Positions 1-64,000 of a stretch of 64,000 bases of DNA are shown one piece after another (the stretch's first letter is position 1; each line of letters starts with the position of its first letter). Below the pieces are notes generated by a model that worked only from the letters and a program-made list of their open reading frames with translations, did no database searches and was not told where the DNA came from. Origin of the DNA: Rhodanobacteraceae bacterium (GTDB lineage: Bacteria > Pseudomonadota > Gammaproteobacteria > Xanthomonadales > Rhodanobacteraceae); NCBI GenBank assembly GCA_009996615.1, contig JAACZU010000001.1:372001-436000 (forward strand), given 5' to 3'. The position numbers and the translations under genes are program-made.

Positions 1-2
1 GC

Positions 3-470
3 TGGTCGCTCGACCCGCGGCCATGGTTCGACCCGGACCCGGCGCGCCCGCTGCGGCTGATCCGCGGCGCGCAGTTCGACGCGCTCGACGCCGCCTCGCG
101 CGATGCGCTGTGCGGCGATGAGTTCCGCCTCGCACCGGCGTCGAACCGCGTCGGCTTCCGCCTCGACGGCCCCCGCCTCGCGCTCGCCGCGCCGCTGGAA
201 CTGGTCAGCGAACCGGTCGCGTTCGGCACCGTGCAGCTGCCGCCGGGCGGCCAGCCGATCGTGCTGATGGCCGAGCATCCGACCACCGGCGGCTATCCGC
301 GCATCGGCCAGGTCGCCGCGATCGACCTGCCGCGCCTGGCGCAGCGGCGCCCCGGCGCGCCGTTGCGCTTCCGCGAGGTCTCTCTGGACGAGGCGCAAAC
401 ACGCTATCTTGCGCGCGAGCGCGCACTGGCGCGCCTCATCGACACGATCGCGCAGCGGCTGGCGGAATGA
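3..470 (+). CDS. pxpC: 5-oxoprolinase subunit C, C-terminal part (PxpC)
   Basis: Only the last ~155 residues are in the window; the gene starts upstream. PxpC is the carboxyltransferase-like subunit of the bacterial ATP-dependent 5-oxoprolinase, which opens pyroglutamate to glutamate in the cytoplasm together with PxpA and PxpB. The visible part has the family's C-terminal beta-domain, with the segment VLMAEHPTTGGYPRIGQV near residue 90 of the fragment, typical of the KipA/allophanate hydrolase subunit 2 fold. Its stop overlaps the pxpA start by ATGA, so the two are translationally coupled. Allophanate hydrolase subunit 2 is the alternative name, but the adjacent pxpA and pcp favour PxpC. Confidence 0.88.
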   Translation, partial: WSLDPRPWFDPDPARPLRLIRGAQFDALDAASRDALCGDEFRLAPASNRVGFRLDGPRLALAAPLELVSEPVAFGTVQLPPGGQPIVLMAEHPTTGGYPRIGQVAAIDLPRLAQRRPGAPLRFREVSLDEAQTRYLARERALARLIDTIAQRLAE

Positions 471-1264
471 CCCGGACCATCGACCTCAATTGCGACATGG
501 GCGAATCCTTCGGCGCCTGGACCATGGGCGACGACGCCGCCGTGCTCGTGCACGTGACCTCGGCCAACATCGCCTGCGGCTTCCACGCCGGCGACCCGGA
601 CACGATGCGGCGCACGGTCGCGCTGGCCGCCAACGCCGGCGTCGCGATCGGCGCGCACGTGTCGCTGCCGGATCTGCAGGGCTTCGGCCGGCGCGAGATG
701 CACATCGGCGCCGACGAGGCGCACGCGCTGACGCTGTACCAGATTGGCGCGCTGGCCGGCTTCGCGCGCGCCGCCGGCACGCGCCTGCGCCACGTAAAGC
801 CGCACGGCGCGCTGTACAACATGGCCGCGCGCGACGCCACGCTCGCCGACGCGATCGCGCGCGCCGTGCGCGATTTCGATCCGGCGCTGGTCCTGGTCGG
901 CCTGGCCGGCAGCGAGCTGCCGCGCGCCGGCGCGCGCGCCGGGCTCGCGGTCGCGCACGAGGCGTTCGCGGACCGCCGCTACGAGGCCGACGGCTCGCTG
1001 ACGCCGCGCCGCGAGCGCGGCGCAGTGATCGACGACATCGAGGCGGCGGTCGCGCAGGCGCTCGCGATCGCCAGCCACGGCGCGATCACCGCGCGCGACG
1101 GCAGCGCGCTGACGCTGCGCGCCGACACGCTCTGCGTGCACGGCGACCGGCCCGATGCGGCGACCTTCGCGCGTCGCCTTCGCGCGGCGCTCGAGGCGGC
1201 CGGCGTGCGCGTGCAGGCCGTGGCGGCTGCCACGAACACCATCCCCCTCCAACCTCCCCCTTGA
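467..1264 (+). CDS. pxpA: 5-oxoprolinase subunit A (PxpA, LamB/YcsF family)
   Basis: 265 residues. PxpA works with PxpB and PxpC to hydrolyse 5-oxoproline to glutamate using ATP. The N-terminus carries the family signature LNCDMGESFG and then ANIACGFHAGDP, with a metal-site-like His in VKPHGALYNMAA near residue 108. Start is the ATG overlapping the pxpC stop. The last residues (NTIPLQPPP) and the stop codon are not conserved protein: they are read from a family-1 dispersed repeat that begins at about 1235, so the native C-terminus has been replaced or extended. DUF969 and DUF979 genes follow, after a ~165-bp gap filled by repeats. Confidence 0.94.
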   Translation: MTRTIDLNCDMGESFGAWTMGDDAAVLVHVTSANIACGFHAGDPDTMRRTVALAANAGVAIGAHVSLPDLQGFGRREMHIGADEAHALTLYQIGALAGFARAAGTRLRHVKPHGALYNMAARDATLADAIARAVRDFDPALVLVGLAGSELPRAGARAGLAVAHEAFADRRYEADGSLTPRRERGAVIDDIEAAVAQALAIASHGAITARDGSALTLRADTLCVHGDRPDAATFARRLRAALEAAGVRVQAVAAATNTIPLQPPP

Positions 1265-1366
1265 AGGGGGAGGCTAAAGCATGCGCTGGCCGAAGGCTGA
1301 CAATCGTCCCGTTGGCTCGCCGCCAAGCCCTCCCCTTCAAGGGGAGGGTTGGGTGGGGATGGTGTT
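1235..1366. repeat. Family-1 dispersed repeat, inverted pair
   Basis: Two copies face each other: 1235-1273 reading AACACCATCCCC... into CCCCCTTGAAGGGGG, and 1328-1366 reading CCCTCCCCTTCAAGGGGAGG followed by GTTGGGTGGGGATGGTGTT. Each copy contains a short self-complementary hairpin core. The first copy overlaps the 3' end of pxpA. The same unit recurs throughout the window. Confidence 0.9.
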
Positions 1367-1429
1367 GCTCGCACGAGCACGACAACCCCGACACTTGTTT
1401 GCCGTTCGTCCCAAGGAGCTTCCGACTCG

Positions 1430-2134
1430 ATGAACTACTGGCCCCTGCTCGGCGTCGCCGTCGTCGTCGCCGGCTTCGTGCTGCGGCGCAATCCGGTGCT
1501 GGTCGTGGTCGTCGCCGGCGTCGTCAGCGGTGTCGCCGCCGGCATGAATCCGGGCGACCTGCTCGCCCTGCTCGGCAGTTCGTTCGTGAACAACCGCGCC
1601 CTGCTGCTGATGGTGCTGACGCTGCCGGTAATCGGCCTACTCGAGCACTGTGGCCTGCGCGAGCGCGCGCGCGACTGGATCGCCGGCTTCCGCGGCCTCA
1701 CGCTGACGCGCTTCCTCGCCAGCTACCTCGGCCTGCGCCAGGTGCTGTCGATGCTCGGGCTGACCAACGTGGCCGGCCATGCGCAGACCGTGCGCCCGCT
1801 GGTCGCGCCGATGAGCGAGGCCGCGGCCGAGCGCAGCGTCGGCACGCTCGACGAGACCGAGCGCCAGCGCGTCGACGCGCTGGCCGCCGCGACCGACAAC
1901 ATCGGCCTGTTCTTCGGCGAGGACGTGTTCATCGCGCTCGGCGCGGTGCTGCTGATCCAGGGCTTCTACGCGCAGAACGGCATCCACCTGGAACCGCTGA
2001 CCATCGCGCTGTGGGCACTTCCGACCGCGATCGCGGCGTTCGTGATCCACGCGCTGCGCCTGCTGCACTTCCAGCGCTGGCTAGAGCGCAGCTCGCGTGC
2101 GCGGCAGGCGCGCCGCGGAGCCGACCGATGCTGA
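1430..2134 (+). CDS. DUF969 membrane protein
   Basis: 234 residues from the ATG preceded by AAGGAG at 1413. Strongly hydrophobic with about five to six predicted membrane segments, beginning MNYWPLLGVAVVVAGFVLRR. It matches the DUF969 family, which is always found next to DUF979 and often beside pyroglutamate genes. That context suggests the pair forms an inner-membrane transporter for 5-oxoproline or pyroglutamyl compounds, but this is inference from neighbourhood, not from any residue I can point to. Its stop overlaps the next start (2128-2134). Confidence 0.85.
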   Translation: MNYWPLLGVAVVVAGFVLRRNPVLVVVVAGVVSGVAAGMNPGDLLALLGSSFVNNRALLLMVLTLPVIGLLEHCGLRERARDWIAGFRGLTLTRFLASYLGLRQVLSMLGLTNVAGHAQTVRPLVAPMSEAAAERSVGTLDETERQRVDALAAATDNIGLFFGEDVFIALGAVLLIQGFYAQNGIHLEPLTIALWALPTAIAAFVIHALRLLHFQRWLERSSRARQARRGADRC

Positions 2135-3099
2135 AGATCGAATACATCTACTGGCTGCTCGGCGCCTTCCTGCTGGTTGCGGCAGTGCTGAACCTGCGCG
2201 AGCGGCGCCGTGCGATGGCCGGCTTCTGGGCCATCCTCGCCTGCCCGTTCCTGTTCGGCGACGCGATCCTCGCCGCGCTGGCGAATGGCACACGCTGGCC
2301 GGCGCAGGCGATGGGCGTGGGCGTGCTCGGCCTCGGCGTGATGGCCGCGCGTGGCGGCCTGCGCGTGCAGGCCGACGACGAGGCGATGCAGGCAGCGCGA
2401 CGCGACGCGGCGAGCCGCTTCGGCAACCGTTTGTTCGGCCCGGCGCTGGCGATTCCGCTGGTCACGCTGGTGCTGGTGCTGGCCGCGCCGTACCTGCGCT
2501 GGGGTGCGACACCGCTGATCGAACCGCGCCAGGCGACGCTGGTCGCGCTCGGCCTCGCCTGCGTGGTCGCGCTCGGCGCGGCCCTGCACGTCACGCGCGC
2601 GCCGCTAGCGACCGGCCTCAGCGAGGGCCGCCGCCTGCTCGACGCGCTCGGCTGGGCCGCGCTGCTGCCGATGCTGCTGGCCACGCTCGGCAGCGTGTTC
2701 GCCGCGACCGGCGTCGGCGATGCGATCGCGGCGATCGTCGGGGCGGTCATCCCGACCGACAGCCGCCTCGCCTGCCTGCTCGCGTTCGCGCTCGGCATGG
2801 TGCTGTTCACGGTCATCATGGGCAACGCGTTCGCCGCGTTCCCGGTGCTGATGGCCGGCGTCGGCCTGCCGCTGCTGGTGCTGCGCCACGGCGCCGATCC
2901 GGCCATCCTCGGCTCGATCGGCATGCTGACCGGCTACTGCGGCACGCTGCTGACGCCGATGGCGGCGAACTTCAACATCGTGCCGGCGGTGCTGCTGGAA
3001 CTGCCCGACCAGTATGGCGTGATCCGCGCGCAGCTGCCGACCGCGCTGGCGCTGCTGGCGGTGAACGTCGCGCTGATGTGGTGGCTGGTGTTCCGGTAG
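2128..3099 (+). CDS. DUF979 membrane protein
   Basis: 323 residues, about eight to nine membrane segments, starting MLKIEYIYWLLGAFLLVAAV. Member of DUF979, the constant partner of DUF969; the 7-bp overlap with the upstream gene implies coupled translation and probably a two-component membrane complex. The C-terminal half has a glycine-rich helix pair (LTGYCGTLLTPMAANFN) of the kind seen in ion-coupled carriers. Substrate unknown; pyroglutamate import is the reasonable guess given pxpCA upstream and pcp downstream. Confidence 0.85.
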   Translation: MLKIEYIYWLLGAFLLVAAVLNLRERRRAMAGFWAILACPFLFGDAILAALANGTRWPAQAMGVGVLGLGVMAARGGLRVQADDEAMQAARRDAASRFGNRLFGPALAIPLVTLVLVLAAPYLRWGATPLIEPRQATLVALGLACVVALGAALHVTRAPLATGLSEGRRLLDALGWAALLPMLLATLGSVFAATGVGDAIAAIVGAVIPTDSRLACLLAFALGMVLFTVIMGNAFAAFPVLMAGVGLPLLVLRHGADPAILGSIGMLTGYCGTLLTPMAANFNIVPAVLLELPDQYGVIRAQLPTALALLAVNVALMWWLVFR

Positions 3100-3101
3100 G
3101 G

Positions 3102-3185
3102 TGGGACGCAGCCGCGCAGCGGCGAGTCCCACCGCCCGTGCGCAACAACGGTGGGACTCGCGCCCTCGGCGCCGCAGCCCACCCT
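3102..3185. repeat. Family-3 dispersed repeat
   Basis: Imperfect inverted repeat built on GGTGGGAC-CGCAGCCGCGCAGCG-GAGTCCCACC, two facing halves. It lies between the DUF979 gene and pcp. The same unit occurs at 34615-34765. Confidence 0.75.
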
Positions 3186-3250
3186 GCTCGGCTTCAGCCC
3201 TTGGCCCTGCTCCGTGCCAGAATCCGGATCCCGCTCCGATCCCGACCGCC

Positions 3251-3907
3251 ATGTCCGCACTTCCAACCATCCTGCTGACCGGCTTCGAGCCATTCGGCGG
3301 CGAGCGCATCAATCCATCGCAGGAAATCGTGCGTGCGCTCGAAGGCGCGACGATCGCGCAGCACCGCGTGGCCGGCGCGATCCTGCCGGTCGTGTTCGCG
3401 GCGACGCTGCCGTTGCTGGAGGACTTGATCGCGGCGCACCGGCCGGTGCTGGTGCTGGCGCTGGGCCAGGCCGGCGGACGCAGCGCGCTGTCGATCGAGC
3501 GCGTGGCGGTGAACCTGGTCGACGCGCGCATCGCCGACAACGACGGCGCGCAGCCGATCGACGTGCCGGTCGTCGCGGGCGCGCCGAACGCGTATTTCTC
3601 GACCCTGCCGGTCAAGGCGATCACGGCACGGCTGAGGACGCTCGGCATCCCGGTCGCGCCGTCGCTGAGCGCCGGCACGTTCGTCTGCAACCAGGTCTTC
3701 TACGCTCTCGCGCACCTGCTGGCGACGCGCCATCCGCACGCACGCGGCGGCTTCGTGCACGTGCCGTGGCTGCCCGAGCAGGCCGCGCATCACCCCGAGG
3801 CGCCGAGCATGGCGCTCGACACGATGATCGCCGGCGTGCGCGCGGCGATCGAGTGTGCACTGACGACGCAGGATGACCTGCGCGTCAGCGGCGGCGCGAC
3901 GCATTGA
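3251..3907 (+). CDS. pcp: Pyroglutamyl-peptidase I
   Basis: 218 residues, the normal length. Cysteine peptidase (family C15) that removes N-terminal pyroglutamate from peptides in the cytoplasm. The N-terminal signature LLTGFEPFGG is present, and the Glu/Cys/His triad can be placed at ERVAVN (Glu about 81), GTFVCNQVFY (Cys about 144) and GGFVHVPW (His about 168). Start is the ATG at 3251, which aligns the signature at residue 8. It complements the upstream oxoprolinase: Pcp releases pyroglutamate and PxpABC converts it to glutamate. A family-3 repeat separates it from the DUF979 gene, so it may have its own promoter. Confidence 0.95.
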   Translation: MSALPTILLTGFEPFGGERINPSQEIVRALEGATIAQHRVAGAILPVVFAATLPLLEDLIAAHRPVLVLALGQAGGRSALSIERVAVNLVDARIADNDGAQPIDVPVVAGAPNAYFSTLPVKAITARLRTLGIPVAPSLSAGTFVCNQVFYALAHLLATRHPHARGGFVHVPWLPEQAAHHPEAPSMALDTMIAGVRAAIECALTTQDDLRVSGGATH

Positions 3908-3910
3908 AGA

Positions 3911-3990
3911 TGGGAATGGGGAATGGGGAATCGGGAATGGCAGAGCGAACGGCAAGGCCGCGACGACGCCTCGCCATTCCCGGTTCCCGG
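3911..3990. repeat. Family-2 dispersed repeat (GGGAATGGGGAAT type)
   Basis: GGGAATGGGGAATGGGGAAT on the left and CCATTCCCGGTTCCC on the right form an inverted pair between the convergent ends of pcp and the MalM-like gene. Could fold as a transcript hairpin. Confidence 0.8.
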
Positions 3991-3997
3991 CGCAGCC

Positions 3998-4693
3998 TTA
4001 GCAGCCCTGGCCGGGCGCATCCTCGGCGCTGACCTCGACGATCAAGCGGCCGGTGGCAGCGTACGGCAGCTTCACCTTGACCGCGTCGGTCGAGTAGTAG
4101 AAGCCGTTCTTGTTGGTCGGTGCCTTGAGCGCCTCGCGCGCCTCGGATTCGTAGGACTTGCCGACCACGTCGGCCGTGGTGGCAACCGCGAAGCGCCGCA
4201 CCTTGTCGAGTGGCACGCAAGCGAGCAGACGGGTGCGCTTGAACGGCCGCATGTCAAGGTGCAGCGGCTTGGCCTCGACCGGATCGCCAACCTGCTCGTC
4301 GCCGTCGAGGCGGTACAGTAGCGGCTTGAACACGGTATTTCCGCGCCCCTTCTGGTTCGGCTGCGCAACCACCTGGATGCGCACGGCGGCATGCGCCAGT
4401 TCCTCGGGCAGTTCGATGATGCGGTAGCGACTGCGGCCCTTGGCGAAGTCGCGCTCGGGCGCCGCGCTGCCGATCGTGAAGCGCAGCGGCTGTCCCGGTT
4501 GCAGCGCGATGGCCCCCTCGGCCGGCGCATCGACGACTGCCGGCGTGTCGGAGCCGCGATCGAACAGGCGATGCTTCCAGTCCGAAAAGGTTTCGCCGAT
4601 GCGGCTGAGTGGATTGGCCAGCGCGACCTGCGACGTGACCAGCGCGATCACCAGCGCGGCGCGCGAAGGACGGAGGAGGGAATGGAACGGCAC
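3998..4693 (-). CDS. MalM-like exported protein
   Basis: 231 residues from a GTG at 4693 that has AGGAG five bases upstream; an upstream ATG at 4756 lacks this. The N-terminus is a signal peptide (LVIALVTSQVALA, cleavage after ALA), so the product is periplasmic. The middle and end resemble the periplasmic maltose-operon protein MalM: a beta-rich domain with a KRTRLLACVPLDKVRRF-like stretch and a final GRLIVEV strand. No maltose genes are nearby, so the role is unknown. The family match is from memory of the pattern and is moderate. Confidence 0.6.
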   Translation of the reverse strand: MPFHSLLRPSRAALVIALVTSQVALANPLSRIGETFSDWKHRLFDRGSDTPAVVDAPAEGAIALQPGQPLRFTIGSAAPERDFAKGRSRYRIIELPEELAHAAVRIQVVAQPNQKGRGNTVFKPLLYRLDGDEQVGDPVEAKPLHLDMRPFKRTRLLACVPLDKVRRFAVATTADVVGKSYESEAREALKAPTNKNGFYYSTDAVKVKLPYAATGRLIVEVSAEDAPGQGC

Positions 4694-4815
4694 GGCAACT
4701 CCTGCGAACGGCGGATATCGATCATCGCAGCGCGGGCGCCGCGACAGGAGTGACATCGGTCATGCCGTGGCGCCGGTGTTGCGCGACCGCGCCAAACGGC
4801 GCGGTCGCGCGGAAC

Positions 4816-5145
4816 TCAGTTCGCCGGATCGATCGGCTTGAGCTCGCCGCCGTCCTGCTCGAACGCCTTGAGCTGCAGCGTCTTGGCGATCGAACCGACC
4901 GCCTTGCGCTGCTCGTCGCTGGCGCCACGCTTGAGCACGATGCCGGTGACGTGCTCGGTGTCCTTGAGGTCGCTGATGTAGCCGAAAAGCTCGGCCTTGC
5001 CCATTGTCGCGCCGCCGATCGAGAACTTGTCGTTCTTGGCCGGCACGACGATCGCGTTGCCGTCACGCACGTCCGAGGCCGCGACCGCGCCGCCCATGAC
5101 GGCGAGGCCGAGGGCCAGCACGATGCCACGCATGAAACTCTTCAT
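4816..5145 (-). CDS. Small exported protein with ExbD-like pattern (paralogue 1)
   Basis: 109 residues: a signal peptide (MKSFMRGIVLALGLAVMGGAVA) followed by ~85 residues. AGGAG sits seven bases before the ATG. The mature part aligns over its length with the lipoprotein encoded just upstream: (I/V)xxDKFxxGG(A/P), then a KAELFGYI/EDLKGAFR helix, then TGIVLKRG/ATVLLKRG and a C-terminal helix. That beta-alpha-beta layout resembles the periplasmic domain of ExbD/TolR, but without the membrane anchor. No known function. Confidence 0.7.
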   Translation of the reverse strand: MKSFMRGIVLALGLAVMGGAVAASDVRDGNAIVVPAKNDKFSIGGATMGKAELFGYISDLKDTEHVTGIVLKRGASDEQRKAVGSIAKTLQLKAFEQDGGELKPIDPAN

Positions 5146-5178
5146 TGCCCTTCTCCTGGGGGTTCGCTGTCGGGGGTA

Positions 5179-5598
5179 CTACTGCGCCGAGTCGCTGTCG
5201 GCGTCCTTGATGTTGGCCTGCAGCTCCGAGATCAGGCCGTTGCTTTCCTCGACGAAGGCCGTGAAATGCATCTGGTGCGCGATCCGCGCCAGTGAGGCCA
5301 GGTGTTCCTTCTTGATCTTCTGCTTCTCGCCGCGCTTGAGCAGGACGGTGGCCATCGGCAGAGATTCCTCCTGCCGGTAACGGAACGCGCCCTTGAGGTC
5401 CTCGGGCGTCAGCGGCGCGCCGTCGTAGTCGAACTGGTTGTCCTTGTCGGCGAGGATCGTGACGTCGAAGCTCGTCGGAATGTTCGCCGCCTGCACCAGG
5501 TCGGGTTTGGTGCGGCCGCCGCCGCAGGCGGCCAGCAGCACCGCCGCCGCCGCGAGCGCGACGAGCTTCCAGTGGATTGCGGTCAGAAGATTGCGCAT
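5179..5598 (-). CDS. Small lipoprotein with ExbD-like pattern (paralogue 2)
   Basis: 139 residues from the ATG at 5598, with GGAG upstream. The signal peptide ends in the lipobox LLAAC, so this is a lipoprotein. The mature domain is paralogous to the product of the next gene (33 bp downstream): both run from a VTILADKDNQFDYDG-type strand, through a helix, to a VLLKRGE strand and a basic helix. The C-terminus adds an acidic tail. The fold guess (ExbD/TolR periplasmic domain) is inference; function unknown. Confidence 0.7.
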   Translation of the reverse strand: MRNLLTAIHWKLVALAAAAVLLAACGGGRTKPDLVQAANIPTSFDVTILADKDNQFDYDGAPLTPEDLKGAFRYRQEESLPMATVLLKRGEKQKIKKEHLASLARIAHQMHFTAFVEESNGLISELQANIKDADSDSAQ

Positions 5599-5688
5599 GT
5601 TCGACTCCAGGCTGGGCGCGAAACGCGCAAGACTACCACCATCGCAGCGCCGGCGAGACGCGACCGGCAAATCGCCGGCAGAGCCGGC

Positions 5689-6255
5689 TCAGGCGTGCGG
5701 CAGCGTCACGCCGGTCTGGCCCATGTACTTGCCGCCGCGGTCCTTGTAGCTGGTCTCGCAGTCCTCGTCGGACTCGAAGAACAGCATCTGCGCGACGCCC
5801 TCGTTGGCGTAGATCTTCGCCGGCAGCGGCGTCGTGTTGGAGAACTCGAGCGTGACGTGGCCTTCCCACTCCGGCTCCAGCGGCGTCACGTTGACGATGA
5901 TGCCGCAGCGCGCGTAGGTGCTCTTGCCCAGGCACACGGTCAGCACGCGGCGGGGGATGCGGAAGTACTCGACCGTGCGCGCCAGCGCGAACGAGTTCGG
6001 CGGGATGATGCAGACGTCGGACTTCACGTCGACGAAGCTGCGCGCGTCGAAGTTCTTCGGATCGACGATGGTCGAGTTGATGTTCGTGAACACCTTGAAC
6101 TCGTCCGCGCAGCGCACGTCATAGCCGTAGCTGGAGGTGCCGTACGAGATCAGCCGCTCGCCGCCGTTGCGCTTGACCTGCGCCGGTGCGAACGGCTCGA
6201 TCATGCCGTGCTGCTCGGCCATGCGGCGGATCCATTTGTCGCTTTTGATAGTCAT
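5689..6255 (-). CDS. dcd: dCTP deaminase
   Basis: 188 residues, full length. Deaminates dCTP to dUTP in pyrimidine nucleotide synthesis. Conserved features include [15 protein letters not shown], the catalytic-loop [11 protein letters not shown] and [12 protein letters not shown], with the conserved Glu. The start [22 protein letters not shown] matches xanthomonad Dcd. The 30 bases before the ATG are entirely family-2 repeat (CCCATTCCCGATTCCC) with no Shine-Dalgarno. It lies 124 bp after apbC. Confidence 0.96.
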
Positions 6256-6377
6256 GGGAATCGGGAATGGGGAATGGGGAATCGCAAAAGCGCGCCATCG
6301 ACAGCCTGGAAGATGCGAAAACGGCCGGGCATCGGCACTGCTCTCCGATTCCCGATTCCCGATTCCCCATTCCCGGC
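6256..6377. repeat. Family-2 dispersed repeat, inverted pair abutting dcd
   Basis: GGGAATCGGGAATGGGGAAT at 6256 and CGATTCCCGATTCCCGATTC ending near 6377 face each other across ~60 bp. Together they fill the whole apbC-dcd gap and reach the dcd start codon. Confidence 0.85.
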
Positions 6378-6379
6378 CG

Positions 6380-7471
6380 TCACGTATTCTGCACCACGAT
6401 CTTCGGCATCCCGAGTGCCTTGTTGCGCGCGCGCAGCGACAGCCGCGCGGCGGCGTTGCGCGCGATCTCGCGGTAGCGCGCGGCGAGGTCGGAGTCCGGG
6501 ATCGCGGCGACGGTCGGGGTGCCGCCGTCGGCCTGCTCGCGGATGCGGATGTCGAGCGGCAGGCTGCCGAGCAGCGGCACGCCGTACTGCTCGGCCATGC
6601 GCGCGCCGCCGCCCTCGCCGAAAATGTGCTCCTCGTGGCCGCATTTGGTGCAGATGTGCGTGGCCATGTTCTCGACGATGCCGAGCACCGGCACGTTGAC
6701 CTTCTCGAACATCTTCAGCGCCTTCTTCGCGTCGATCAACGCGATGTCCTGCGGCGTCGTCACGATCAGCGCGGCGGAGACCGGGATGCGCTGGCACAAG
6801 GTCAACTGGATATCGCCGGTGCCGGGCGGCAGGTCGATCACGAGGTAGTCGAGGTCGCTCCAGTTCGTGTCGGTCAGCATCTGCTGCAGCGCCTGGGTCG
6901 CCATCGGCCCGCGCCAGATCATCGCGGTGTCTTCCTCGATCATCAGGCCGATCGACATCGCCTGGATGCCGTGGCCGATCTTCGGCTCGATGCGCTTGCC
7001 GTCCTTGGTGTCGGGCTTGCCCTCGAGGCCGAGCATGCGTACCTGGCTCGGGCCATAGATGTCGGCATCGAGCACGCCGACGCTGGCGCCCTCGGCCTTC
7101 AGCGCGAGCGCGAGGTTCGCGGCGACCGTCGACTTGCCGACGCCGCCCTTGCCGGAGGCGACCGCGATCACGTTCTTGACGCCCGGCAGCGGCGTCAGGC
7201 CGTGCTGCACCTCGTGCGCGAACACGCGGCAGGACACGCTGACCGCGGCATGCGCGATCGGCGGATCGGCCTCGAGCGCACGCTTGATCGTTTCCGCGAA
7301 CGCAGCCTGCACCGACAGCGCCGGGTAGCCGAGCTGGACGTCGACGGACACGTCCGCACCGGCCACGCCGACGCCACGCAGCGCGCCGCTGGCGACAAGG
7401 TCCTTGCCGGTGTGCGGATCAGCGATGCCGGCCAGGATCTGCCGGACGCGCGTTTCAAGGGAATCGGTCAT
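6380..7471 (-). CDS. apbC: Iron-sulfur cluster carrier ATPase ApbC (Mrp/NBP35)
   Basis: 363 residues. Cytoplasmic P-loop ATPase that carries Fe-S clusters to target proteins. Domains in order: an N-terminal MIP18/DUF59-like part (residues 1-90, [13 protein letters not shown]), then the deviant Walker [10 protein letters not shown] near residue 130, a [13 protein letters not shown] switch region, [14 protein letters not shown], and a CxxC motif (CTKCG) near residue 273 for cluster binding. dcd follows on the same strand behind a repeat. Confidence 0.95.
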
Positions 7472-7596
7472 GCTCGGAATGGAAATCGGTGGGATGAGCC
7501 ATTATGCCAGCAGCCTCCGCTGCAGCGCGCCTTGACGGCCATCGGTCGCAGCGGCAACGTGGGCGCTTGTCCCCACCCCGGCCAGGAGTCCGCACC

Positions 7597-8046
7597 ATGC
7601 TGTCACGCTGCCAGTCCGCCCTGCTCGCCTTCGCCCTGTTCGCCGCCCCCGCACTGGCCGCCGCCGCGAGTCCGGTCGGTACCTGGACGACCATCGACGA
7701 CGCCACCGGCAAGCCGAAGTCCGTCGTCGAAATCAGCGAGGCCAACGGCGAGCTGACCGCCAAGGTGCTGCAGGTGCTGCAATCCGAGCACGGCACGCAT
7801 CCGCTGTGCACCGAATGCAAGGGCGACCTGAAGGACAAGCCGGTGGTCGGCATGCAGATCATCTGGGGCATGAAGCAGGACGGCGACGAGTGGAAGGGCG
7901 GCAAGATCCTCGACCCCAAGACCGGCAAGGTCTACGGCTGCAAGCTGCACCTGACCGACAACGGCCAGAAGCTCGAGGTGCGCGGCTTCATGGGCTTCTC
8001 GCTGCTCGGCCGCACGCAGGTGTGGGAGCGCAAGGAAGCGCCGTAA
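7597..8046 (+). CDS. DUF2147 exported protein
   Basis: 149 residues from the ATG at 7597 with AGGAG nine bases upstream. Signal peptide LLAFALFAAPALAAAA, then a DUF2147 domain: SPVGTWTTIDD, the two-Cys segment HPLCTEC, the conserved GKILDPKTGKVYGCKLHL and the final RGFMGFSLLGRTQVW. DUF2147 proteins are small periplasmic beta-barrels of unknown function. Divergent from apbC. Confidence 0.87.
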   Translation: MLSRCQSALLAFALFAAPALAAAASPVGTWTTIDDATGKPKSVVEISEANGELTAKVLQVLQSEHGTHPLCTECKGDLKDKPVVGMQIIWGMKQDGDEWKGGKILDPKTGKVYGCKLHLTDNGQKLEVRGFMGFSLLGRTQVWERKEAP

Positions 8047-8076
8047 CACAACCGCGCGCGGTCTTGCGCCTTTCAG

Positions 8077-8115
8077 CCCTCCCCTTCAAAGGGAGGGTTG
8101 GGTGGGGATGGTGTT
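8077..8115. repeat. Family-1 dispersed repeat
   Basis: CCCTCCCCTTCAAAGGGAGG followed by GTTGGGTGGGGATGGTGTT, between the DUF2147 gene and metG. The hairpin could terminate the upstream transcript, but there is no T-run. Confidence 0.85.
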
Positions 8116-8209
8116 GCACCTGGCCGCGGCTGCGAGCCGCACCCAGCCTGCGCAAGCGGCTGGCCATGCCATAATTCCGCTCTTGCAAACGAAGCGGAAG
8201 CTGCGACGC

Positions 8210-10408
8210 ATGAGTGCGCCGACCCCAAAGCAGATCCTCGTCACCCACGCCCTGCCCTACGCGAACGGCCCGCTGCACATCGGCCACCTGCTGGGCTACA
8301 TCCAGACCGACGTATGGGTGCGTGCCAAGCGCATGGCTGGCGACACGGTGCATTTCGTCGCCGCCGACGACGCGCACGGCACGCCGATCATGCTCGCCGC
8401 CGAGAAGGCCGGCGTGGTGCCCGAAGCGTTCATCCAGGGCATGCAGGCCAGCCACGAGCGCGACTTCGCCGACTTCGGCGTCGCGCACGACGCCTACTAC
8501 ACCACGCACTCGCCGGAGAACCGCGAGCTGGCCGAACTCGTCTACACGCGCCTGCGCGACGGCGGCCACGTCGCGGTGCGCTCGATCCGCCAGCTCTACG
8601 ATCCGGTGCGGCAGATGTTCCTGCCCGACCGCTACGTCAAGGGCATCTGCCCGAAGTGCGGCACGCCGGACCAGTACGGCGACAACTGCGAGAACTGCGG
8701 CGCGACCTATGCGCCGACCGACCTCAAGGACCCGCGCTCGGTGCTGTCCGGCGCGACACCGGAACTGCGCGATTCGGAACACTACTTCTTCAAGGTCGGC
8801 GACTTCGCCGCGATGCTGCAGGACTGGCTCGCCGGCAAGCTCACCCACGGCGAAGCGGTCATGCATCCGTCCGTCGCGGCCAAGCTCAAGGAATGGCTCG
8901 ACGCCGACGGCGGCGTGCGCGACTGGGACATCTCGCGCGACGCGCCGTACTTCGGCTTCCCGATCCCCGACGCGCCCGGCAAGTTCTTCTACGTCTGGCT
9001 CGACGCGCCGATCGGCTACCTCGCCAGCTTCAAGCACTACTGCGCCAGCGAAGCCGGCGCGAAGGCCGGCCTGACGCCAGCGTCGTTCGACGCGTTCATG
9101 CAGACGACCGATCCGGACTTCGACGGCGTTGCCGAAATGCACCACTTCATCGGCAAGGACATCGTGAACTTCCACGGCCTGTTCTGGCCGGCGATGCTGA
9201 AGGGCGCGAACCTGCGCACGCCGAATGCGCTGCACGTCAACGGCTACCTCACCGTCAACGGCGAGAAGATGTCCAAGTCGCGCGGCACCTTCGTGATGGC
9301 GCGCACCTATCTCGACGCCGGGCTCGATCCGGACTGGCTGCGCTACTACTTCGCCACGATGCTGACCGCCGCGCCGGTCGACCTCGACCTCGACCTGAAG
9401 GCGTTCGAGGAACGCGTGAACTCGCACTTGGTCGGCAAGTGGGTCAACATCGCCAGCCGCTGCGCCGGGTTCGTGCGCAAGTTCTTCGGCGGCCGCCTCG
9501 CCGCCGCGCTGCCCGCGGCGGAGCACGCGCTGTACGCCGCGGCGGCAGCAAAGCTCGCCGGCTGCGCGGCGCTGTACGAGGCGTGCGACTACGCCGGCGC
9601 GATGCGCCGCATCGTCGAGGTCGCCGACGAGGCGAACGCCTACGTCGCCGACAAGGCGCCGTGGCTGCTCGCCAAGGACGAGGGCAGGCGCGACGAGCTG
9701 CACGTCGTGTGTACGCTCGCGCTAAACCTTTTCCGCCTGCTGTCGATCTGGCTGAGCCCGGTCGTGCCCGGCATCGCGCAACGATCCAAGGCGTTTCTCG
9801 GTCAAGTGTGGCAACGCTTTGATGCCGCCGATACTCCGTTGCTCGACGCCTTCCTATGCGAATTCGTCCCGCTCACCACGCGCATCGACCCGAAGAAGAT
9901 TGAAGCAATGATCGAAGCCTCCAAGGAATCCCTGAAGCCGACCGATGCTGCGGCCCCAGCGCCTGGCGCAACACCATCCCCACCCAACCCTCCCCTTGAA
10001 GGGGAGGGCTTGAAGGCCGCCACCGGCACGCCTGCCGCTGCTGTCTCGAATCCCCAATCCCCAGTCTCCAATCCCGGCCTCATCGCCATCGACGACTTCG
10101 CCAAGCTCGACCTGCGCATCGGCAAGGTCATCGCCTGCGAGTTCGTCGACGGCTCCGACAAGCTGCTGCGCTTCGAACTCGACGCCGGCGAGCTCGGCAA
10201 GCGCCAGATCTTTTCCGGCATCCGCGCCGCCTACGGCGAGCCGGACAAGCTGGTCGGGCGCAGCGTCGTGTTCATCGCCAACCTCGCGCCGCGCAAGATG
10301 CGCTTCGGCGTCTCCGAGGGCATGATCCTGTCCGCCGGCAGCGGCGGCAGCGACCTGTTCCTGCTCGATGCGGACGCGGGCGCGAGCCCCGGCATGCCGG
10401 TCAAGTAA
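8210..10408 (+). CDS. metG: Methionyl-tRNA synthetase
   Basis: 732 residues from the ATG at 8210. Charges tRNA-Met with methionine. Class I motifs: HIGH (HIGHLLGY, about residue 23), a zinc-binding knuckle CPKCGTPDQYGDNCENCG near 145-162, and KMSKS near 355. The C-terminal tRNA-binding/dimerisation domain begins at IDDFAKLDLRIGKV. The linker between the anticodon domain and that domain contains two dispersed repeats read in frame: family 1 (9970-10008, protein [11 protein letters not shown]) and family 2 (10047-10077, protein NPQSPVSNPG). The frame is intact, so the enzyme is expected to work. Confidence 0.97.
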   Translation: MSAPTPKQILVTHALPYANGPLHIGHLLGYIQTDVWVRAKRMAGDTVHFVAADDAHGTPIMLAAEKAGVVPEAFIQGMQASHERDFADFGVAHDAYYTTHSPENRELAELVYTRLRDGGHVAVRSIRQLYDPVRQMFLPDRYVKGICPKCGTPDQYGDNCENCGATYAPTDLKDPRSVLSGATPELRDSEHYFFKVGDFAAMLQDWLAGKLTHGEAVMHPSVAAKLKEWLDADGGVRDWDISRDAPYFGFPIPDAPGKFFYVWLDAPIGYLASFKHYCASEAGAKAGLTPASFDAFMQTTDPDFDGVAEMHHFIGKDIVNFHGLFWPAMLKGANLRTPNALHVNGYLTVNGEKMSKSRGTFVMARTYLDAGLDPDWLRYYFATMLTAAPVDLDLDLKAFEERVNSHLVGKWVNIASRCAGFVRKFFGGRLAAALPAAEHALYAAAAAKLAGCAALYEACDYAGAMRRIVEVADEANAYVADKAPWLLAKDEGRRDELHVVCTLALNLFRLLSIWLSPVVPGIAQRSKAFLGQVWQRFDAADTPLLDAFLCEFVPLTTRIDPKKIEAMIEASKESLKPTDAAAPAPGATPSPPNPPLEGEGLKAATGTPAAAVSNPQSPVSNPGLIAIDDFAKLDLRIGKVIACEFVDGSDKLLRFELDAGELGKRQIFSGIRAAYGEPDKLVGRSVVFIANLAPRKMRFGVSEGMILSAGSGGSDLFLLDADAGASPGMPVK
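9970..10077. repeat. Families 1 and 2 repeats inside metG
   Basis: 9970-10008 is a family-1 copy in reverse orientation (AACACCATCCCCACCCAACC then CTCCCCTTGAAGGGGAG). 10047-10077 is a family-2 run (TCCCCAATCCCCAGTCTCC). Both are in frame in the interdomain linker of MetG. Confidence 0.88.
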
Positions 10409-10467
10409 GGCGCACGGATGTGGCTGCGGTGGACACGCGCTGACGGCCGTCGCCGGCTGATGCATTC

Positions 10468-11190
10468 ATGACGCTGATCGACACCATCGACGCGCTGCTG
10501 CCGCAGACGCAATGCACGCGCTGCGGCTATCCGACCTGCCGCGCCTACGCCGAGGCGATCGCGGCCGGCGCGGCGGAGATCAACCAGTGCCCGCCCGGCG
10601 GCGCGGCCGGAGTGGCGGCGCTGGCCGACTTGCTCGGGCGCGCGACCAAGCCGCTGAACCCGGCCAACGGCTTCGAAGGCGCGCCGATCGTCGCGCTGAT
10701 CGACGAGGACGTCTGCATCGGCTGCACCAAGTGCATCCAGGCCTGCCCGGTCGACGCGATCGTCGGCGCGGCCAAGCGCATGCACACGGTCATCACGGCC
10801 GAGTGCACCGGCTGCGAGCTGTGCGTGCCGCCGTGCCCGGTCGATTGCATCGCGCTGGTGCCGACCGCCGCGCAACCGCTCGGTCGCGCCGAAGTCCTGG
10901 CGCGCGCGGCGCAGGCGCGCAGGCGCTTCGAGGCGCGCACTGCGCGGCGTGTGCGAGCGACGCTGCAGCCCTCCCCTTCAAGGGGAGGGTTGGGTGGGGA
11001 TGGTGTCGATCCGGGCGAGCGCGACACGAACTCCATCCCCTTCCCGGCCTCCCCCTTCAAGGGGGAGGAGAAAGGCGATGTGCCTCCGATGAAGGGTGAT
11101 GCGCCTCCGATCACCCGCTCCGCCGTGCTCGAGGCGATCGCGCGCGGCAAGGCGCGGCGCGCCGCCGGCAAGGACCCGTCATCGCGATGA
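10468..11190 (+). CDS. rnfB: RnfB-type ferredoxin subunit
   Basis: 240 residues. Electron-transfer protein related to RnfB/RsxB. It lacks the N-terminal membrane anchor of full RnfB and opens directly with the 4Fe-4S domain ([17 protein letters not shown], then a distal Cys in INQCPPGG), followed by two ferredoxin CxxCxxCxxxC(P) motifs ([12 protein letters not shown] and [12 protein letters not shown]). The ~70-residue C-terminus is unusual: it is largely translated family-1 repeat ([11 protein letters not shown] and [11 protein letters not shown]). Its stop overlaps the nth start (ATGA), the usual rnfB-nth pairing in Xanthomonadales. No other rnf genes are visible. Confidence 0.9.
10969..11070. 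repeat. Family-1 repeats inside rnfB
   Basis: One forward copy at 10969-11006 and a second diverged copy at about 11031-11070 (CTCCCCCTTCAAGGGGGAG core, given in part) are translated within the rnfB C-terminus. Confidence 0.85.
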
Positions 11191-11834
11191 AGCGCGAGAA
11201 GATCGTCGAACTGTTCAGCCGCCTGCGCGAGCTGAACCCGCAACCAACCACCGAGCTCGACTATTCCACGCCGTTCGAACTGCTGATCGCGGTGGTCCTG
11301 TCCGCGCAGGCGACCGACGTCGGCGTGAACAAGGCGACGAAGAAGCTGTTCCCGGTCGCGAACACGCCGCAGGCGATCCTCGATCTTGGTGAAGAGAAAC
11401 TGAAATCCTTCATCAGCACGATCGGCTTGTTCAACGCGAAGGCGAAGAACGTGATCGCCACCTGCCGCATCCTGGTCGAGCAGCATGGCGGCGAGGTGCC
11501 GCGCTCGCGCGAGGCACTGGAGGCGCTGCCCGGCGTCGGCCGCAAGACCGCGAACGTCGTGTTGAATACCGCCTTCGGCGAACCGACCATCGCGGTCGAC
11601 ACGCACATCTTCCGCGTCGCCAACCGCACCGGCCTCGCGCCGGGCAAGACCGTGCGCGCCGTCGAGGACAAGCTGGCCAAGGTCGTACCGGCCGAGTTCC
11701 GCCAGGATGCGCACCACTGGCTGATCCTGCACGGACGTTACGTCTGCAAGGCACGCAAGCCTGATTGCCCGCGCTGCGCGATCCGCGACCTGTGCGCGTA
11801 TCGCCACAAGACCATCGATAAGACGGAATCGTAG
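11187..11834 (+). CDS. nth: Endonuclease III
   Basis: 215 residues, normal length. DNA glycosylase/AP lyase for oxidised pyrimidines. Helix-hairpin-helix [12 protein letters not shown] near residues 113-124 with the catalytic Lys (about 119), the catalytic Asp in VDTHIFRV (about 137), and the C-terminal 4Fe-4S site C-x6-C-x2-C-x5-C ([17 protein letters not shown]). Coupled to rnfB by a 4-bp overlap. Confidence 0.97.
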
Positions 11835-11840
11835 CCTCGG

Positions 11841-11880
11841 CGTTACAACGATGCTGCAGTGTCATTGAAGCGTAACAGCC
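11841..11880 (+). promoter_or_regulatory. Possible regulatory dyad upstream of the porin
   Basis: GGCGTTAC and GTAACAGCC flank CAGTGTCATTGAAG about 50 bp before the porin start. TGTCAT resembles half of a Pho box, which would suit a phosphate-selective-type porin, but the second half does not match well. Confidence 0.3.
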
Positions 11881-11929
11881 CGGCGCCAGACTTCGCGCCG
11901 GCTTTCCGCTCCCCGTCCCGAGGACTCCG

Positions 11930-13195
11930 ATGAAACTGCGACACGCGATCGCTGCCGCCCTGGTGGGTGCTTTCGGCACCAACGCCATGGCCTATGACCT
12001 GCTCAACGACTGGCCGACCAAGTACAAGACCGACGGCGGTTACGAGTACGGCTTCAAGGGCCTGTACCAGTACGATTTCGTCAATTTCTCAGGCGACACC
12101 AGCAATCCGGCCACCGGCAAGGAAATCCTGCCGGACGCGGACGCCTGGCGCCGCAAGGAGTTCAACTTCTACGGCAAGACGCCATGGGGCCTGGACTTCA
12201 ACATCGGCTACGACTTCACCGTGTCCGGCTTCAAGACCACGCCGTCCGGCGCCGGCGTGCACGGCAAGTGGATCGACAACTTCGTCCGTTACAGCAACAA
12301 GGACTACGGCGACTTCCGCCTCGGCCAGTTCAAGACGCCGGTCGGCTGGGAAGAGACGATCAGCTCCAGTGCGACCACGTTCCTCGAGCGCTCGCTGCCG
12401 GTGCAGGCGGCCAACGCCGACCGCCGCATCGGTGCCGACTGGACCTACACCGCCGTCCCGAACTGGCTGTTCTACGCCGCCTACTTCAGCGGCGGCGACC
12501 TCAACGGCAAGAACAAGGGCCACGGTCCGGCCGCGCGCGTGGTCTGGAACCCGTTCAACTTCCAGCCGGGCCAAGGTTCGCGCCAGCAGAGCAACGTGCT
12601 GCACCTGGGCATCGCCGCCTCGCGCGAGAGCCGCGAAGCGACCACCGACGGCCGCGGCATCACGAGCGCTGCGGCGGCGCGTTTCCGCGCCCGCCCGGAA
12701 GCGGGCCTGGCGCTGAACCGCCTGGTCGACACCGGCAACCTGAACAACCCGGGCAACATCGACCGCCTCGGCCTCGAAGCGGCCTGGATCCACGGCCCGC
12801 TGCTGGTGCAGGGCGAATACCTGACCTTCGGTGCCCATCCGGCCGGCAAGCCGAGCTTCACCGGCGACGGCTTCTACGTGTCCGGTTCGTGGGTGCTGAC
12901 CGGCGAGACCCGTCCGTACAAGAACGGCTCGATCGGCAACGTGCGCCCGATGAACGATTTCGGCGCGTTCGAAGTCGCGCTGCGCTACAGCCAGGTCGAC
13001 CTCAACGACGGCCCGGTGTTCGGCGGCAAGCAGCACGACTGGACGCTCGGCGCGAACTGGTACCTCGGCCAGCACTACAAGCTGCAGGCGAACTACGTCT
13101 GGGCCAACAGCACCAAGCGCTACGGCGCGCCGATCAATGGCGACGCGCCGGTCGACCCGCGCGTGTTCGAAGTGCGCGCGCAGGTCTACTTCTAA
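11930..13195 (+). CDS. Phosphate-selective porin family protein (OprO/OprP type)
   Basis: 421 residues. Signal peptide MKLRHAIAAALVGAFGTNAMA, then a beta-barrel ending in the outer-membrane-sorting aromatic terminus VRAQVYF. Family signatures: WRRKEFNFYGKTPWGLDFNIGYDF, and LGQFKTPVGWEETISSSATTFLER near residue 130, as in phosphate-selective porins O and P. It should form a trimeric anion channel; phosphate or polyphosphate is likely but not proven by residues I can read. A strong terminator follows. Confidence 0.88.
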   Translation: MKLRHAIAAALVGAFGTNAMAYDLLNDWPTKYKTDGGYEYGFKGLYQYDFVNFSGDTSNPATGKEILPDADAWRRKEFNFYGKTPWGLDFNIGYDFTVSGFKTTPSGAGVHGKWIDNFVRYSNKDYGDFRLGQFKTPVGWEETISSSATTFLERSLPVQAANADRRIGADWTYTAVPNWLFYAAYFSGGDLNGKNKGHGPAARVVWNPFNFQPGQGSRQQSNVLHLGIAASRESREATTDGRGITSAAAARFRARPEAGLALNRLVDTGNLNNPGNIDRLGLEAAWIHGPLLVQGEYLTFGAHPAGKPSFTGDGFYVSGSWVLTGETRPYKNGSIGNVRPMNDFGAFEVALRYSQVDLNDGPVFGGKQHDWTLGANWYLGQHYKLQANYVWANSTKRYGAPINGDAPVDPRVFEVRAQVYF

Positions 13196-13221
13196 CACCC
13201 TCTTTCCCGAACACTCTCCTC

Positions 13222-13246
13222 GGGGCGCGCAAGCGCCCCTTTTTTT
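13222..13246 (+). terminator. Rho-independent terminator of the porin gene
   Basis: GGGGCGC-GCAA-GCGCCCC stem followed by eight T, starting 26 bp after the porin stop. Confidence 0.93.
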
Positions 13247-13310
13247 GTGGTTTTCTTGTGCGATCGACCATGATCGCCGCCCAAAGCCGAAGGTCGGAGT
13301 GGCCGCGGAC

Positions 13311-14114
13311 TCAGGAAAAGAGGACGTTGTCGAGCGTGTAGCGGCCTGTTGGGCGACCGGCGAGCCAGCGCGCCGCCGCGACGGCGCCGCGCGCGAAGAT
13401 CGCGCGGTCGGTGGCGCGGTGGGTGAGCTCGATGCGCTCGCCGGCCGTCGCCAGCAGCACGGTGTGCTCGCCGACGATGTCGCCGGCGCGCACGGCGGCG
13501 AAGCCGATCTGGCCTTCACTGCGCGCGGCCTGCTCGCCCGTGCGCGCGAGCGCGGCGACCGCGTCGAAGTCCTGTCCGCGTGCGGCGGCAGCGGCGCGGC
13601 CGAGCGCGAGCGCGGTGCCGGACGGCGCGTCGAGCTTGCGGCTGTGGTGCGCTTCGATGATCTCGCAGTCCCACGCCGGCAGCGCGCGCGCGGCGTCGCG
13701 CACGAGCCGCGTGAGCAGCGCGACGCCGAGGCTGAAATTGGCGCTCCAAAGCACCGGGATCATGGCCGCGGCCGCGTCCAGCGCGGCCAGTTGTGACGGT
13801 GCGAGGCCGGTCGAGCCGCTGACGAAGGCGAGCCGGCGCGCGAGCGCGAGCGCCAGCGCGGCATCGAAGCCGCGCGCGCCGCTGAAGTCGATCAGCACGC
13901 CGCCCTCGATCGCAGCATCGAGCGCCGCGGCGTAGCGGAGATCCGGCGCGGCGTCGCCCAGTGTCTGCGCCAACGCCTTGCCGGCGAAGGCCGAGCCCTC
14001 ACGCACCAGTGCGGCGGCCAGCTGCACGTCGCTGCGCTCGTGCACGGCGCGCAGGAGCGCCTGCCCCATGCGCCCGGCCGCACCGTACACCGCGACCGCA
14101 ATCGGTGGGTTCAT
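13311..14114 (-). CDS. dapB: 4-hydroxy-tetrahydrodipicolinate reductase
   Basis: 267 residues from the ATG at 14114, with GGAG eight bases upstream; a GTG four codons earlier is less likely. NAD(P)H-dependent reductase of lysine/diaminopimelate synthesis. The nucleotide-binding GAAGRMGQALL is at the N-terminus and the substrate motif EAHHSRKLDAPSGTAL is near residue 153. It is the last gene downstream of the dnaK operon on the same strand, 182 bp after dnaJ. Confidence 0.96.
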   Translation of the reverse strand: MNPPIAVAVYGAAGRMGQALLRAVHERSDVQLAAALVREGSAFAGKALAQTLGDAAPDLRYAAALDAAIEGGVLIDFSGARGFDAALALALARRLAFVSGSTGLAPSQLAALDAAAAMIPVLWSANFSLGVALLTRLVRDAARALPAWDCEIIEAHHSRKLDAPSGTALALGRAAAAARGQDFDAVAALARTGEQAARSEGQIGFAAVRAGDIVGEHTVLLATAGERIELTHRATDRAIFARGAVAAARWLAGRPTGRYTLDNVLFS

Positions 14115-14203
14115 GCATCGCTCCACGTTGGAATCGCGCTAGCGTAGCGCATAGGGCGGACTTGGGACCCGTCGCGGCTGCGCTGGTCGTGGCGGGCTGC
14201 TTC

Positions 14204-14268
14204 GGTGGGAGCGCCGGCAGGCGCGATGCTCTCCTGCCGCAAAAGCATCGCGGCTTCCGCCGCTCCCA
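14204..14268. repeat. Family-4 dispersed repeat
   Basis: GGTGGGAGCGCCGGCAGGCG and CATCGCGGCTTCCGCCGCTC (then CCAC) form an imperfect inverted pair between dapB and dnaJ. The same unit occurs at 25652, 52503 and 59277. Confidence 0.82.
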
Positions 14269-14296
14269 CTGACCGCCCTGCAGTGGCGCTGCCGTC

Positions 14297-15424
14297 CTAC
14301 GAAGTGACGCGATCCCAGAACCGCTTGACGCCGTCGATCCAGGAGCTGTTGCGCGGCGAATGGGCAGCCGCTTCCTCGCCGCTGAAGGTCGCCTCGAACT
14401 GCTGCAGCAGCTCGCGCTGCTCGGCGGTCAGGCGCACCGGGGTCTCGATCACCACGCGGCAGATCAGGTCGCCGGCGTGGCCGCCGCGCACGCCCTTCAC
14501 GCCTTTGCCGCGCAGGCGGAACAGCGTACCGGTCTGCGTCTCCGGCGGGATCGTGATCTCGGCCTCGCCGCCAAGCGTCGGCACCGTCAGGCTCGCGCCG
14601 AGCGCGGCCTGGGCGAAGCGGATCGGCAGTTCGCAATGCAGGTCGCTGCCGTCGCGCTGGAAGATCGCGTGCTCGCGCACGCGCACCTCGACGTAGAGGT
14701 CGCCCGGCACGGTGCCGCTCGGCCCGGCCTCGCCCTGTCCGGCGAGGCGGATGCGGTCGCCGTTGTCGACGCCGGCCGGGATCTTGATCGACAGCGAACG
14801 CTCCGAATGCACGCGGCCTTCGCCGTCGCACTCCTTGCACGGGTTGGCGATGACCTGGCCGCTGCCGGCGCAGTGCGGGCAGGTCTGCTGGATCGAGAAG
14901 ATGCCGTTCTGCATGCGCACGCGGCCGTGGCCGCGGCAGGTCGTGCAGGTGGAGGTCTTGCCGTCGGCCGAACCGCTGCCGTCGCAGGTTTCGCATTCGA
15001 CCAGGGTCGGTACCTCGATCTGCTTCTCGACGCCGAAGACGGCTTCCTCGAGGTCGAGTTCGATCAGGTAGCGCAGGTCCGAACCGCGCCGCGCGCGGCC
15101 GCGACCGCCGCCGCCCATGCCGAAGATGTCGGAGAAGATGTCGCCGAAGATGTCGCCGACGTCGCCGTGGAAGCCGCCGCCGCGGCCGCCCATGCCGTGT
15201 TCGAACGCGGCGTGGCCGTGCTGGTCGTAGGCGGCGCGCTTCTGCGCGTCGGACAGCACCTCGTAGGCCTCCTTGGCCTCCTTGAACTTCTCCTGCGCGC
15301 CGGGATCGTCCGGACAGCGGTCCGGGTGGTACTTCATCGCCAGGCGGCGGAACGACTTCTTCAGTTCCTCGTCGCTCGCGGTGCGAGCGGCGCCGAGCAC
15401 TTCGTAGTAACAGCGTTTGCTCAT
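14297..15424 (-). CDS. dnaJ: Chaperone DnaJ
   Basis: 375 residues. Hsp40 co-chaperone that stimulates DnaK ATPase. J domain (1-70) with HPD ([11 protein letters not shown]), a Gly/Phe-rich linker, four CxxCxGxG zinc repeats ([32 protein letters not shown]) and the C-terminal substrate-binding domain. Downstream of dnaK on the same strand. Confidence 0.98.
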
Positions 15425-15621
15425 GGGGTGACGACCATTTCCATGCGCCGATCAGGCCGATCAGGCAACCAGATCAGCGCTCCCGTCACGGCGGTGCGCA
15501 GGCGATCCAGGGATTTGAAATTGCGCGCCGGCAAGGATCGCCAACGCAAACCGGAAACCGACAGGCCCCGCCGCGAGCGGCCGCGGACAGCGTCCGCGCC
15601 GCTTGCGGTCGAGGCCGGGTC

Positions 15622-17532
<1,911 letters not shown>

Positions 17533-17627
17533 GTCTGTCTCTCCCGCTCTCAATTCGATGCGGCACATTGGCCGCGAATGCCGCGAAATCTGGGGCCCGG
17601 CGCTACTGTTTCAAGCGTTTGCGCGCC

Positions 17628-18161
17628 CTACTTGACCACTGAAACCAGTGCCGGACGCAGCAGCCGCTCGTTCAGGACGTAGCCCTTCTGCATCACCATG
17701 GCGATCTGACCGCTGCCATGCTCGGCACTGTCGACCATGCTCATGGCCTGGTGATGTTCGGGATTGAACGCCTCGCCGACCGCGCCAACCGCCTTCAGCC
17801 CGCTCGCCTCGGCGACGCGCACCAGCTCGCGCAGGGTCAGCTCGACGCCGCTGCGCAACGCCGTCGGATCGGAGCCTTCGGCCGCCAGCCCGCGCTCGAG
17901 GTTGTCCAGCACCGGCAGCAGGTCGGCCAGCAGCTTCTCGTTGGCGAAGCGGCGCGCCTGCTCGAGGTCGCGCTGCATGCGCCGGCGCTGGTTCTCCAGG
18001 TCGGCACGCTCGCGCAGCAGCGTGTCGCGCATCTCCGCCAGCTTGCCCTCGGCCTCGGCGAGCTGGCGCGCCAGCGCATCGATCTCGCCGTTGATCGCGG
18101 CATCGATGTCCTCGGCCGACTGCGACGCCCTGCCCTCGGCGTTGGGATCGGTGTTTTCCAT
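17628..18161 (-). CDS. grpE: Nucleotide exchange factor GrpE
   Basis: 177 residues from the ATG at 18161. Exchanges ADP on DnaK. An acidic N-terminus, a long coiled coil (LARQLAEAEGKLAEMRDTLL), the LLPVLDNLERGL segment and the C-terminal beta domain ending VLNERLLRPALVSV. Sits between hrcA and dnaK. Confidence 0.96.
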   Translation of the reverse strand: MENTDPNAEGRASQSAEDIDAAINGEIDALARQLAEAEGKLAEMRDTLLRERADLENQRRRMQRDLEQARRFANEKLLADLLPVLDNLERGLAAEGSDPTALRSGVELTLRELVRVAEASGLKAVGAVGEAFNPEHHQAMSMVDSAEHGSGQIAMVMQKGYVLNERLLRPALVSVVK

Positions 18162-18252
18162 TGCTCCTCCAGTCAAGATCCGGCCGTCCGCCGGCACGCG
18201 GCGAACGGTGTTGCCCTCTGCACGCCGCTCCCGGCGGCAGCCTTCGGGCGCT

Positions 18253-19305
18253 CTATAGGGTCGGCTGCGAGCGCTTCAAGGCGCCGGAGATGATCGACGC
18301 GGTCGCCTGCACGACCGGAATCACCCGCTCGTAGGCCATGCGCGTCGGCCCGATCACGCCGAGCACGCCGAGCACGCGGCTGCCCACGCCGTACGGCGCG
18401 GTGACCAGGCTGTAGCTGTCCAGCGCCGCGAAACCGGATTCCTCGCCGATGAACAGCCGCACGCCCTGCGCACGCGAGCAGCGCTCGAGCAACTGCAGCA
18501 GGTCGCGCTTGCGCTGGAACGCCTCGAACAGCTCGCGCAGGCGGTCGACGTCGGTGGTGCCCTGGTCCATCAGGTTGGTGTGGCCGGCGACCAGCATGTC
18601 GTTGTCGGCGTTGTCGCCGAATGCCTGCTGGGCGACCTCGACGGCGGCGGCGAGCAGCGAATTGAGCCGCGTGCCCTCCTCGCGCATCTCGCGCAGCAGG
18701 CGCGCGCGGATCTCGTCCAGGCGCAGGCCGCCGAAGTTCGCGTTGAGGTAGTTGGCGACCTGTTCCAGCTCGGCGGGGCCGTAGGCGCGCTGCGCCTCGA
18801 TCACGCGGTTCTGCACCTGGCCGTCGGTGAAGACCAGGATCACCAGCACGCGGTTCGCGTCCAGCTGCACGAAGTCGATGTGCCGGAACGGGAACTCGTC
18901 GCGGCGCGGCACGCTGACCACGCCGACGAAATGGGTCATCTGCGACAGCAGCGAGGTGGCGCTGCCGAGCAGGTCCGGCGTCGAGGCGCCGGTCGGCAGT
19001 TCGCGGCGCAGCTGGTTCATCTCGACCTCGCCGAGCGGGCGCGTCTCGAGCAGGCTGTCGACGAACACGCGGTAACCCTGCGCGGTCGGCACGCGGCCGG
19101 CCGAGGTATGCGGCGCGGCGACCAGCCCGAATTCCTCCAGGTCCGCCATGATGTTGCGGATCGTCGCCGGGCTCACGTCCAGGCCCGACGCCTTCGCCAG
19201 CGTGCGTGAGCCGATCGGCTGCCCCTCGGCGATGTAGCGCGCGATCAGCGTGCGCAGCAACTGCCGGGCACGGGCATCGAGCGGATGGTTGAACGAGGTG
19301 TTCAT
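18253..19305 (-). CDS. hrcA: Heat-inducible transcription repressor HrcA
   Basis: 350 residues. N-terminal winged helix (ARQLLRTLIARYIAEGQPIG and SPATIRNIMADLEEFGL) and the conserved SAGRVPTAQGYRVFVDSL. HrcA normally represses by binding CIRCE (TTAGCACTC-N9-GAGTGCTAA). I searched upstream of hrcA, grpE and dnaK and found no CIRCE. First gene of the heat-shock operon, behind a sigma-32-like promoter. Confidence 0.95.
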   Translation of the reverse strand: MNTSFNHPLDARARQLLRTLIARYIAEGQPIGSRTLAKASGLDVSPATIRNIMADLEEFGLVAAPHTSAGRVPTAQGYRVFVDSLLETRPLGEVEMNQLRRELPTGASTPDLLGSATSLLSQMTHFVGVVSVPRRDEFPFRHIDFVQLDANRVLVILVFTDGQVQNRVIEAQRAYGPAELEQVANYLNANFGGLRLDEIRARLLREMREEGTRLNSLLAAAVEVAQQAFGDNADNDMLVAGHTNLMDQGTTDVDRLRELFEAFQRKRDLLQLLERCSRAQGVRLFIGEESGFAALDSYSLVTAPYGVGSRVLGVLGVIGPTRMAYERVIPVVQATASIISGALKRSQPTL

Positions 19306-19375
19306 GGCGGTTCGGTGGTGGCGCCCCTGCGCGCCGAGGATCGGCGGACGCTAGCAAGCGCGCCTGCCCTCGATC

Positions 19376-19404
19376 AATAGGGGCCGCAGGCCGCGGATTC
19401 AATG
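19376..19404 (-). promoter_or_regulatory. Sigma-32-like heat-shock promoter of hrcA-grpE-dnaK-dnaJ
   Basis: On the minus strand CATTGAA, a 14-bp spacer, then CCCCTATT. This is close to the sigma-32 consensus CTTGAAA-N13-17-CCCCATNT, with the right spacing, 71 bp before the hrcA start. Confidence 0.65.
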
Positions 19405-19410
19405 TCGGAA

Positions 19411-19577
19411 GCCGGGATTGGAGATTTGGGATTGGGGATTCGGAAAAGCTGCCTGTAGGGCGACCGGCCAACGGCTTGATCGAGCCTGAGCCTGCCGGGC
19501 ATCTGTAGGAGCGCACCCTGGGCGCGACCGGCGTCCGGTATCGGTGCAAGGTTGGTCGCCCACAGGGTGGGCTCCTG
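19411..19577. repeat. Family-2 and family-5 repeats between hrcA and recN
   Basis: The 336-bp divergent gap holds the sigma-32-like promoter, a short family-2 run (GGGATTGGAGATTTGGGATT), and a family-5 inverted pair at 19505-19577: GTAGGAGCGCACCCTGGGCG facing CCCACAGGGTGGGCTCCTGC. Confidence 0.7.
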
Positions 19578-19641
19578 CGATCCCTTGGCCGCCCTGCCCC
19601 GCGCATGCTAGCGTTCCGCGGCTTCCTGGAGCTCGCCGTCG

Positions 19642-21333
<1,692 letters not shown>

Positions 21334-21399
21334 AGCACGGCGGCGACAGGTCACCGTGCAGCCGCATGGCGCTCGCGCCGACGCGCTGGTACCGATTCC

Positions 21400-21822
21400 C
21401 TACTCCCGATTCCCGATTCCCGGCTTTTTCTTCCGCACATACAGCACCAGGCTGTGGTCCTCGATCACGTAGCCGTGCTCGGCCGCGATCTCGTGCTGCA
21501 GGCGCTCGATCACCTCGTTGGAGAACTCGATGACCTTGCCGGTCTCGACGTCGACCATGTGGTCGTGGTGCTTGCCGCGGTCGAGCTCGTAGATGGCCTG
21601 GCCGCCTTCGAAGTTGTGCTTGAGCACCATGCCGGCCGCTTCGAACTGGGTCAGCACGCGGTAGACGGTGGCCAGGCCGATGTCGTCCTGCTTGTCGAGC
21701 AGCGCGCGGTAGATGTCCTCGGCCGTGAAGTGCTTGCCGCTGTCGAGGATCTCCAGGATGCGCATGCGCGGATGCGTGACCTTGAGGCCCGCCTTGCGCA
21801 GTTCCGCCGATTCCGTGTTCAT
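21400..21822 (-). CDS. fur: Ferric uptake regulator
   Basis: 140 residues from the ATG at 21822, preceded by GGAGG at good spacing; longer starts at 21837 and 21861 lack this. Iron-dependent repressor: winged helix with RMRILEILDSG and DIGLATVYRVLTQFEAAG, the metal site HHDHMVDVETG and GYVIEDHSLVLYVRKK. The last residues PGIGNRE and the stop come from a family-2 repeat. Divergent from bamE with 104 bp between starts, the arrangement known in xanthomonads. Confidence 0.96.
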   Translation of the reverse strand: MNTESAELRKAGLKVTHPRMRILEILDSGKHFTAEDIYRALLDKQDDIGLATVYRVLTQFEAAGMVLKHNFEGGQAIYELDRGKHHDHMVDVETGKVIEFSNEVIERLQHEIAAEHGYVIEDHSLVLYVRKKKPGIGNRE

Positions 21823-21926
21823 CCCGGTGTCCTCCATCCGTCGCCGATGCCTCCGCGGCAATAACCTTGCAGTTCAGCGCCCTAGTGTATCATCGCCGCC
21901 TTTACGAACTGCCGGATCTCGCCCGC

Positions 21927-22337
21927 ATGCGCCTTCGCTGGATCGCCCTCCTCGCCCTCGCCCCGCTCGCCGGTTGCGGCGTCATCTACAAGGTCGACAC
22001 GCAGCAGGGCAACCTGTTCGACAAGGCCACCGTCGAGGCCCTGCAGCCGGGCATGAGCAAGCGCCAGGTGCTGCTGGTGATGGGCTCGCCGTCGATCATC
22101 AGCCCGTTCGACCAGAACCGCTGGGACTACGTCTCGACGATGCGCCGCGGCCGCAACTCGATGCAGACCAAGGACCTGACGCTGTATTTCGAGAACGACT
22201 CGCTGGTCAAGATCGACGGCGACTACTTCCCGGAAGACCCCGACCAGCTGATCAAGGACGCACGCAAGTACAAGCGCGAGTTCCCGGACGAGAAGCGCCC
22301 GGCCGAGGAAAAGAAGAAGAAGCGTCCTCAGGACTGA
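21927..22337 (+). CDS. bamE: Outer membrane assembly factor BamE (OmlA)
   Basis: 136 residues from the ATG at 21927. Lipoprotein of the Bam beta-barrel assembly machine: lipobox LAPLAGC, then the SmpA/OmlA domain with YKVDTQQGN, LQPGMSKRQVLLVMGSP and FENDSLVKIDGDYFP. A lysine-rich C-terminal tail. Divergent from fur. Confidence 0.94.
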   Translation: MRLRWIALLALAPLAGCGVIYKVDTQQGNLFDKATVEALQPGMSKRQVLLVMGSPSIISPFDQNRWDYVSTMRRGRNSMQTKDLTLYFENDSLVKIDGDYFPEDPDQLIKDARKYKREFPDEKRPAEEKKKKRPQD

Positions 22338-22648
22338 GGATCGCGCCCGCGCCGGAGCGCGCTGCGCTCGGCGCGGCGTCGCCGCGCCTCCTTCGGATCG
22401 ATCTTGAGCGGCCGGTACAGTTCGACGCGGTCGCCTTCGTGCAGGCGCGCGTCGCGCGCGACCGCTTTCGACCAGATGCCGACCGCCAGCGCGTCCGTGT
22501 CGAGCGCGAACTCGCGCTGCAGGCCCGAAGCGGCGATCGCATCGGCCACCGTCGCGCCCTCGGCGAGTTCGAGCCGGCGCAGGAACTGCCGGTCCGGCTC
22601 GGCGTAGGCGACCTCCAACGAAATGCGCTTGGCGCCAAGCTCAGCCAT
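22328..22648 (-). CDS. RnfH family protein (ubiquitin-like)
   Basis: 106 residues from the ATG at 22648. Beta-grasp protein of the UPF0125/RnfH family, signature ISLEVAYAEPDRQFLRRLEL, VADAIAASG, VGIWSK and the closing ELYRPLKIDPKEARRRRAE. Function is not settled. It overlaps the ratA 3' end by 8 bp, as in the common ratA-rnfH (ratAB) pair. Confidence 0.9.
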   Translation of the reverse strand: MAELGAKRISLEVAYAEPDRQFLRRLELAEGATVADAIAASGLQREFALDTDALAVGIWSKAVARDARLHEGDRVELYRPLKIDPKEARRRRAERSALRRGRDPQS

Positions 22649-23078
22649 GGATCTGCCTCGCGGCCTTGGTGAAATCGTCGACCATGCGGCTGGCCAGCGC
22701 CTGGAAGCCCAGGCGCAATGCGGCGCTGCCGAGCACGCCGGCATGCGCGTCGAAGTCCAGTTCGAGGTCGATGCGGCAACCGTCGGCGCCGAGCGGGGTG
22801 AAACGCCAGTCGCCCTCGAGCGCGCGCAACGGGCCTTCGACCAGTTGCACGTGCAGGTGATGCGGCCGTTGCAGCGTGTTGCGCGTGGTGAAACTGTGCG
22901 ACAGGCCGGCGAAGCGCAGGTCCAGCCGCGCGGTCAACGCGCTGTCGCCGTCGCGCTCGAGCACGTGCGCGCCTGCACACCAGCGGAAATGCGTCGGGTA
23001 TGCTTCGACGTCGTTGACGAGATCGAACATCCGCTCGGGCGTGTGGCGGACGATGGCGTGGCGGCGGATCTGGATCAT
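22641..23078 (-). CDS. ratA: RatA-type START/SRPBCC protein
   Basis: 145 residues. Small helix-grip-fold protein: MIQIRRHAIVRHTPERMFDLVNDVEAYP, then a hydrophobic-cavity beta sheet and a C-terminal helix. In E. coli RatA is described as a toxin that inhibits ribosome subunit association; the mitochondrial homologue COQ10 binds coenzyme Q. I cannot choose between these roles from sequence. Divergent from smpB with a 30-bp gap. Confidence 0.88.
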   Translation of the reverse strand: MIQIRRHAIVRHTPERMFDLVNDVEAYPTHFRWCAGAHVLERDGDSALTARLDLRFAGLSHSFTTRNTLQRPHHLHVQLVEGPLRALEGDWRFTPLGADGCRIDLELDFDAHAGVLGSAALRLGFQALASRMVDDFTKAARQIHG

Positions 23079-23108
23079 CGTTGAGTGCTTTTGCGGATTG
23101 TAACGGAC

Positions 23109-23600
23109 ATGGCCAAGCAGAAACCCAAGGAAAAGACCGGCAACAGCACGATCGCGCTGAACAAGCGCGCCCGCCACGAATACCACATCGACGAGCACTA
23201 CGAGGCCGGCATCGCGCTGCAAGGCTGGGAGGTCAAGAGCCTGCGCGCCGGACGCGCGAATCTGGGCGACGCCTACGCGATCGTCAAGGGCGGCGAGATC
23301 TTCCTGTTCGGCGCCTCGATCGTGCCGCTGATCTCGGCCTCGACCCACGTCGTCGCCGACGACCGCCGCACGCGCAAGCTGCTGCTGCACCGCGAGGAGA
23401 TCGACAAGCTGATCGGCGCGATCGAGCGCAAGGGCTACACGCTGATCCCGCTCGCGATGTACTGGAAGAACAACCGCGCCAAGCTCGACCTCGGCCTCGC
23501 CCGCGGCAAGCAGGAACACGACAAGCGCGACACCGCCAAGGAACGCGACTGGAACCGCGAGAAGCAGCGCGTCATGCGCGCCAAGAACCGACCGGCCTGA
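23109..23600 (+). CDS. smpB: tmRNA-binding protein SmpB
   Basis: 163 residues from the ATG at 23109; an in-frame GTG at 23085 is less likely. Partner of tmRNA in rescue of stalled ribosomes. Conserved [34 protein letters not shown], and the basic C-terminal tail ([14 protein letters not shown]). ssrA is 159 bp downstream. Confidence 0.97.
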
Positions 23601-23610
23601 CCGCTCCAAG

Positions 23611-23649
23611 CCCTCCCCTTCAAGGGGAGGGTTGGGTGGGGATGGTGTT
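23611..23649. repeat. Family-1 dispersed repeat
   Basis: CCCTCCCCTTCAAGGGGAGG then GTTGGGTGGGGATGGTGTT, between smpB and ssrA. Confidence 0.88.
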
Positions 23650-23719
23650 TCGTGACCTCGGCTGGCCGCACCTCGATCCATCCACGACGACGAAAGCGCC
23701 CCATCCAGGCAACCCGCAC

Positions 23720-23748
23720 TTGATTTCCCCGCACGCGACCCGCACTAT
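23720..23748 (+). promoter_or_regulatory. Candidate sigma-70 promoter of ssrA
   Basis: TTGATT, a 17-bp spacer, then CACTAT, placing transcription start just before the mature tmRNA 5' end at 23760. Confidence 0.5.
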
Positions 23749-23759
23749 CGTGTGTCCCC

Positions 23760-24112
23760 GGGGGCGACATGGTTTCGACGGGGGACGTGAAGTAGCTTGG
23801 AGCATGCCGAGGGCGTCATCTTCCTCGTTAATCCGATGGCAAAAAACTAGACGCGAACGACGACGTCTACGCTCTGGCCGCTTAAGGCCTAGCCCCGAAC
23901 CCACTTGTGCTCGTGCTCGTGGATGTAGGGTCATCATCACGGGATCGCTCGAAGCCGGCGCCTTTCGGCAAGAGCTAAAACCAAGAGGCTGGTCCAGCGG
24001 TGCGCTTCGCACACCGTGTTGCCGCCGGACGAGACCCAAACGGTGAGCTAAGCATGTAGCGCCGGGCGCGGAGCGCCTTCGGACGCGGGTTCAATTCCCG
24101 CCGCCTCCACCA
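23760..24112 (+). ncRNA. ssrA: Transfer-messenger RNA (tmRNA)
   Basis: 353 nt. The 5' end GGGGGCGACATGGTTTCGAC pairs over seven bases with the 3' acceptor CGCCTCC-ACCA (including one G-U), and the 3' T arm reads GCGGGTTCAATTCCCGC. The resume codon is GCG at 23853; the tag reads ANDDVYALAA and stops at TAA 23883-23885. The 3' CCA is encoded. smpB lies just upstream. Confidence 0.97.
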
Positions 24113-24122
24113 ATGAAACAGA

Positions 24123-24148
24123 AAGGCCACCCTCGCGGTGGCCTTTTT
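24123..24148 (+). terminator. ssrA terminator
   Basis: AAGGCCACC, a CTCG-type loop, GGTGGCCTT and a T-run, 10 bp after the tmRNA 3' end. Confidence 0.92.
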
Positions 24149-24264
24149 GTTTCATGAGACGGTGTGGATGCGAACCCGCGGAGGCATGGATGCCGGAGCG
24201 AACATCGCCGCAGGCGATGGCCGTCGCGTTTGCGCGAGGGTGAGGGTGAGGGCCGGGACGGCCC

Positions 24265-24345
24265 GATTCATTCTCGCCGCCCCCATGAAACAGGCCACCC
24301 TCGCGGTGGCCTGTTTGTTTTCATGGGACGGTGTGGATGCAGACC
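24265..24345 (+). repeat. Partial duplicate of the ssrA 3' end and terminator
   Basis: Repeats the segment that runs from the tmRNA T-arm/acceptor through the terminator (ATGAAACA, GGCCACCCTCGCGGTGGCC, TTTCATG, GACGGTGTGGATGC). It has a second terminator-like stem at 24288-24316. The original copy is about 24090-24175. The tRNA-like part has decayed. Confidence 0.75.
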
Positions 24346-24361
24346 GTGGCGCACGCAGTGC

Positions 24362-24928
24362 CTAGCGCGGCTTGTAGCTGAACTTCTGTCCCGCGACCGC
24401 GGCCTGGTACATCGCGCCACCCTTGACGATCGTGAACACGGCCATGCCTTTGTAGTACTTGCCGGCCGTCGCCGCCTCGTGCTTGCTGCCGCTCGCGCTG
24501 GCGCTGGCGCCCGTGGTGCCGACGCCCGCGCCGGCGGCCGCGGTGATCGCCACCGCGCTGGCATCGGCGCCGAACTCGAAGTTGCCTTTGGTGAATTCCT
24601 TGAAGGCCCGCGCATCCTGGAAGAAGACGATCTGGCTGTAGGCTTGGCCACCCGCCTGCAGGCCGACGCTGACCTGCGTCATCGAGGTATCGCCGACGTA
24701 CTTGCCGCGGGCGTAGACGCGCCCGTCACCGTGCGCGGCGCCCACCACGAGACCGCCCTTGCCGATCGTCGGAAATACCGCGTAGCCGTAGGAGTGCCCG
24801 AAGAACCAGGCGCTCTCGCCGGCTTTCCTGAACAGCGACTCCGTATCGGAGTAGGAATCGGCCCAGCTGATCGCTCCCCACAGGAGCAACACCAGACCCG
24901 ACAGGAATACGAACGAACGCTTCTTCAT
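24362..24928 (-). CDS. SYLF (Ysc84) lipid-binding domain protein
   Basis: 188 residues. Signal peptide FVFLSGLVLLLWGAISWA, then a SYLF/DUF500 domain: a helix with SLFRKAGESAWFF, GYAVFPTIGKGGLVVGAAHGDG, GGQAYSQIVFFQD and FEFGADASAVAI. SYLF domains bind phosphoinositides in eukaryotes; bacterial members are exported and uncharacterised. The 194 bp upstream (24929-25122) show no gene. Confidence 0.9.
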   Translation of the reverse strand: MKKRSFVFLSGLVLLLWGAISWADSYSDTESLFRKAGESAWFFGHSYGYAVFPTIGKGGLVVGAAHGDGRVYARGKYVGDTSMTQVSVGLQAGGQAYSQIVFFQDARAFKEFTKGNFEFGADASAVAITAAAGAGVGTTGASASASGSKHEAATAGKYYKGMAVFTIVKGGAMYQAAVAGQKFSYKPR

Positions 24929-25122
24929 GACGCCTCCTTACCACCCAGACTGACTCAGGTCGGAGCGCAGAACTCGACGTTGCATACGCCTCGGCGAGCA
25001 TGATCGTGGCAGCCTGAATCGTCGCAGCATGAAGGACATGTCGCTGCGTCGCAGCAACGTGTCGCGTCGCCGAGCAGCGCTTGCGCAGGAGCACGCGCAG
25101 CCGCGTGGCGTTGCGAGCTGGC

Positions 25123-29718
<4,596 letters not shown>

Positions 29719-29870
29719 CGGGCTATTGTGCGCGCGGCGGCGTCTCGCCGCATGAAACGCTCGTCAAGTTGGGGGCGGCGGGGCCTGGCCACAATCGCAC
29801 GCACGCCGCCCGCCTGGGCGAGCCTGACGACGGATGCGCTGCGCCGGCACGGCCAGCGCGGCGATGGCGG

Positions 29871-30596
29871 TCAGAGATTGACGCCGAACGTGACGAACGG
29901 CTCGCGCAAGCCGCCGCGCCAGCGCGCCGCGACGCTGCAGTTGAGCGAGATGCGCTGCGGGACCAGATCGTAGCGGAGCCCGGCCTGCAGCGTCGGAGCA
30001 TCGTGGCTGTCGCCGAACGCCTCGACGAACTGGCCGAAGCGCGCGGCAGGCGCTCGCTCGAACGCCACGCCCCAGGTCGCGCGCGTATCGCCTGCCACGC
30101 GGGCGTGCCGCGCACCGAGATTGACGTGCACGAGAAAGCCGTCGTCGAGTTCGCGATAGCTCGCCATCGCGTTCAGCGCGCGCGCATCCACGTCGTCGGC
30201 CGCCGCGTGGCCGGCCGGGACGCTGCGGTTTCAACCGAGCGACAGCGCCGCGCCCCAGCCGCCCGGGGCCTGTTCGCGCAGCAGCGCCTTGAACTGCAGC
30301 GAACCGAGCGTGTACGCACTGCCCTCGCCCACGTGGCGCGCGCCACCGGCCGTGACCTCGAGCGGCACCAGCGGCGTGCAGGCCGGCAGCAGCCAGCCCT
30401 CGTACCCGTGCCGACTCCATTCGCCCCACGCCTGCAGGCTGCACTGCCCCAGCGTCGTGATCGCCGCGTCGTCGTTCGTCATCGGCCGCGCCGCCTGCGT
30501 AGCGGGTACGCCGAACAGGGTCACGGCCGCGGCCAGCCAGAGCGCACGATGCAGCCCGGCGATGCGGTGCACCCGCCGGCGCCGAATCATCCACAT
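29871..30596 (-). pseudogene. Exported barrel-like protein gene with an in-frame TGA
   Basis: Reading from the ATG at 30596 (overlapping the mgtA stop as TGATG) gives a signal peptide (LWLAAAVTLFGVPATQA) and a mature part with WGEWSRHGYEGWLLPACTP. A TGA at 30231-30233 interrupts it after ...WGAALSLG. The same frame continues for another ~120 residues with alternating-strand sequence (FLVHVNLGARHARVAGDTRA, LQAGLRYDLVPQRISLNCSV, final FVTFGVNL). It looks like one outer-membrane transporter-like protein (~241 residues) split by a nonsense codon. A sequencing error or a genuine truncation is possible. Confidence 0.7.
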
Positions 30597-33277
30597 CACA
30601 GCAGCCCGAACCGGCGCATCAGCCGCACCTTCACGAACTGCGTCAGCGCCATGTAGGCGGCGAGGATCGCGCCGAGGTAGAGCCAGTACAGGCCCGGCAG
30701 CGGCGTGAAGCCGAACTTGCTCGCCAGCGGCGAGTACGGCAGCAGCGCGCCGATCAGGCAGATCACCACGCCGGTGACGGTCAGCGGCAGGCTCGCGCGG
30801 CTTTCGAGGAACGGCAGTTTGCCGGTGCGGATCACGTGCACGATCAGCGTCTGCGACAACAGCGACTCGACGAACCAGCCGGTCTGGAACAGGCTCGCGT
30901 GCTCGGGCGCGTTGGCCTTGAACAGGAACCACATCAGCGCGAACGTGACGTAGTCGAAGATCGAGCTGATCGGGCCGATGAACAGCACGAAGCGCGTGAT
31001 CGCGCCCATGTCCCACTGGCGTGGCTGGGCGAGGTATTCCGGGTCGACCTCGTCGCTGGCGACCGAGGTCTGCGAGAAGTCGTAGAGCAGGTTGTTCAGC
31101 AGGATCTGCACCGGCGCCATCGGCAGGAACGGCAGGAACGCGCTGGCGCCGAGCACGCTGAACATGTTGCCGAAGTTCGAGCTGGCGGTCATCTTGATGT
31201 ATTTGAGGATGTTGCCGAACACCTTGCGGCCTTCGAGCACGCCCTCCTCCAGCACCAGCAGGCTCTTTTCGAGCAGGATGATGTCGGCCGCCTCCTTGGC
31301 GATGTCGACCGCGGTGTCGACCGAGATGCCCACGTCGGCCGCGCGCAGCGCCGGTCCGTCGTTGATGCCGTCGCCGAGGAAGCCGACCACGTGGCCGTCG
31401 CGGTGCAGCGCCTCGATCACGCGCACCTTCTGCTGCGGGTTGAGGCGCGCGAACACCTGCGTGTCGCGCACGGCGACGGTCAGCTCCTCGTCGCTCATCG
31501 CCTCGACCTGCGGGCCGACCAGGTACTTGTCGACGCGGAAGCCGACCTGGCGGCAGACATTGCGCGTGACGATGTCGTTGTCGCCGGTCAGGATCTTCAC
31601 CGCGACGCCGTTGTCGTTGAGCGCGCGGATCGCGTCGGCGGCGCTGTCCTTGGGCGGGTCGAGGAACGCGATGAAGCCCATCAGGGTCAGCTCGGTCTCG
31701 TCGGCCAGCGAGTAGGCGGCCTTGGTCCCGATCTCGCGCAGGCCGAGCGCGATCACGCGGAAGCCGTCGTCGTTCATGTCGCGCGCGACCTCGCGCGCCT
31801 CGGCCACCAGCGCGGGCGTCATCGGCTCGGTGCCGTCCGGCGTGCGCGTGGCGCTGCAGATGCCGACCATCTCGGCGACCGCGCCCTTGGCGATCAGGAA
31901 ATGGCGGCCGGCGCGGTCGCGCACGATCACCGACATGCGCCGGCGCGTGAAGTCGAACGGCACCTCGTCGACCAGCGTGTACTCGCCCTGCAGGCGCTGG
32001 CGCAGCGCCTCGTCGACGCCGTCGATCACGGCCACGTCGAGCAGGTTCTTCAGGCCCGTCTGGTAGTGGCTGTTGAGGAAGGCGAACTCGAGCACGCGCT
32101 CGTCCTCGTCGCCGCGCGTGTCGACGTGGCGTTCGAGGATGACCTTGTCCTGCGTCAGCGTGCCGGTCTTGTCGGTGCACAGCACGTCGATCGCGCCGAA
32201 GTTCTGGATCGCGTTCAGGCGCTTGACGATCACGTCCTTCTTCGCCATCGCCATCGCGCCCTTGGCGAGGTTGATGGTGACGATCATCGGCAGCATTTCC
32301 GGGGTCAGGCCGACCGCGACCGCGACCGCGAACATGAACGCCTCGAGCCAGGCGCCCTTGACCACGCCGTTGAGCAGGAACACCAGCGGCACCATCACCG
32401 CCATGAAGCGGATCATCAGCCAGGCGAAGCGCTGCACGCCCTTGTCGAAGCTGGTCTGCACGCGCTGGCCGACCAGCGAGCCGGCGAGCGCGCCGAAATA
32501 GGTGCGCGCGCCGGTCGTCACGATCACGCCGGTGGCGCTGCCGCTGAGCACATTGCTGCCCATGAAGCAGAGGTTCCTCGCCTCCAGCGGCACCTTCGCG
32601 TCGGCGTCGACGCCGGCGAACTTCTCGACCGGCATCGACTCGCCGGTCAGCGCGGACTGGTTGATGAACAGGTCCTTCGCACTGAGCAGGCGCAGGTCGG
32701 CCGGGATCATGTCGCCGGCCGACAGGTGCACGACGTCGCCGGGCACGAGGCGGTCGATCGGCACCTCGGCCTTCTGCCCCGCCGGGGCGACGGTCGCGTC
32801 GTCGCCTTCGGCCGGCTCCGGCACGCGCCGCGCGGTCGCGGTGTTGCTGACCATGCGGCGCAACTGCTCGACCGCGCGGCCGGTGCGCGATTCCTGGAAG
32901 TACGACAGGAACACCGCCATGAACACCATCGCCAGCATGATCGAGGCGCCGACCGTGTCGTCGTTGAACCACGAGATGCCGGCCAGGACCGTCAGCAGGA
33001 TGTTGATCGGGTTGCCGAAGAAGCGCGTCGCGATCTCGACCAGGAAGGTCTTCTTCTTTTCCTGCGCGACGACGTTGGGGCCGTACTCGTCCAGCCGCGC
33101 GGCGGCCTCGGCCTCGGTCAGGCCGTCGCCGCTGACGCCCAGGCGCGCCAGCGCGGCCGCGTTGTCGAGGCGGACGAATTCGAGCAGGGGATGGGCGGTC
33201 TGGCCGTTGCTGCGCGCATCATGGTACATGCGCAGGGCGGCCGGGACCGTGGCGGCGAACAGGCTGGTCTTGAACAT
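30596..33277 (-). CDS. mgtA: Magnesium-translocating P-type ATPase
   Basis: 893 residues, normal for MgtA/MgtB. Imports Mg2+ across the inner membrane using ATP. N-terminal cation ATPase domain, actuator motif LTGES, phosphorylation site DKTGTLT near residue 370, hinge motif GDGINDGPALR, and about ten membrane segments ending with the HASLFQTGWFVESLLSQ helix pair. The stop overlaps the start of the exported-protein pseudogene, so the two form an operon. Confidence 0.95.
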   Translation of the reverse strand: MFKTSLFAATVPAALRMYHDARSNGQTAHPLLEFVRLDNAAALARLGVSGDGLTEAEAAARLDEYGPNVVAQEKKKTFLVEIATRFFGNPINILLTVLAGISWFNDDTVGASIMLAMVFMAVFLSYFQESRTGRAVEQLRRMVSNTATARRVPEPAEGDDATVAPAGQKAEVPIDRLVPGDVVHLSAGDMIPADLRLLSAKDLFINQSALTGESMPVEKFAGVDADAKVPLEARNLCFMGSNVLSGSATGVIVTTGARTYFGALAGSLVGQRVQTSFDKGVQRFAWLMIRFMAVMVPLVFLLNGVVKGAWLEAFMFAVAVAVGLTPEMLPMIVTINLAKGAMAMAKKDVIVKRLNAIQNFGAIDVLCTDKTGTLTQDKVILERHVDTRGDEDERVLEFAFLNSHYQTGLKNLLDVAVIDGVDEALRQRLQGEYTLVDEVPFDFTRRRMSVIVRDRAGRHFLIAKGAVAEMVGICSATRTPDGTEPMTPALVAEAREVARDMNDDGFRVIALGLREIGTKAAYSLADETELTLMGFIAFLDPPKDSAADAIRALNDNGVAVKILTGDNDIVTRNVCRQVGFRVDKYLVGPQVEAMSDEELTVAVRDTQVFARLNPQQKVRVIEALHRDGHVVGFLGDGINDGPALRAADVGISVDTAVDIAKEAADIILLEKSLLVLEEGVLEGRKVFGNILKYIKMTASSNFGNMFSVLGASAFLPFLPMAPVQILLNNLLYDFSQTSVASDEVDPEYLAQPRQWDMGAITRFVLFIGPISSIFDYVTFALMWFLFKANAPEHASLFQTGWFVESLLSQTLIVHVIRTGKLPFLESRASLPLTVTGVVICLIGALLPYSPLASKFGFTPLPGLYWLYLGAILAAYMALTQFVKVRLMRRFGLL

Positions 33278-33390
33278 GGCGATTCCGGTTGTTCTGGGGC
33301 GGCGATGTCGATCACGCTGCCGCCACGGGAACCGCCGGAATCGGGTACGCAGCGCCGTTCAGGCGCGCTCGCAGATCAGCCGGCCGCTCG

Positions 33391-33442
33391 CTCCGTGGAG
33401 GCAGCGCTGCTTCGTTTGTCGCTACTGCAACTGTCCACGGAG
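33391..33442 (-). promoter_or_regulatory. Hairpin in the mgtA leader region
   Basis: CTCCGTGGA and TCCACGGAG, a perfect 9-bp inverted repeat, enclose a 34-base loop that can pair further (GCAG/CTGC). It lies 114-165 bp before the mgtA start. The rest of the 334-bp gap (33278-33611) shows no gene. Mg2+ transporter mRNAs often have regulatory leaders, but this one does not match an M-box that I can recall. Confidence 0.4.
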
Positions 33443-33611
33443 GGAACCTCACTGGGGTGAATGCACGCATCCAGGGCGCGCGGCACGGATGATAGTGATG
33501 CCGCAGGGTATCGGACAATGCCCACAGCGGCCGCGGCGGGGCTTGCGTTCATCTACGACGGCACCACGCAGCCCTGCGCTGGCGCGCGACCGCCGGCCTG
33601 CGGCCTTGAGC

Positions 33612-34598
33612 CTACGCCGTGCGCCCGGCGACTTCGCGCAGGCGCGCCGCGACCGCATCGAGGAAAGCGGCCGGCAGCTCGGCACGCACCGGCACGCACC
33701 ACCAGTTGGCCGCCGCGAATGCCTCGCACTTGATCGCGTCCTTCTCGGTCATCAGCACCGGCATCTCGTCGCCGAACGCGAGGTCGGCCGCCGTGAACGC
33801 ATGATGGTCGGCGAACGCATGCGGCACGACCTCGATGCCGCGCGCGCGCAGGCTGGCGAAGAAGCGATCCGGATTGCCGATCGCCGCGACCGCGTGCACG
33901 CGCTGGCCGGCGAACGCCGCCAGCGGTTGCGCTTCACCACCACGCAGCGGAACCGCGAGGTCGCCGTCGAGCCGCATCGGCACTTCGCCGGCCTGCGCGG
34001 CGCCGCCGTTGCAGACGCGGAACGCGACCGTGCCGAGCCGCGCGAGCGGCTCGCGCAGCGGCCCGGCCGGCAGCAGGCGGCCGTTGCCGAAGCGGCGCCG
34101 GCCATCGATCACGACGATCTCGACATCGCGCGCGAGCGCCGGGTTCTGCAGGCCGTCGTCGGCTATCACGACGTCGACGCCCTGCCCGACCAGCAGCGCC
34201 GCCGCGTGCGGGCGGTCGCGCCCGACCGCGACCGCCACGCCGGTACGCCGGCGCATCAGGCACGGCTCGTCGCCGACCTGCGCCGGTGTCGCGCGTTCAT
34301 CGAGCAGCCGCGGCTCGCGCTGCGTGCCGCCGTAGCCGCGGCTGACGATGCCGGGGCGGAAGCCGTGTGCGCGCAACGCCTCGACCAGCGCGATCGCGAG
34401 CGGCGTCTTGCCGCTGCCGCCGGCGGTCAGGTTGCCGACCACCAGCACCGGCACCGGCAGGCGCGCGGCCTTGCGCCAGCCGAGCCGGTACGGCGCGAGG
34501 TGCAGCGCGCGCAGCACGCGATAGAGCGGCACCAGAGCGCGCAGCCACAGCGGCGCGGCGAGGCCGTCGTACCAGATGCGTTCGATGCGTTCGCGCAT
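33612..34598 (-). CDS. lpxK: Tetraacyldisaccharide 4'-kinase
   Basis: 328 residues from the ATG at 34598. Phosphorylates the lipid A precursor disaccharide at the inner membrane. Walker A-like GNLTAGGSGKTPLAIAL near 57-73, IVSRGYGG, the DDGLQNP catalytic motif near residue 145, and the ending LMTEKDAIKCEAF. Last gene of the comEC-exbB-exbD-msbA-lpxK block; a 259-bp repeat-filled gap separates it from msbA. Confidence 0.95.
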   Translation of the reverse strand: MRERIERIWYDGLAAPLWLRALVPLYRVLRALHLAPYRLGWRKAARLPVPVLVVGNLTAGGSGKTPLAIALVEALRAHGFRPGIVSRGYGGTQREPRLLDERATPAQVGDEPCLMRRRTGVAVAVGRDRPHAAALLVGQGVDVVIADDGLQNPALARDVEIVVIDGRRRFGNGRLLPAGPLREPLARLGTVAFRVCNGGAAQAGEVPMRLDGDLAVPLRGGEAQPLAAFAGQRVHAVAAIGNPDRFFASLRARGIEVVPHAFADHHAFTAADLAFGDEMPVLMTEKDAIKCEAFAAANWWCVPVRAELPAAFLDAVAARLREVAGRTA

Positions 34599-34614
34599 GG
34601 ACTGTGAGGGCTGA

Positions 34615-34809
34615 CAGTGGGTGACTTGAGACTCGCCGCTGCGCGGCAGCCTCATCCATCGAGGCCGATGCAGGGTGGGACAACAGCGGCTGAAGGTGCG
34701 CCCCCCCACCACGCGGACATTGCGGTGGGACTCGCCGCTGCGCGGCTGCGTCCCACCCTACCTGCTCCAACCGAACACCGTCCCCACCCAACTCTCCTTG
34801 AAGGGGAGA
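34615..34809. repeat. Family-3 and family-1 repeats between msbA and lpxK
   Basis: Two facing family-3 units (GACTCGCCGCTGCGCGGCAG at 34630 and GGTGGGACTCGCCGCTGCGC at 34725, ending CGTCCCACCC), then a family-1 copy at 34774-34809 with a diverged core. Further to 34857 lies the tract CTAATCCCTAACCTAACCCC. Confidence 0.8.
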
Positions 34810-34857
34810 CTGAGAGCAATCACCTCGATCTTCGCGCCCTCGCCCCTAATCCCTAAC

Positions 34858-36636
34858 CTAACCCCTAACCCCGGCCTCCGCCTCGTCCCTGAACTGCATG
34901 CGGTGCAGCGCGGCGTAATGGCCGCCGCGCGCGAGCAGCGCCGCGTGCGTACCCTGCTCGACGATCGCGCCGCGGTCGAGCACGACGATGCGGTCGGCGT
35001 GCTCGATCGTCGACAAGCGGTGCGCGATCACCAGCACCGTGCGGTCGCGCATCAGGCGCTGCAGCGCGTCCTGGATCAACCGTTCGGATTCGCTGTCGAG
35101 CGCGCTGGTCGCCTCGTCGAGGATCAGGATCGGCGCGTTCTTGAGCAAGGCGCGCGCGATCGCGATGCGCTGGCGCTGGCCGCCGGACAGCAGCGCGCCG
35201 CCCTCGCCGACGCGGCTGTGGATGCCGTCGGGCAGCTGGCGGATGAACTCCATCGCGTTGGCCGCCTCGGCCGCGGCCACGATCTCGGCCTCGCTCGCAT
35301 CGGCCAGCGCGCCATAGGCGATGTTGCGCGCGATCGTGTCGTCGAACAGCGCCACGCTCTGGCCGACCCAGGCGATCTGCCGGCGCAGGCTGGCCAGCGT
35401 GTACTCGTCCAGCGCGTGGCTATCGATCATCACCTGGCCGGCGCTCGGCTCGAGGAAGCGCGGAATCAGGCTGACCAGGGTCGACTTGCCGCCGCCGGAG
35501 CGGCCGACCAGCGCGGTCACGCTGCCGCGCGGACAGGCGAGGTCGATGCCGCGCAGCGCCGCACGCACCGCGCCTGGATAGGTGACATACACGTCGCGCA
35601 GTTCGATGCCGTGCGCGAGCGTGGCGAGTTCGCGCCGGCCGTCGTCGCGCTCGCCCGGCGTGTCGAGCAGGCCGAAGATCTCCTCGGCCGCGGCCAGGCC
35701 GCGCTGCAGGTTCGCCTGCACCGTGGTCAGGCGCTTGAGCGAGGGCAGGATGCCGCCCATGGCGAGCACCAGCGAGGTGAACGCACCGGGCGAGAGCGCC
35801 GCCAGCATCGCCGGGCGCGTGGCGAAATAGATGATCAGGGCCAGCGAGATCGCCGCGATCAGCTGCACGAACGCGCTGGCGAAGCCGTTCGTCGCGGCGA
35901 CCTTGACGCCGAGCCGGCGCGTGCGCTCGGCGACCTCGTTGAAGCGCGCCGATTCGTAGCGCTGGCCACCGAAGACCTTGACCTCGCGGTTGGCGCCGAC
36001 GACTTCCTCGACCACGCCGGCGACCGTACCCATCGAGCCCTGGATGTGCCGGCTGATGCGCCGGTAGCGCCGCCCGACCGAGGTCACCAAGAGGCCGACC
36101 AGCGGCACCATGACCAGCAGCGCGAGCGTCAGGCGGACGCTGGCCAGCAGCATCACGATGACGTAGAAGACCACGCTCAGGCCGTCGACGACGGCGACCT
36201 TCAGCGCGTCGGTGGAGGCCTGCGCGACCTGCTCGGAGCTGTAGGTGATGCGCGAGATCTGGTGGCCGGAGGCCTCGCGGTCGAAGAACGAGGCCGGCAG
36301 GCGCAGGTAGTGGTCGAACACCTGCTGGCGCAGCTGCTGTACGACGCCGCGGCCGACGTAGGCGGTGCCGTAGTCGGTCACGTAGGTCGCGATGCTGCGC
36401 ACGAGGAAGATCACCAGGATCAGGATCGGCATCCAGAAGATGCTGGCCGGATCGCGCGCGACGAACAGGTCGTCGAGCATCGGCTTGATGATGCGCGCGA
36501 ACACGCCCATGCAGGCCGCGTCGGCGACCATCGCCAACACGGCCAGCAGCACGACCGCGCGGTAGCGGCGCGTGTAGCCGAGCAGCCTGGCATACAGGGC
36601 CAGCCCGGACTGCGCGGGCGGGACGGCCGCGCTCAC
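34858..36636 (-). CDS. msbA: Lipid A export ATP-binding/permease MsbA
   Basis: 592 residues from a GTG whose bases overlap the exbD stop (GTGA). Homodimeric ABC flippase moving lipid A-core across the inner membrane. Six membrane helices in the N-terminal half, then the nucleotide-binding domain with Walker A VGRSGGGKSTLVSL near 378-391, Q-loop, signature LLSGGQRQRIAIARA and Walker B ILILDEATSALD. Downstream lpxK completes the lipid A link. Confidence 0.96.
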   Translation of the reverse strand: MSAAVPPAQSGLALYARLLGYTRRYRAVVLLAVLAMVADAACMGVFARIIKPMLDDLFVARDPASIFWMPILILVIFLVRSIATYVTDYGTAYVGRGVVQQLRQQVFDHYLRLPASFFDREASGHQISRITYSSEQVAQASTDALKVAVVDGLSVVFYVIVMLLASVRLTLALLVMVPLVGLLVTSVGRRYRRISRHIQGSMGTVAGVVEEVVGANREVKVFGGQRYESARFNEVAERTRRLGVKVAATNGFASAFVQLIAAISLALIIYFATRPAMLAALSPGAFTSLVLAMGGILPSLKRLTTVQANLQRGLAAAEEIFGLLDTPGERDDGRRELATLAHGIELRDVYVTYPGAVRAALRGIDLACPRGSVTALVGRSGGGKSTLVSLIPRFLEPSAGQVMIDSHALDEYTLASLRRQIAWVGQSVALFDDTIARNIAYGALADASEAEIVAAAEAANAMEFIRQLPDGIHSRVGEGGALLSGGQRQRIAIARALLKNAPILILDEATSALDSESERLIQDALQRLMRDRTVLVIAHRLSTIEHADRIVVLDRGAIVEQGTHAALLARGGHYAALHRMQFRDEAEAGVRG

Positions 36637-37067
36637 TTCGCGCCCGTGGCCTGCGCCTGCGGCGTGGTCGCGATCGACAGGCGCGTGAAGCCGAGCGCGC
36701 CGAGCGCGTCCATCGCGGTGACCACGGCCTGGTGCGGCGTCAGCGCGTCGGCGCGCAGCGTGACCGGACGCTCGCGGTCGTCGCCGGCGAAGCGCGCGAT
36801 CGCCTCCTTCAGCGCGTCGAGGCCGGGATTGAGCACCTCGTTGTTGTCGATGTAGTAGCGGCCGTCGCGGTCGATCAGCACGACCAGAGCCTCATGCTGC
36901 TCGGTCTGCTCGCTGTTCTCGGCCTGCGGCAGCGTGACCTGCATGCGCGAGTGCTGCACGAAGGTCGTGGTCAGCACGAAGAACATAAGCAGGGTCAGCA
37001 GCACGTCGATCAGCGAGATCACGTTGATCTCGAAGTCGTCCTCGCGACGGGAAGTGGCGATGCGCAT
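36633..37067 (-). CDS. exbD: Biopolymer transport protein ExbD
   Basis: 144 residues. One N-terminal membrane helix (INVISLIDVLLTLLMFFVLT, with the conserved proton-pathway Asp) and a periplasmic domain. Pairs with ExbB, ending one base before its start. ExbBD here likely energises an envelope process through TonB; its place in front of msbA is typical of xanthomonads. Confidence 0.94.
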   Translation of the reverse strand: MRIATSRREDDFEINVISLIDVLLTLLMFFVLTTTFVQHSRMQVTLPQAENSEQTEQHEALVVLIDRDGRYYIDNNEVLNPGLDALKEAIARFAGDDRERPVTLRADALTPHQAVVTAMDALGALGFTRLSIATTPQAQATGAK

Positions 37068-37715
37068 TCAGACCGCCGCGACGCGAGCCGCGGGGGCCGC
37101 CGGCGCGGTTTCGGCCAGCGCGGTCAGCTCGTCGGTGAGCAGGAACACCTGCCGCTCCATCTCGACCACCAGGCCGGACACGCGGCTGCGGAAATAGCGG
37201 TGCAGGACATAGGCCGGGATCGCCACGCACAGGCCGGCGGCCGTGCAGACCAGCGCCTCGCCGATGCCGCCGGCCATCTTCATCGGATCGCCGACGCCGC
37301 TGACCATCACGGCGAAGAACATGCGCGTCAGGCCGAACACGGTGCCGAGCAGGCCGAGCAGCGGGGAAATCAGCGCGATCGTGCCGAGCGTGTTGAGGAA
37401 GCGTTCGAGCCGGTGCACGACGTGGCGGCCGGTGTCCTCGACGCGCTCGCGGATGACCTCGCGCGGGCGGTTGCGCACGGTCAGCGCGGCGGCGAGCAGC
37501 TCGCCGAGCGGCGAGTTGGCCTGCAGCGCCTTCAGGTGGTTCGGGTCGAGCTGGCGCGTGCGCGCCCATTCACGCACCTCGTCGCCAAGGCCGGGCGGCA
37601 CGACGGCCTTGCGCCGCAGCGTCCAGAAACGTTCGAGGATGATCGCCACGGCGACCGCCGAGCACAGCAGGATCGGCAGCATGCCCCAGCCGCCGGCCAT
37701 CAGGATTTCCAGCAC
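37068..37715 (-). CDS. exbB: Biopolymer transport protein ExbB (MotA/TolQ family)
   Basis: 215 residues from a GTG at 37715 (family N-terminus LEILMAGGWGMLPILLCS); an ATG at 37748 would add 11 residues with no homologous look. Three membrane helices including the conserved LISPLLGLLGTVFGLTRMF and GGIGEALVCTAAGLCVAIPAY segments. Proton channel partner of ExbD. 75 bp after comEC. Confidence 0.94.
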   Translation of the reverse strand: MLEILMAGGWGMLPILLCSAVAVAIILERFWTLRRKAVVPPGLGDEVREWARTRQLDPNHLKALQANSPLGELLAAALTVRNRPREVIRERVEDTGRHVVHRLERFLNTLGTIALISPLLGLLGTVFGLTRMFFAVMVSGVGDPMKMAGGIGEALVCTAAGLCVAIPAYVLHRYFRSRVSGLVVEMERQVFLLTDELTALAETAPAAPAARVAAV

Positions 37716-37790
37716 GAGCCCACCTTCCAGATTGCGACAGGCGCGCATGATAGCAGCGCCGTCGCACGCAACTGTGCGATCAGTTGCAGC

Positions 37791-40130
37791 TTACTCGCGC
37801 CAGTAGCGATGCTGGCGTTCGCGCTCGCGCGCGGCCAGGTACGGCGCCGCGTCGGACGGGAACACGACCTGCAGCGCGCCGCCGTCGGCGGTGTTGACGA
37901 GCGGTGCGCCGGCGTCGACGTAGCGCCGCACCACCAGCGGATGCGGATGACCGAAACGGCTGCGCCAGCCGGCCGAAACGAGCGCCAGCGTCGGCCGCAA
38001 CGCGGCGAGGAACGCCTCGCTCGACGAGGTGCGGCTGCCGTGGTGCGGCGCCACCAGCACCAGCGGCGCACCGGCGCCGACCGCCGCGGCGACCGCCGGC
38101 TCGACGCGCCGGCTGATGTCGCCGGTCAGCAGCAGCCGCCCGCCGCGGCCTTCGACCAGCAGCACGCAGGAGCGGTCGTTGTCGCTGCCGGCATAGGTCG
38201 CCGCGATCTGCTCCGGGCCCGGATTGACGACGCGGAAGCGCACCGCGTCCCACTCCCAGCCCTGCCCGGCCTCGCACTGCGCGACCGCGAGCGGCATGCC
38301 GGCCGGTTCGCCGCCGAAGCGCGCGGCGGCCGGATAGTCGCGCGCGACCGCCGGCGCGCCGCCCATGTGGTCGTTGTGCGCATGGCTGATCATCAGCAGG
38401 TCGAGTTCGCCGGCGCCGAGCGCGCGCAGCGTCGGCAGCACGGCCGCCTCGCCGAGGTCGAACTCCGACGGATAGCGCGCGCCGGCGTCGAACAGCAGCG
38501 CGTGCTGCGCGGTGCGCACGAACACCGCCAGGCCTTGGCCGACGTCGATCACGAACGCCTCGAACGCGCCGTCGGGCGGCGGCGGCCGCTGCGGCACGAG
38601 CAATGGCAGGAACAGCAGCACGCCGAGCGCACGCGCCGGCACGCCGCGCGGCAAGAACAGCCAGACCGCGCCGGCCGTCGCGAGCAGCAGCGCCCACGGC
38701 GCGACCTCGGGCAGGTACCAGTGCGCTCCCGGCCAGGTCGCCATCCGCTCCAGCAACCACCATTGCGCATGCGTGATCCAGCCGGCCACGACCAGCACCG
38801 GCGTCGCCAGCACCGGCGCCAGCAGCAGCGCGAGCAGGCCGAGCAGGCACAGCGGCACGATCACGAAGCTGACCAGCGGCACCGCGATCAGGTTCGACAG
38901 CGCGCCGACCAGCGAGGACTCGCCGAAGAACCACACCGTCAGCGGCAGCAGCGACACCGTCATCACGAGCTGGCCGACGCTGAGCTCGCGCAGGAAACCG
39001 AGCAGGCTGCCGTCGCCGCGCGCCAGGCACAGCATCAGGAACGCAACGCCGACGAACGACAGCCAGAAGCCGGCCGCCAGCGTCGCCAGCGGGTCGACCA
39101 CGAGGATCGCCAGCAGCGCCAGCGCGAGCGCGTGCGGACCGGTGCTGGCGCGGCGGCCGAAACGGGTCAGCGTGACCACCGCGATCATCAGCAGCGTGCG
39201 CACGGTCGGCAGGCTGCCGCCGGCGAGCACGCCGTACAGCGTCGCAGCGAGCAGCGCCGCCGGTGCCTGCGCGACCGGGAACGCGAGGTACAGGCCCAAG
39301 CGCGGCCACAGCCACCACAGCAGCCGCACCAGCAGCGCGCCGGCCATCGCGGCGACGCCGACGTGGAAACCGGAGATCGCGATCAGGTGCGGGATGCCGT
39401 TCGCGCGCGCGATCTCCCAGTCGTGCTGGCTGAGCCCGCGCGTGTCGCCGACCGCGAACGTCTGCAGCAGCGCCGCATCGTGCGGATCGGCCACACGCGC
39501 GGCGATGCCGCGTGCGAGATCATCGCGCAGGCGGTCGATGCAGAACGCCGGCGTGCCGAGATGGCGCGCCGCCTCGGCGTCGCGCACGTAGCCGACCGCG
39601 ACGATGCCGCGTTCGAGCGCCTGGCGCTCGGCATCGAAACCGCCGGGATTGACCAGGCCGCGCGGCCGCTTCAGGCGAACGCGCAGTTGCCAGCGCGCGC
39701 ACGCTTCCAGTTCCGCCGGCGCGTCGTCGTACCAGGACAGGCGCACGCGGCCGCGCAGCGGCAACGCTTCCCCGTCCAGCTCGGCCTGCTCGACGCGCAG
39801 CACCAGCCGCGTCGCGTCGGCGCGACGCAACGGCAGCTGGTCGACCACGCCAGTGACGGTGAAATCGCGCCCCTCCAGCTCGCGCGGCAGGCGCGCGTCG
39901 AGCGCGACATCGGCGCGGAAGGCACACCAGACGAAGCCGAGCACGGCGACCGCCGGCAGGCGCAAGCGCGGCTGCAGCAAGGCCGCGCCGGCAAGCAGCG
40001 CCAGCACCGCATCGAGCCAGCGCGGCGGCAACGCCGGCAGCGCATGCACGGCCAGCACGCCCAGCAGCAGCGCGACCGCGCCGGCGACGCCGACGATCTC
40101 GCGAGTGCGCTGCTGCGGCTCCTTGCCCAC
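37791..40130 (-). CDS. comEC: DNA internalisation protein ComEC/Rec2
   Basis: 779 residues. Inner-membrane channel for uptake of transforming single-stranded DNA. Domains: N-terminal membrane part with a DUF4131 segment, the Competence domain (LIAISGFHVGVAAMAGAL near 255) with many helices, and a C-terminal metallo-beta-lactamase-like domain (MISHAHNDHMGGAPAV near 580, LLLTGDISRRVE). Complete, suggesting natural competence. The transposon lies 94 bp upstream of its start. Confidence 0.94.
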   Translation of the reverse strand: MGKEPQQRTREIVGVAGAVALLLGVLAVHALPALPPRWLDAVLALLAGAALLQPRLRLPAVAVLGFVWCAFRADVALDARLPRELEGRDFTVTGVVDQLPLRRADATRLVLRVEQAELDGEALPLRGRVRLSWYDDAPAELEACARWQLRVRLKRPRGLVNPGGFDAERQALERGIVAVGYVRDAEAARHLGTPAFCIDRLRDDLARGIAARVADPHDAALLQTFAVGDTRGLSQHDWEIARANGIPHLIAISGFHVGVAAMAGALLVRLLWWLWPRLGLYLAFPVAQAPAALLAATLYGVLAGGSLPTVRTLLMIAVVTLTRFGRRASTGPHALALALLAILVVDPLATLAAGFWLSFVGVAFLMLCLARGDGSLLGFLRELSVGQLVMTVSLLPLTVWFFGESSLVGALSNLIAVPLVSFVIVPLCLLGLLALLLAPVLATPVLVVAGWITHAQWWLLERMATWPGAHWYLPEVAPWALLLATAGAVWLFLPRGVPARALGVLLFLPLLVPQRPPPPDGAFEAFVIDVGQGLAVFVRTAQHALLFDAGARYPSEFDLGEAAVLPTLRALGAGELDLLMISHAHNDHMGGAPAVARDYPAAARFGGEPAGMPLAVAQCEAGQGWEWDAVRFRVVNPGPEQIAATYAGSDNDRSCVLLVEGRGGRLLLTGDISRRVEPAVAAAVGAGAPLVLVAPHHGSRTSSSEAFLAALRPTLALVSAGWRSRFGHPHPLVVRRYVDAGAPLVNTADGGALQVVFPSDAAPYLAARERERQHRYWRE

Positions 40131-40169
40131 GCCTGCGACCTCCTTGCCTCCATGTGCTGCCTGCTTAAG

Positions 40170-40208
40170 CCCTCCCCTTCAAGGGGAGGGTTGGGTGGGG
40201 ATGGTGTT
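40170..40208. repeat. Family-1 repeat left of the transposon
   Basis: CCCTCCCCTTCAAGGGGAGG then GTTGGGTGGGGATGGTGTT, 16 bp left of the transposon edge. A facing partner starts right of the element at 48781, so the transposon split an inverted repeat pair. Confidence 0.88.
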
Positions 40209-40219
40209 GCTGATGCGCC

Positions 40220-40224
40220 CTAGC
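40220..40224. repeat. Target-site duplication, left copy
   Basis: CTAGC directly before the TGT terminus; identical to 48776-48780 after the other terminus. Confidence 0.9.
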
Positions 40225-40273
40225 TGTAGGCGGACAAAAGTAATGACACCGCGCGGACAAAAGTAATGACACC
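40225..40273 (+). repeat. Left end: terminal repeat and two transposase-site copies
   Basis: Two exact copies of GCGGACAAAAGTAATGACAC (plus C), at 40230-40250 and 40253-40273, with a 23-bp period, right behind TGTA. They are the likely MuA-type binding sites of the left end. Confidence 0.88.
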
Positions 40274-40427
40274 ACTTTGGCGCAAGTCATTGATTCTTCG
40301 TTGCCGACGCGGTGCTTCCTTCGCACTTCGAATAGCGGGTCATACATCGCGATTGAAGGCGCAGTTTAGAGCCTTCAAACCGGCTTCAAGGGGCGAATGT
40401 GGGGCGTTCGAAGCTGGTGGAATAAGT

Positions 40428-40507
40428 GGGCCGGGGCGGGATTCGAACCCGCGGTACGCGGCCACCGTGGTGGCTTCCCCTCTGCCTGATCGGGGTCCTA
40501 CCGGCCC
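40428..40507 (-). other. tRNA-like sequence near the left end of the transposon
   Basis: Minus strand: a 7-bp closing stem GGGCCGG/CCGGCCC, a perfect T arm GCGGG-TTCGAAT-CCCGC and a CCCC/GGGG D-like arm. The centre folds as GCCAC-CACG-GTGGC, a 4-base loop with no usable anticodon, and one extra C sits between T arm and acceptor. So this is not a normal tRNA: either a decayed tRNA captured by the element or a tRNA-mimicking structure. The remainder of 40274-40547 shows nothing else. Confidence 0.4.
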
Positions 40508-40547
40508 GACGGAAAGACTACTGCCGACACGCCTACCGCGCCAGCGC

Positions 40548-41303
40548 TCATGCCCCACCCAGCTCGCGCCACGCGGCGCGCAGGTCGGCGTCGGTCAGGG
40601 CGCGCCCGGCGGCATGCAGGGACGCCAGCCGCAGCACCTTGGCGACGCCGCGCAGGCCGCCGGCCTTGGCGCCGATCTCGGCCAGCGTCTTCCGCGCGTC
40701 GGCGGTGCCGATGCCCCGGGCGGCGGCCACGGCGGCGGTGTCGTCGGCCGTGGTCGCGGTCAGGTGTAGGCGCCGGCCCACGCGCGAGCGCAGGCGGTCC
40801 AGGGTGGCCGCCGTGTCTCCGCCGACGAGGCGGGCGTACACGTCGCGGCTGCCGAGCAGGGCAACGCCGATGCCGGCCGCGTCGTGGATGCTGCGGAGCT
40901 GGTCGAGCGCGGCGGGTGCCAGGTGCTGCGCCTCATCCACGATCAACAGGCCGCCGGTGCCGGCGACGCGCTTGACGATCGAGCGGTGCAGCGGCGCGGC
41001 GCCGTTGCTCGGCGGGATGCCGAGCGCGGCGCATACCTCTTCCAGCGCCGGCACCACGCCGGCCGTGGCGGGCGTCATGATCGCGTGCCAGGCGTTCGCC
41101 ATGTCGGCCGCGTAGTGGCGCGCGGTGCAGGTCTTGCCGACGCCGCCCGCGCCGTAGATCACGGCCACGTCGGAGGTGGCCTGCGCGAACGCCAGCGCGG
41201 CGACGATGCGTGCGGCGGTCGGGGTTTCGATCCAGTCCGCCGGCGGCGCAACAGCGGCCGGCGCGGCGGACGGTACGGCAACGATGCGTGCAGGTGCGGG
41301 CAT
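40548..41303 (-). CDS. MuB-type transposition AAA ATPase
   Basis: 251 residues from the ATG at 41303, which has GGAGG six bases upstream. AAA+ ATPase with Walker A GAGGVGKT (51-58), Walker B GLLIVDEAQH (Asp123, Glu124) and a sensor-like LLGSRDVY, plus a short C-terminal helical domain. MuB/TniB/TnsC-class proteins bind target DNA and deliver it to the transposase. 39 bp downstream of the MuA gene. The N-terminal 25 residues are Ala/Pro-rich and less conserved. Confidence 0.88.
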   Translation of the reverse strand: MPAPARIVAVPSAAPAAVAPPADWIETPTAARIVAALAFAQATSDVAVIYGAGGVGKTCTARHYAADMANAWHAIMTPATAGVVPALEEVCAALGIPPSNGAAPLHRSIVKRVAGTGGLLIVDEAQHLAPAALDQLRSIHDAAGIGVALLGSRDVYARLVGGDTAATLDRLRSRVGRRLHLTATTADDTAAVAAARGIGTADARKTLAEIGAKAGGLRGVAKVLRLASLHAAGRALTDADLRAAWRELGGA

Positions 41304-41342
41304 GGTTCCCTCCTTCAAGGAACCCGGCGCGGCCGGTGCGGG

Positions 41343-43289
41343 TTACAGCGCGTTGCGCTTCTTCGCCATGTCGATCCAGAACACCGCTCTTTCCGCCGTG
41401 CCCTCGTCTTCCTGCGCGTCGGCCTCGACCGGCGCCGGTTTGCGGGGTGGCTGGTACAGCGCGACAGCGGCAGCGGCGGGCAGCTCAGGCTCGGGGATCA
41501 GCGGCAGCTCCGAAGGAACGTGCGCGCTGCGGGCTTCCTCCACCTTTGCAAGGGCGCGGCTCCGCTTCTTCCACTCGGCTTGCAGCTTGCGCGCTCTCTG
41601 CATGCCTTCCGTCGTGTTCCAGCCCAAGGCGGCCGTGCACTCGGCTGAGCCGATATAGGCGCCGTCGAGCGAGAACACATGCACGCCGGCATGGAGCGCG
41701 GCCGGGTCGAACCGCAGTTCAACGCGCTGGCCCAAGGCGAAGTCGCAGACCTTCTCATCCCAGTAGCGGTTGCCGGCCAACGTCATGTTTCCGTCGCGCC
41801 GGTTCACCATGACCACTTCCGAGGCGAGCAGCAGCATCGCGAGTTGTTCACGGCTGGCTTTGGTCACGACCGTGCGCGCGTAGCTCTCCGCGAAGGTTTC
41901 GTCAAAGCTGCGCCCGTCCGCGACCTCTGAACGCCGGCCCGTGCGGGCGTTGTACTCGGCGACGCCATCGGCGACGACGCGCAAGAACTCATCCAAGGGA
42001 ACGGCGTGGCTGCCGTAGTTCTCCGGCTTCGTGGTCGGGCTGTTGCCCGTGTAGGCGCCTGCAAACTCCGAGCGCTTGGCAACGTCGGTCGCGAAGTCGC
42101 GCCACGCGCGTTCGATGGGCTTCGCCTTGCCGTTGTAGGGCGTGACCCAACGCACGTCCACGCCAAGCCGTGTCAGCACGCCCTGGGGGTCTTCGGGCTT
42201 CACCTTGTAGCGGTAGCGCGTCGGGATGCCGCCGGTGTTGGTCTTGCTCGCGAACGCGCGGCCGTTGTCCAGGTGCGCGCGCTGGGGGATACCGTACTTC
42301 TCCACCATGTCGCAGAACGCCAAGCGCACCAGGTCGGCCGTTTCGCTGCGCCCGATGCGGTAGCTAAGCAACTTGCCCGAATAGACGTCTTGCCAGCCCA
42401 CCATGACGGGGCGGCCGATCGTGCCATCGGGGAACCGCACGGCCACGTCGAAGGTGTGGCCGTCCGCGTTGACGATCGCCAGCGCGGCAAGGTCGCTGCG
42501 GTCGCGCGTGATCTTCGGCCCGAGCTGCGCCAAGGCTTCATCTCCCTCGCGCATGTAGACCCGCACGGATGCGGGAAGCTCGCGCGCGACAAGGCGGGTG
42601 AAGGTCTTGATGCACGGCAGCGGCAGCCAGTCCGGGTGCGCCTTGGCGAGCCGCGCGACCCGGCGATAGCAGGCGGCCGCGTCTGGTTCTTCCAGCCGCA
42701 GCCAGTCCTTTTTGAACGCTGCCCAGGCAAGCGGATGAATCTCGGCAGGTGGCCGGCCTTCCTTCGCTTCGGGCAACAGGAACGCCAGCCAGTGCGGACG
42801 CGGGATACGTTCGACCAACTTCGCGACCCGAATAAGGGTGCGCACCTCGCGGCCCTTGATACCCGCCTCGCGCGCCTGCGCTGCTACGCGCTTGCGCGCC
42901 TCGGTCAGGCTCACGCCTTCCTCGCGCCGGACGCGCTCGACCTCCAACAGCGCATCGTGCCGCGCCTCGGCCTCCTTCTTGCGCCAGCCCTTCGCATGCC
43001 TCCACGCCTCTTCCCACTGCGCCTTGATCCGCGCTTGCAGTTTCGTATCGGCGGCCGCCTTCGCGGCGGCCTCGCGTTCGTGCTCGCGCCGCTGCGCGAC
43101 AACAATCTCAAGCTGAACGGCCTCGGGCAGGCGGTCCATCGGATACAGCCGCTGCCGGCCGCCTTGCACGGTGGTTTCGGTGTAGGGCCATGCCTCGCGC
43201 GCGGCGCGCATTTCCGCCGCTCGCTTCTTCACGCCAACGACGGTGGCGATCTCGTGAATGGTGAACTCGAACCGCCCGGCCAGTTTCAT
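41343..43289 (-). CDS. MuA-type DDE transposase
   Basis: 648 residues from the ATG at 43289. N-terminal Mu-type winged helix (FTIHEIATVVGVKKRAAE ... LYPMDRLPEAVQLEI, residues 8-62), a charged helical linker, a second DNA-binding region (about 112-175), then the catalytic core: Asp276 (NADGHTFD), Asp341 (HLDNGRAF) and Glu393 (KPIERAWRDF), spacing almost as in phage Mu. A C-terminal beta-barrel and tail follow. The element's ends and 5-bp duplication agree with this enzyme class. Starts inside the stop of the preceding gene (ATGA). Confidence 0.94.
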   Translation of the reverse strand: MKLAGRFEFTIHEIATVVGVKKRAAEMRAAREAWPYTETTVQGGRQRLYPMDRLPEAVQLEIVVAQRREHEREAAAKAAADTKLQARIKAQWEEAWRHAKGWRKKEAEARHDALLEVERVRREEGVSLTEARKRVAAQAREAGIKGREVRTLIRVAKLVERIPRPHWLAFLLPEAKEGRPPAEIHPLAWAAFKKDWLRLEEPDAAACYRRVARLAKAHPDWLPLPCIKTFTRLVARELPASVRVYMREGDEALAQLGPKITRDRSDLAALAIVNADGHTFDVAVRFPDGTIGRPVMVGWQDVYSGKLLSYRIGRSETADLVRLAFCDMVEKYGIPQRAHLDNGRAFASKTNTGGIPTRYRYKVKPEDPQGVLTRLGVDVRWVTPYNGKAKPIERAWRDFATDVAKRSEFAGAYTGNSPTTKPENYGSHAVPLDEFLRVVADGVAEYNARTGRRSEVADGRSFDETFAESYARTVVTKASREQLAMLLLASEVVMVNRRDGNMTLAGNRYWDEKVCDFALGQRVELRFDPAALHAGVHVFSLDGAYIGSAECTAALGWNTTEGMQRARKLQAEWKKRSRALAKVEEARSAHVPSELPLIPEPELPAAAAVALYQPPRKPAPVEADAQEDEGTAERAVFWIDMAKKRNAL

Positions 43290-43570
43290 CGGGCGGCCCT
43301 CGCACGTGTCATCGGGACCAGGTGCGCAAGCCACTGCGAGCATGGCAGGCCGCGCACGGCGCGACCCCAGCGCTTCAACGCGCTTTCGCTGCCCGCGCCG
43401 TCGGCGCGCAGGCGCGCGCCGACCTGCGCGCGCGCCTGCTCCAGGCTCAAGCCATTCTCTTGCAGCTCGACCACTTCGAGCAGCGCGGCACGCCGCACCT
43501 CGGCGACGTGCTGTTGCCACTCGGGGGCGGCGCGGTAGGCCGCCCATCGCATGGCCTGCCTCGCCGTCAT
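43286..43570 (-). CDS. Stand-alone copy of a MuA DNA-binding subdomain
   Basis: 94 residues from the ATG at 43570. Its residues 25-90 align with MuA-homologue residues 112-175 encoded next door: AALLEVVELQENGLSLEQAR versus DALLEVERVRREEGVSLTEA, and VRGLPCSQWLAHLVP versus VERIPRPHWLAFLLP. No catalytic residues. A lone DNA-binding part of a transposase could occupy end or enhancer sites and limit transposition. That role is inference. 4-bp overlaps with both neighbours. Confidence 0.75.
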   Translation of the reverse strand: MTARQAMRWAAYRAAPEWQQHVAEVRRAALLEVVELQENGLSLEQARAQVGARLRADGAGSESALKRWGRAVRGLPCSQWLAHLVPMTRARAAR

Positions 43571-43671
43571 CGGGCCGCCTCCAGCATCGCCCACCAGGCG
43601 ACGGACGCGAGCAGCGCGCCGACCAGCATGCACCACGCGTTTTCGGCGTCTACGTTGCGGCGGCGGTTCAT
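43567..43671 (-). CDS. 34-residue single-helix membrane peptide
   Basis: Starts MNRRRNVDAEN and continues with one hydrophobic helix (MLVGALLASVAWWAML), ending EAAR. Positive N-terminus suggests inside orientation. Exact ATGA overlaps with the genes on both sides argue that it is translated. Function unknown. Confidence 0.55.
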   Translation of the reverse strand: MNRRRNVDAENAWCMLVGALLASVAWWAMLEAAR

Positions 43672-43892
43672 CGCTCGCCCTCCCGTTCGGCATGCACCGC
43701 TGCGCGCAATGCCTCGTGTGCGGCTTCTTGCTCGCGCAGCAGACGACCGAGCAGGATCGCGATGTGGTCGCGCTCCTTGAATTGCAGGTGCCCGTCTGGC
43801 GATACCAGGTCATACACCGCCAACAGGCACGAATGCAGTTCTTCGAGTTCTTCCAGCGCGGCGCGTTGGGCGCGGGTGGCGTGCGTGCTCAT
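43668..43892 (-). CDS. Small helical protein of the transposition module
   Basis: 74 residues from the ATG at 43892. Mostly charged helix: RAALEELEELHSCLLAVYDL, SPDGHLQFKERDHIAILLGR, LLREQEAAHEALRAAV. No family recognised. Overlaps both neighbours by 4 bp, so it belongs to the same translational unit as the transposase. Confidence 0.6.
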   Translation of the reverse strand: MSTHATRAQRAALEELEELHSCLLAVYDLVSPDGHLQFKERDHIAILLGRLLREQEAAHEALRAAVHAEREGER

Positions 43893-44200
43893 GCCCCACC
43901 TCCCACGCGACGCAGGAGCGCGCGCGCGCCCTCGGCGGCATGCATGTGTGCCATCGGCTGCTCGGCTTCGATGCAGGCGCGGAGTGCAGCGAGCAAGTCG
44001 GCGTAATGATCGCAGCGCAGTGCTTCGGCGATCGCGCGCAGTTCCAGCGCGAGGGTTTCCGAATCGAAGATGCAGCGACCGGCGAGGGCGTCGGCGGCGT
44101 GCTCGATCAACGCCGGCCACGCATCGCGCGGCGCTTTAATCGGGAGGTGAAGGGATGCCGGAAGGGCAGCCGCGCGCGCGGCCAGGGCGGAACGATTCAT
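43889..44200 (-). CDS. Small helical protein, first gene of the transposition module
   Basis: 103 residues from the ATG at 44200, GAGGA upstream. Helical, with CIFDSETLALELRAIAEALR and HYADLLAALRACIEAEQPMA. Not recognised. It is the promoter-proximal gene of the six-gene run ending with the MuB homologue; a TTGACA box lies 39 bp before it. Confidence 0.6.
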   Translation of the reverse strand: MNRSALAARAAALPASLHLPIKAPRDAWPALIEHAADALAGRCIFDSETLALELRAIAEALRCDHYADLLAALRACIEAEQPMAHMHAAEGARALLRRVGGGA

Positions 44201-44823
44201 GATGCGGTCCTCAGGTAGTTGAGTGACCGCCAACCCGCTGTCAAACGGGGTGACGGACGGTACGCGGTTGACAGACCGGCCTGAGGACCGGCGAGCCTTG
44301 CGGCTCCCGCGCACCGCCCGCCATAAAGCTCGGGGGTGTGCGCCCGCTCGATGCGGGCACAAAAAATGCGCCTGCATCAAGGATGGGCGCATGTGCGCCT
44401 CAGGTCTCGGGCTGTCAAACCCGACTGCCGATTGGGCGGCAGTGGGGCGAGTCTTGCGCGACGGCTGGCGACTGTCAAGCGCAAAACCGGCGCCAGGGCG
44501 GGTGCAGCCTATCGGGCGACCGCCGCCGGCCTGCCAGACCGCATTAAAATGGATTCGAAACGCATTTGAGAGCCGCGCGGACTGCCGGGGATGGGTCGCG
44601 GCTGCGCTTTGGCGCGCGCGGCGCTCTACGGCCCGCACGCGCGGTTTCAGGAATAGGGCCGACACCGGGAGTGTTTCGGCGTCGGCGGCGAAGTCACACG
44701 GGGAGGAAAGCGCGCCGGCCCTCATTCGATCGGCGCGCGCCCAACGGGCAGGGTCCGTGCCTTCGGTGCCGGGGTTGTTCGCGCCGTTCAACGCGGGACA
44801 CTGGCCGGCTGGTCCCTTGGTGC
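44201..44823. other. 623-bp control region between the two modules
   Basis: No convincing gene on either strand; several frames stay open only because of GC content. It holds four copies of CTGTCAA or its complement (44238, 44268, 44412, 44472) and a candidate promoter reading into the transposition module: TTGACA at 44239-44244 and CAACTA at 44216-44221, 17 bp apart, minus strand. Other short inverted repeats suggest structured RNA, e.g. around 44340-44400. Confidence 0.5.
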
Positions 44824-45426
44824 TCACTCGACGCTGACCCCGATCTCGGCGGCCTGCTCGATCAGCTCGCGTTCCTGCCGTTGCAGCTCGGCAATTGCGG
44901 CGCTCAGTCGATCGTGCTCGGCGCGCAGCTCGGGCAGCGGTCGCACCGTCTCGCCTTCCCACTCCCAGCGGGCCAGCGCGAAGGCGCCGCTTAGCGCGTC
45001 CTTCATCGCGTCGCGGAACAGGAAAGCCCAGCGGTCGAACTTCAGATCGTTGCTGCCGACCAGGCAGCCGAACAGGTAGCCGTTTTCCGGCCGATGCGAC
45101 AGCGCCAGCGACAGGCGCCCATTGGCGAATCGGTGCGTGGACTCGCCGCGCTTCTCGGGCGGGTCCTGTTCGCGCTCTAGCTTGCGCGCTACGCCCTTGG
45201 CGAAGTCGTCGGCGTAGGCGTCGACCTCCGCGTGCACCAATGCCAGGTAATCGTCCTTGCGCATCGGCACGCGGAGCAGCGCGGAAAGCTCGGCTTCCAG
45301 CCCGGCGCGCTGGCGGCGCAGGTCGGCCAGCGTCGCGCGGATGATCTCGGTTTGTTCCTTCACCTGCGGCAGCAGCGCCTTGAGGGATTGGGCGGCGCTG
45401 GTGGCCTTGGTTTCCTTCGTGCTCAT
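44824..45426 (-). CDS. Coiled-coil protein downstream of the gpI-type protease
   Basis: 200 residues from the ATG at 45426. A predicted coiled coil at the N-terminus (KALLPQVKEQTEIIRATLAD ... RQRAGLEAELSALL), a central domain with RFANGRLSLALSHRPENGYL and KFDRWAFLFRDAMKDALSGA, and a second coiled coil at the end. No family recognised. Coupled to the protease by a 4-bp overlap, where Mu itself has head genes. A scaffold-like or helper-interacting role is only a guess. Confidence 0.65.
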   Translation of the reverse strand: MSTKETKATSAAQSLKALLPQVKEQTEIIRATLADLRRQRAGLEAELSALLRVPMRKDDYLALVHAEVDAYADDFAKGVARKLEREQDPPEKRGESTHRFANGRLSLALSHRPENGYLFGCLVGSNDLKFDRWAFLFRDAMKDALSGAFALARWEWEGETVRPLPELRAEHDRLSAAIAELQRQERELIEQAAEIGVSVE

Positions 45427-46274
45427 CGCGGGTTCCTCTTGTGTACGACGTTGGCGGCGTGCTGCCGGGCTTGCTGGTGGGTCAGGTGCGGGAGGGACGC
45501 CCGCAGGCCCTGCGCGACGCGCTCGATCTCCGCATTGGCGGCGGTCGCGGTGCGCGCGGCCTCGGCCTGCCCGGCGTCGGTAGTGGCGTAGCGTTCGACG
45601 GCCTTGCGCGCGTACTCGCTCAGCTCGTCGGCGCTGGCGTCGGGGAACTGCTCGCGCAGCTTGCGAAACAGCGGCTCGGCCAAGGCATCGACGGCATCCG
45701 CGCCGCCGGTAGCTGCGCCTTCGCGGTTGCTCGCATAGGCGGGGTTGTGCGCCACGTTGCCGGGAACATCCCCGGCGCGCGGGCGATAGTGCAGATGCCG
45801 TTCGTAGGCTCCCATATCGGTGTCCTGTTGTTGGTTGAGGGCGGCGAGCGCCAGATTCGGAAGGTTGGTCAGCCCGGCGCAGACCAGGCGGCCAATACGG
45901 CCGGTCGCGGGATCGAAGTCGAACACCGGCGACAGAAAGCGGTATTCGCGCGCGGCAATCTGCGCGGCGGCGCGCGCGTTCCACGCCACGCGGCCCCACA
46001 GCGCACCGGCGCGCACCTGCAGTTCCTTGATCCATCCGCCGGCCGGCGCTTCCTCGCCGTTCGGTGCGCGGTGCTGGCTGGCGTGTTCCCAGTCGATCGG
46101 GAGTTCGGTCGCGCGGGCGTTGAACGTGGTCAGAACGGCGTTCGAAGCGGCCGCATCGAACAGCCATCTGCGGCCGTCGCGGCCGGTGACCTGCGGCCCC
46201 GCCGGCAGCAACTGCACCCACTCGGGCGGCGTGCCGCTGGCGCCCATGTCGGTATTGAAAGCAACGGTATTCAT
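45423..46274 (-). CDS. Mu gpI-type phage head protease
   Basis: 283 residues. Matches the Mu-like prophage I protein family: the segment LPIDWEHASQ (Asp61, Glu63, His64), then PAGGWIKELQVRAGALWGRV, AARAAAQIAAREYRFLSPVF and GLTNLPNLALAAL. These proteins process the scaffold and capsid during prohead maturation. The C-terminal 130 residues are helical and could be scaffold-like. The element carries no capsid gene for it to act on, which is odd. Overlaps both neighbours by 4 bp. Confidence 0.85.
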   Translation of the reverse strand: MNTVAFNTDMGASGTPPEWVQLLPAGPQVTGRDGRRWLFDAAASNAVLTTFNARATELPIDWEHASQHRAPNGEEAPAGGWIKELQVRAGALWGRVAWNARAAAQIAAREYRFLSPVFDFDPATGRIGRLVCAGLTNLPNLALAALNQQQDTDMGAYERHLHYRPRAGDVPGNVAHNPAYASNREGAATGGADAVDALAEPLFRKLREQFPDASADELSEYARKAVERYATTDAGQAEAARTATAANAEIERVAQGLRASLPHLTHQQARQHAANVVHKRNPR

Positions 46275-46519
46275 CGGCGTTCCTCGGTGGTGGTGCGCGG
46301 TTCGCGGCGCCCGGCGCGCAGCCAGGCGTCCAGGTCGGCGCGCAGGTAGAGCACGCGGCCTTGCCCGCGCTGGATGTAGGGCGGCGCCTTGCCGGCCAGG
46401 CGTTTGCGGGTGCGCCAGGCGCGCAGCGTGTCGGGCTTCACGCGCAGCAGCGCGGCGGCCTCTACTTCGGTCAGAAGATCGTTCGCGCGCAGCGGCGCGG
46501 GCGCGTTACTGGATGTCAT
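46271..46519 (-). CDS. AlpA/MerR-type DNA-binding protein
   Basis: 82 residues from the ATG at 46519. Helix-turn-helix of the excisionase/AlpA type: LLTEVEAAALLRVKPDTLRA, then RRTRKRL-like basic turn, PPYIQRGQGRVLYLRADLDAWL. Such proteins regulate or assist excision in phage-like elements. Overlaps the Mor-type gene by 14 bp. Confidence 0.8.
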   Translation of the reverse strand: MTSSNAPAPLRANDLLTEVEAAALLRVKPDTLRAWRTRKRLAGKAPPYIQRGQGRVLYLRADLDAWLRAGRREPRTTTEERR

Positions 46520-46892
46520 CCGGCGGCCTGCGGTGCGGATCGGGGCGGCCGGCCGCGCGCTCGGCACGGCGCACGCGCGCCTGTTCGGCGACGATGCGTT
46601 GGACGTGGCGCACGGTCAGGGCGTAGCGCTCGGCGAGTTCCTTCGTGTTGCGGCCGTTGGCCTGCGCGAACAACGCGCGGTCGCGCTCGGCGCGGCCGAA
46701 ATGGTCCATGCGCGGCAGGTAGCAGGAACGGCCGCCGAACAACCCGCAGACGGTAATGACGACACGCTCGGCCGCGTCCAGGGCATCGGCTCCGGTGGCG
46801 CCGTGGCGGCCGAACAGGTCGGCGATCACGGCGCGCAGCTCGCCGGCCGTACCGGACCAGGGATCGAGCGCGGTCGGGTTTGCGCGGGTCAT
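46506..46892 (-). CDS. Mor-type transcription activator
   Basis: 128 residues. Pattern of the Mu Mor/C family: an N-terminal dimerisation region, then FGGRSCYLPRMDHFGRAERD, and a C-terminal helix-turn-helix NTKELAERYALTVRHVQRIV. In Mu, Mor switches on the middle operon. Here it probably activates one of the element's own modules, or a helper's. ATGA overlap with the upstream gene. Confidence 0.82.
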   Translation of the reverse strand: MTRANPTALDPWSGTAGELRAVIADLFGRHGATGADALDAAERVVITVCGLFGGRSCYLPRMDHFGRAERDRALFAQANGRNTKELAERYALTVRHVQRIVAEQARVRRAERAAGRPDPHRRPPDDIQ

Positions 46893-47101
46893 GCCGCACG
46901 CCTCGCGTCGCGCGCGGCGATGCGCGATTCAATCCAAGCGGAAACTTCGGATTCGACCCAGGCGGACGCGCGCGGGCCGAGTTTTACGCGGCGCGGGAAG
47001 TCGCCACGTGCCTCCAGGGCGTAGACGTGCGCGGGCTGCAACCCGATCCGTCGCACGACTTCAGGCATCCGCAAAAGGCTTTCATATCGCTCCCTTTGCA
47101 T
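46889..47101 (-). CDS. AlpA-family regulator
   Basis: 70 residues, with GAGGAGG seven bases before the ATG, the strongest ribosome site in the element. Typical short AlpA: LLRMPEVVRRIGLQPAHVYA, LEARGDFPRRVKLGPRASAW, VESEVSAWIESRIAAR. First gene of the second coupled module (to 44824). A 36-bp dyad lies 77 bp upstream. Confidence 0.83.
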   Translation of the reverse strand: MQRERYESLLRMPEVVRRIGLQPAHVYALEARGDFPRRVKLGPRASAWVESEVSAWIESRIAARDARRAA

Positions 47102-47177
47102 CGGTAAACCTCCTCAGACGGCAGCATTGCCGGTGCGGCGGACGATGCGGTTTTGCGGGCGGCAATGTCGCGCATCA

Positions 47178-47213
47178 GCAAACAGGGCGAAGCAATTGCT
47201 TGCTGGTGTTTGC
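47178..47213. promoter_or_regulatory. 36-bp operator-like dyad
   Basis: GCAAACA and TGTTTGC are perfectly symmetric around the inner palindrome AGCAATTGCT. It sits in the gap between the 47233 gene and the AlpA gene, a place for a repressor. Confidence 0.55.
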
Positions 47214-47232
47214 CAATGCTTGACGCGGGGCG

Positions 47233-47646
47233 CTATTTGTGATCGACGATATTTTTTGCCGCTGCCAGTCGCGCGATGACCGTTCTCTCATCAATCGGAC
47301 TGCCGTCGATTTCGAGCGACAGGCCGCGACTGCCGGCGGCTTTGACAAGGGCGCGAGCATTTTCCGCATCGGTACCATTCAGATAGCCGGCCAGTTCGGC
47401 GAGGGCGGCGATAATCAACAGGTCAACTTTGCGCGCGCGTGCGGCTGAACCTTCCTTCTTCGCAGCGCGCGCGGCCTCTGCGCGCTCGTGCTTGGACGCT
47501 TTCTCAGCGGTTGCACTGGCAATCTGCGCTTCTAGCAACTTGATCCGTAGGGCGCGCTCGCGCATTGCGTGAAGGTCGATATATCCCGGCTCCCCAACCG
47601 CCTCGCCGACCTCGCCGCGCCTTTCGTTCCTGCGTTGCTTCGCCAT
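47233..47646 (-). CDS. Hypothetical basic helical protein of the transposon
   Basis: 137 residues; GGAGAAGG before the ATG. Very basic helical N-terminal half (SKHERAEAARAAKKEGSAAR) and a C-terminal part with LLIIAALAELAGYLNGTDAE and LSLEIDGSPIDERTVIARLA. Not recognised. Separated from the AlpA gene by the dyad, so it may be a separate regulator. Confidence 0.6.
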   Translation of the reverse strand: MAKQRRNERRGEVGEAVGEPGYIDLHAMRERALRIKLLEAQIASATAEKASKHERAEAARAAKKEGSAARARKVDLLIIAALAELAGYLNGTDAENARALVKAAGSRGLSLEIDGSPIDERTVIARLAAAKNIVDHK

Positions 47647-48085
47647 CGCGCCTTCTCCGCGCCTTCAGGAAGGAAGCCACGGAAACGCGGTGAAGGAGCC
47701 GCGCTTGTCGCCCCGCCGGGCTATCCGTGGTCGCGGTAGGTTAGCACTGGCGCCCGCTGCCATCGTCGAAGCTGGATCATGCTATCGTCGGTCGTGTTGA
47801 GGCTGCACCGTATCGCGCCCTGCCTGGAGCCGGGAATGCGCCTAGGGCGTTGGCGGCGGCCGGCCTCATCTCTTGATGTGCGCGCCTTCGGGAAGGAGGC
47901 CGGCGGAAGCGTGAGGAAGGAGCCCGCGCTTGTCGCACCGCTAGGCTATCCGTGGTCGCGCTGGGCTATCATCGGCAGCGTCGGTGCGTGCATCGTGGCG
48001 TCTGGCTCATACCCAGAAGCGTCCAGGACGTTAGCGCGGGGGCGCATCCGGCAACGCGACGCCATCGCTTCGTCTGGCTCATACC
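47647..48085. other. Control region with two pairs of direct repeats
   Basis: No gene supported. An ~80-bp imperfect direct repeat at 47659-47735 and 47882-47960 (shared GGCTATCCGTGGTCGCG and GCGCTTGTCGC). A second pair at about 47997-48036 and 48069-48109 shares CGTCTGGCTCATACC and GGACGTT. They look like duplicated regulator sites. Confidence 0.55.
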
Positions 48086-48355
48086 ATGATCGTTTCGGAC
48101 GTTGGGAAGCGGGGGCTTCGCACTTTCTCAGCGACAAGGGCCGGCGGCGTGCTGAAACGAATCCTCCTCCGTGTGCTGCTCTACCCCGTCGTCGTCGTCG
48201 CAGGCGCCTGCGCGATGGTCTTCACCCTCGACGCTCTCCCGTGGCTTCCGGCCGCCTTCATTATCGCGTTCTTCGGCCTCGCCTTCGTGGCCTGCGCGGT
48301 GCTGGCGTTCGTCCATCTTGTCCGCGTGCTCGCTTGGCTATCGCTCGTCCGTTGA
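48086..48355 (+). CDS. Possible small membrane protein
   Basis: 89 residues, or 68 from a GTG at 48149 that has AAGGG upstream. Two to three hydrophobic segments: LLRVLLYPVVVVAGACAMVF, FIIAFFGLAFVACAVLAFVH. It would be the only plus-strand gene in the element. The hydrophobic pattern supports it but the start is uncertain. Confidence 0.45.
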   Translation: MIVSDVGKRGLRTFSATRAGGVLKRILLRVLLYPVVVVAGACAMVFTLDALPWLPAAFIIAFFGLAFVACAVLAFVHLVRVLAWLSLVR

Positions 48356-48377
48356 GGGGAGCGCGGCGGCGGCGACC

Positions 48378-48641
48378 AAAAACGGCGGCACGATGCGGTT
48401 TCCGGGGCGCTCTTGCGCACTTCCGCCCACATTCCACGCCTCTTGCGCACTTCCTTGCGCACTTCCATCCCTCGAAGTGCGACGCGTTTTCCGCCATTCT
48501 GGCGATGCTCGGCCCGGCCGCGCTCCGCGCAAACGGCGGTTTAATGCGGTTTTGAAGATCGTTCGAACGCCCAGACTGCGCCGCGCCTGATTTCACAATC
48601 CAAGTGGCGTTTTCGGCCGTTTTTGCGAAGTGGTGTCAACA
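48378..48641 (-). repeat. Iterated sites in the right end of the transposon
   Basis: TTGCGCACTTCC at 48413, 48443 and 48455 (the last two in tandem), with an inverted GAAGTGC at 48474; a related TTTTGCGAAGTGGTGTCAAC at 48621-48640; and AAACGGCGG-N5/6-TGCGGTTT at 48380 and 48531. Read inwards, 48641-48622 gives TGACACCACTT-CGCAA, also seen behind the left repeats (40264-40285). Confidence 0.7.
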
Positions 48642-48748
48642 GCCGGTTTTCGTGCCGCGCGCATGCTGCAAACCAGCAACCCCGCGCCCCGCTTAGCTTT
48701 CGTGGGCATTTCCCACGTAAGGCCGATACATCCCGGCCAATCCCGTAT

Positions 48749-48775
48749 CAGTGTCAATACTTCTGTCCCCGCACA
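48749..48775 (-). repeat. Right terminal inverted repeat
   Basis: Read inwards from 48775: TGTGCGGGGACAGAAGTATT then GACACTG. Matches the left terminus at about 21 of 27 positions. Confidence 0.88.
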
Positions 48776-48780
48776 CTAGC
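48776..48780. repeat. Target-site duplication, right copy
   Basis: CTAGC, identical to 40220-40224. Confidence 0.9.
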
Positions 48781-48819
48781 AAACCATCCCCCTTCCGACT
48801 CCCCTTGAAGGGGGAGGAG
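48781..48819. repeat. Family-1 repeat right of the transposon
   Basis: AAACCATCCCCCTTCCGACT then CCCCTTGAAGGGGGAGG. Faces the copy at 40170-40208 once the element is removed. Confidence 0.8.
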
Positions 48820-48824
48820 GAAAA

Positions 48825-49526
48825 CTAAGCCGCCGGCGCGCGCTTACCCACCTCGTGCAGCGCCCCGCCCGACAGCTCCAGCATGCGGTCCGCGCGCGCG
48901 GCCAGCTTCGGATCGTGCGTGACCAGCACCAGCGCGGTGCCGATCTCGCGGTTGAGTTCGAGCATCAGGTCGTAGACCTGCGCCGCGTTCTTCTCGTCGA
49001 GGTTGCCGGTCGGCTCGTCGCCGAGCACGCAGGCCGGCTGCGTGACCAGCGCGCGCGCAACCGCGCAGCGCTGGCGCTCGCCTCCGGACAGTTCGCCCGG
49101 CTTGTGTTCCAGCCGCGCGCCGAGGCCGACGCGGCCGAGCAGCGCGACCGCGCGCTCGCGCGCCGCGCCGATCGGCGTGCCGCGGATCAGCAGCGGCATG
49201 CAGACGTTCTCGACCGCGGTGAACTCAGGCAGCAGGTGGTGGAACTGGTAGATGAAGCCGAGCGCCTTGTTGCGCAGCTCGCCGCGCGCGCGGTCGGACA
49301 GGCGCGACATCGCCTGCCCGGCGACCATCACCTCGCCCGCGCTCGGCGCGTCGAGCCCGCCGAGGATGTGCAGCAGCGTGCTCTTGCCGGTGCCGGACGC
49401 GCCGATGATCGCGACCGTCTCGCCGCGCCGCACCGACAGGCTGACCTCGCGCAGCACCTCGGTGCGCAGCGTGCCTTCCTGGTAGGTCTTGGCGACGCGG
49501 TCGGCGTGGAGGACGATGTCGTTCAT
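48825..49526 (-). CDS. lolD: Lipoprotein-releasing ATPase LolD
   Basis: 233 residues. ABC ATPase that powers release of lipoproteins from the inner membrane to LolA. Walker [19 protein letters not shown], the LolD/MacB-type [19 protein letters not shown], signature [15 protein letters not shown] and Walker [13 protein letters not shown]. Separated from lolC by a small lipoprotein gene. Confidence 0.95.
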
Positions 49527-49605
49527 GGAGCTGGGATTAGGAACATTTGAAATTAGCGGCGCGCGCAGCGCGTCCGCAGGAATGAGATGTTAGCCGACAC
49601 ACACA

Positions 49606-49902
49606 CTACGGCCCCCAGTAGTCGAACTTGAAGACACTCTGTGCGGGAATGGAAAATGAAATCTCTCCGCCACACTTGATGACATGATCCCCGGGCTCTA
49701 TTTGACCACGCGCACCTATGGGGTGAGGCCAAATCTTGCCATCGACCGTCAGCGGACCGCATTGACCACCATTGTCGTCGGCGACGATCAGATAGGTATG
49801 GCCATCCGGCGAGGGCGAGGCAGAACCGCGAAGGTCACGGTGGCCGCAAGCGGCACAACCGATTACCAGCATAGCTAGGACAATCTGGCGACTCATGGTC
49901 AT
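49606..49902 (-). CDS. Small lipoprotein between lolC and lolD
   Basis: 98 residues. Signal peptide with a lipobox (LAMLVIGCAAC), then a short domain with HTYLIVADDNGGQCGPLTVD, HVIKCGGEISFSIP and final VFKFDYWGP. Not recognised. Lower GC than its neighbours. It splits lolC and lolD, which are usually adjacent. The spacers 49527-49605 and 49903-50042 hold no gene; the latter ends in a CCCTATTCCCTTGCCCC tract. Confidence 0.65.
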   Translation of the reverse strand: MTMSRQIVLAMLVIGCAACGHRDLRGSASPSPDGHTYLIVADDNGGQCGPLTVDGKIWPHPIGARGQIEPGDHVIKCGGEISFSIPAQSVFKFDYWGP

Positions 49903-50042
49903 GGGCTTCCCTTGCCGGCTAACTAGGGATTAGGTGGTGAGGGTGCGAAAACCGAACCTTGCAAGACGAACAAAGGCACGGGAATCCTGACGCCGGCATC
50001 GATTTTTGCGCCCTCGCCCCTATTCCCTTGCCCCTCGCTTTC

Positions 50043-51284
50043 TTACTCATACCTCAACGCCGCCGCCGGCTCGGTCTTCGCCGCGCGCCGCGCCGGGTAC
50101 AGCGTCGCCAACGTGCAGAACACGAACGCGGTGACGGTGATCCAGACCACGTCGGGCCAGTGCAGGTCGCTCGGCAGCTCGCTGATGTAGTAGACGTCCG
50201 GCGACAGGAAGGTGACGTGGAAGGTGCGCTCGATCCAGTGCACGATCTCCGGCAGGTTCAGCGCCAGCGTGACGCCGAACAGCACGCCGAGCACGATGCC
50301 GAGCGTGCCGACCAGGATGCCCTGCACCATGAACGTGCCCATCACGCTGGCCGGGCTCTGGCCGAGCGTGCGCAGGATCGCGATGTCGGCCTGCTTGTCC
50401 TGCACCAGCATGACCAGGGTCGAGACGAGGTTGAACGCGGCCACCGCAACGATCAGCGACAGGATCAGGAACATCACCTTCTTCTCCATCGCGACCGCCT
50501 TGAAGAAGTTGCTGTGACCCTGCATCCAGTCGGTCACGCGGTAGAAGCGGCCGAGCTCGCGCGCGAGGTCGCGGCCGACCGGATACGCCTGGAACATGTC
50601 GTCCAGGCGCAGGCGGATGCCGGTCGGGCCGTCGAGCCGGTACAGCGTTTCGGCATCCTGCATGTCCATGATCGCCAGGCCCGAGTCGTACTCCTGCATG
50701 CCGGCCTCGAACACGCCGACCACCTCGAAGCGCTTCATGCGCGGGATCGCGCCGATCGGCGTGGCGCTGAACTCCGGCGCGAACACGGTGACGCGGTCGC
50801 CGACGCCGACGCCGAGGGTCATCGCCAGTTCCTTGCCGAGCACGATGCCGAACTTGCCCGGCACGAGGTCGGCCAGCTTGCCCTGGACCATGCGCCGGTC
50901 GATCTCGGACACCTTAGGCTCCAGCTCCGGCTCGATGCCGCGCACGATCGCGCCGCTGACGCGCACGCCCTGCAGCATCGCCTGGCGCTCGACGTACGGC
51001 GCCGCGCCGAGCACGTGCTTGTTCGCATACGCCAACTCGAGCGCGTGCGGCCAGTCCTGCACGGTCTCGCCAACGCCCTCGATGGTCGCGTGCGCTACCA
51101 TGCCAAGGATGCGTTCCTTGAGCTCCTTGTCGAAGCCGTTCATGACCGAGATGACGGTGATCAGCGCGGTCACGCCGACCGCGATGCCGAGGATCGACAC
51201 CAGCGAGATGAACGAGATGAAATGGTTGCGCCGCTTCGCGCGCGTGTAGCGCAGGCCGATGAAGACTTCGAGGGGACGAAACAT
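50043..51284 (-). CDS. lolC: Lipoprotein-releasing permease LolC/LolE
   Basis: 413 residues. FtsX-like inner-membrane permease: N-terminal EVFIGLRYTRAKRRNHFISF, helix SLVSILGIAVGVTALITVIS, large periplasmic domain, then three C-terminal helices with ILRTLGQSPASVMGTFMVQG. Only one LolC/E-type gene is visible with lolD, so it may work as a homodimer (LolF-like) or have a partner elsewhere. Confidence 0.92.
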   Translation of the reverse strand: MFRPLEVFIGLRYTRAKRRNHFISFISLVSILGIAVGVTALITVISVMNGFDKELKERILGMVAHATIEGVGETVQDWPHALELAYANKHVLGAAPYVERQAMLQGVRVSGAIVRGIEPELEPKVSEIDRRMVQGKLADLVPGKFGIVLGKELAMTLGVGVGDRVTVFAPEFSATPIGAIPRMKRFEVVGVFEAGMQEYDSGLAIMDMQDAETLYRLDGPTGIRLRLDDMFQAYPVGRDLARELGRFYRVTDWMQGHSNFFKAVAMEKKVMFLILSLIVAVAAFNLVSTLVMLVQDKQADIAILRTLGQSPASVMGTFMVQGILVGTLGIVLGVLFGVTLALNLPEIVHWIERTFHVTFLSPDVYYISELPSDLHWPDVVWITVTAFVFCTLATLYPARRAAKTEPAAALRYE

Positions 51285-51536
51285 GCGCGGGGCAATCCTG
51301 GTGGGTCGTGAAGCCGGGCATCCTGCCGCGGGATGCGGATGCTCCCGCGCAGCACGGCGGCGTGGCAGCGGCCGGGTCGGGGACCGCGGTATGACCGCAA
51401 CGGCGCCGCAGAGTGCCGCAAGGGCGCCGTCGCGGCAAGTCGCGCGAAGCCGCGGCGCATTGTGCGAATTCGGCGCGTGCCACGATGCCCGCTTCCGTGG
51501 CATCGTCCCGCTCCACCGCCCCGCCGCCGGAACGCC

Positions 51537-52487
51537 ATGATCGAAGCCCGCCCCGCCGTCCTGCCGCCCGACCTGCGCGATGCGCTGGCGCGCGCGATCG
51601 CCCAGGTCAACACCGTCGTGCTCGGCAAGCGCCGCGAGGTGCGCTTGGCCTTCGTCTGCCTGCTCGCCGGCGGCCACCTGCTGATCGAGGATCGCCCCGG
51701 CGTCGGCAAGACCACGCTCGCGCACGCGCTGGCGGCCACGCTCGGGCTCGACTTCCAGCGCGTGCAGTTCACCGCCGACCTGCTGCCGTCGGACATCATC
51801 GGCGTGGGCATCTACGAGCGCGAGACGAGCCGCTTCAAGTTCCATCCCGGCCCGCTGTTCACGCAGCTGCTGCTGGCCGACGAGATCAACCGCGCGATGC
51901 CGAAGACGCAGAGCGCGCTGCTGGAGGCGATGGCCGAGCAGCAGGTCACCGTCGACGGCACCACGCACCGGCTGGTGCCGCCGTTCTTCGTCGTCGCGAC
52001 GCAGAATCCGCTCGACTTCTCCGGCACCTGGCCGCTGCCCGATTCGCAGCTCGACCGCTTCATGCTGCGCATGAGCCTGGGCTATCCGGACCGCGAGGCC
52101 GAACGCGCGATGCTCGCCGCGGCCGACCGCCGCAGCGTGCTCGACGGCCTGTCGCCGTGCCTGGACGCGGCGCAGGTGCTGGAGCTGCGCGACGCCTGCG
52201 CCGCCGTGGTGGCCAGCCCGGCGCTGATCGACTACGTGCAGGCACTGCTCGCCGCCAGCCGCGAGCACGCCGAGATCCGCATCGGCCTGTCGCCGCGTGC
52301 CGGCCTCGCCCTGCTCGCCGCGGCACGCGCGCACGCGCTGCTGTCCGGCCGCCCGCACTGCCTGCCCGAGGACGTGCAGGCTGTGTTCCCGTTCGTCGCA
52401 GCGCACCGCCTCACGCCCGGCGCGAGTGCGCGCGCCGGCCGCGACAAGCTCGCGCTGCAACTGCTCGAAGCGACGCCGGTGCGGTGA
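51537..52487 (+). CDS. MoxR-type AAA ATPase
   Basis: 316 residues from the ATG at 51537. Walker A IEDRPGVGKTTLAHAL, Walker B LLLADEINRAMPKTQSALLE, sensor 1 FVVATQNPLDFSGTWPLP, and the lid. MoxR ATPases act as chaperone-like partners of DUF58/VWA proteins. Followed by a DUF58 gene and a TgpA transglutaminase gene, a standard trio. Confidence 0.93.
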   Translation: MIEARPAVLPPDLRDALARAIAQVNTVVLGKRREVRLAFVCLLAGGHLLIEDRPGVGKTTLAHALAATLGLDFQRVQFTADLLPSDIIGVGIYERETSRFKFHPGPLFTQLLLADEINRAMPKTQSALLEAMAEQQVTVDGTTHRLVPPFFVVATQNPLDFSGTWPLPDSQLDRFMLRMSLGYPDREAERAMLAAADRRSVLDGLSPCLDAAQVLELRDACAAVVASPALIDYVQALLAASREHAEIRIGLSPRAGLALLAAARAHALLSGRPHCLPEDVQAVFPFVAAHRLTPGASARAGRDKLALQLLEATPVR

Positions 52488-52502
52488 CGCCGGGTGTGAA
52501 CG

Positions 52503-52660
52503 GTGAAAGCCGCGATGCTTGTAGCCCTCCCCTTCAAGGGAAGGGTCAGGTGGAGATGGTGTTTCGATGTGCCCAACAAGCATCGCGCCTGCCGGCGCTC
52601 CCACAGGAGCAGCCAAGCGCGGCTTTGGGTGGGAGCGGCGGAAGCCGCGATGCTGTTGGA
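52503..52660. repeat. Family-4 repeat with a nested family-1 repeat
   Basis: Family-4 arms (GAAAGCCGCGATGCTTG at 52504, AAGCATCGCGCCTGCCGGCG at 52578, GGTGGGAGCGGCGGAAGCCG at 52629) with a family-1 copy (52525-52563) lying inside the first hairpin. The 287-bp moxR-DUF58 gap holds nothing else. Confidence 0.75.
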
Positions 52661-52774
52661 CCACAACGCGATGGCGACGCTTTGCGCGGCATGCCTGCGC
52701 ACGGAAGCCCCTGCAGCAGCGACCGCACGCACCTCTGACTGATTGTTCTTGTCGACACACTGAAACGGTCACGC

Positions 52775-53758
52775 ATGCCCTCGCGACTCGCCAACCTGCG
52801 CATCCGCCTGCTCGCCGCCGCCGAGCGCCGCCTGCCGGCACTGACGCGCCTGCGCCAGCCCGAGGCGCTGCCGATCCGGCTCGACCGCCGGCGCATCTAC
52901 GTGCTACCGAGCGGCTTCGGCCTCGCCTTCGCCGGCCTGCTGTTGGTGATGCTGCTCGGCGCGCTGAACTACGGCAACAACCCGGCCTTGCTGCTGACCT
53001 GCCTGCTCGGGTCGGCGGCCGGGGCGAGCCTGTTCTTCGGCTTCCGCAACGTCACCGGCCTTGCGCTGGTGCAGGTGCGCGCCGAGGACGCGCACGCCGG
53101 CGAGCCGCTGCCGCTGCGCCTTCGCTTCGCGGCGGGCGGGCGCGCGCGGCCAAGCCTGCGCCTGCACGCCGGCGCGGCCGAGACCGCCTTCGTGCTGGCC
53201 GACGGCGTCGACGAGATCGCGCTGGAACTGGCCGGCACGCAGCGCGGCTGGTGGCGGCCCGGCCGGCTGCGCCTGTGGACCGACTACCCGCTCGGCCTGT
53301 TCCGCATCTGGAGCTGGCTGCATCCGGACGTCGCCGTGCTGGTCTATCCGGCGCTGGAAACGCCGGCGCCGCCGCTGCCGGCCGGCGATGGCGAGCAAGG
53401 CGAGCAGGCGCGCGCCGGCGCCAGCGAGGAGCACGCCGGCCTGCGCGACTACCGGCCGAGCGATGCCGCGCGGCTGATCGCCTGGAAGGCCTCGATGCGC
53501 CACGACAGCCTGCTCGTGCGCGACCTCGAACGGCGCAGCGGCGAGGCGCTGACGCTCGACTACGCCGGCCTGCGCGGCCTCGACGGCGAGGCGCGCATCC
53601 GCCGTCTCGCCGCTTGGGTCGTCGCCGCCGAGCAGGCCCGGCGCAGTTATACGTTGCGCCTGCCGCAGGAATCGATCGGCCCCGGCCTCGGCGCCGAGCA
53701 CCGGCGCGCCTGCCTGCGCGCGCTGGCGCTGCTGCCGACGAGCGACGCACATGCCTGA
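52775..53758 (+). CDS. DUF58 protein
   Basis: 327 residues. Two N-terminal membrane helices (LAFAGLLLVMLLGALNYGNN, PALLLTCLLGSAAGASLFFG), then the DUF58 domain with GLRDYRPSDAARLIAWKASM near 225. Envelope-associated partner of MoxR. Overlaps the tgpA start by 8 bp. Confidence 0.9.
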   Translation: MPSRLANLRIRLLAAAERRLPALTRLRQPEALPIRLDRRRIYVLPSGFGLAFAGLLLVMLLGALNYGNNPALLLTCLLGSAAGASLFFGFRNVTGLALVQVRAEDAHAGEPLPLRLRFAAGGRARPSLRLHAGAAETAFVLADGVDEIALELAGTQRGWWRPGRLRLWTDYPLGLFRIWSWLHPDVAVLVYPALETPAPPLPAGDGEQGEQARAGASEEHAGLRDYRPSDAARLIAWKASMRHDSLLVRDLERRSGEALTLDYAGLRGLDGEARIRRLAAWVVAAEQARRSYTLRLPQESIGPGLGAEHRRACLRALALLPTSDAHA

Positions 53759-55745
53759 CCGCCTGTCCGACCGCCAGTTCGAGCTGCTCGGGCTGACCGT
53801 CGCGGCGACGCTGGCGACGCACCTGGGCCACCTGCCGCCGCTGCTGGCCGTCGCCTTCGCGCTGCTGCTGCCGCTGCGCGCGTGGACGCGCCGGCGCGGC
53901 GCGGCGACGGTCGGGCCGTGGATCCGCCTGCCACTGACCGCGCTGCTGGTCGTGCTGATCATCGCGAACTTCGGCAACGTGTTCGGGCGCGAACCAGGCA
54001 CCGTGCTCGGCTGCGGCCTGCTCGCGCTGAAGCTGCTCGAGACCGAGCGCGTGCGCGATGCACGCGTCGCGCTCGGCTTTGCCGCGTTCGTGCTGATGTG
54101 CGCGCTGCTGTTCACGCAGACGCTCGCGTTCACGCTGCTGATCTGCGCCGTGCTGGTGCTGCTGCTGGCCACGCTCGCCGCGCTGCAGCCGGCGCCGTTG
54201 CCGGGACCGCGCCGGTGGCGACAGGAACTGCGCCTGGCCGCGCTGCTGCTCGGCGCCAGCCTGCCGCTGGCCGCGGCCGCGTTCGTGCTGGTGCCGCGGC
54301 TCGGTTCGCCGCTGTGGGGCGCGCCGGGCAACGACGCGGCGCCGCGCACCGGCCTCGGCGAGAGCATGGCGCCGGGCACGCTGACCGAGCTGCTGATCGA
54401 CGACTCGCCGGCGTTCCGCGTCGACTTCGACGGCGCCGCACCGGCGCCGGCGCAGCGCTACTTCCGCGCGATCGTGCTGTGGGACTTCGACGGCACGACC
54501 TGGTCGCGCGGCCCGGGGCGCGCGACCGGCGCGCGCGAAGAGGCGCGCGCCGCCGGCGCGCCGGCGGCCTACACGGTCACGCTCGAACCGACCGACCGGC
54601 GCTGGCTGCCGGCGCTGGACCTGCCGCTCGACGCGCCCGAGCGCACGCACCTGACCGCCGACCGCCTGCTGGTCGCCGACGCGCCGGTACGCCAGCCGCG
54701 CCAGTACCGCGTGCAGTCGGCGCTGGCCTACACGCTGGCGCCGACGCTCGCGCCAGCGCAGCGCGCGCGGGCACTGGCACTGCCGGCCGGCTTCAACCCG
54801 CAGGCGCGCGCGCTCGCCGCGCGCTGGCGCGCCGACGGCCGCGACGACGACGCGGTCGTGCGCGCCGCGCTCGAGCTGTTCCATGCGCAGTTCACCTACA
54901 CGCTGAACCCGCCGCTGCTCGGCCGCGACGCGGTCGACGACTTCCTGTTCGACACGCGCCGCGGCTTCTGCGAGCACTACGCCTCGGCGTTCGTGTTCCT
55001 GATGCGCGCGGCCGGCATCCCGGCGCGCGTCGTGACCGGCTACCAGGGCGGCTGGTGGAACGAGGGCAGCCGCTACCTGCTGCTGCGCCAGTCCGACGCG
55101 CACGCCTGGGCCGAGGTCTGGCATGAAGGCCGCGGCTGGCGCCGCGTCGATCCGACCGCGGCGGTCAGCCCGGCGCGCGTGGAGCTTGGCGCCGCGGCCG
55201 CCAATGGCGCGGCCGGCTGGACCCAGGCGGATTGGCTGCGCGCGCTGCGCAACCGGCTCGACGTCGCCAACCGGCTGTGGACCGAGAGCATCATCCGCTT
55301 CGACGCGCTGCGCCAGCGCGGCCTGCTGACGCCGTTCGGCGTCACCGAGGCGAACGCGGGCGACCTGCTGCTGGCGCTGTCAGGCGTGCTCGGCAGCGTG
55401 CTGCTGCTGGCGACGCTGTGGGCGCTGCGCGGCGCGCCGGCGCCCGGCGGCGATGCGCTCGACCGCGCGTGGATGCGGCTGCGCGCGCGGCTCGCACGTG
55501 CCGGGATCGAGACGCGGCCAAGCGAAGGTCCGCTCGACCTGCTGCAGCGGGTGCGTGCGTTCGACGCCGGGCTCGGCGCGGCGCTGGCGCCGCTGGTAGA
55601 CGACTACGTCGTGTTGCGCTACGGCGGCGATGCAGCGGCCGCCGAACGCATCGCCGCGTTCGCGCATGCGTTGCGCACGCTGCCGTTGCCGCGCCGGCGC
55701 CGCGGCGCGCCTGCAACGCCGCGGCATTCAGGCCCGTCTGCGTAA
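53751..55745 (+). CDS. tgpA: TgpA-type transglutaminase membrane protein
   Basis: 664 residues. About six N-terminal helices (DUF3488), a periplasmic transglutaminase-like domain with Cys in RRGFCEHYASAFVFLMRAAG (near 408), His in SDAHAWAEVWHEG and Asp in WRRVDPTAAV, and a final helix plus C-terminal tail (DUF4129). A peptide-bond or amide-modifying role at the envelope is expected, substrate unknown. Last gene of the moxR-DUF58-tgpA group. Confidence 0.93.
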   Translation: MPDRLSDRQFELLGLTVAATLATHLGHLPPLLAVAFALLLPLRAWTRRRGAATVGPWIRLPLTALLVVLIIANFGNVFGREPGTVLGCGLLALKLLETERVRDARVALGFAAFVLMCALLFTQTLAFTLLICAVLVLLLATLAALQPAPLPGPRRWRQELRLAALLLGASLPLAAAAFVLVPRLGSPLWGAPGNDAAPRTGLGESMAPGTLTELLIDDSPAFRVDFDGAAPAPAQRYFRAIVLWDFDGTTWSRGPGRATGAREEARAAGAPAAYTVTLEPTDRRWLPALDLPLDAPERTHLTADRLLVADAPVRQPRQYRVQSALAYTLAPTLAPAQRARALALPAGFNPQARALAARWRADGRDDDAVVRAALELFHAQFTYTLNPPLLGRDAVDDFLFDTRRGFCEHYASAFVFLMRAAGIPARVVTGYQGGWWNEGSRYLLLRQSDAHAWAEVWHEGRGWRRVDPTAAVSPARVELGAAAANGAAGWTQADWLRALRNRLDVANRLWTESIIRFDALRQRGLLTPFGVTEANAGDLLLALSGVLGSVLLLATLWALRGAPAPGGDALDRAWMRLRARLARAGIETRPSEGPLDLLQRVRAFDAGLGAALAPLVDDYVVLRYGGDAAAAERIAAFAHALRTLPLPRRRRGAPATPRHSGPSA

Positions 55746-55794
55746 TATCCGATCGCGCTGCCGACCGGCAGCGGTCGGCTGATCGAGGTTTCCC

Positions 55795-56403
55795 ATGAAC
55801 AAGCAACTCGCACTCGCCCTCCTCGCCGCCAGCCTCGCCTCCTGCGCCACCGTGCCGACGCCGCTGCAGGGCCAGTTCTCGGCCGCGACGCCGCGCGCCG
55901 CCGCCGGCGGCAGCGCCGGCGGCGAACTGGTGCGCTGGGGCGGCGACATCATCAAGGTCGAGCCGAAGAACGATTCGACCTGCTTCGAAGTGCTCGCGCG
56001 CGACCTCGATGCGAGCGCGCGACCGCTCCGCCGCGACCCGAGCGGCGGCCGCTTCATCGCCTGCCGCAGCGGCTTCTACGATCCGGTCGAGTTCGAGGCC
56101 GGGCGCCAGATCACCGTGGTCGGCCGCGTCGACGGCACCGAGCACGGCAAGGTCGGCCAGTTCGACTACACCTATCCGCGCGTCGCCGCCGACACGATCT
56201 ACCTGTGGCCGAAGCGGCCGCTGTACGTGCGCACGCCGTACTACGACCCGTGGATGTACGACTGCGGCCCGTACGGCTGGGGCTACCCGTGCTGGGGTCC
56301 GTACTGGGGACCTTACTGGGGTCCGAGCGTGATCGTGCGCGAACGCCCGGCACGCCCGCCGGCGCCGCGGCCGGCTCCGAGCCCGCGCCCGAACCCGCGC
56401 TGA
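55795..56403 (+). CDS. Slp-family outer membrane lipoprotein
   Basis: 202 residues. Lipobox LASCATVP-type (Cys17) after a short signal peptide. Slp domain: VRWGGDIIKVEPKNDSTCFE, ASARPLRRDPSGGRFIACRS, FYDPVEFEAGRQITVVGRVD. The C-terminus is low-complexity aromatic/Pro-rich (WGPYWGPYWGPS, then [14 protein letters not shown]). Slp is starvation-induced in E. coli. Confidence 0.88.
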   Translation: MNKQLALALLAASLASCATVPTPLQGQFSAATPRAAAGGSAGGELVRWGGDIIKVEPKNDSTCFEVLARDLDASARPLRRDPSGGRFIACRSGFYDPVEFEAGRQITVVGRVDGTEHGKVGQFDYTYPRVAADTIYLWPKRPLYVRTPYYDPWMYDCGPYGWGYPCWGPYWGPYWGPSVIVRERPARPPAPRPAPSPRPNPR

Positions 56404-56424
56404 TCCGCGGGCCGGCAGCGGCAC

Positions 56425-56453
56425 TTGCATGGCGACCGCCCATGCCGTACAAA
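56425..56453 (+). promoter_or_regulatory. lexA promoter giving a leaderless start
   Basis: TTGCAT, a 17-bp spacer, then TACAAA (56448-56453), eight bases before the lexA ATG at 56462. Transcription would start at or next to the ATG. Confidence 0.55.
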
Positions 56454-56461
56454 TGTACGGC
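56444..56461. promoter_or_regulatory. LexA operator (SOS box) on lexA
   Basis: GCCGTACAAATGTACGGC; its core GTACAAATGTAC matches the operator known for the second xanthomonad LexA. It covers the -10 box and ends immediately before the ATG. Confidence 0.8.
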
Positions 56462-57085
56462 ATGAAGCTGACTGCCTCCCAACAACGCGTATACGACTGC
56501 ATCCAGCGCCATCTGGAGCAGCACGGGCGTGCCCCGACCCTGAGGGAAATCGCGCAGGATCTGGGACTTGCGAGCCATAGCTCGGCGCAGGATCATGTCG
56601 AGGCGCTGCTGCGCAAGGGCGTGCTCGAACGCCTGCCGCATCATCGCGGCCTGCGCCTGCCGGATCGCTCACGGGCGTCGGCGGCCACCCGGCTTCCCCT
56701 CGTCGGCCGGGTGGCCGCCGGCAGTCCGATCCTCGCCGCCGAGAACCTCGAAGGCGAACTCGGTGTCGATGCCGCGCTGTTCCGGCCGCGCGCCGATTAC
56801 CTGCTGCGCGTCGTCGGCCTCAGCATGCGCGACGCCGGCATCCTCGACGGCGACCTGATCGCGGTGCACCGCAGCGCCACGGCCGAGCACGGCCGCATCG
56901 TCGTGGCGCGGCTCGACGACGAAGTCACCGTCAAGCGGTTCGATCACCGCGGTGGCCGCGTGCGCCTGCTGCCGGCGAACCCGGACTTCGCGCCGATCGA
57001 GGTCGATCCCGCGCGCCACGCGTTCGCGATCGAGGGCCTCTACGTCGGCCTGGTCCGTCCCGCCGTTTCGTCCCTCCTGTCCTGA
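56462..57085 (+). CDS. lexA: LexA repressor (lexA-imuA-imuB-dnaE2 type)
   Basis: 207 residues from the ATG at 56462. Winged helix MKLTASQQRVYDCIQRHLEQ, APTLREIAQDLGLASHSSAQ; cleavage site Ala-Gly in RVAAGSPI; Ser in VVGLSMRDAGI and Lys in DEVTVKRFDH of the autoprotease. In-frame ATGs at 56429 and 56453 exist, but the operator spans that region. It should repress itself and the imuA-imuB-dnaE2 genes downstream. Confidence 0.94.
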   Translation: MKLTASQQRVYDCIQRHLEQHGRAPTLREIAQDLGLASHSSAQDHVEALLRKGVLERLPHHRGLRLPDRSRASAATRLPLVGRVAAGSPILAAENLEGELGVDAALFRPRADYLLRVVGLSMRDAGILDGDLIAVHRSATAEHGRIVVARLDDEVTVKRFDHRGGRVRLLPANPDFAPIEVDPARHAFAIEGLYVGLVRPAVSSLLS

Positions 57086-57099
57086 TCCCGGAAGCCGCG

Positions 57100-57831
57100 A
57101 TGTTCACCTCGTCCTCGCCCGATCCCGTCGCCGTCTCCGCCGACTTCGTGCAGGTCGCGCCCGCGCCGGCCGCACGGACACGCCCGGCGCCGCCGCCCGC
57201 GCCGCCACGCGCGCGTGACGCCGGCGCGCTGGCCGAGGTGCTGCGCCATCCCGGCATCTGGCGCCGCGGCGCGCCGGGCGCCGCGGTCGATGCGCTGCCG
57301 ACCGGCCTGGCCGAACTCGACGCGCTGCTGCCCGGCGGCGGCTGGCCGCGCGGAGCGCTCAGCGAGATCCTGGCCGAGCACGACGGCCTCGGCGAATGCA
57401 GCCTGCTGCTGCCGGCGCTCGCCGCGCTGACGCAGGCGCGCCGGCGCGTCGTGCTGGTCGCGCCGCCGTACCTGCCGTATGCGCCGGCGCTGGCCGCGGC
57501 CGGCGTCGATCTCGGCCAGCTCGTGCACATCGAGGCCAGTGCCGCCGATACCTACTGGACCGCCGAGCAATGCCTGCGCGCCGGCTGCTGCGGCGCCGTG
57601 CTGAACTGGCTGCCGCGCGCCGACTACCCGCAGCTGCGCCGCCTGCAGCTCGCCGCCGAAACCGGCGCGGCACTCGGCTTCGTGTTCCGTCCGCTCGCCG
57701 CCGCGCGCGAAACCAGCCCGGCCGCGCTGCGCCTCAGGCTCACGCAGGCGGACGGCGAGGCGCGCATCGAGATCCTGAAGTGCCGCGGCCAGCTCGGCGC
57801 CGGCCGGCCGGCGCTGCGGCAACGCGCCTAG
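57100..57831 (+). CDS. imuA: Mutagenesis protein ImuA
   Basis: 243 residues. RecA-like accessory protein of translesion synthesis: VDALPTGLAELDALLPGGGW, PRGALSEILAEHDGLGECSL, VVLVAPPYLPYAPALAAAGV, QCLRAGCCGAVLNWLP. The Pro/Ala-rich N-terminus is variable. The stop TAG is the first bases of the downstream repeat element (57829). 14 bp after lexA. Confidence 0.92.
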   Translation: MFTSSSPDPVAVSADFVQVAPAPAARTRPAPPPAPPRARDAGALAEVLRHPGIWRRGAPGAAVDALPTGLAELDALLPGGGWPRGALSEILAEHDGLGECSLLLPALAALTQARRRVVLVAPPYLPYAPALAAAGVDLGQLVHIEASAADTYWTAEQCLRAGCCGAVLNWLPRADYPQLRRLQLAAETGAALGFVFRPLAAARETSPAALRLRLTQADGEARIEILKCRGQLGAGRPALRQRA

Positions 57832-57997
57832 GAGCCTGGCGGACTTATGGAATCGATAGCGAAAATTCGACTGCGCGAGGACAGATTTTCGACGATTCGC
57901 CGGCCGATAGTGGCTCTATCGGCCAAGAAGCGGCGGAAATATGGACCGCGCAGGCGGATTTGCAGCCGATTCTCCCGACAGGCTCCTAGGAGCCTGC
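57829..57997. repeat. MITE-like element between imuA and imuB
   Basis: Bounded by TAGGAGCCTG (57829-57838) and CAGGCTCCTA (57979-57988), the latter being half of the perfect palindrome AGGCTCCTAGGAGCCT. Inside are two stems: CGAAAAT/ATTTTCG (57860-57891) and GGCCGATAG-TGGCT-CTATCGGCC (57902-57924). Lower GC than the flanking genes. A second head copy starts at 57988. It lengthens the imuA-imuB spacer to 237 bp. Confidence 0.65.
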
Positions 57998-58068
57998 GGG
58001 CTTGAGCAGTCGAGGTGAAAGCCCGGCCTGCTCGAGTCCGACGGACTCCCTGGACGCTCGAGGCATGC

Positions 58069-59583
58069 ATGTTCTGGCTCTGCCTCCGCTTCGCGCAACT
58101 GGCGCTCGACGTCGTCCGCACCGGCCTCGACCTGCCGCCGCGCACGCCGTGCGCGGTCGTCGACGGGCCACCGCAGCGGCGCCAGGTCGTGCTCGCCGAT
58201 GCCGCCGCGCGCAAGGCCGGCGTGCACGCCGGCCAGCCGCTGGCCGCGGCGCACCTGCTCTGCCCACGCCTCGCCGTCGCGCCGCGTGATGCCGCGGCGG
58301 AACGCCAGGCGCTCGACTCGCTGGCCGCCTGGGCCTACCGCTACAGCGCCGACGTCAGCCTCGCCGCGCCCGATGCGCTGTACGTCGAAGTCGGCGCCAG
58401 CCTCGCGCTGTTCGGCGGCTGGCCGGCGCTGGAACGGCGGCTGCGCGCCGAGCTCGCCGGGTTCGGCTTCGCCTGCTCGCTGGCGGCTGCGCCGACCGCG
58501 GCCGCCGCACACGTGCTGGCCGGGCTCGACGACGGCCTTGCGCTGCCCGCCCTCGCCCAGCTCGCGCCCGCCCTCGGCGCGGTGCCGCTCGTGCATGGCG
58601 GCCTCGCCGCGAAGGCCGTCGCGACGCTGCACGGGATGGGCCTGCGCACGCTCGGCGAGCTGTTCCGGCTGCCGCGCGCGGAACTCGCGCGGCGCATCGG
58701 CACCGACGCGCTCGACCAGCTCGATCGCCTGCGCGGCCTTGCCGCCGAGGCGCTGCCGCGCTGGCAGCCGCCGGCGCGCTTCGAACGTGGCGTCGAGTTC
58801 GCATTCGGCGTCGAATCGCACACCGCGCTCGCGTTCCCGCTGCAGCGGCTGATCGGCGAGTTGGCGCTGTTCCTGCGCGCGCGCGACGGCGGCGTGCAGC
58901 GCTTCACGCTCGTGCTCGGCCACGAGCGCGGCGCCAGCACGCGCGTCGAGGTCGGCCTGCTCGCGCCGCAGCGCGAGGCCGCCGCGCTGTTCGAGCTCGC
59001 GCGCACGCGGCTCGACCGGATCGCACTGCCGGCACCGGTGCATGCGCTGGCCGTGCGCGCCGACGACCTGCCGCCGCTGTGCCCGCTGCACCAGGACCTG
59101 TTCGAGACGAACCGCCGCGAGCAACTCGACTGGCCGATGCTGGCCGAACGCCTGCGCGCACGACTCGGCAACGACGCGCTCAAGGGCCTGGACTGCGTCG
59201 CCGACCACCGCCCGGCACGCGCCTGGCGTTTCGTGTCGCTCGATGCACCTGCCGATCCGCCCCGCAAGAATGGCCGTGGGAGCGGCGGCAGCCGCGATGC
59301 CTTGATCGGAGGGCCGAGGGCCGAGGGCCGAGGGCTGAAAAGCATCGCGGCTGCCGCCGCTCCCACAGCGCGGCCGTTCTGGCTGCTGCCGCGACCGCTG
59401 GCGCTGCGCGAAGCGCCCCTGCGCGTGCTCGCCGGCCCCGAGCGGATCGAAAGCGGCTGGTGGGACGAGCGCGACCAGCGCCGCGACTACTACATCGTCC
59501 AGCTGCGCAGCGGCCAACGCGCCTGGGCCTTCGTCGAGGCCGGCACGACGGACGGCTGGACCGTGCACGGCTGGTTCGCATGA
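58069..59583 (+). CDS. imuB: Y-family polymerase-like protein ImuB
   Basis: 504 residues from the ATG at 58069 ([16 protein letters not shown]); an upstream in-frame ATG at 58015 lies in the repeat-derived spacer. ImuB links ImuA and DnaE2 to the replisome and is catalytically inactive; the acidic triad of active Y-family enzymes is not seen here. Fingers/palm part, HhH ([16 protein letters not shown]) and little-finger region. A family-4 repeat (59277-59366) is translated in frame near residue 405 ([11 protein letters not shown]...SIAAAAAPT). The stop overlaps the dnaE2 start. Confidence 0.93.
59277..59366. repeat. Family-4 repeat inside imuB
   Basis: GTGGGAGCGGCGGCAGCCGC facing GCGGCTGCCGCCGCTCCCAC, with a GGGCCGAGGGCCGAGGGCCG run in the loop. 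Read in frame by imuB. Confidence 0.87.
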
Positions 59584-62500
59584 ACACGCCGCGTCCACCG
59601 CGGCGGCGCCTGCGCGCGCCGATCGAACCGGGGTTGACGACGAGCCTCGACGAGGACCCGCGCAGCGCCGCCTACAAGCAACGCCGGCACGGTGCCGCGG
59701 CAAACGACGCGCACGCCACAGCCGACACCGCGCCGCGCTACGCCGAACTGCACTGCCTGTCGAACTTCTCGTTCCAGCGCGGCGCCTCGAGCGCGCGCGA
59801 GCTGTTCGAGCGCGCCAGGCGCCTCGGCTACGCCGCGCTCGCGATCACCGACGAATGCTCGCTGGCCGGCATCGTGCGCGCGCTCGAAGCCTCCCTCGAA
59901 ACCAAGGTTCCACTGATCGTCGGCACCGAGGTGCAGCTCGCCGACGGTCCGAAGCTCGTGCTGCTCGCGCGCAACCAGGCCGGCTATACGGATATCTGCC
60001 GCCTGATCACGACCGGCCGCCGGCGCAGCGCCAAGGGCGAGTACCGGCTGACCCGCGCCGATGCGGAACAGCTCGGCGAAGGCGTGCTGGTGCTGTGGGC
60101 GGCCGGGGCCGCGGAGAGGGAGGAATGCGCGACCTGGCTCGCGCGCCACTTCGCCGGCCGTGCCTGGATCGCGGTCGAGCTGCATCGCGGCACGGACGAC
60201 CCCGCCGTGCTCGCCGCGCTGCGCGCGCTCGGCGCGCGCCACGGCCTGCCGCTGGTCGCGGCCGGCGACGTACACATGCACGTGCGGCGGCGGCGCGCGC
60301 TGCAGGACGTGATGAGCGCGATCCGCCTCGGCTGCCGCGTCGCCGAGGCCGGCCACGCGCTTTTTGCAAACGGCGAGCGGCACCTGCGCCGCGTCGACGA
60401 CCTCGCCGCGCTGTATCCGCCGGAGCTGCTCGCCGAGACGCTGCGCATCGCCGCGCTGTGCACGTTCGACCTGCGCCGGCTCGACTACCGCTACCCGCAG
60501 GAACTGGTGCCGGCCGGGCAGTCCGCGATCGAGCACCTGCGCGCGCTGGCCTGGGCCGGCGCGGCGCGGCTGTGGCCGCGCGGCTTGCCGGACAGCGTGC
60601 GCGCGCAGGTCGAGCGCGAACTCGCGCTGATCGCCGACCTCGGCTACGAGCACTTCTTCCTGACCGTCGAGGACATCGTGCGCTGGGCGCGCGCGCAGGA
60701 CCCGCCGATCCTGTGCCAGGGCCGCGGCTCGTCGGCGAACTCGGCCGTGTGCTATTGCCTGGGCATCACCGCGGTCAGTCCGGAGACCGGCAACCTGCTG
60801 TTCGAGCGCTTCCTGTCGAAGGAGCGCGACGAGCCGCCGGACATCGACGTCGACTTCGAGCACGAGCGGCGCGAGGAAGTCATCCAGTACATCTTCGGCA
60901 AGTACGGGCGCGAGCGCGCCGCGCTCGCCGCGACCGTGATCAGCTACCGCAGCAAAAGCGCGGTGCGCGACGTCGGCCGCGCGCTCGGCGTGCCGGACGA
61001 CCAGCTCGACCGCCTCGGCGGCCTGTTCTCGCGCATCCGCAGCGGCCAGCCGTTCGATGCCGCGCTGCGCGAGCGCGGCTTCGATCCGGCCAGCCGCCTG
61101 CTGCAGCGGCTGTTCGCGCTGGCCGGCGAGCTGCACGGCTTCCCGCGCCACCTGTCGCAGCACGTCGGCGGCTTCGTGATCTCGCAGCAGCCGCTGCACC
61201 ATCTGGTGCCGGTCGAGAACGCGGCGATGCCCGAGCGCACGATCATCCAGTGGGACAAGGACGACCTCGAGACGATGAAGCTGCTCAAGGTCGACGTGCT
61301 CGCGCTCGGCATGCTGACCGCCTTGCGCAAGTGCCTGGACCTGCTGCACGCGCACGGCCTGTGGACGCACCCGTACCGCGGCGCGCGGCCGATGCTGCAC
61401 GACATCCCGCAGCACGACGACCCGGCCGTCTACGACATGATCTGCCGCGCCGACACGGTCGGCGTGTTCCAGATCGAGTCGCGCGCGCAGATGTCGATGC
61501 TGCCGCGCCTCAAGCCGCGCTGCTTCTACGACCTCGTCGTCGAGGTCGCGATCGTGCGCCCGGGTCCGATCCAGGGCGACATGGTGCATCCGTACCTGCG
61601 CCGCCGGCAGGGCCTGGAACCGATCGACTACCCGCAATCACGCTTCGAACGCGCCAGCGGCAGCGGCGCGTCGCAGGTCCGCGAGGCATTGGGGCGCACG
61701 CTCGGCGTGCCGATCTTCCAGGAACAGGTGATGAAGCTGATCCAGGTCGTCGCCGGCTTCACGCCCGGCGAGGCCGACGAGCTACGCCGTGCGATGGCGG
61801 CCTGGAAGCGCCGCGGCGGGCTGGAGCATTTCCGCGAGCGCATCCAGCGCGGCATGCGCGAGCGCGGCTACGAGGACGCGTATTTCGAGCGCATCTTCCA
61901 GCAGATCCAGGGCTTCGGCGAATACGGATTCCCCGAGTCGCACGCGGCGAGCTTCGCGCTGCTCGCGTGGGCCTCGTCCTGGCTCAAGCACTACCACCCG
62001 GCCGCGTTCACCTGCGCGCTGCTCAACGCGCAACCGATGGGTTTCTACCAGCCCTCGCAGCTGATCCAGGACGCGCAGCGGCACGGCGTGACGGTGCTGC
62101 CGGTCGACGTCACGGCCAGCGCGTGGGATTGCACGCTGGAGTCCATCCAGCCGCCGGCGGTCGCCCTGCGCCTCGGCCTGCGCCAAGTCCGCGGCGTGTC
62201 CGCAGACCTCGCCGCGCGTCTCGTCGCCGCGCGCGCGGCCGCGCCGTTCCGCGACGTCGCCGACCTAACCCGCCGCGCGCGCGTGAACGCGGCCGAGCGC
62301 GCGCGCCTGGCCGACGCCGGCGCGCTGCAGGCGCTGAGCGGTCATCGCCATCGCGCGCGCTGGGACAGCGCCGGCGCCGAACTGCCGGCGCCGCTGCTCG
62401 AGGAAGCAACGGTCACGGAGGCGCGCGTCGCGCTGCGCCGTCCGTCGCTGCGCGAGGACGTGATGACCGACTACGCCACGCTCGGCCTGTCGCTGCGTGC

Positions 62501-62867
62501 GCATCCGCTCGCACTGGTCCGCGAGGAACTCGCGCGCCGGCGCGTCGCCCCGGCCAGCGCCACGCAGGACCCCACCCGGCGCGGCCGGCCGCTGCGCTGC
62601 GCCGGCCTCGTCACCGTGCGCCAGCACCCGGGCACCGCCAAGGGTGTCACCTTCGTCACGCTCGAGGACGAGACCGGCCAGGTCAACGTGGTGGTCTGGC
62701 GCGCGCTGGCCGAGCGCCAACACCGCGTGCTGCTCGAGGCGACGCTGATGGCGGTCGACGGCGTGCTCGAGGTCAACGATGGCGTACACCACCTGATCGC
62801 GCGGCGGCTGCACGACTACAGCGCGCTGCTGCCGGAATTCGCATTCGCGTCGCGCGATTTTCATTGA
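59580..62867 (+). CDS. dnaE2: Error-prone DNA polymerase DnaE2
   Basis: 1095 residues from the ATG at 59580 that overlaps the imuB stop. Alpha-subunit-like C-family polymerase for damage-induced mutagenesis. PHP domain ([18 protein letters not shown]), catalytic palm with [20 protein letters not shown] (two Asp) and [20 protein letters not shown], HhH region, and the C-terminal OB domain ([20 protein letters not shown]). Completes the lexA-imuA-imuB-dnaE2 cassette. Confidence 0.96.
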
Positions 62868-63077
62868 AACGTGAGATGTGAGACGGGAGACGGGAGACGG
62901 GACACGCAACCGCTCCCTCCTCTCTCATTCCATTTCCCGGTGCCGATTGGCACGCTTCCCTCCCGCCATTTTGCTGCGACGCAGCAAGTCACCTCCTCCA
63001 CTTGTCGCTTGCGTCCATGAAGCGTCGGCGTACGCTTTTTGCGCCGCCGTCCTGGCGGCATCTCGCTGGAGGTTGCC

Positions 63078-63512
63078 ATGAAACGCACCGCATTCCTTGC
63101 CGTGCTGCTGGTCAGTGCTGCCTCGATCACGGCCCTCGCGCAGGACGCCAAGCCGTACAAGGACGGCCCGGTCAGCGACGTCAGCTACATCCGCACCAAG
63201 CCGGGCCAGTTCGACAACTACATGAAATGGCTCGCCGGGCCGTGGAAGAACCTGATGGACGCGCAGAAGAAGGCCGGCCTGGTCAGCGACTACGCCGTGT
63301 ACATGACCGAACCGGCCACGCCGAACGACCCGAACCTGATCCTCGTCGTCACGATGCCGAACATGGCCGCGCTCGACCGCACCGACGAGGCCGACGCGGT
63401 CGCCGCCCAGGTGATGGGCTCGACCAGCCAGCAGAACAAGGCCACCATCGATCGCGGCACGATGCGCGATGTGCTCGGCAGCCGGCTCGTGCGCCAGGCG
63501 GTCCTGAAGTGA
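63078..63512 (+). CDS. Hypothetical exported protein
   Basis: 144 residues from the ATG at 63078, GGAGG six bases upstream. Signal peptide FLAVLLVSAASITALAQ. The mature part (VSYIRTKPGQFDNYMKWLAG, KKAGLVSDYAVYMTEPATPN, LILVVTMPNMAALDRTDEAD) has the strand-helix-strand look of a dimeric alpha/beta barrel (NIPSNAP/ABM-like). Function unknown. The 210 bp upstream hold short GGGAGACGGGAGACGGGA tracts. Confidence 0.75.
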   Translation: MKRTAFLAVLLVSAASITALAQDAKPYKDGPVSDVSYIRTKPGQFDNYMKWLAGPWKNLMDAQKKAGLVSDYAVYMTEPATPNDPNLILVVTMPNMAALDRTDEADAVAAQVMGSTSQQNKATIDRGTMRDVLGSRLVRQAVLK

Positions 63513-63558
63513 GCACCGGTCGGGGCCGCCCCGACCCCGACTTTTGCCGCGGCGCGGC

Positions 63559-64000
63559 CTACGGCGCCGGGTCGCCGGCCAGCTGGCCCATGAACATCCG
63601 GTAGTAGCGCAGCTCGGCAATCGAATCGCGCACGTCGCTCAGCGCGGTATGCGCGGAGTCCTTGTTGAAGCCGCGGCTGACCTCCGGCGCCCAGCGCCGC
63701 GCGAGCTCCTTGACCGTCGACACGTCGAGGTTGCGGTAGTGGAAGTAGCGCTCCAGCCGCGGCATCAGGCGGTACAGGAAGCGCCGGTCCTGGCAGATCG
63801 AGTTGCCGCACATCGGCGACTTGCCCGGCGCGATCCACTGCGCGAGGAACTCGACCGTCAGCGCCTCGGCGGTCGCCAGATCGACTCTCGAATCGAGCAC
63901 GCGCTGCCACAGGCCGGACTTGGCGTGCTGGTTGCGGTTCCAGTCGTCCATCGCCTCCAGCCGCTCGAGCGGATGGCGGATCGCGAACGCCGGCCCCTCG
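63559..64000 (-). CDS. orn: Oligoribonuclease, 3' part
   Basis: The C-terminal ~147 residues; the N-terminus with the first DEDD acid lies beyond the window. 3'-5' exonuclease for 2-5 nt RNA, essential in many proteobacteria. Visible: AIAPGK-like [40 protein letters not shown], and the last motif [20 protein letters not shown] containing the catalytic His/Asp. Confidence 0.96.

Follow-up and report, generated by a model that had tools for sequence, protein, structure and literature searches.

Is the 8,551-bp element at positions 40225-48775 of the window, by which we mean the whole 64-kb stretch of DNA analysed here, a phage satellite that moves by transposition, a transposon with captured phage genes, or what deletion has left of a prophage? 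The element is real and intact and belongs to a small lineage. It is very probably a transposon of the Mu type, from a separate lineage without virions and controlled by a C4 antisense RNA, and the chances that it is also a phage satellite appear to us about evenly balanced. We incline towards the reading that it represents a distinct lineage in which a Mu-type transposition operon under P4-style control takes the place of a site-specific integrase and a replication gene, and which is most likely a satellite of Mu-like phages. The element of this soil bacterium may be a phage hitch-hiker of a little-known kind, with transposition as its means of insertion; in the literature searched, by titles and the beginnings of abstracts and with few subscription papers covered, neither an element like that of the window nor a transposing phage satellite was found.

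Boundaries and insertion site

The ends of the element are those described in the initial annotation, which had noted inverted termini with about 21 of 27 matches and a CTAGC duplication on both sides. The duplication is present at 40220-40224 on the left and at 48776-48780 on the right. The left end, which starts with TGTAGGCG (40225-40275, + strand), contains two 23-bp units (40230-40252 and 40253-40275) in perfect tandem with a period match of 100%, and the right end, TGTGCGGGGACAGAAGTATTGACAC (48749-48775, - strand), contains a single related unit that has the 18-bp core with two changes; no further such core was found within the element at up to 5 mismatches. Exactly 21 of the first 27 positions are identical between the inverted ends, and at least 21 matches were reached by 3 of 2,000,000 random pairs of 27-mers from the window, one taken directly and the other as reverse complement. 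Phage Mu likewise has a 5-bp duplication at its ends, and the window element thus shows both the 5-bp target duplication and the inverted ends of Mu-like transposable phages.

Of 15 other genomes of the same genus, 11 have, among the matches listed, pieces of both flanks on a single contig with 51-853 bp between them, while in the remaining four the pieces do not stand together among these matches; the closeness of the flanks in the 11 genomes indicates that these lack the element at this site. The insertion point splits a REP-like doublet that is recurrent in the host genome, and the genes flanking the element are, to judge from their ORFs, presumably comEC and lolD. A tRNA-like cloverleaf with a 4-nt loop instead of an anticodon loop can be folded at 40427-40508 (- strand), whose energy is not unusual (z -1.47), in which ARAGORN called no tRNA and Rfam gave no match at cut-off, and whose 3' end had no counterpart in the other loci compared. 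It may be what is left of a tRNA attachment site.

Transposition genes and their lineage

Read from right to left on the - strand, the element is made up of p1, AlpA, Mor, an HTH_17 regulator, gpI, p6, C4, p7, p7b, p8, MuA and MuB, with overlaps between six of ten neighbouring gene pairs, and the matches of MuA, MuB, Mor, AlpA, HTH_17 and gpI are all above the Pfam cut-offs. The MuA transposase (41343-43289, - strand; 648 aa; PF02914 4e-51; phrog_310 1e-132 over 632 residues) carries the domain families PF02914, PF09039 and PF09299, and its residues D276, D341 and E393, which we take to be the catalytic DDE residues, are invariant in the alignment of four related elements, in agreement with the MuA-like DDE transposase that had been proposed. 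The MuB-type ATPase, likewise proposed from the outset (40548-41303, - strand; 251 aa; PF09077 1e-17), matches phrog_296 at positions 297-522 only. The element thus possesses the MuA/MuB transposition module of Mu-like phages. In 12 of 12 MuA and MuB pairs, synonymous differences are proportionally more frequent than non-synonymous ones, which suggests that both genes are kept working.

Tn7 and Tn5053-type transposons also combine a DDE transposase with an AAA ATPase and TGT ends, and in this the element is like them. It differs from them in that its transposase and ATPase match Mu families best, and the combination of a TnsB-type transposase with TnsA that marks Tn7-like elements was not found, as no TnsA-like family occurs among the ten ORFs scanned. 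The left terminus had initially been described as close to the end of Tn7; with a transposase that matches Mu families, a kinship with Tn7 was set aside.

Searches for MuA gave matches in 4 of 21 near relatives and, more widely, in 9 of 233 genomes at family level, 17 of 398 at order level and 29 of 369 at class level, counts that include the window's own genome and for which the order and class sets are samples; many of the class-level matches are weak and partial, and among these loci the wider surroundings were read for G636 (L126). With a single MuA protein as query, neither viral nor genome contigs gave a match, a search of the genome contigs with a MuA pair alignment returned the G001 contig only, and a plasmid search returned 14 records, all of them below 60% identity. 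Three related elements emerged, in G001 (L013, a Rhodanobacter), G260 (L076) and G285 (L080), which share with the window element a core of C4, p7, MuA and a short MuB in the same order. The four MuBs, of 251, 259, 259 and 262 aa, all lack the N-terminal part of phage MuB. None of 80 viral MuBs is shorter than 290 aa, some of these being from the same contigs as the 79 other MuB rows compared, among which two fall below this length, L149 (266 aa) and L033, which is cut by the locus end.

Both ends are recognised in the window element only, as contig ends or insertion sequences interrupt the others. The MuB gene of G260 is directly followed by two 22-bp units in perfect tandem, and these in turn by a host gene that is presumably coaX-like; the units are taken as the left end of that element, which upstream is cut by an apparent multi-copy insertion sequence. 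The G285 element is a 5.6-kb contig. In G001 the right end resembles that of the window, and a left end was looked for and not found. The tandem repeats of 25 bp with which G260:C21 starts were also considered for element ends and dismissed, as they occur on many contigs of that genome and are probably an insertion sequence.

Among 75 MuAs placed in one tree, those of the window element, G001 and G260 group as a clade (SH-aLRT 94), with G285 next to this clade on a long branch. In a second tree of 41 chosen rows, from which the longest branches were left out and to which the partial MuA of L049 was added, all four elements group in a single clade (SH-aLRT 99) that excludes the 37 others, which are mostly from phages, viral contigs and prophages, with a few (e.g. 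L078) that have no virion genes in the stretch read; both trees are quick ones without bootstrap. These data bear on the possibility that the element is simply a Mu-like prophage that was reduced by deletion and whose remains were rearranged. Mu-like head or packaging genes were found in eight prophages (G063, G156, G072, G124, G240, G017, G355 and G250; judged from the stretches read, with tail regions mostly outside), and the MuAs of such prophages in the family and order fall outside the clade of the element; the result that the initial annotation had named as refuting its reading was therefore not obtained. Whereas the family-assigned proteins are phage-like, G260 has a second, deleted Mu-like prophage besides its element (L079), and p8 (43286-43570, - strand), a small protein or remnant, resembles part of the DNA-binding region of MuA (phrog_310 positions 87-183), a deletion would hardly account for intact ends, for a separate MuA clade, for a C4-p7-MuA-MuB core that is common to four elements, and for a MuB that is short in four of four and that adjoins the left end, as the last gene before it, in both elements in which a left end is recognised (window and G260). 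We therefore disfavour a reduced prophage and consider it improbable. The element also departs in these respects from Mu-like phages as a group, in that MuA and MuB are placed at the operon end adjoining the left end and MuB lacks its N-terminal part.

The C4 antisense RNA and the transposition operon

The C4 antisense RNA (RF01695, 44246-44328, - strand; 72.5 bits, cut-off 45) is accompanied by its a1/b1 target (RF03163, 44404-44456, - strand; 54.2 bits, cut-off 46.7) and stands upstream of MuA in all four elements; the target reaches the cut-off in the window and in G260 and falls below it in G001. Just downstream of C4 lies p7 (43889-44200, - strand; 103 aa), which is kept in G001, G260 and G285, has no family match and was not found in viral contigs. 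It is followed by p7b (43668-43892, - strand; 74 aa), which is 43% identical to the ORF at the same place in G285 (L080:2881-3105) and whose residues 3-74 matched no family.

One of the two C4 hairpins, be it the one or the other, has a loop that complements the p7 ribosome-binding site over 8-10 bases. The window element and G001 have CCTGAGGA at this site, G260 and G285 have CACAAGGA, and loop and site change together between the elements. Of 1000 shuffles each, 0 (window), 12 (G001), 15 (G260) and 6 (G285) matched as well, counts that partly reflect a shared AGGA core; since this core is expected at ribosome-binding sites, the weight lies on the four variable bases. The match also holds in L127 (11 of 1000 shuffles) and L177 (9 of 1000), and it fails in G001:C6 (793 of 1000), G001:C127 (984 of 1000) and L046 (347 of 1000). 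The energy of the whole duplex between C4 and the a1/b1 target is no better than that of shuffles (310 of 500 as low).

In P1 and P7 the operon controlled by C4 encodes an antirepressor, and the block of translation there causes transcription to stop before the downstream genes. Like in these phages, a C4 loop of the element matches, in sequence, a ribosome-binding site just downstream, as would be expected of C4-type immunity; unlike in P1 and P7, the operon under control comprises MuA and MuB. C4 of P1 and P7 prevents superinfection and binds target mRNAs by two loops, one of which partly covers ribosome-binding sites while the other gives specificity (PMC5320573). Applied to the element, C4 would block the translation of p7, with which the p7-(p7b, p8)-MuA-MuB run begins, transcription would as a result stop before MuA and MuB, and the element would stay silent. 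On induction, MuA and MuB would transpose it to new sites.

A single C4 was found in each of G000 (the window's own genome), G260 and G285 and three in G001, with 150 of 987-1866 candidates scored per genome, and the single ones all lie inside these elements. At the Rfam cut-off there is no C4 in the loci of six Mu-like prophages (G063, G156, G072, G355, G124 and G240), and a custom model, run over overlapping lists of 58, 56, 15 and 80 loci, detected none in the loci read of these six and of G017 and G250. Nor was there a match in the 19 scanned of 29 new class-level MuA loci (L085-L113). Outside the four elements the custom model gave clear matches in L046, L177 (again as L225) and L127, while L134 (23.7 bits) and L143 (21.3 bits) scored weakly. 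The 10.3 kb of L046 encode MuA, MuB and a C-type activator and showed no virion gene, and a terminase is present in L177; the presence of C4 in these Mu-like contigs means that C4 is also used by Mu-like phages and alone is no mark of a satellite.

Together with C4, the int-alpA RNA belongs to P4-like elements, and the window element contains one (RF02996, 47662-47731, - strand; 51.4 bits, cut-off 35.8). A 53-nt stretch overlapping it has a second copy, 83% alike, at 47924-47976. Further features shared with P4-like satellites are the small size, the position of the C4-type RNA upstream of the main operon and an AlpA regulator (46889-47101, - strand; PF05930 1.2e-16); where several AlpA regulators had been announced, the element has one AlpA gene, besides an HTH_17 regulator (46271-46567, - strand; PF12728 1.5e-10). 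In G260 and G285 a 187-aa DNA primase piece (phrog_2249, 3e-27 and 9e-30; no Pfam match), which we take to be P4-like, is inserted between p7 and MuA; it is absent from the window element. AlpA and the int-alpA RNA in the window and the primase piece in two relatives thus recall P4. Unlike in P4-like satellites, integration is by transposition, and no integrase, full primase-helicase, Psu or delta was found: no integrase family occurs among the ten window ORFs scanned (Pfam, PHROG), and Psu, delta, epsilon and alpha have no Pfam match among ten window ORFs. P4-like satellites are described as entering the chromosome via integrases, and their Sid is detected with a custom profile (PMC8628076).

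The head protease and a possible helper phage

The element shares with Mu, B23 and POA1180 the MuA/MuB transposition genes, a Mor activator (46506-46892, - strand; PF08765 1.3e-16; phrog_532, late transcriptional activator) and a gpI-type head maturation protease (45423-46274, - strand; 283 aa; PF10123 6e-44; phrog_328 5e-51), and it differs from Mu-like phages in that no terminase, portal, capsid or tail genes were found. Both proteins and the lack of virion genes had been recognised initially: tblastn of the 64-kb window with 59 proteins of these three phages (E up to 1e-4; tail fibres left out of the query set) finds gpI as the only head, tail, portal or terminase gene. The family-less p6 (44824-45426, - strand; 200 aa; mostly helical in a low-confidence model) sits between gpI and C4, and neither p6 nor p1 (47233-47646, - strand; 137 aa; family-less in Pfam and PHROG scans) had matches in phages.

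The protease is, like C4 control, a further point in which the element is unlike Mu-like phages. Residues 1-153 of the window gpI are 58-64% identical to four viral-contig proteases and keep the D-W-E-H and S-P-V-F stretches, whereas residues 154-283 are 24-30% identical, L002 and L005 being 67% identical to each other there. The protease half is kept and the scaffold half replaced. The protease of G285 belongs to another subfamily (phrog_976) and, with 264 aa as compared to 388-410 aa, aligns solely with the first part of the proteases of L142, L144, L147 and L162, a fifth one for comparison, L182, being cut by the contig end. G001 has a 51-residue remnant of a G285-type protease upstream of C4. 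A head protease thus lies upstream of C4 in three of three readable elements, the sequence of G260 being too short upstream for such a reading, and both intact ones (window and G285) consist of the protease half only, without the scaffold half of the phage proteins.

What use could an element without a virion make of these genes? Conceivable, and in our estimate falling somewhat short of an even chance, is a satellite lineage that integrates and spreads by Mu-type transposition under C4 control of the P4/P1 type and whose scaffold-less head protease redirects or disrupts the capsids of a Mu-like helper. The protease might interfere with or re-size helper capsids, and the targets of Mor might be genes of the element itself or the helper's late promoters. 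The least certain step is the proposed spread inside the particles of a Mu-like helper with headful packaging. Mu-like phages package by headful, host DNA included, so that the 8.5-kb element could ride in a flanked fragment and transpose out on arrival. If this were true, a transposing satellite would have no need of an attachment site and could re-integrate from any packaged fragment, genes would have a different route of movement between bacteria, and a P4-style control module could be wired to an unrelated mobility module.

The proposal of the initial annotation, a transposing satellite of a Mu-like phage, has thus gained from the C4 and int-alpA RNAs, the distinct MuA clade, the short MuB and the scaffold-less protease, and it has not gained from the two expectations that went with it, the same unit at other sites and a co-resident Mu-like helper. 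No second copy was found, the window's genome containing one full MuA (a second, partial match is p8), and none of the four host genomes revealed a helper, which is a weak negative, as the Mu portal family PF06074 matched in 0 of 4 host genomes and in none of the control genomes either. No packaging site was identified in the window element.

Another reading is a C4-controlled Mu-type transposon that moves on its own, is packaged by no helper and uses another route between cells; its genes for protease, Mor and AlpA would have been captured from phages and have no role in transfer. We regard such a transposon as rather unlikely. No helper, packaging gene, capsid gene or Psu was found, which would suit it, as would the lantibiotic-dehydratase, decarboxylase and transporter genes downstream of MuB in G001; against it stand the head proteases of two subfamilies upstream of C4, of which the protease half alone is kept in both intact cases. 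The reading of G001 as a cargo transposon was set aside, since its biosynthetic genes perhaps lie outside the element, given an IS-like stretch (by eye) after MuB and a missing left end. The gene content, with a protease reduced to its catalytic half, would also suit an anti-phage parasite or defence element that spoils the assembly or timing of Mu-like phages by means of protease and Mor and transposes for its upkeep only; six scanned proteins match no known defence system, save for a weak HTH match (mad1, 8.6e-5), and we consider this very improbable.

The natural split of a protease-scaffold protein would be useful in studying how phage head size is set. In the structural model of the window gpI the N-terminal domain is mostly confident and the rest poorly predicted, and a Foldseek search of the PDB with the whole model ranks the T4 gp21 protease first (probability 0.99, E 0.004, TM about 0.3).

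Insertion site and structures within the element

The element interrupts a REP-like doublet, the halves of which are located at window positions 40170-40220 and 48780-48820 and of which many further copies are found across the genome. CCCCTCCCC-type sequence is present in the flanks of the related elements of G260 and of the Rhodanobacter genome G001 too.

Near the left end of the element a tRNA-like cloverleaf with an acceptor stem, a D arm and a T arm can be drawn on the minus strand (40427-40508), which carries just a 4-nt loop at the anticodon position and whose fold energy is ordinary at its G+C (z -1.47). An integrase-using ancestor may have left this structure behind as a remnant of its tRNA attachment site. 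Close to the right end lies the tandem 12-bp repeat CTTGCGCACTTC (48442-48466), whose units are possible binding sites. In addition, a 53-nt direct repeat (47699-47751 and 47924-47976; 83% alike) overlaps the int-alpA RNA.

C4 antisense RNA outside the related elements

The C4 antisense RNA is also encoded in the Mu-like contigs L046 (7521-7604) and L177 (7472-7556). In L046 it lies directly 5' of an ORF that we take to resemble a Rha-type antirepressor, and in L177 an ORF similar to p7b, the 74-aa reading frame downstream of C4 and p7 in the window element, is found 3' of it. Finally, G001 contains C4 at a locus adjoining a tRNA (L124), where the neighboring ORFs are presumably integrase-like and primase-like. 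This locus looks like an ordinary P4-like island residing in the same genome as the L013 element.

Gene content of other Mu-type loci

In the L013 element locus of G001, the region 3' of MuB (3302-14399) contains a lantibiotic-dehydratase-like gene, a PLP decarboxylase gene, and FabA-like and FtsX-like genes, a set that could be either cargo or flank. The MuB ORFs of L128, L168 and L169 are, at 821-850 aa, far above the usual length and are possibly fusions. L079 (G260:C73) is a deleted Mu-like prophage, in which the head genes F and G directly follow MuA.
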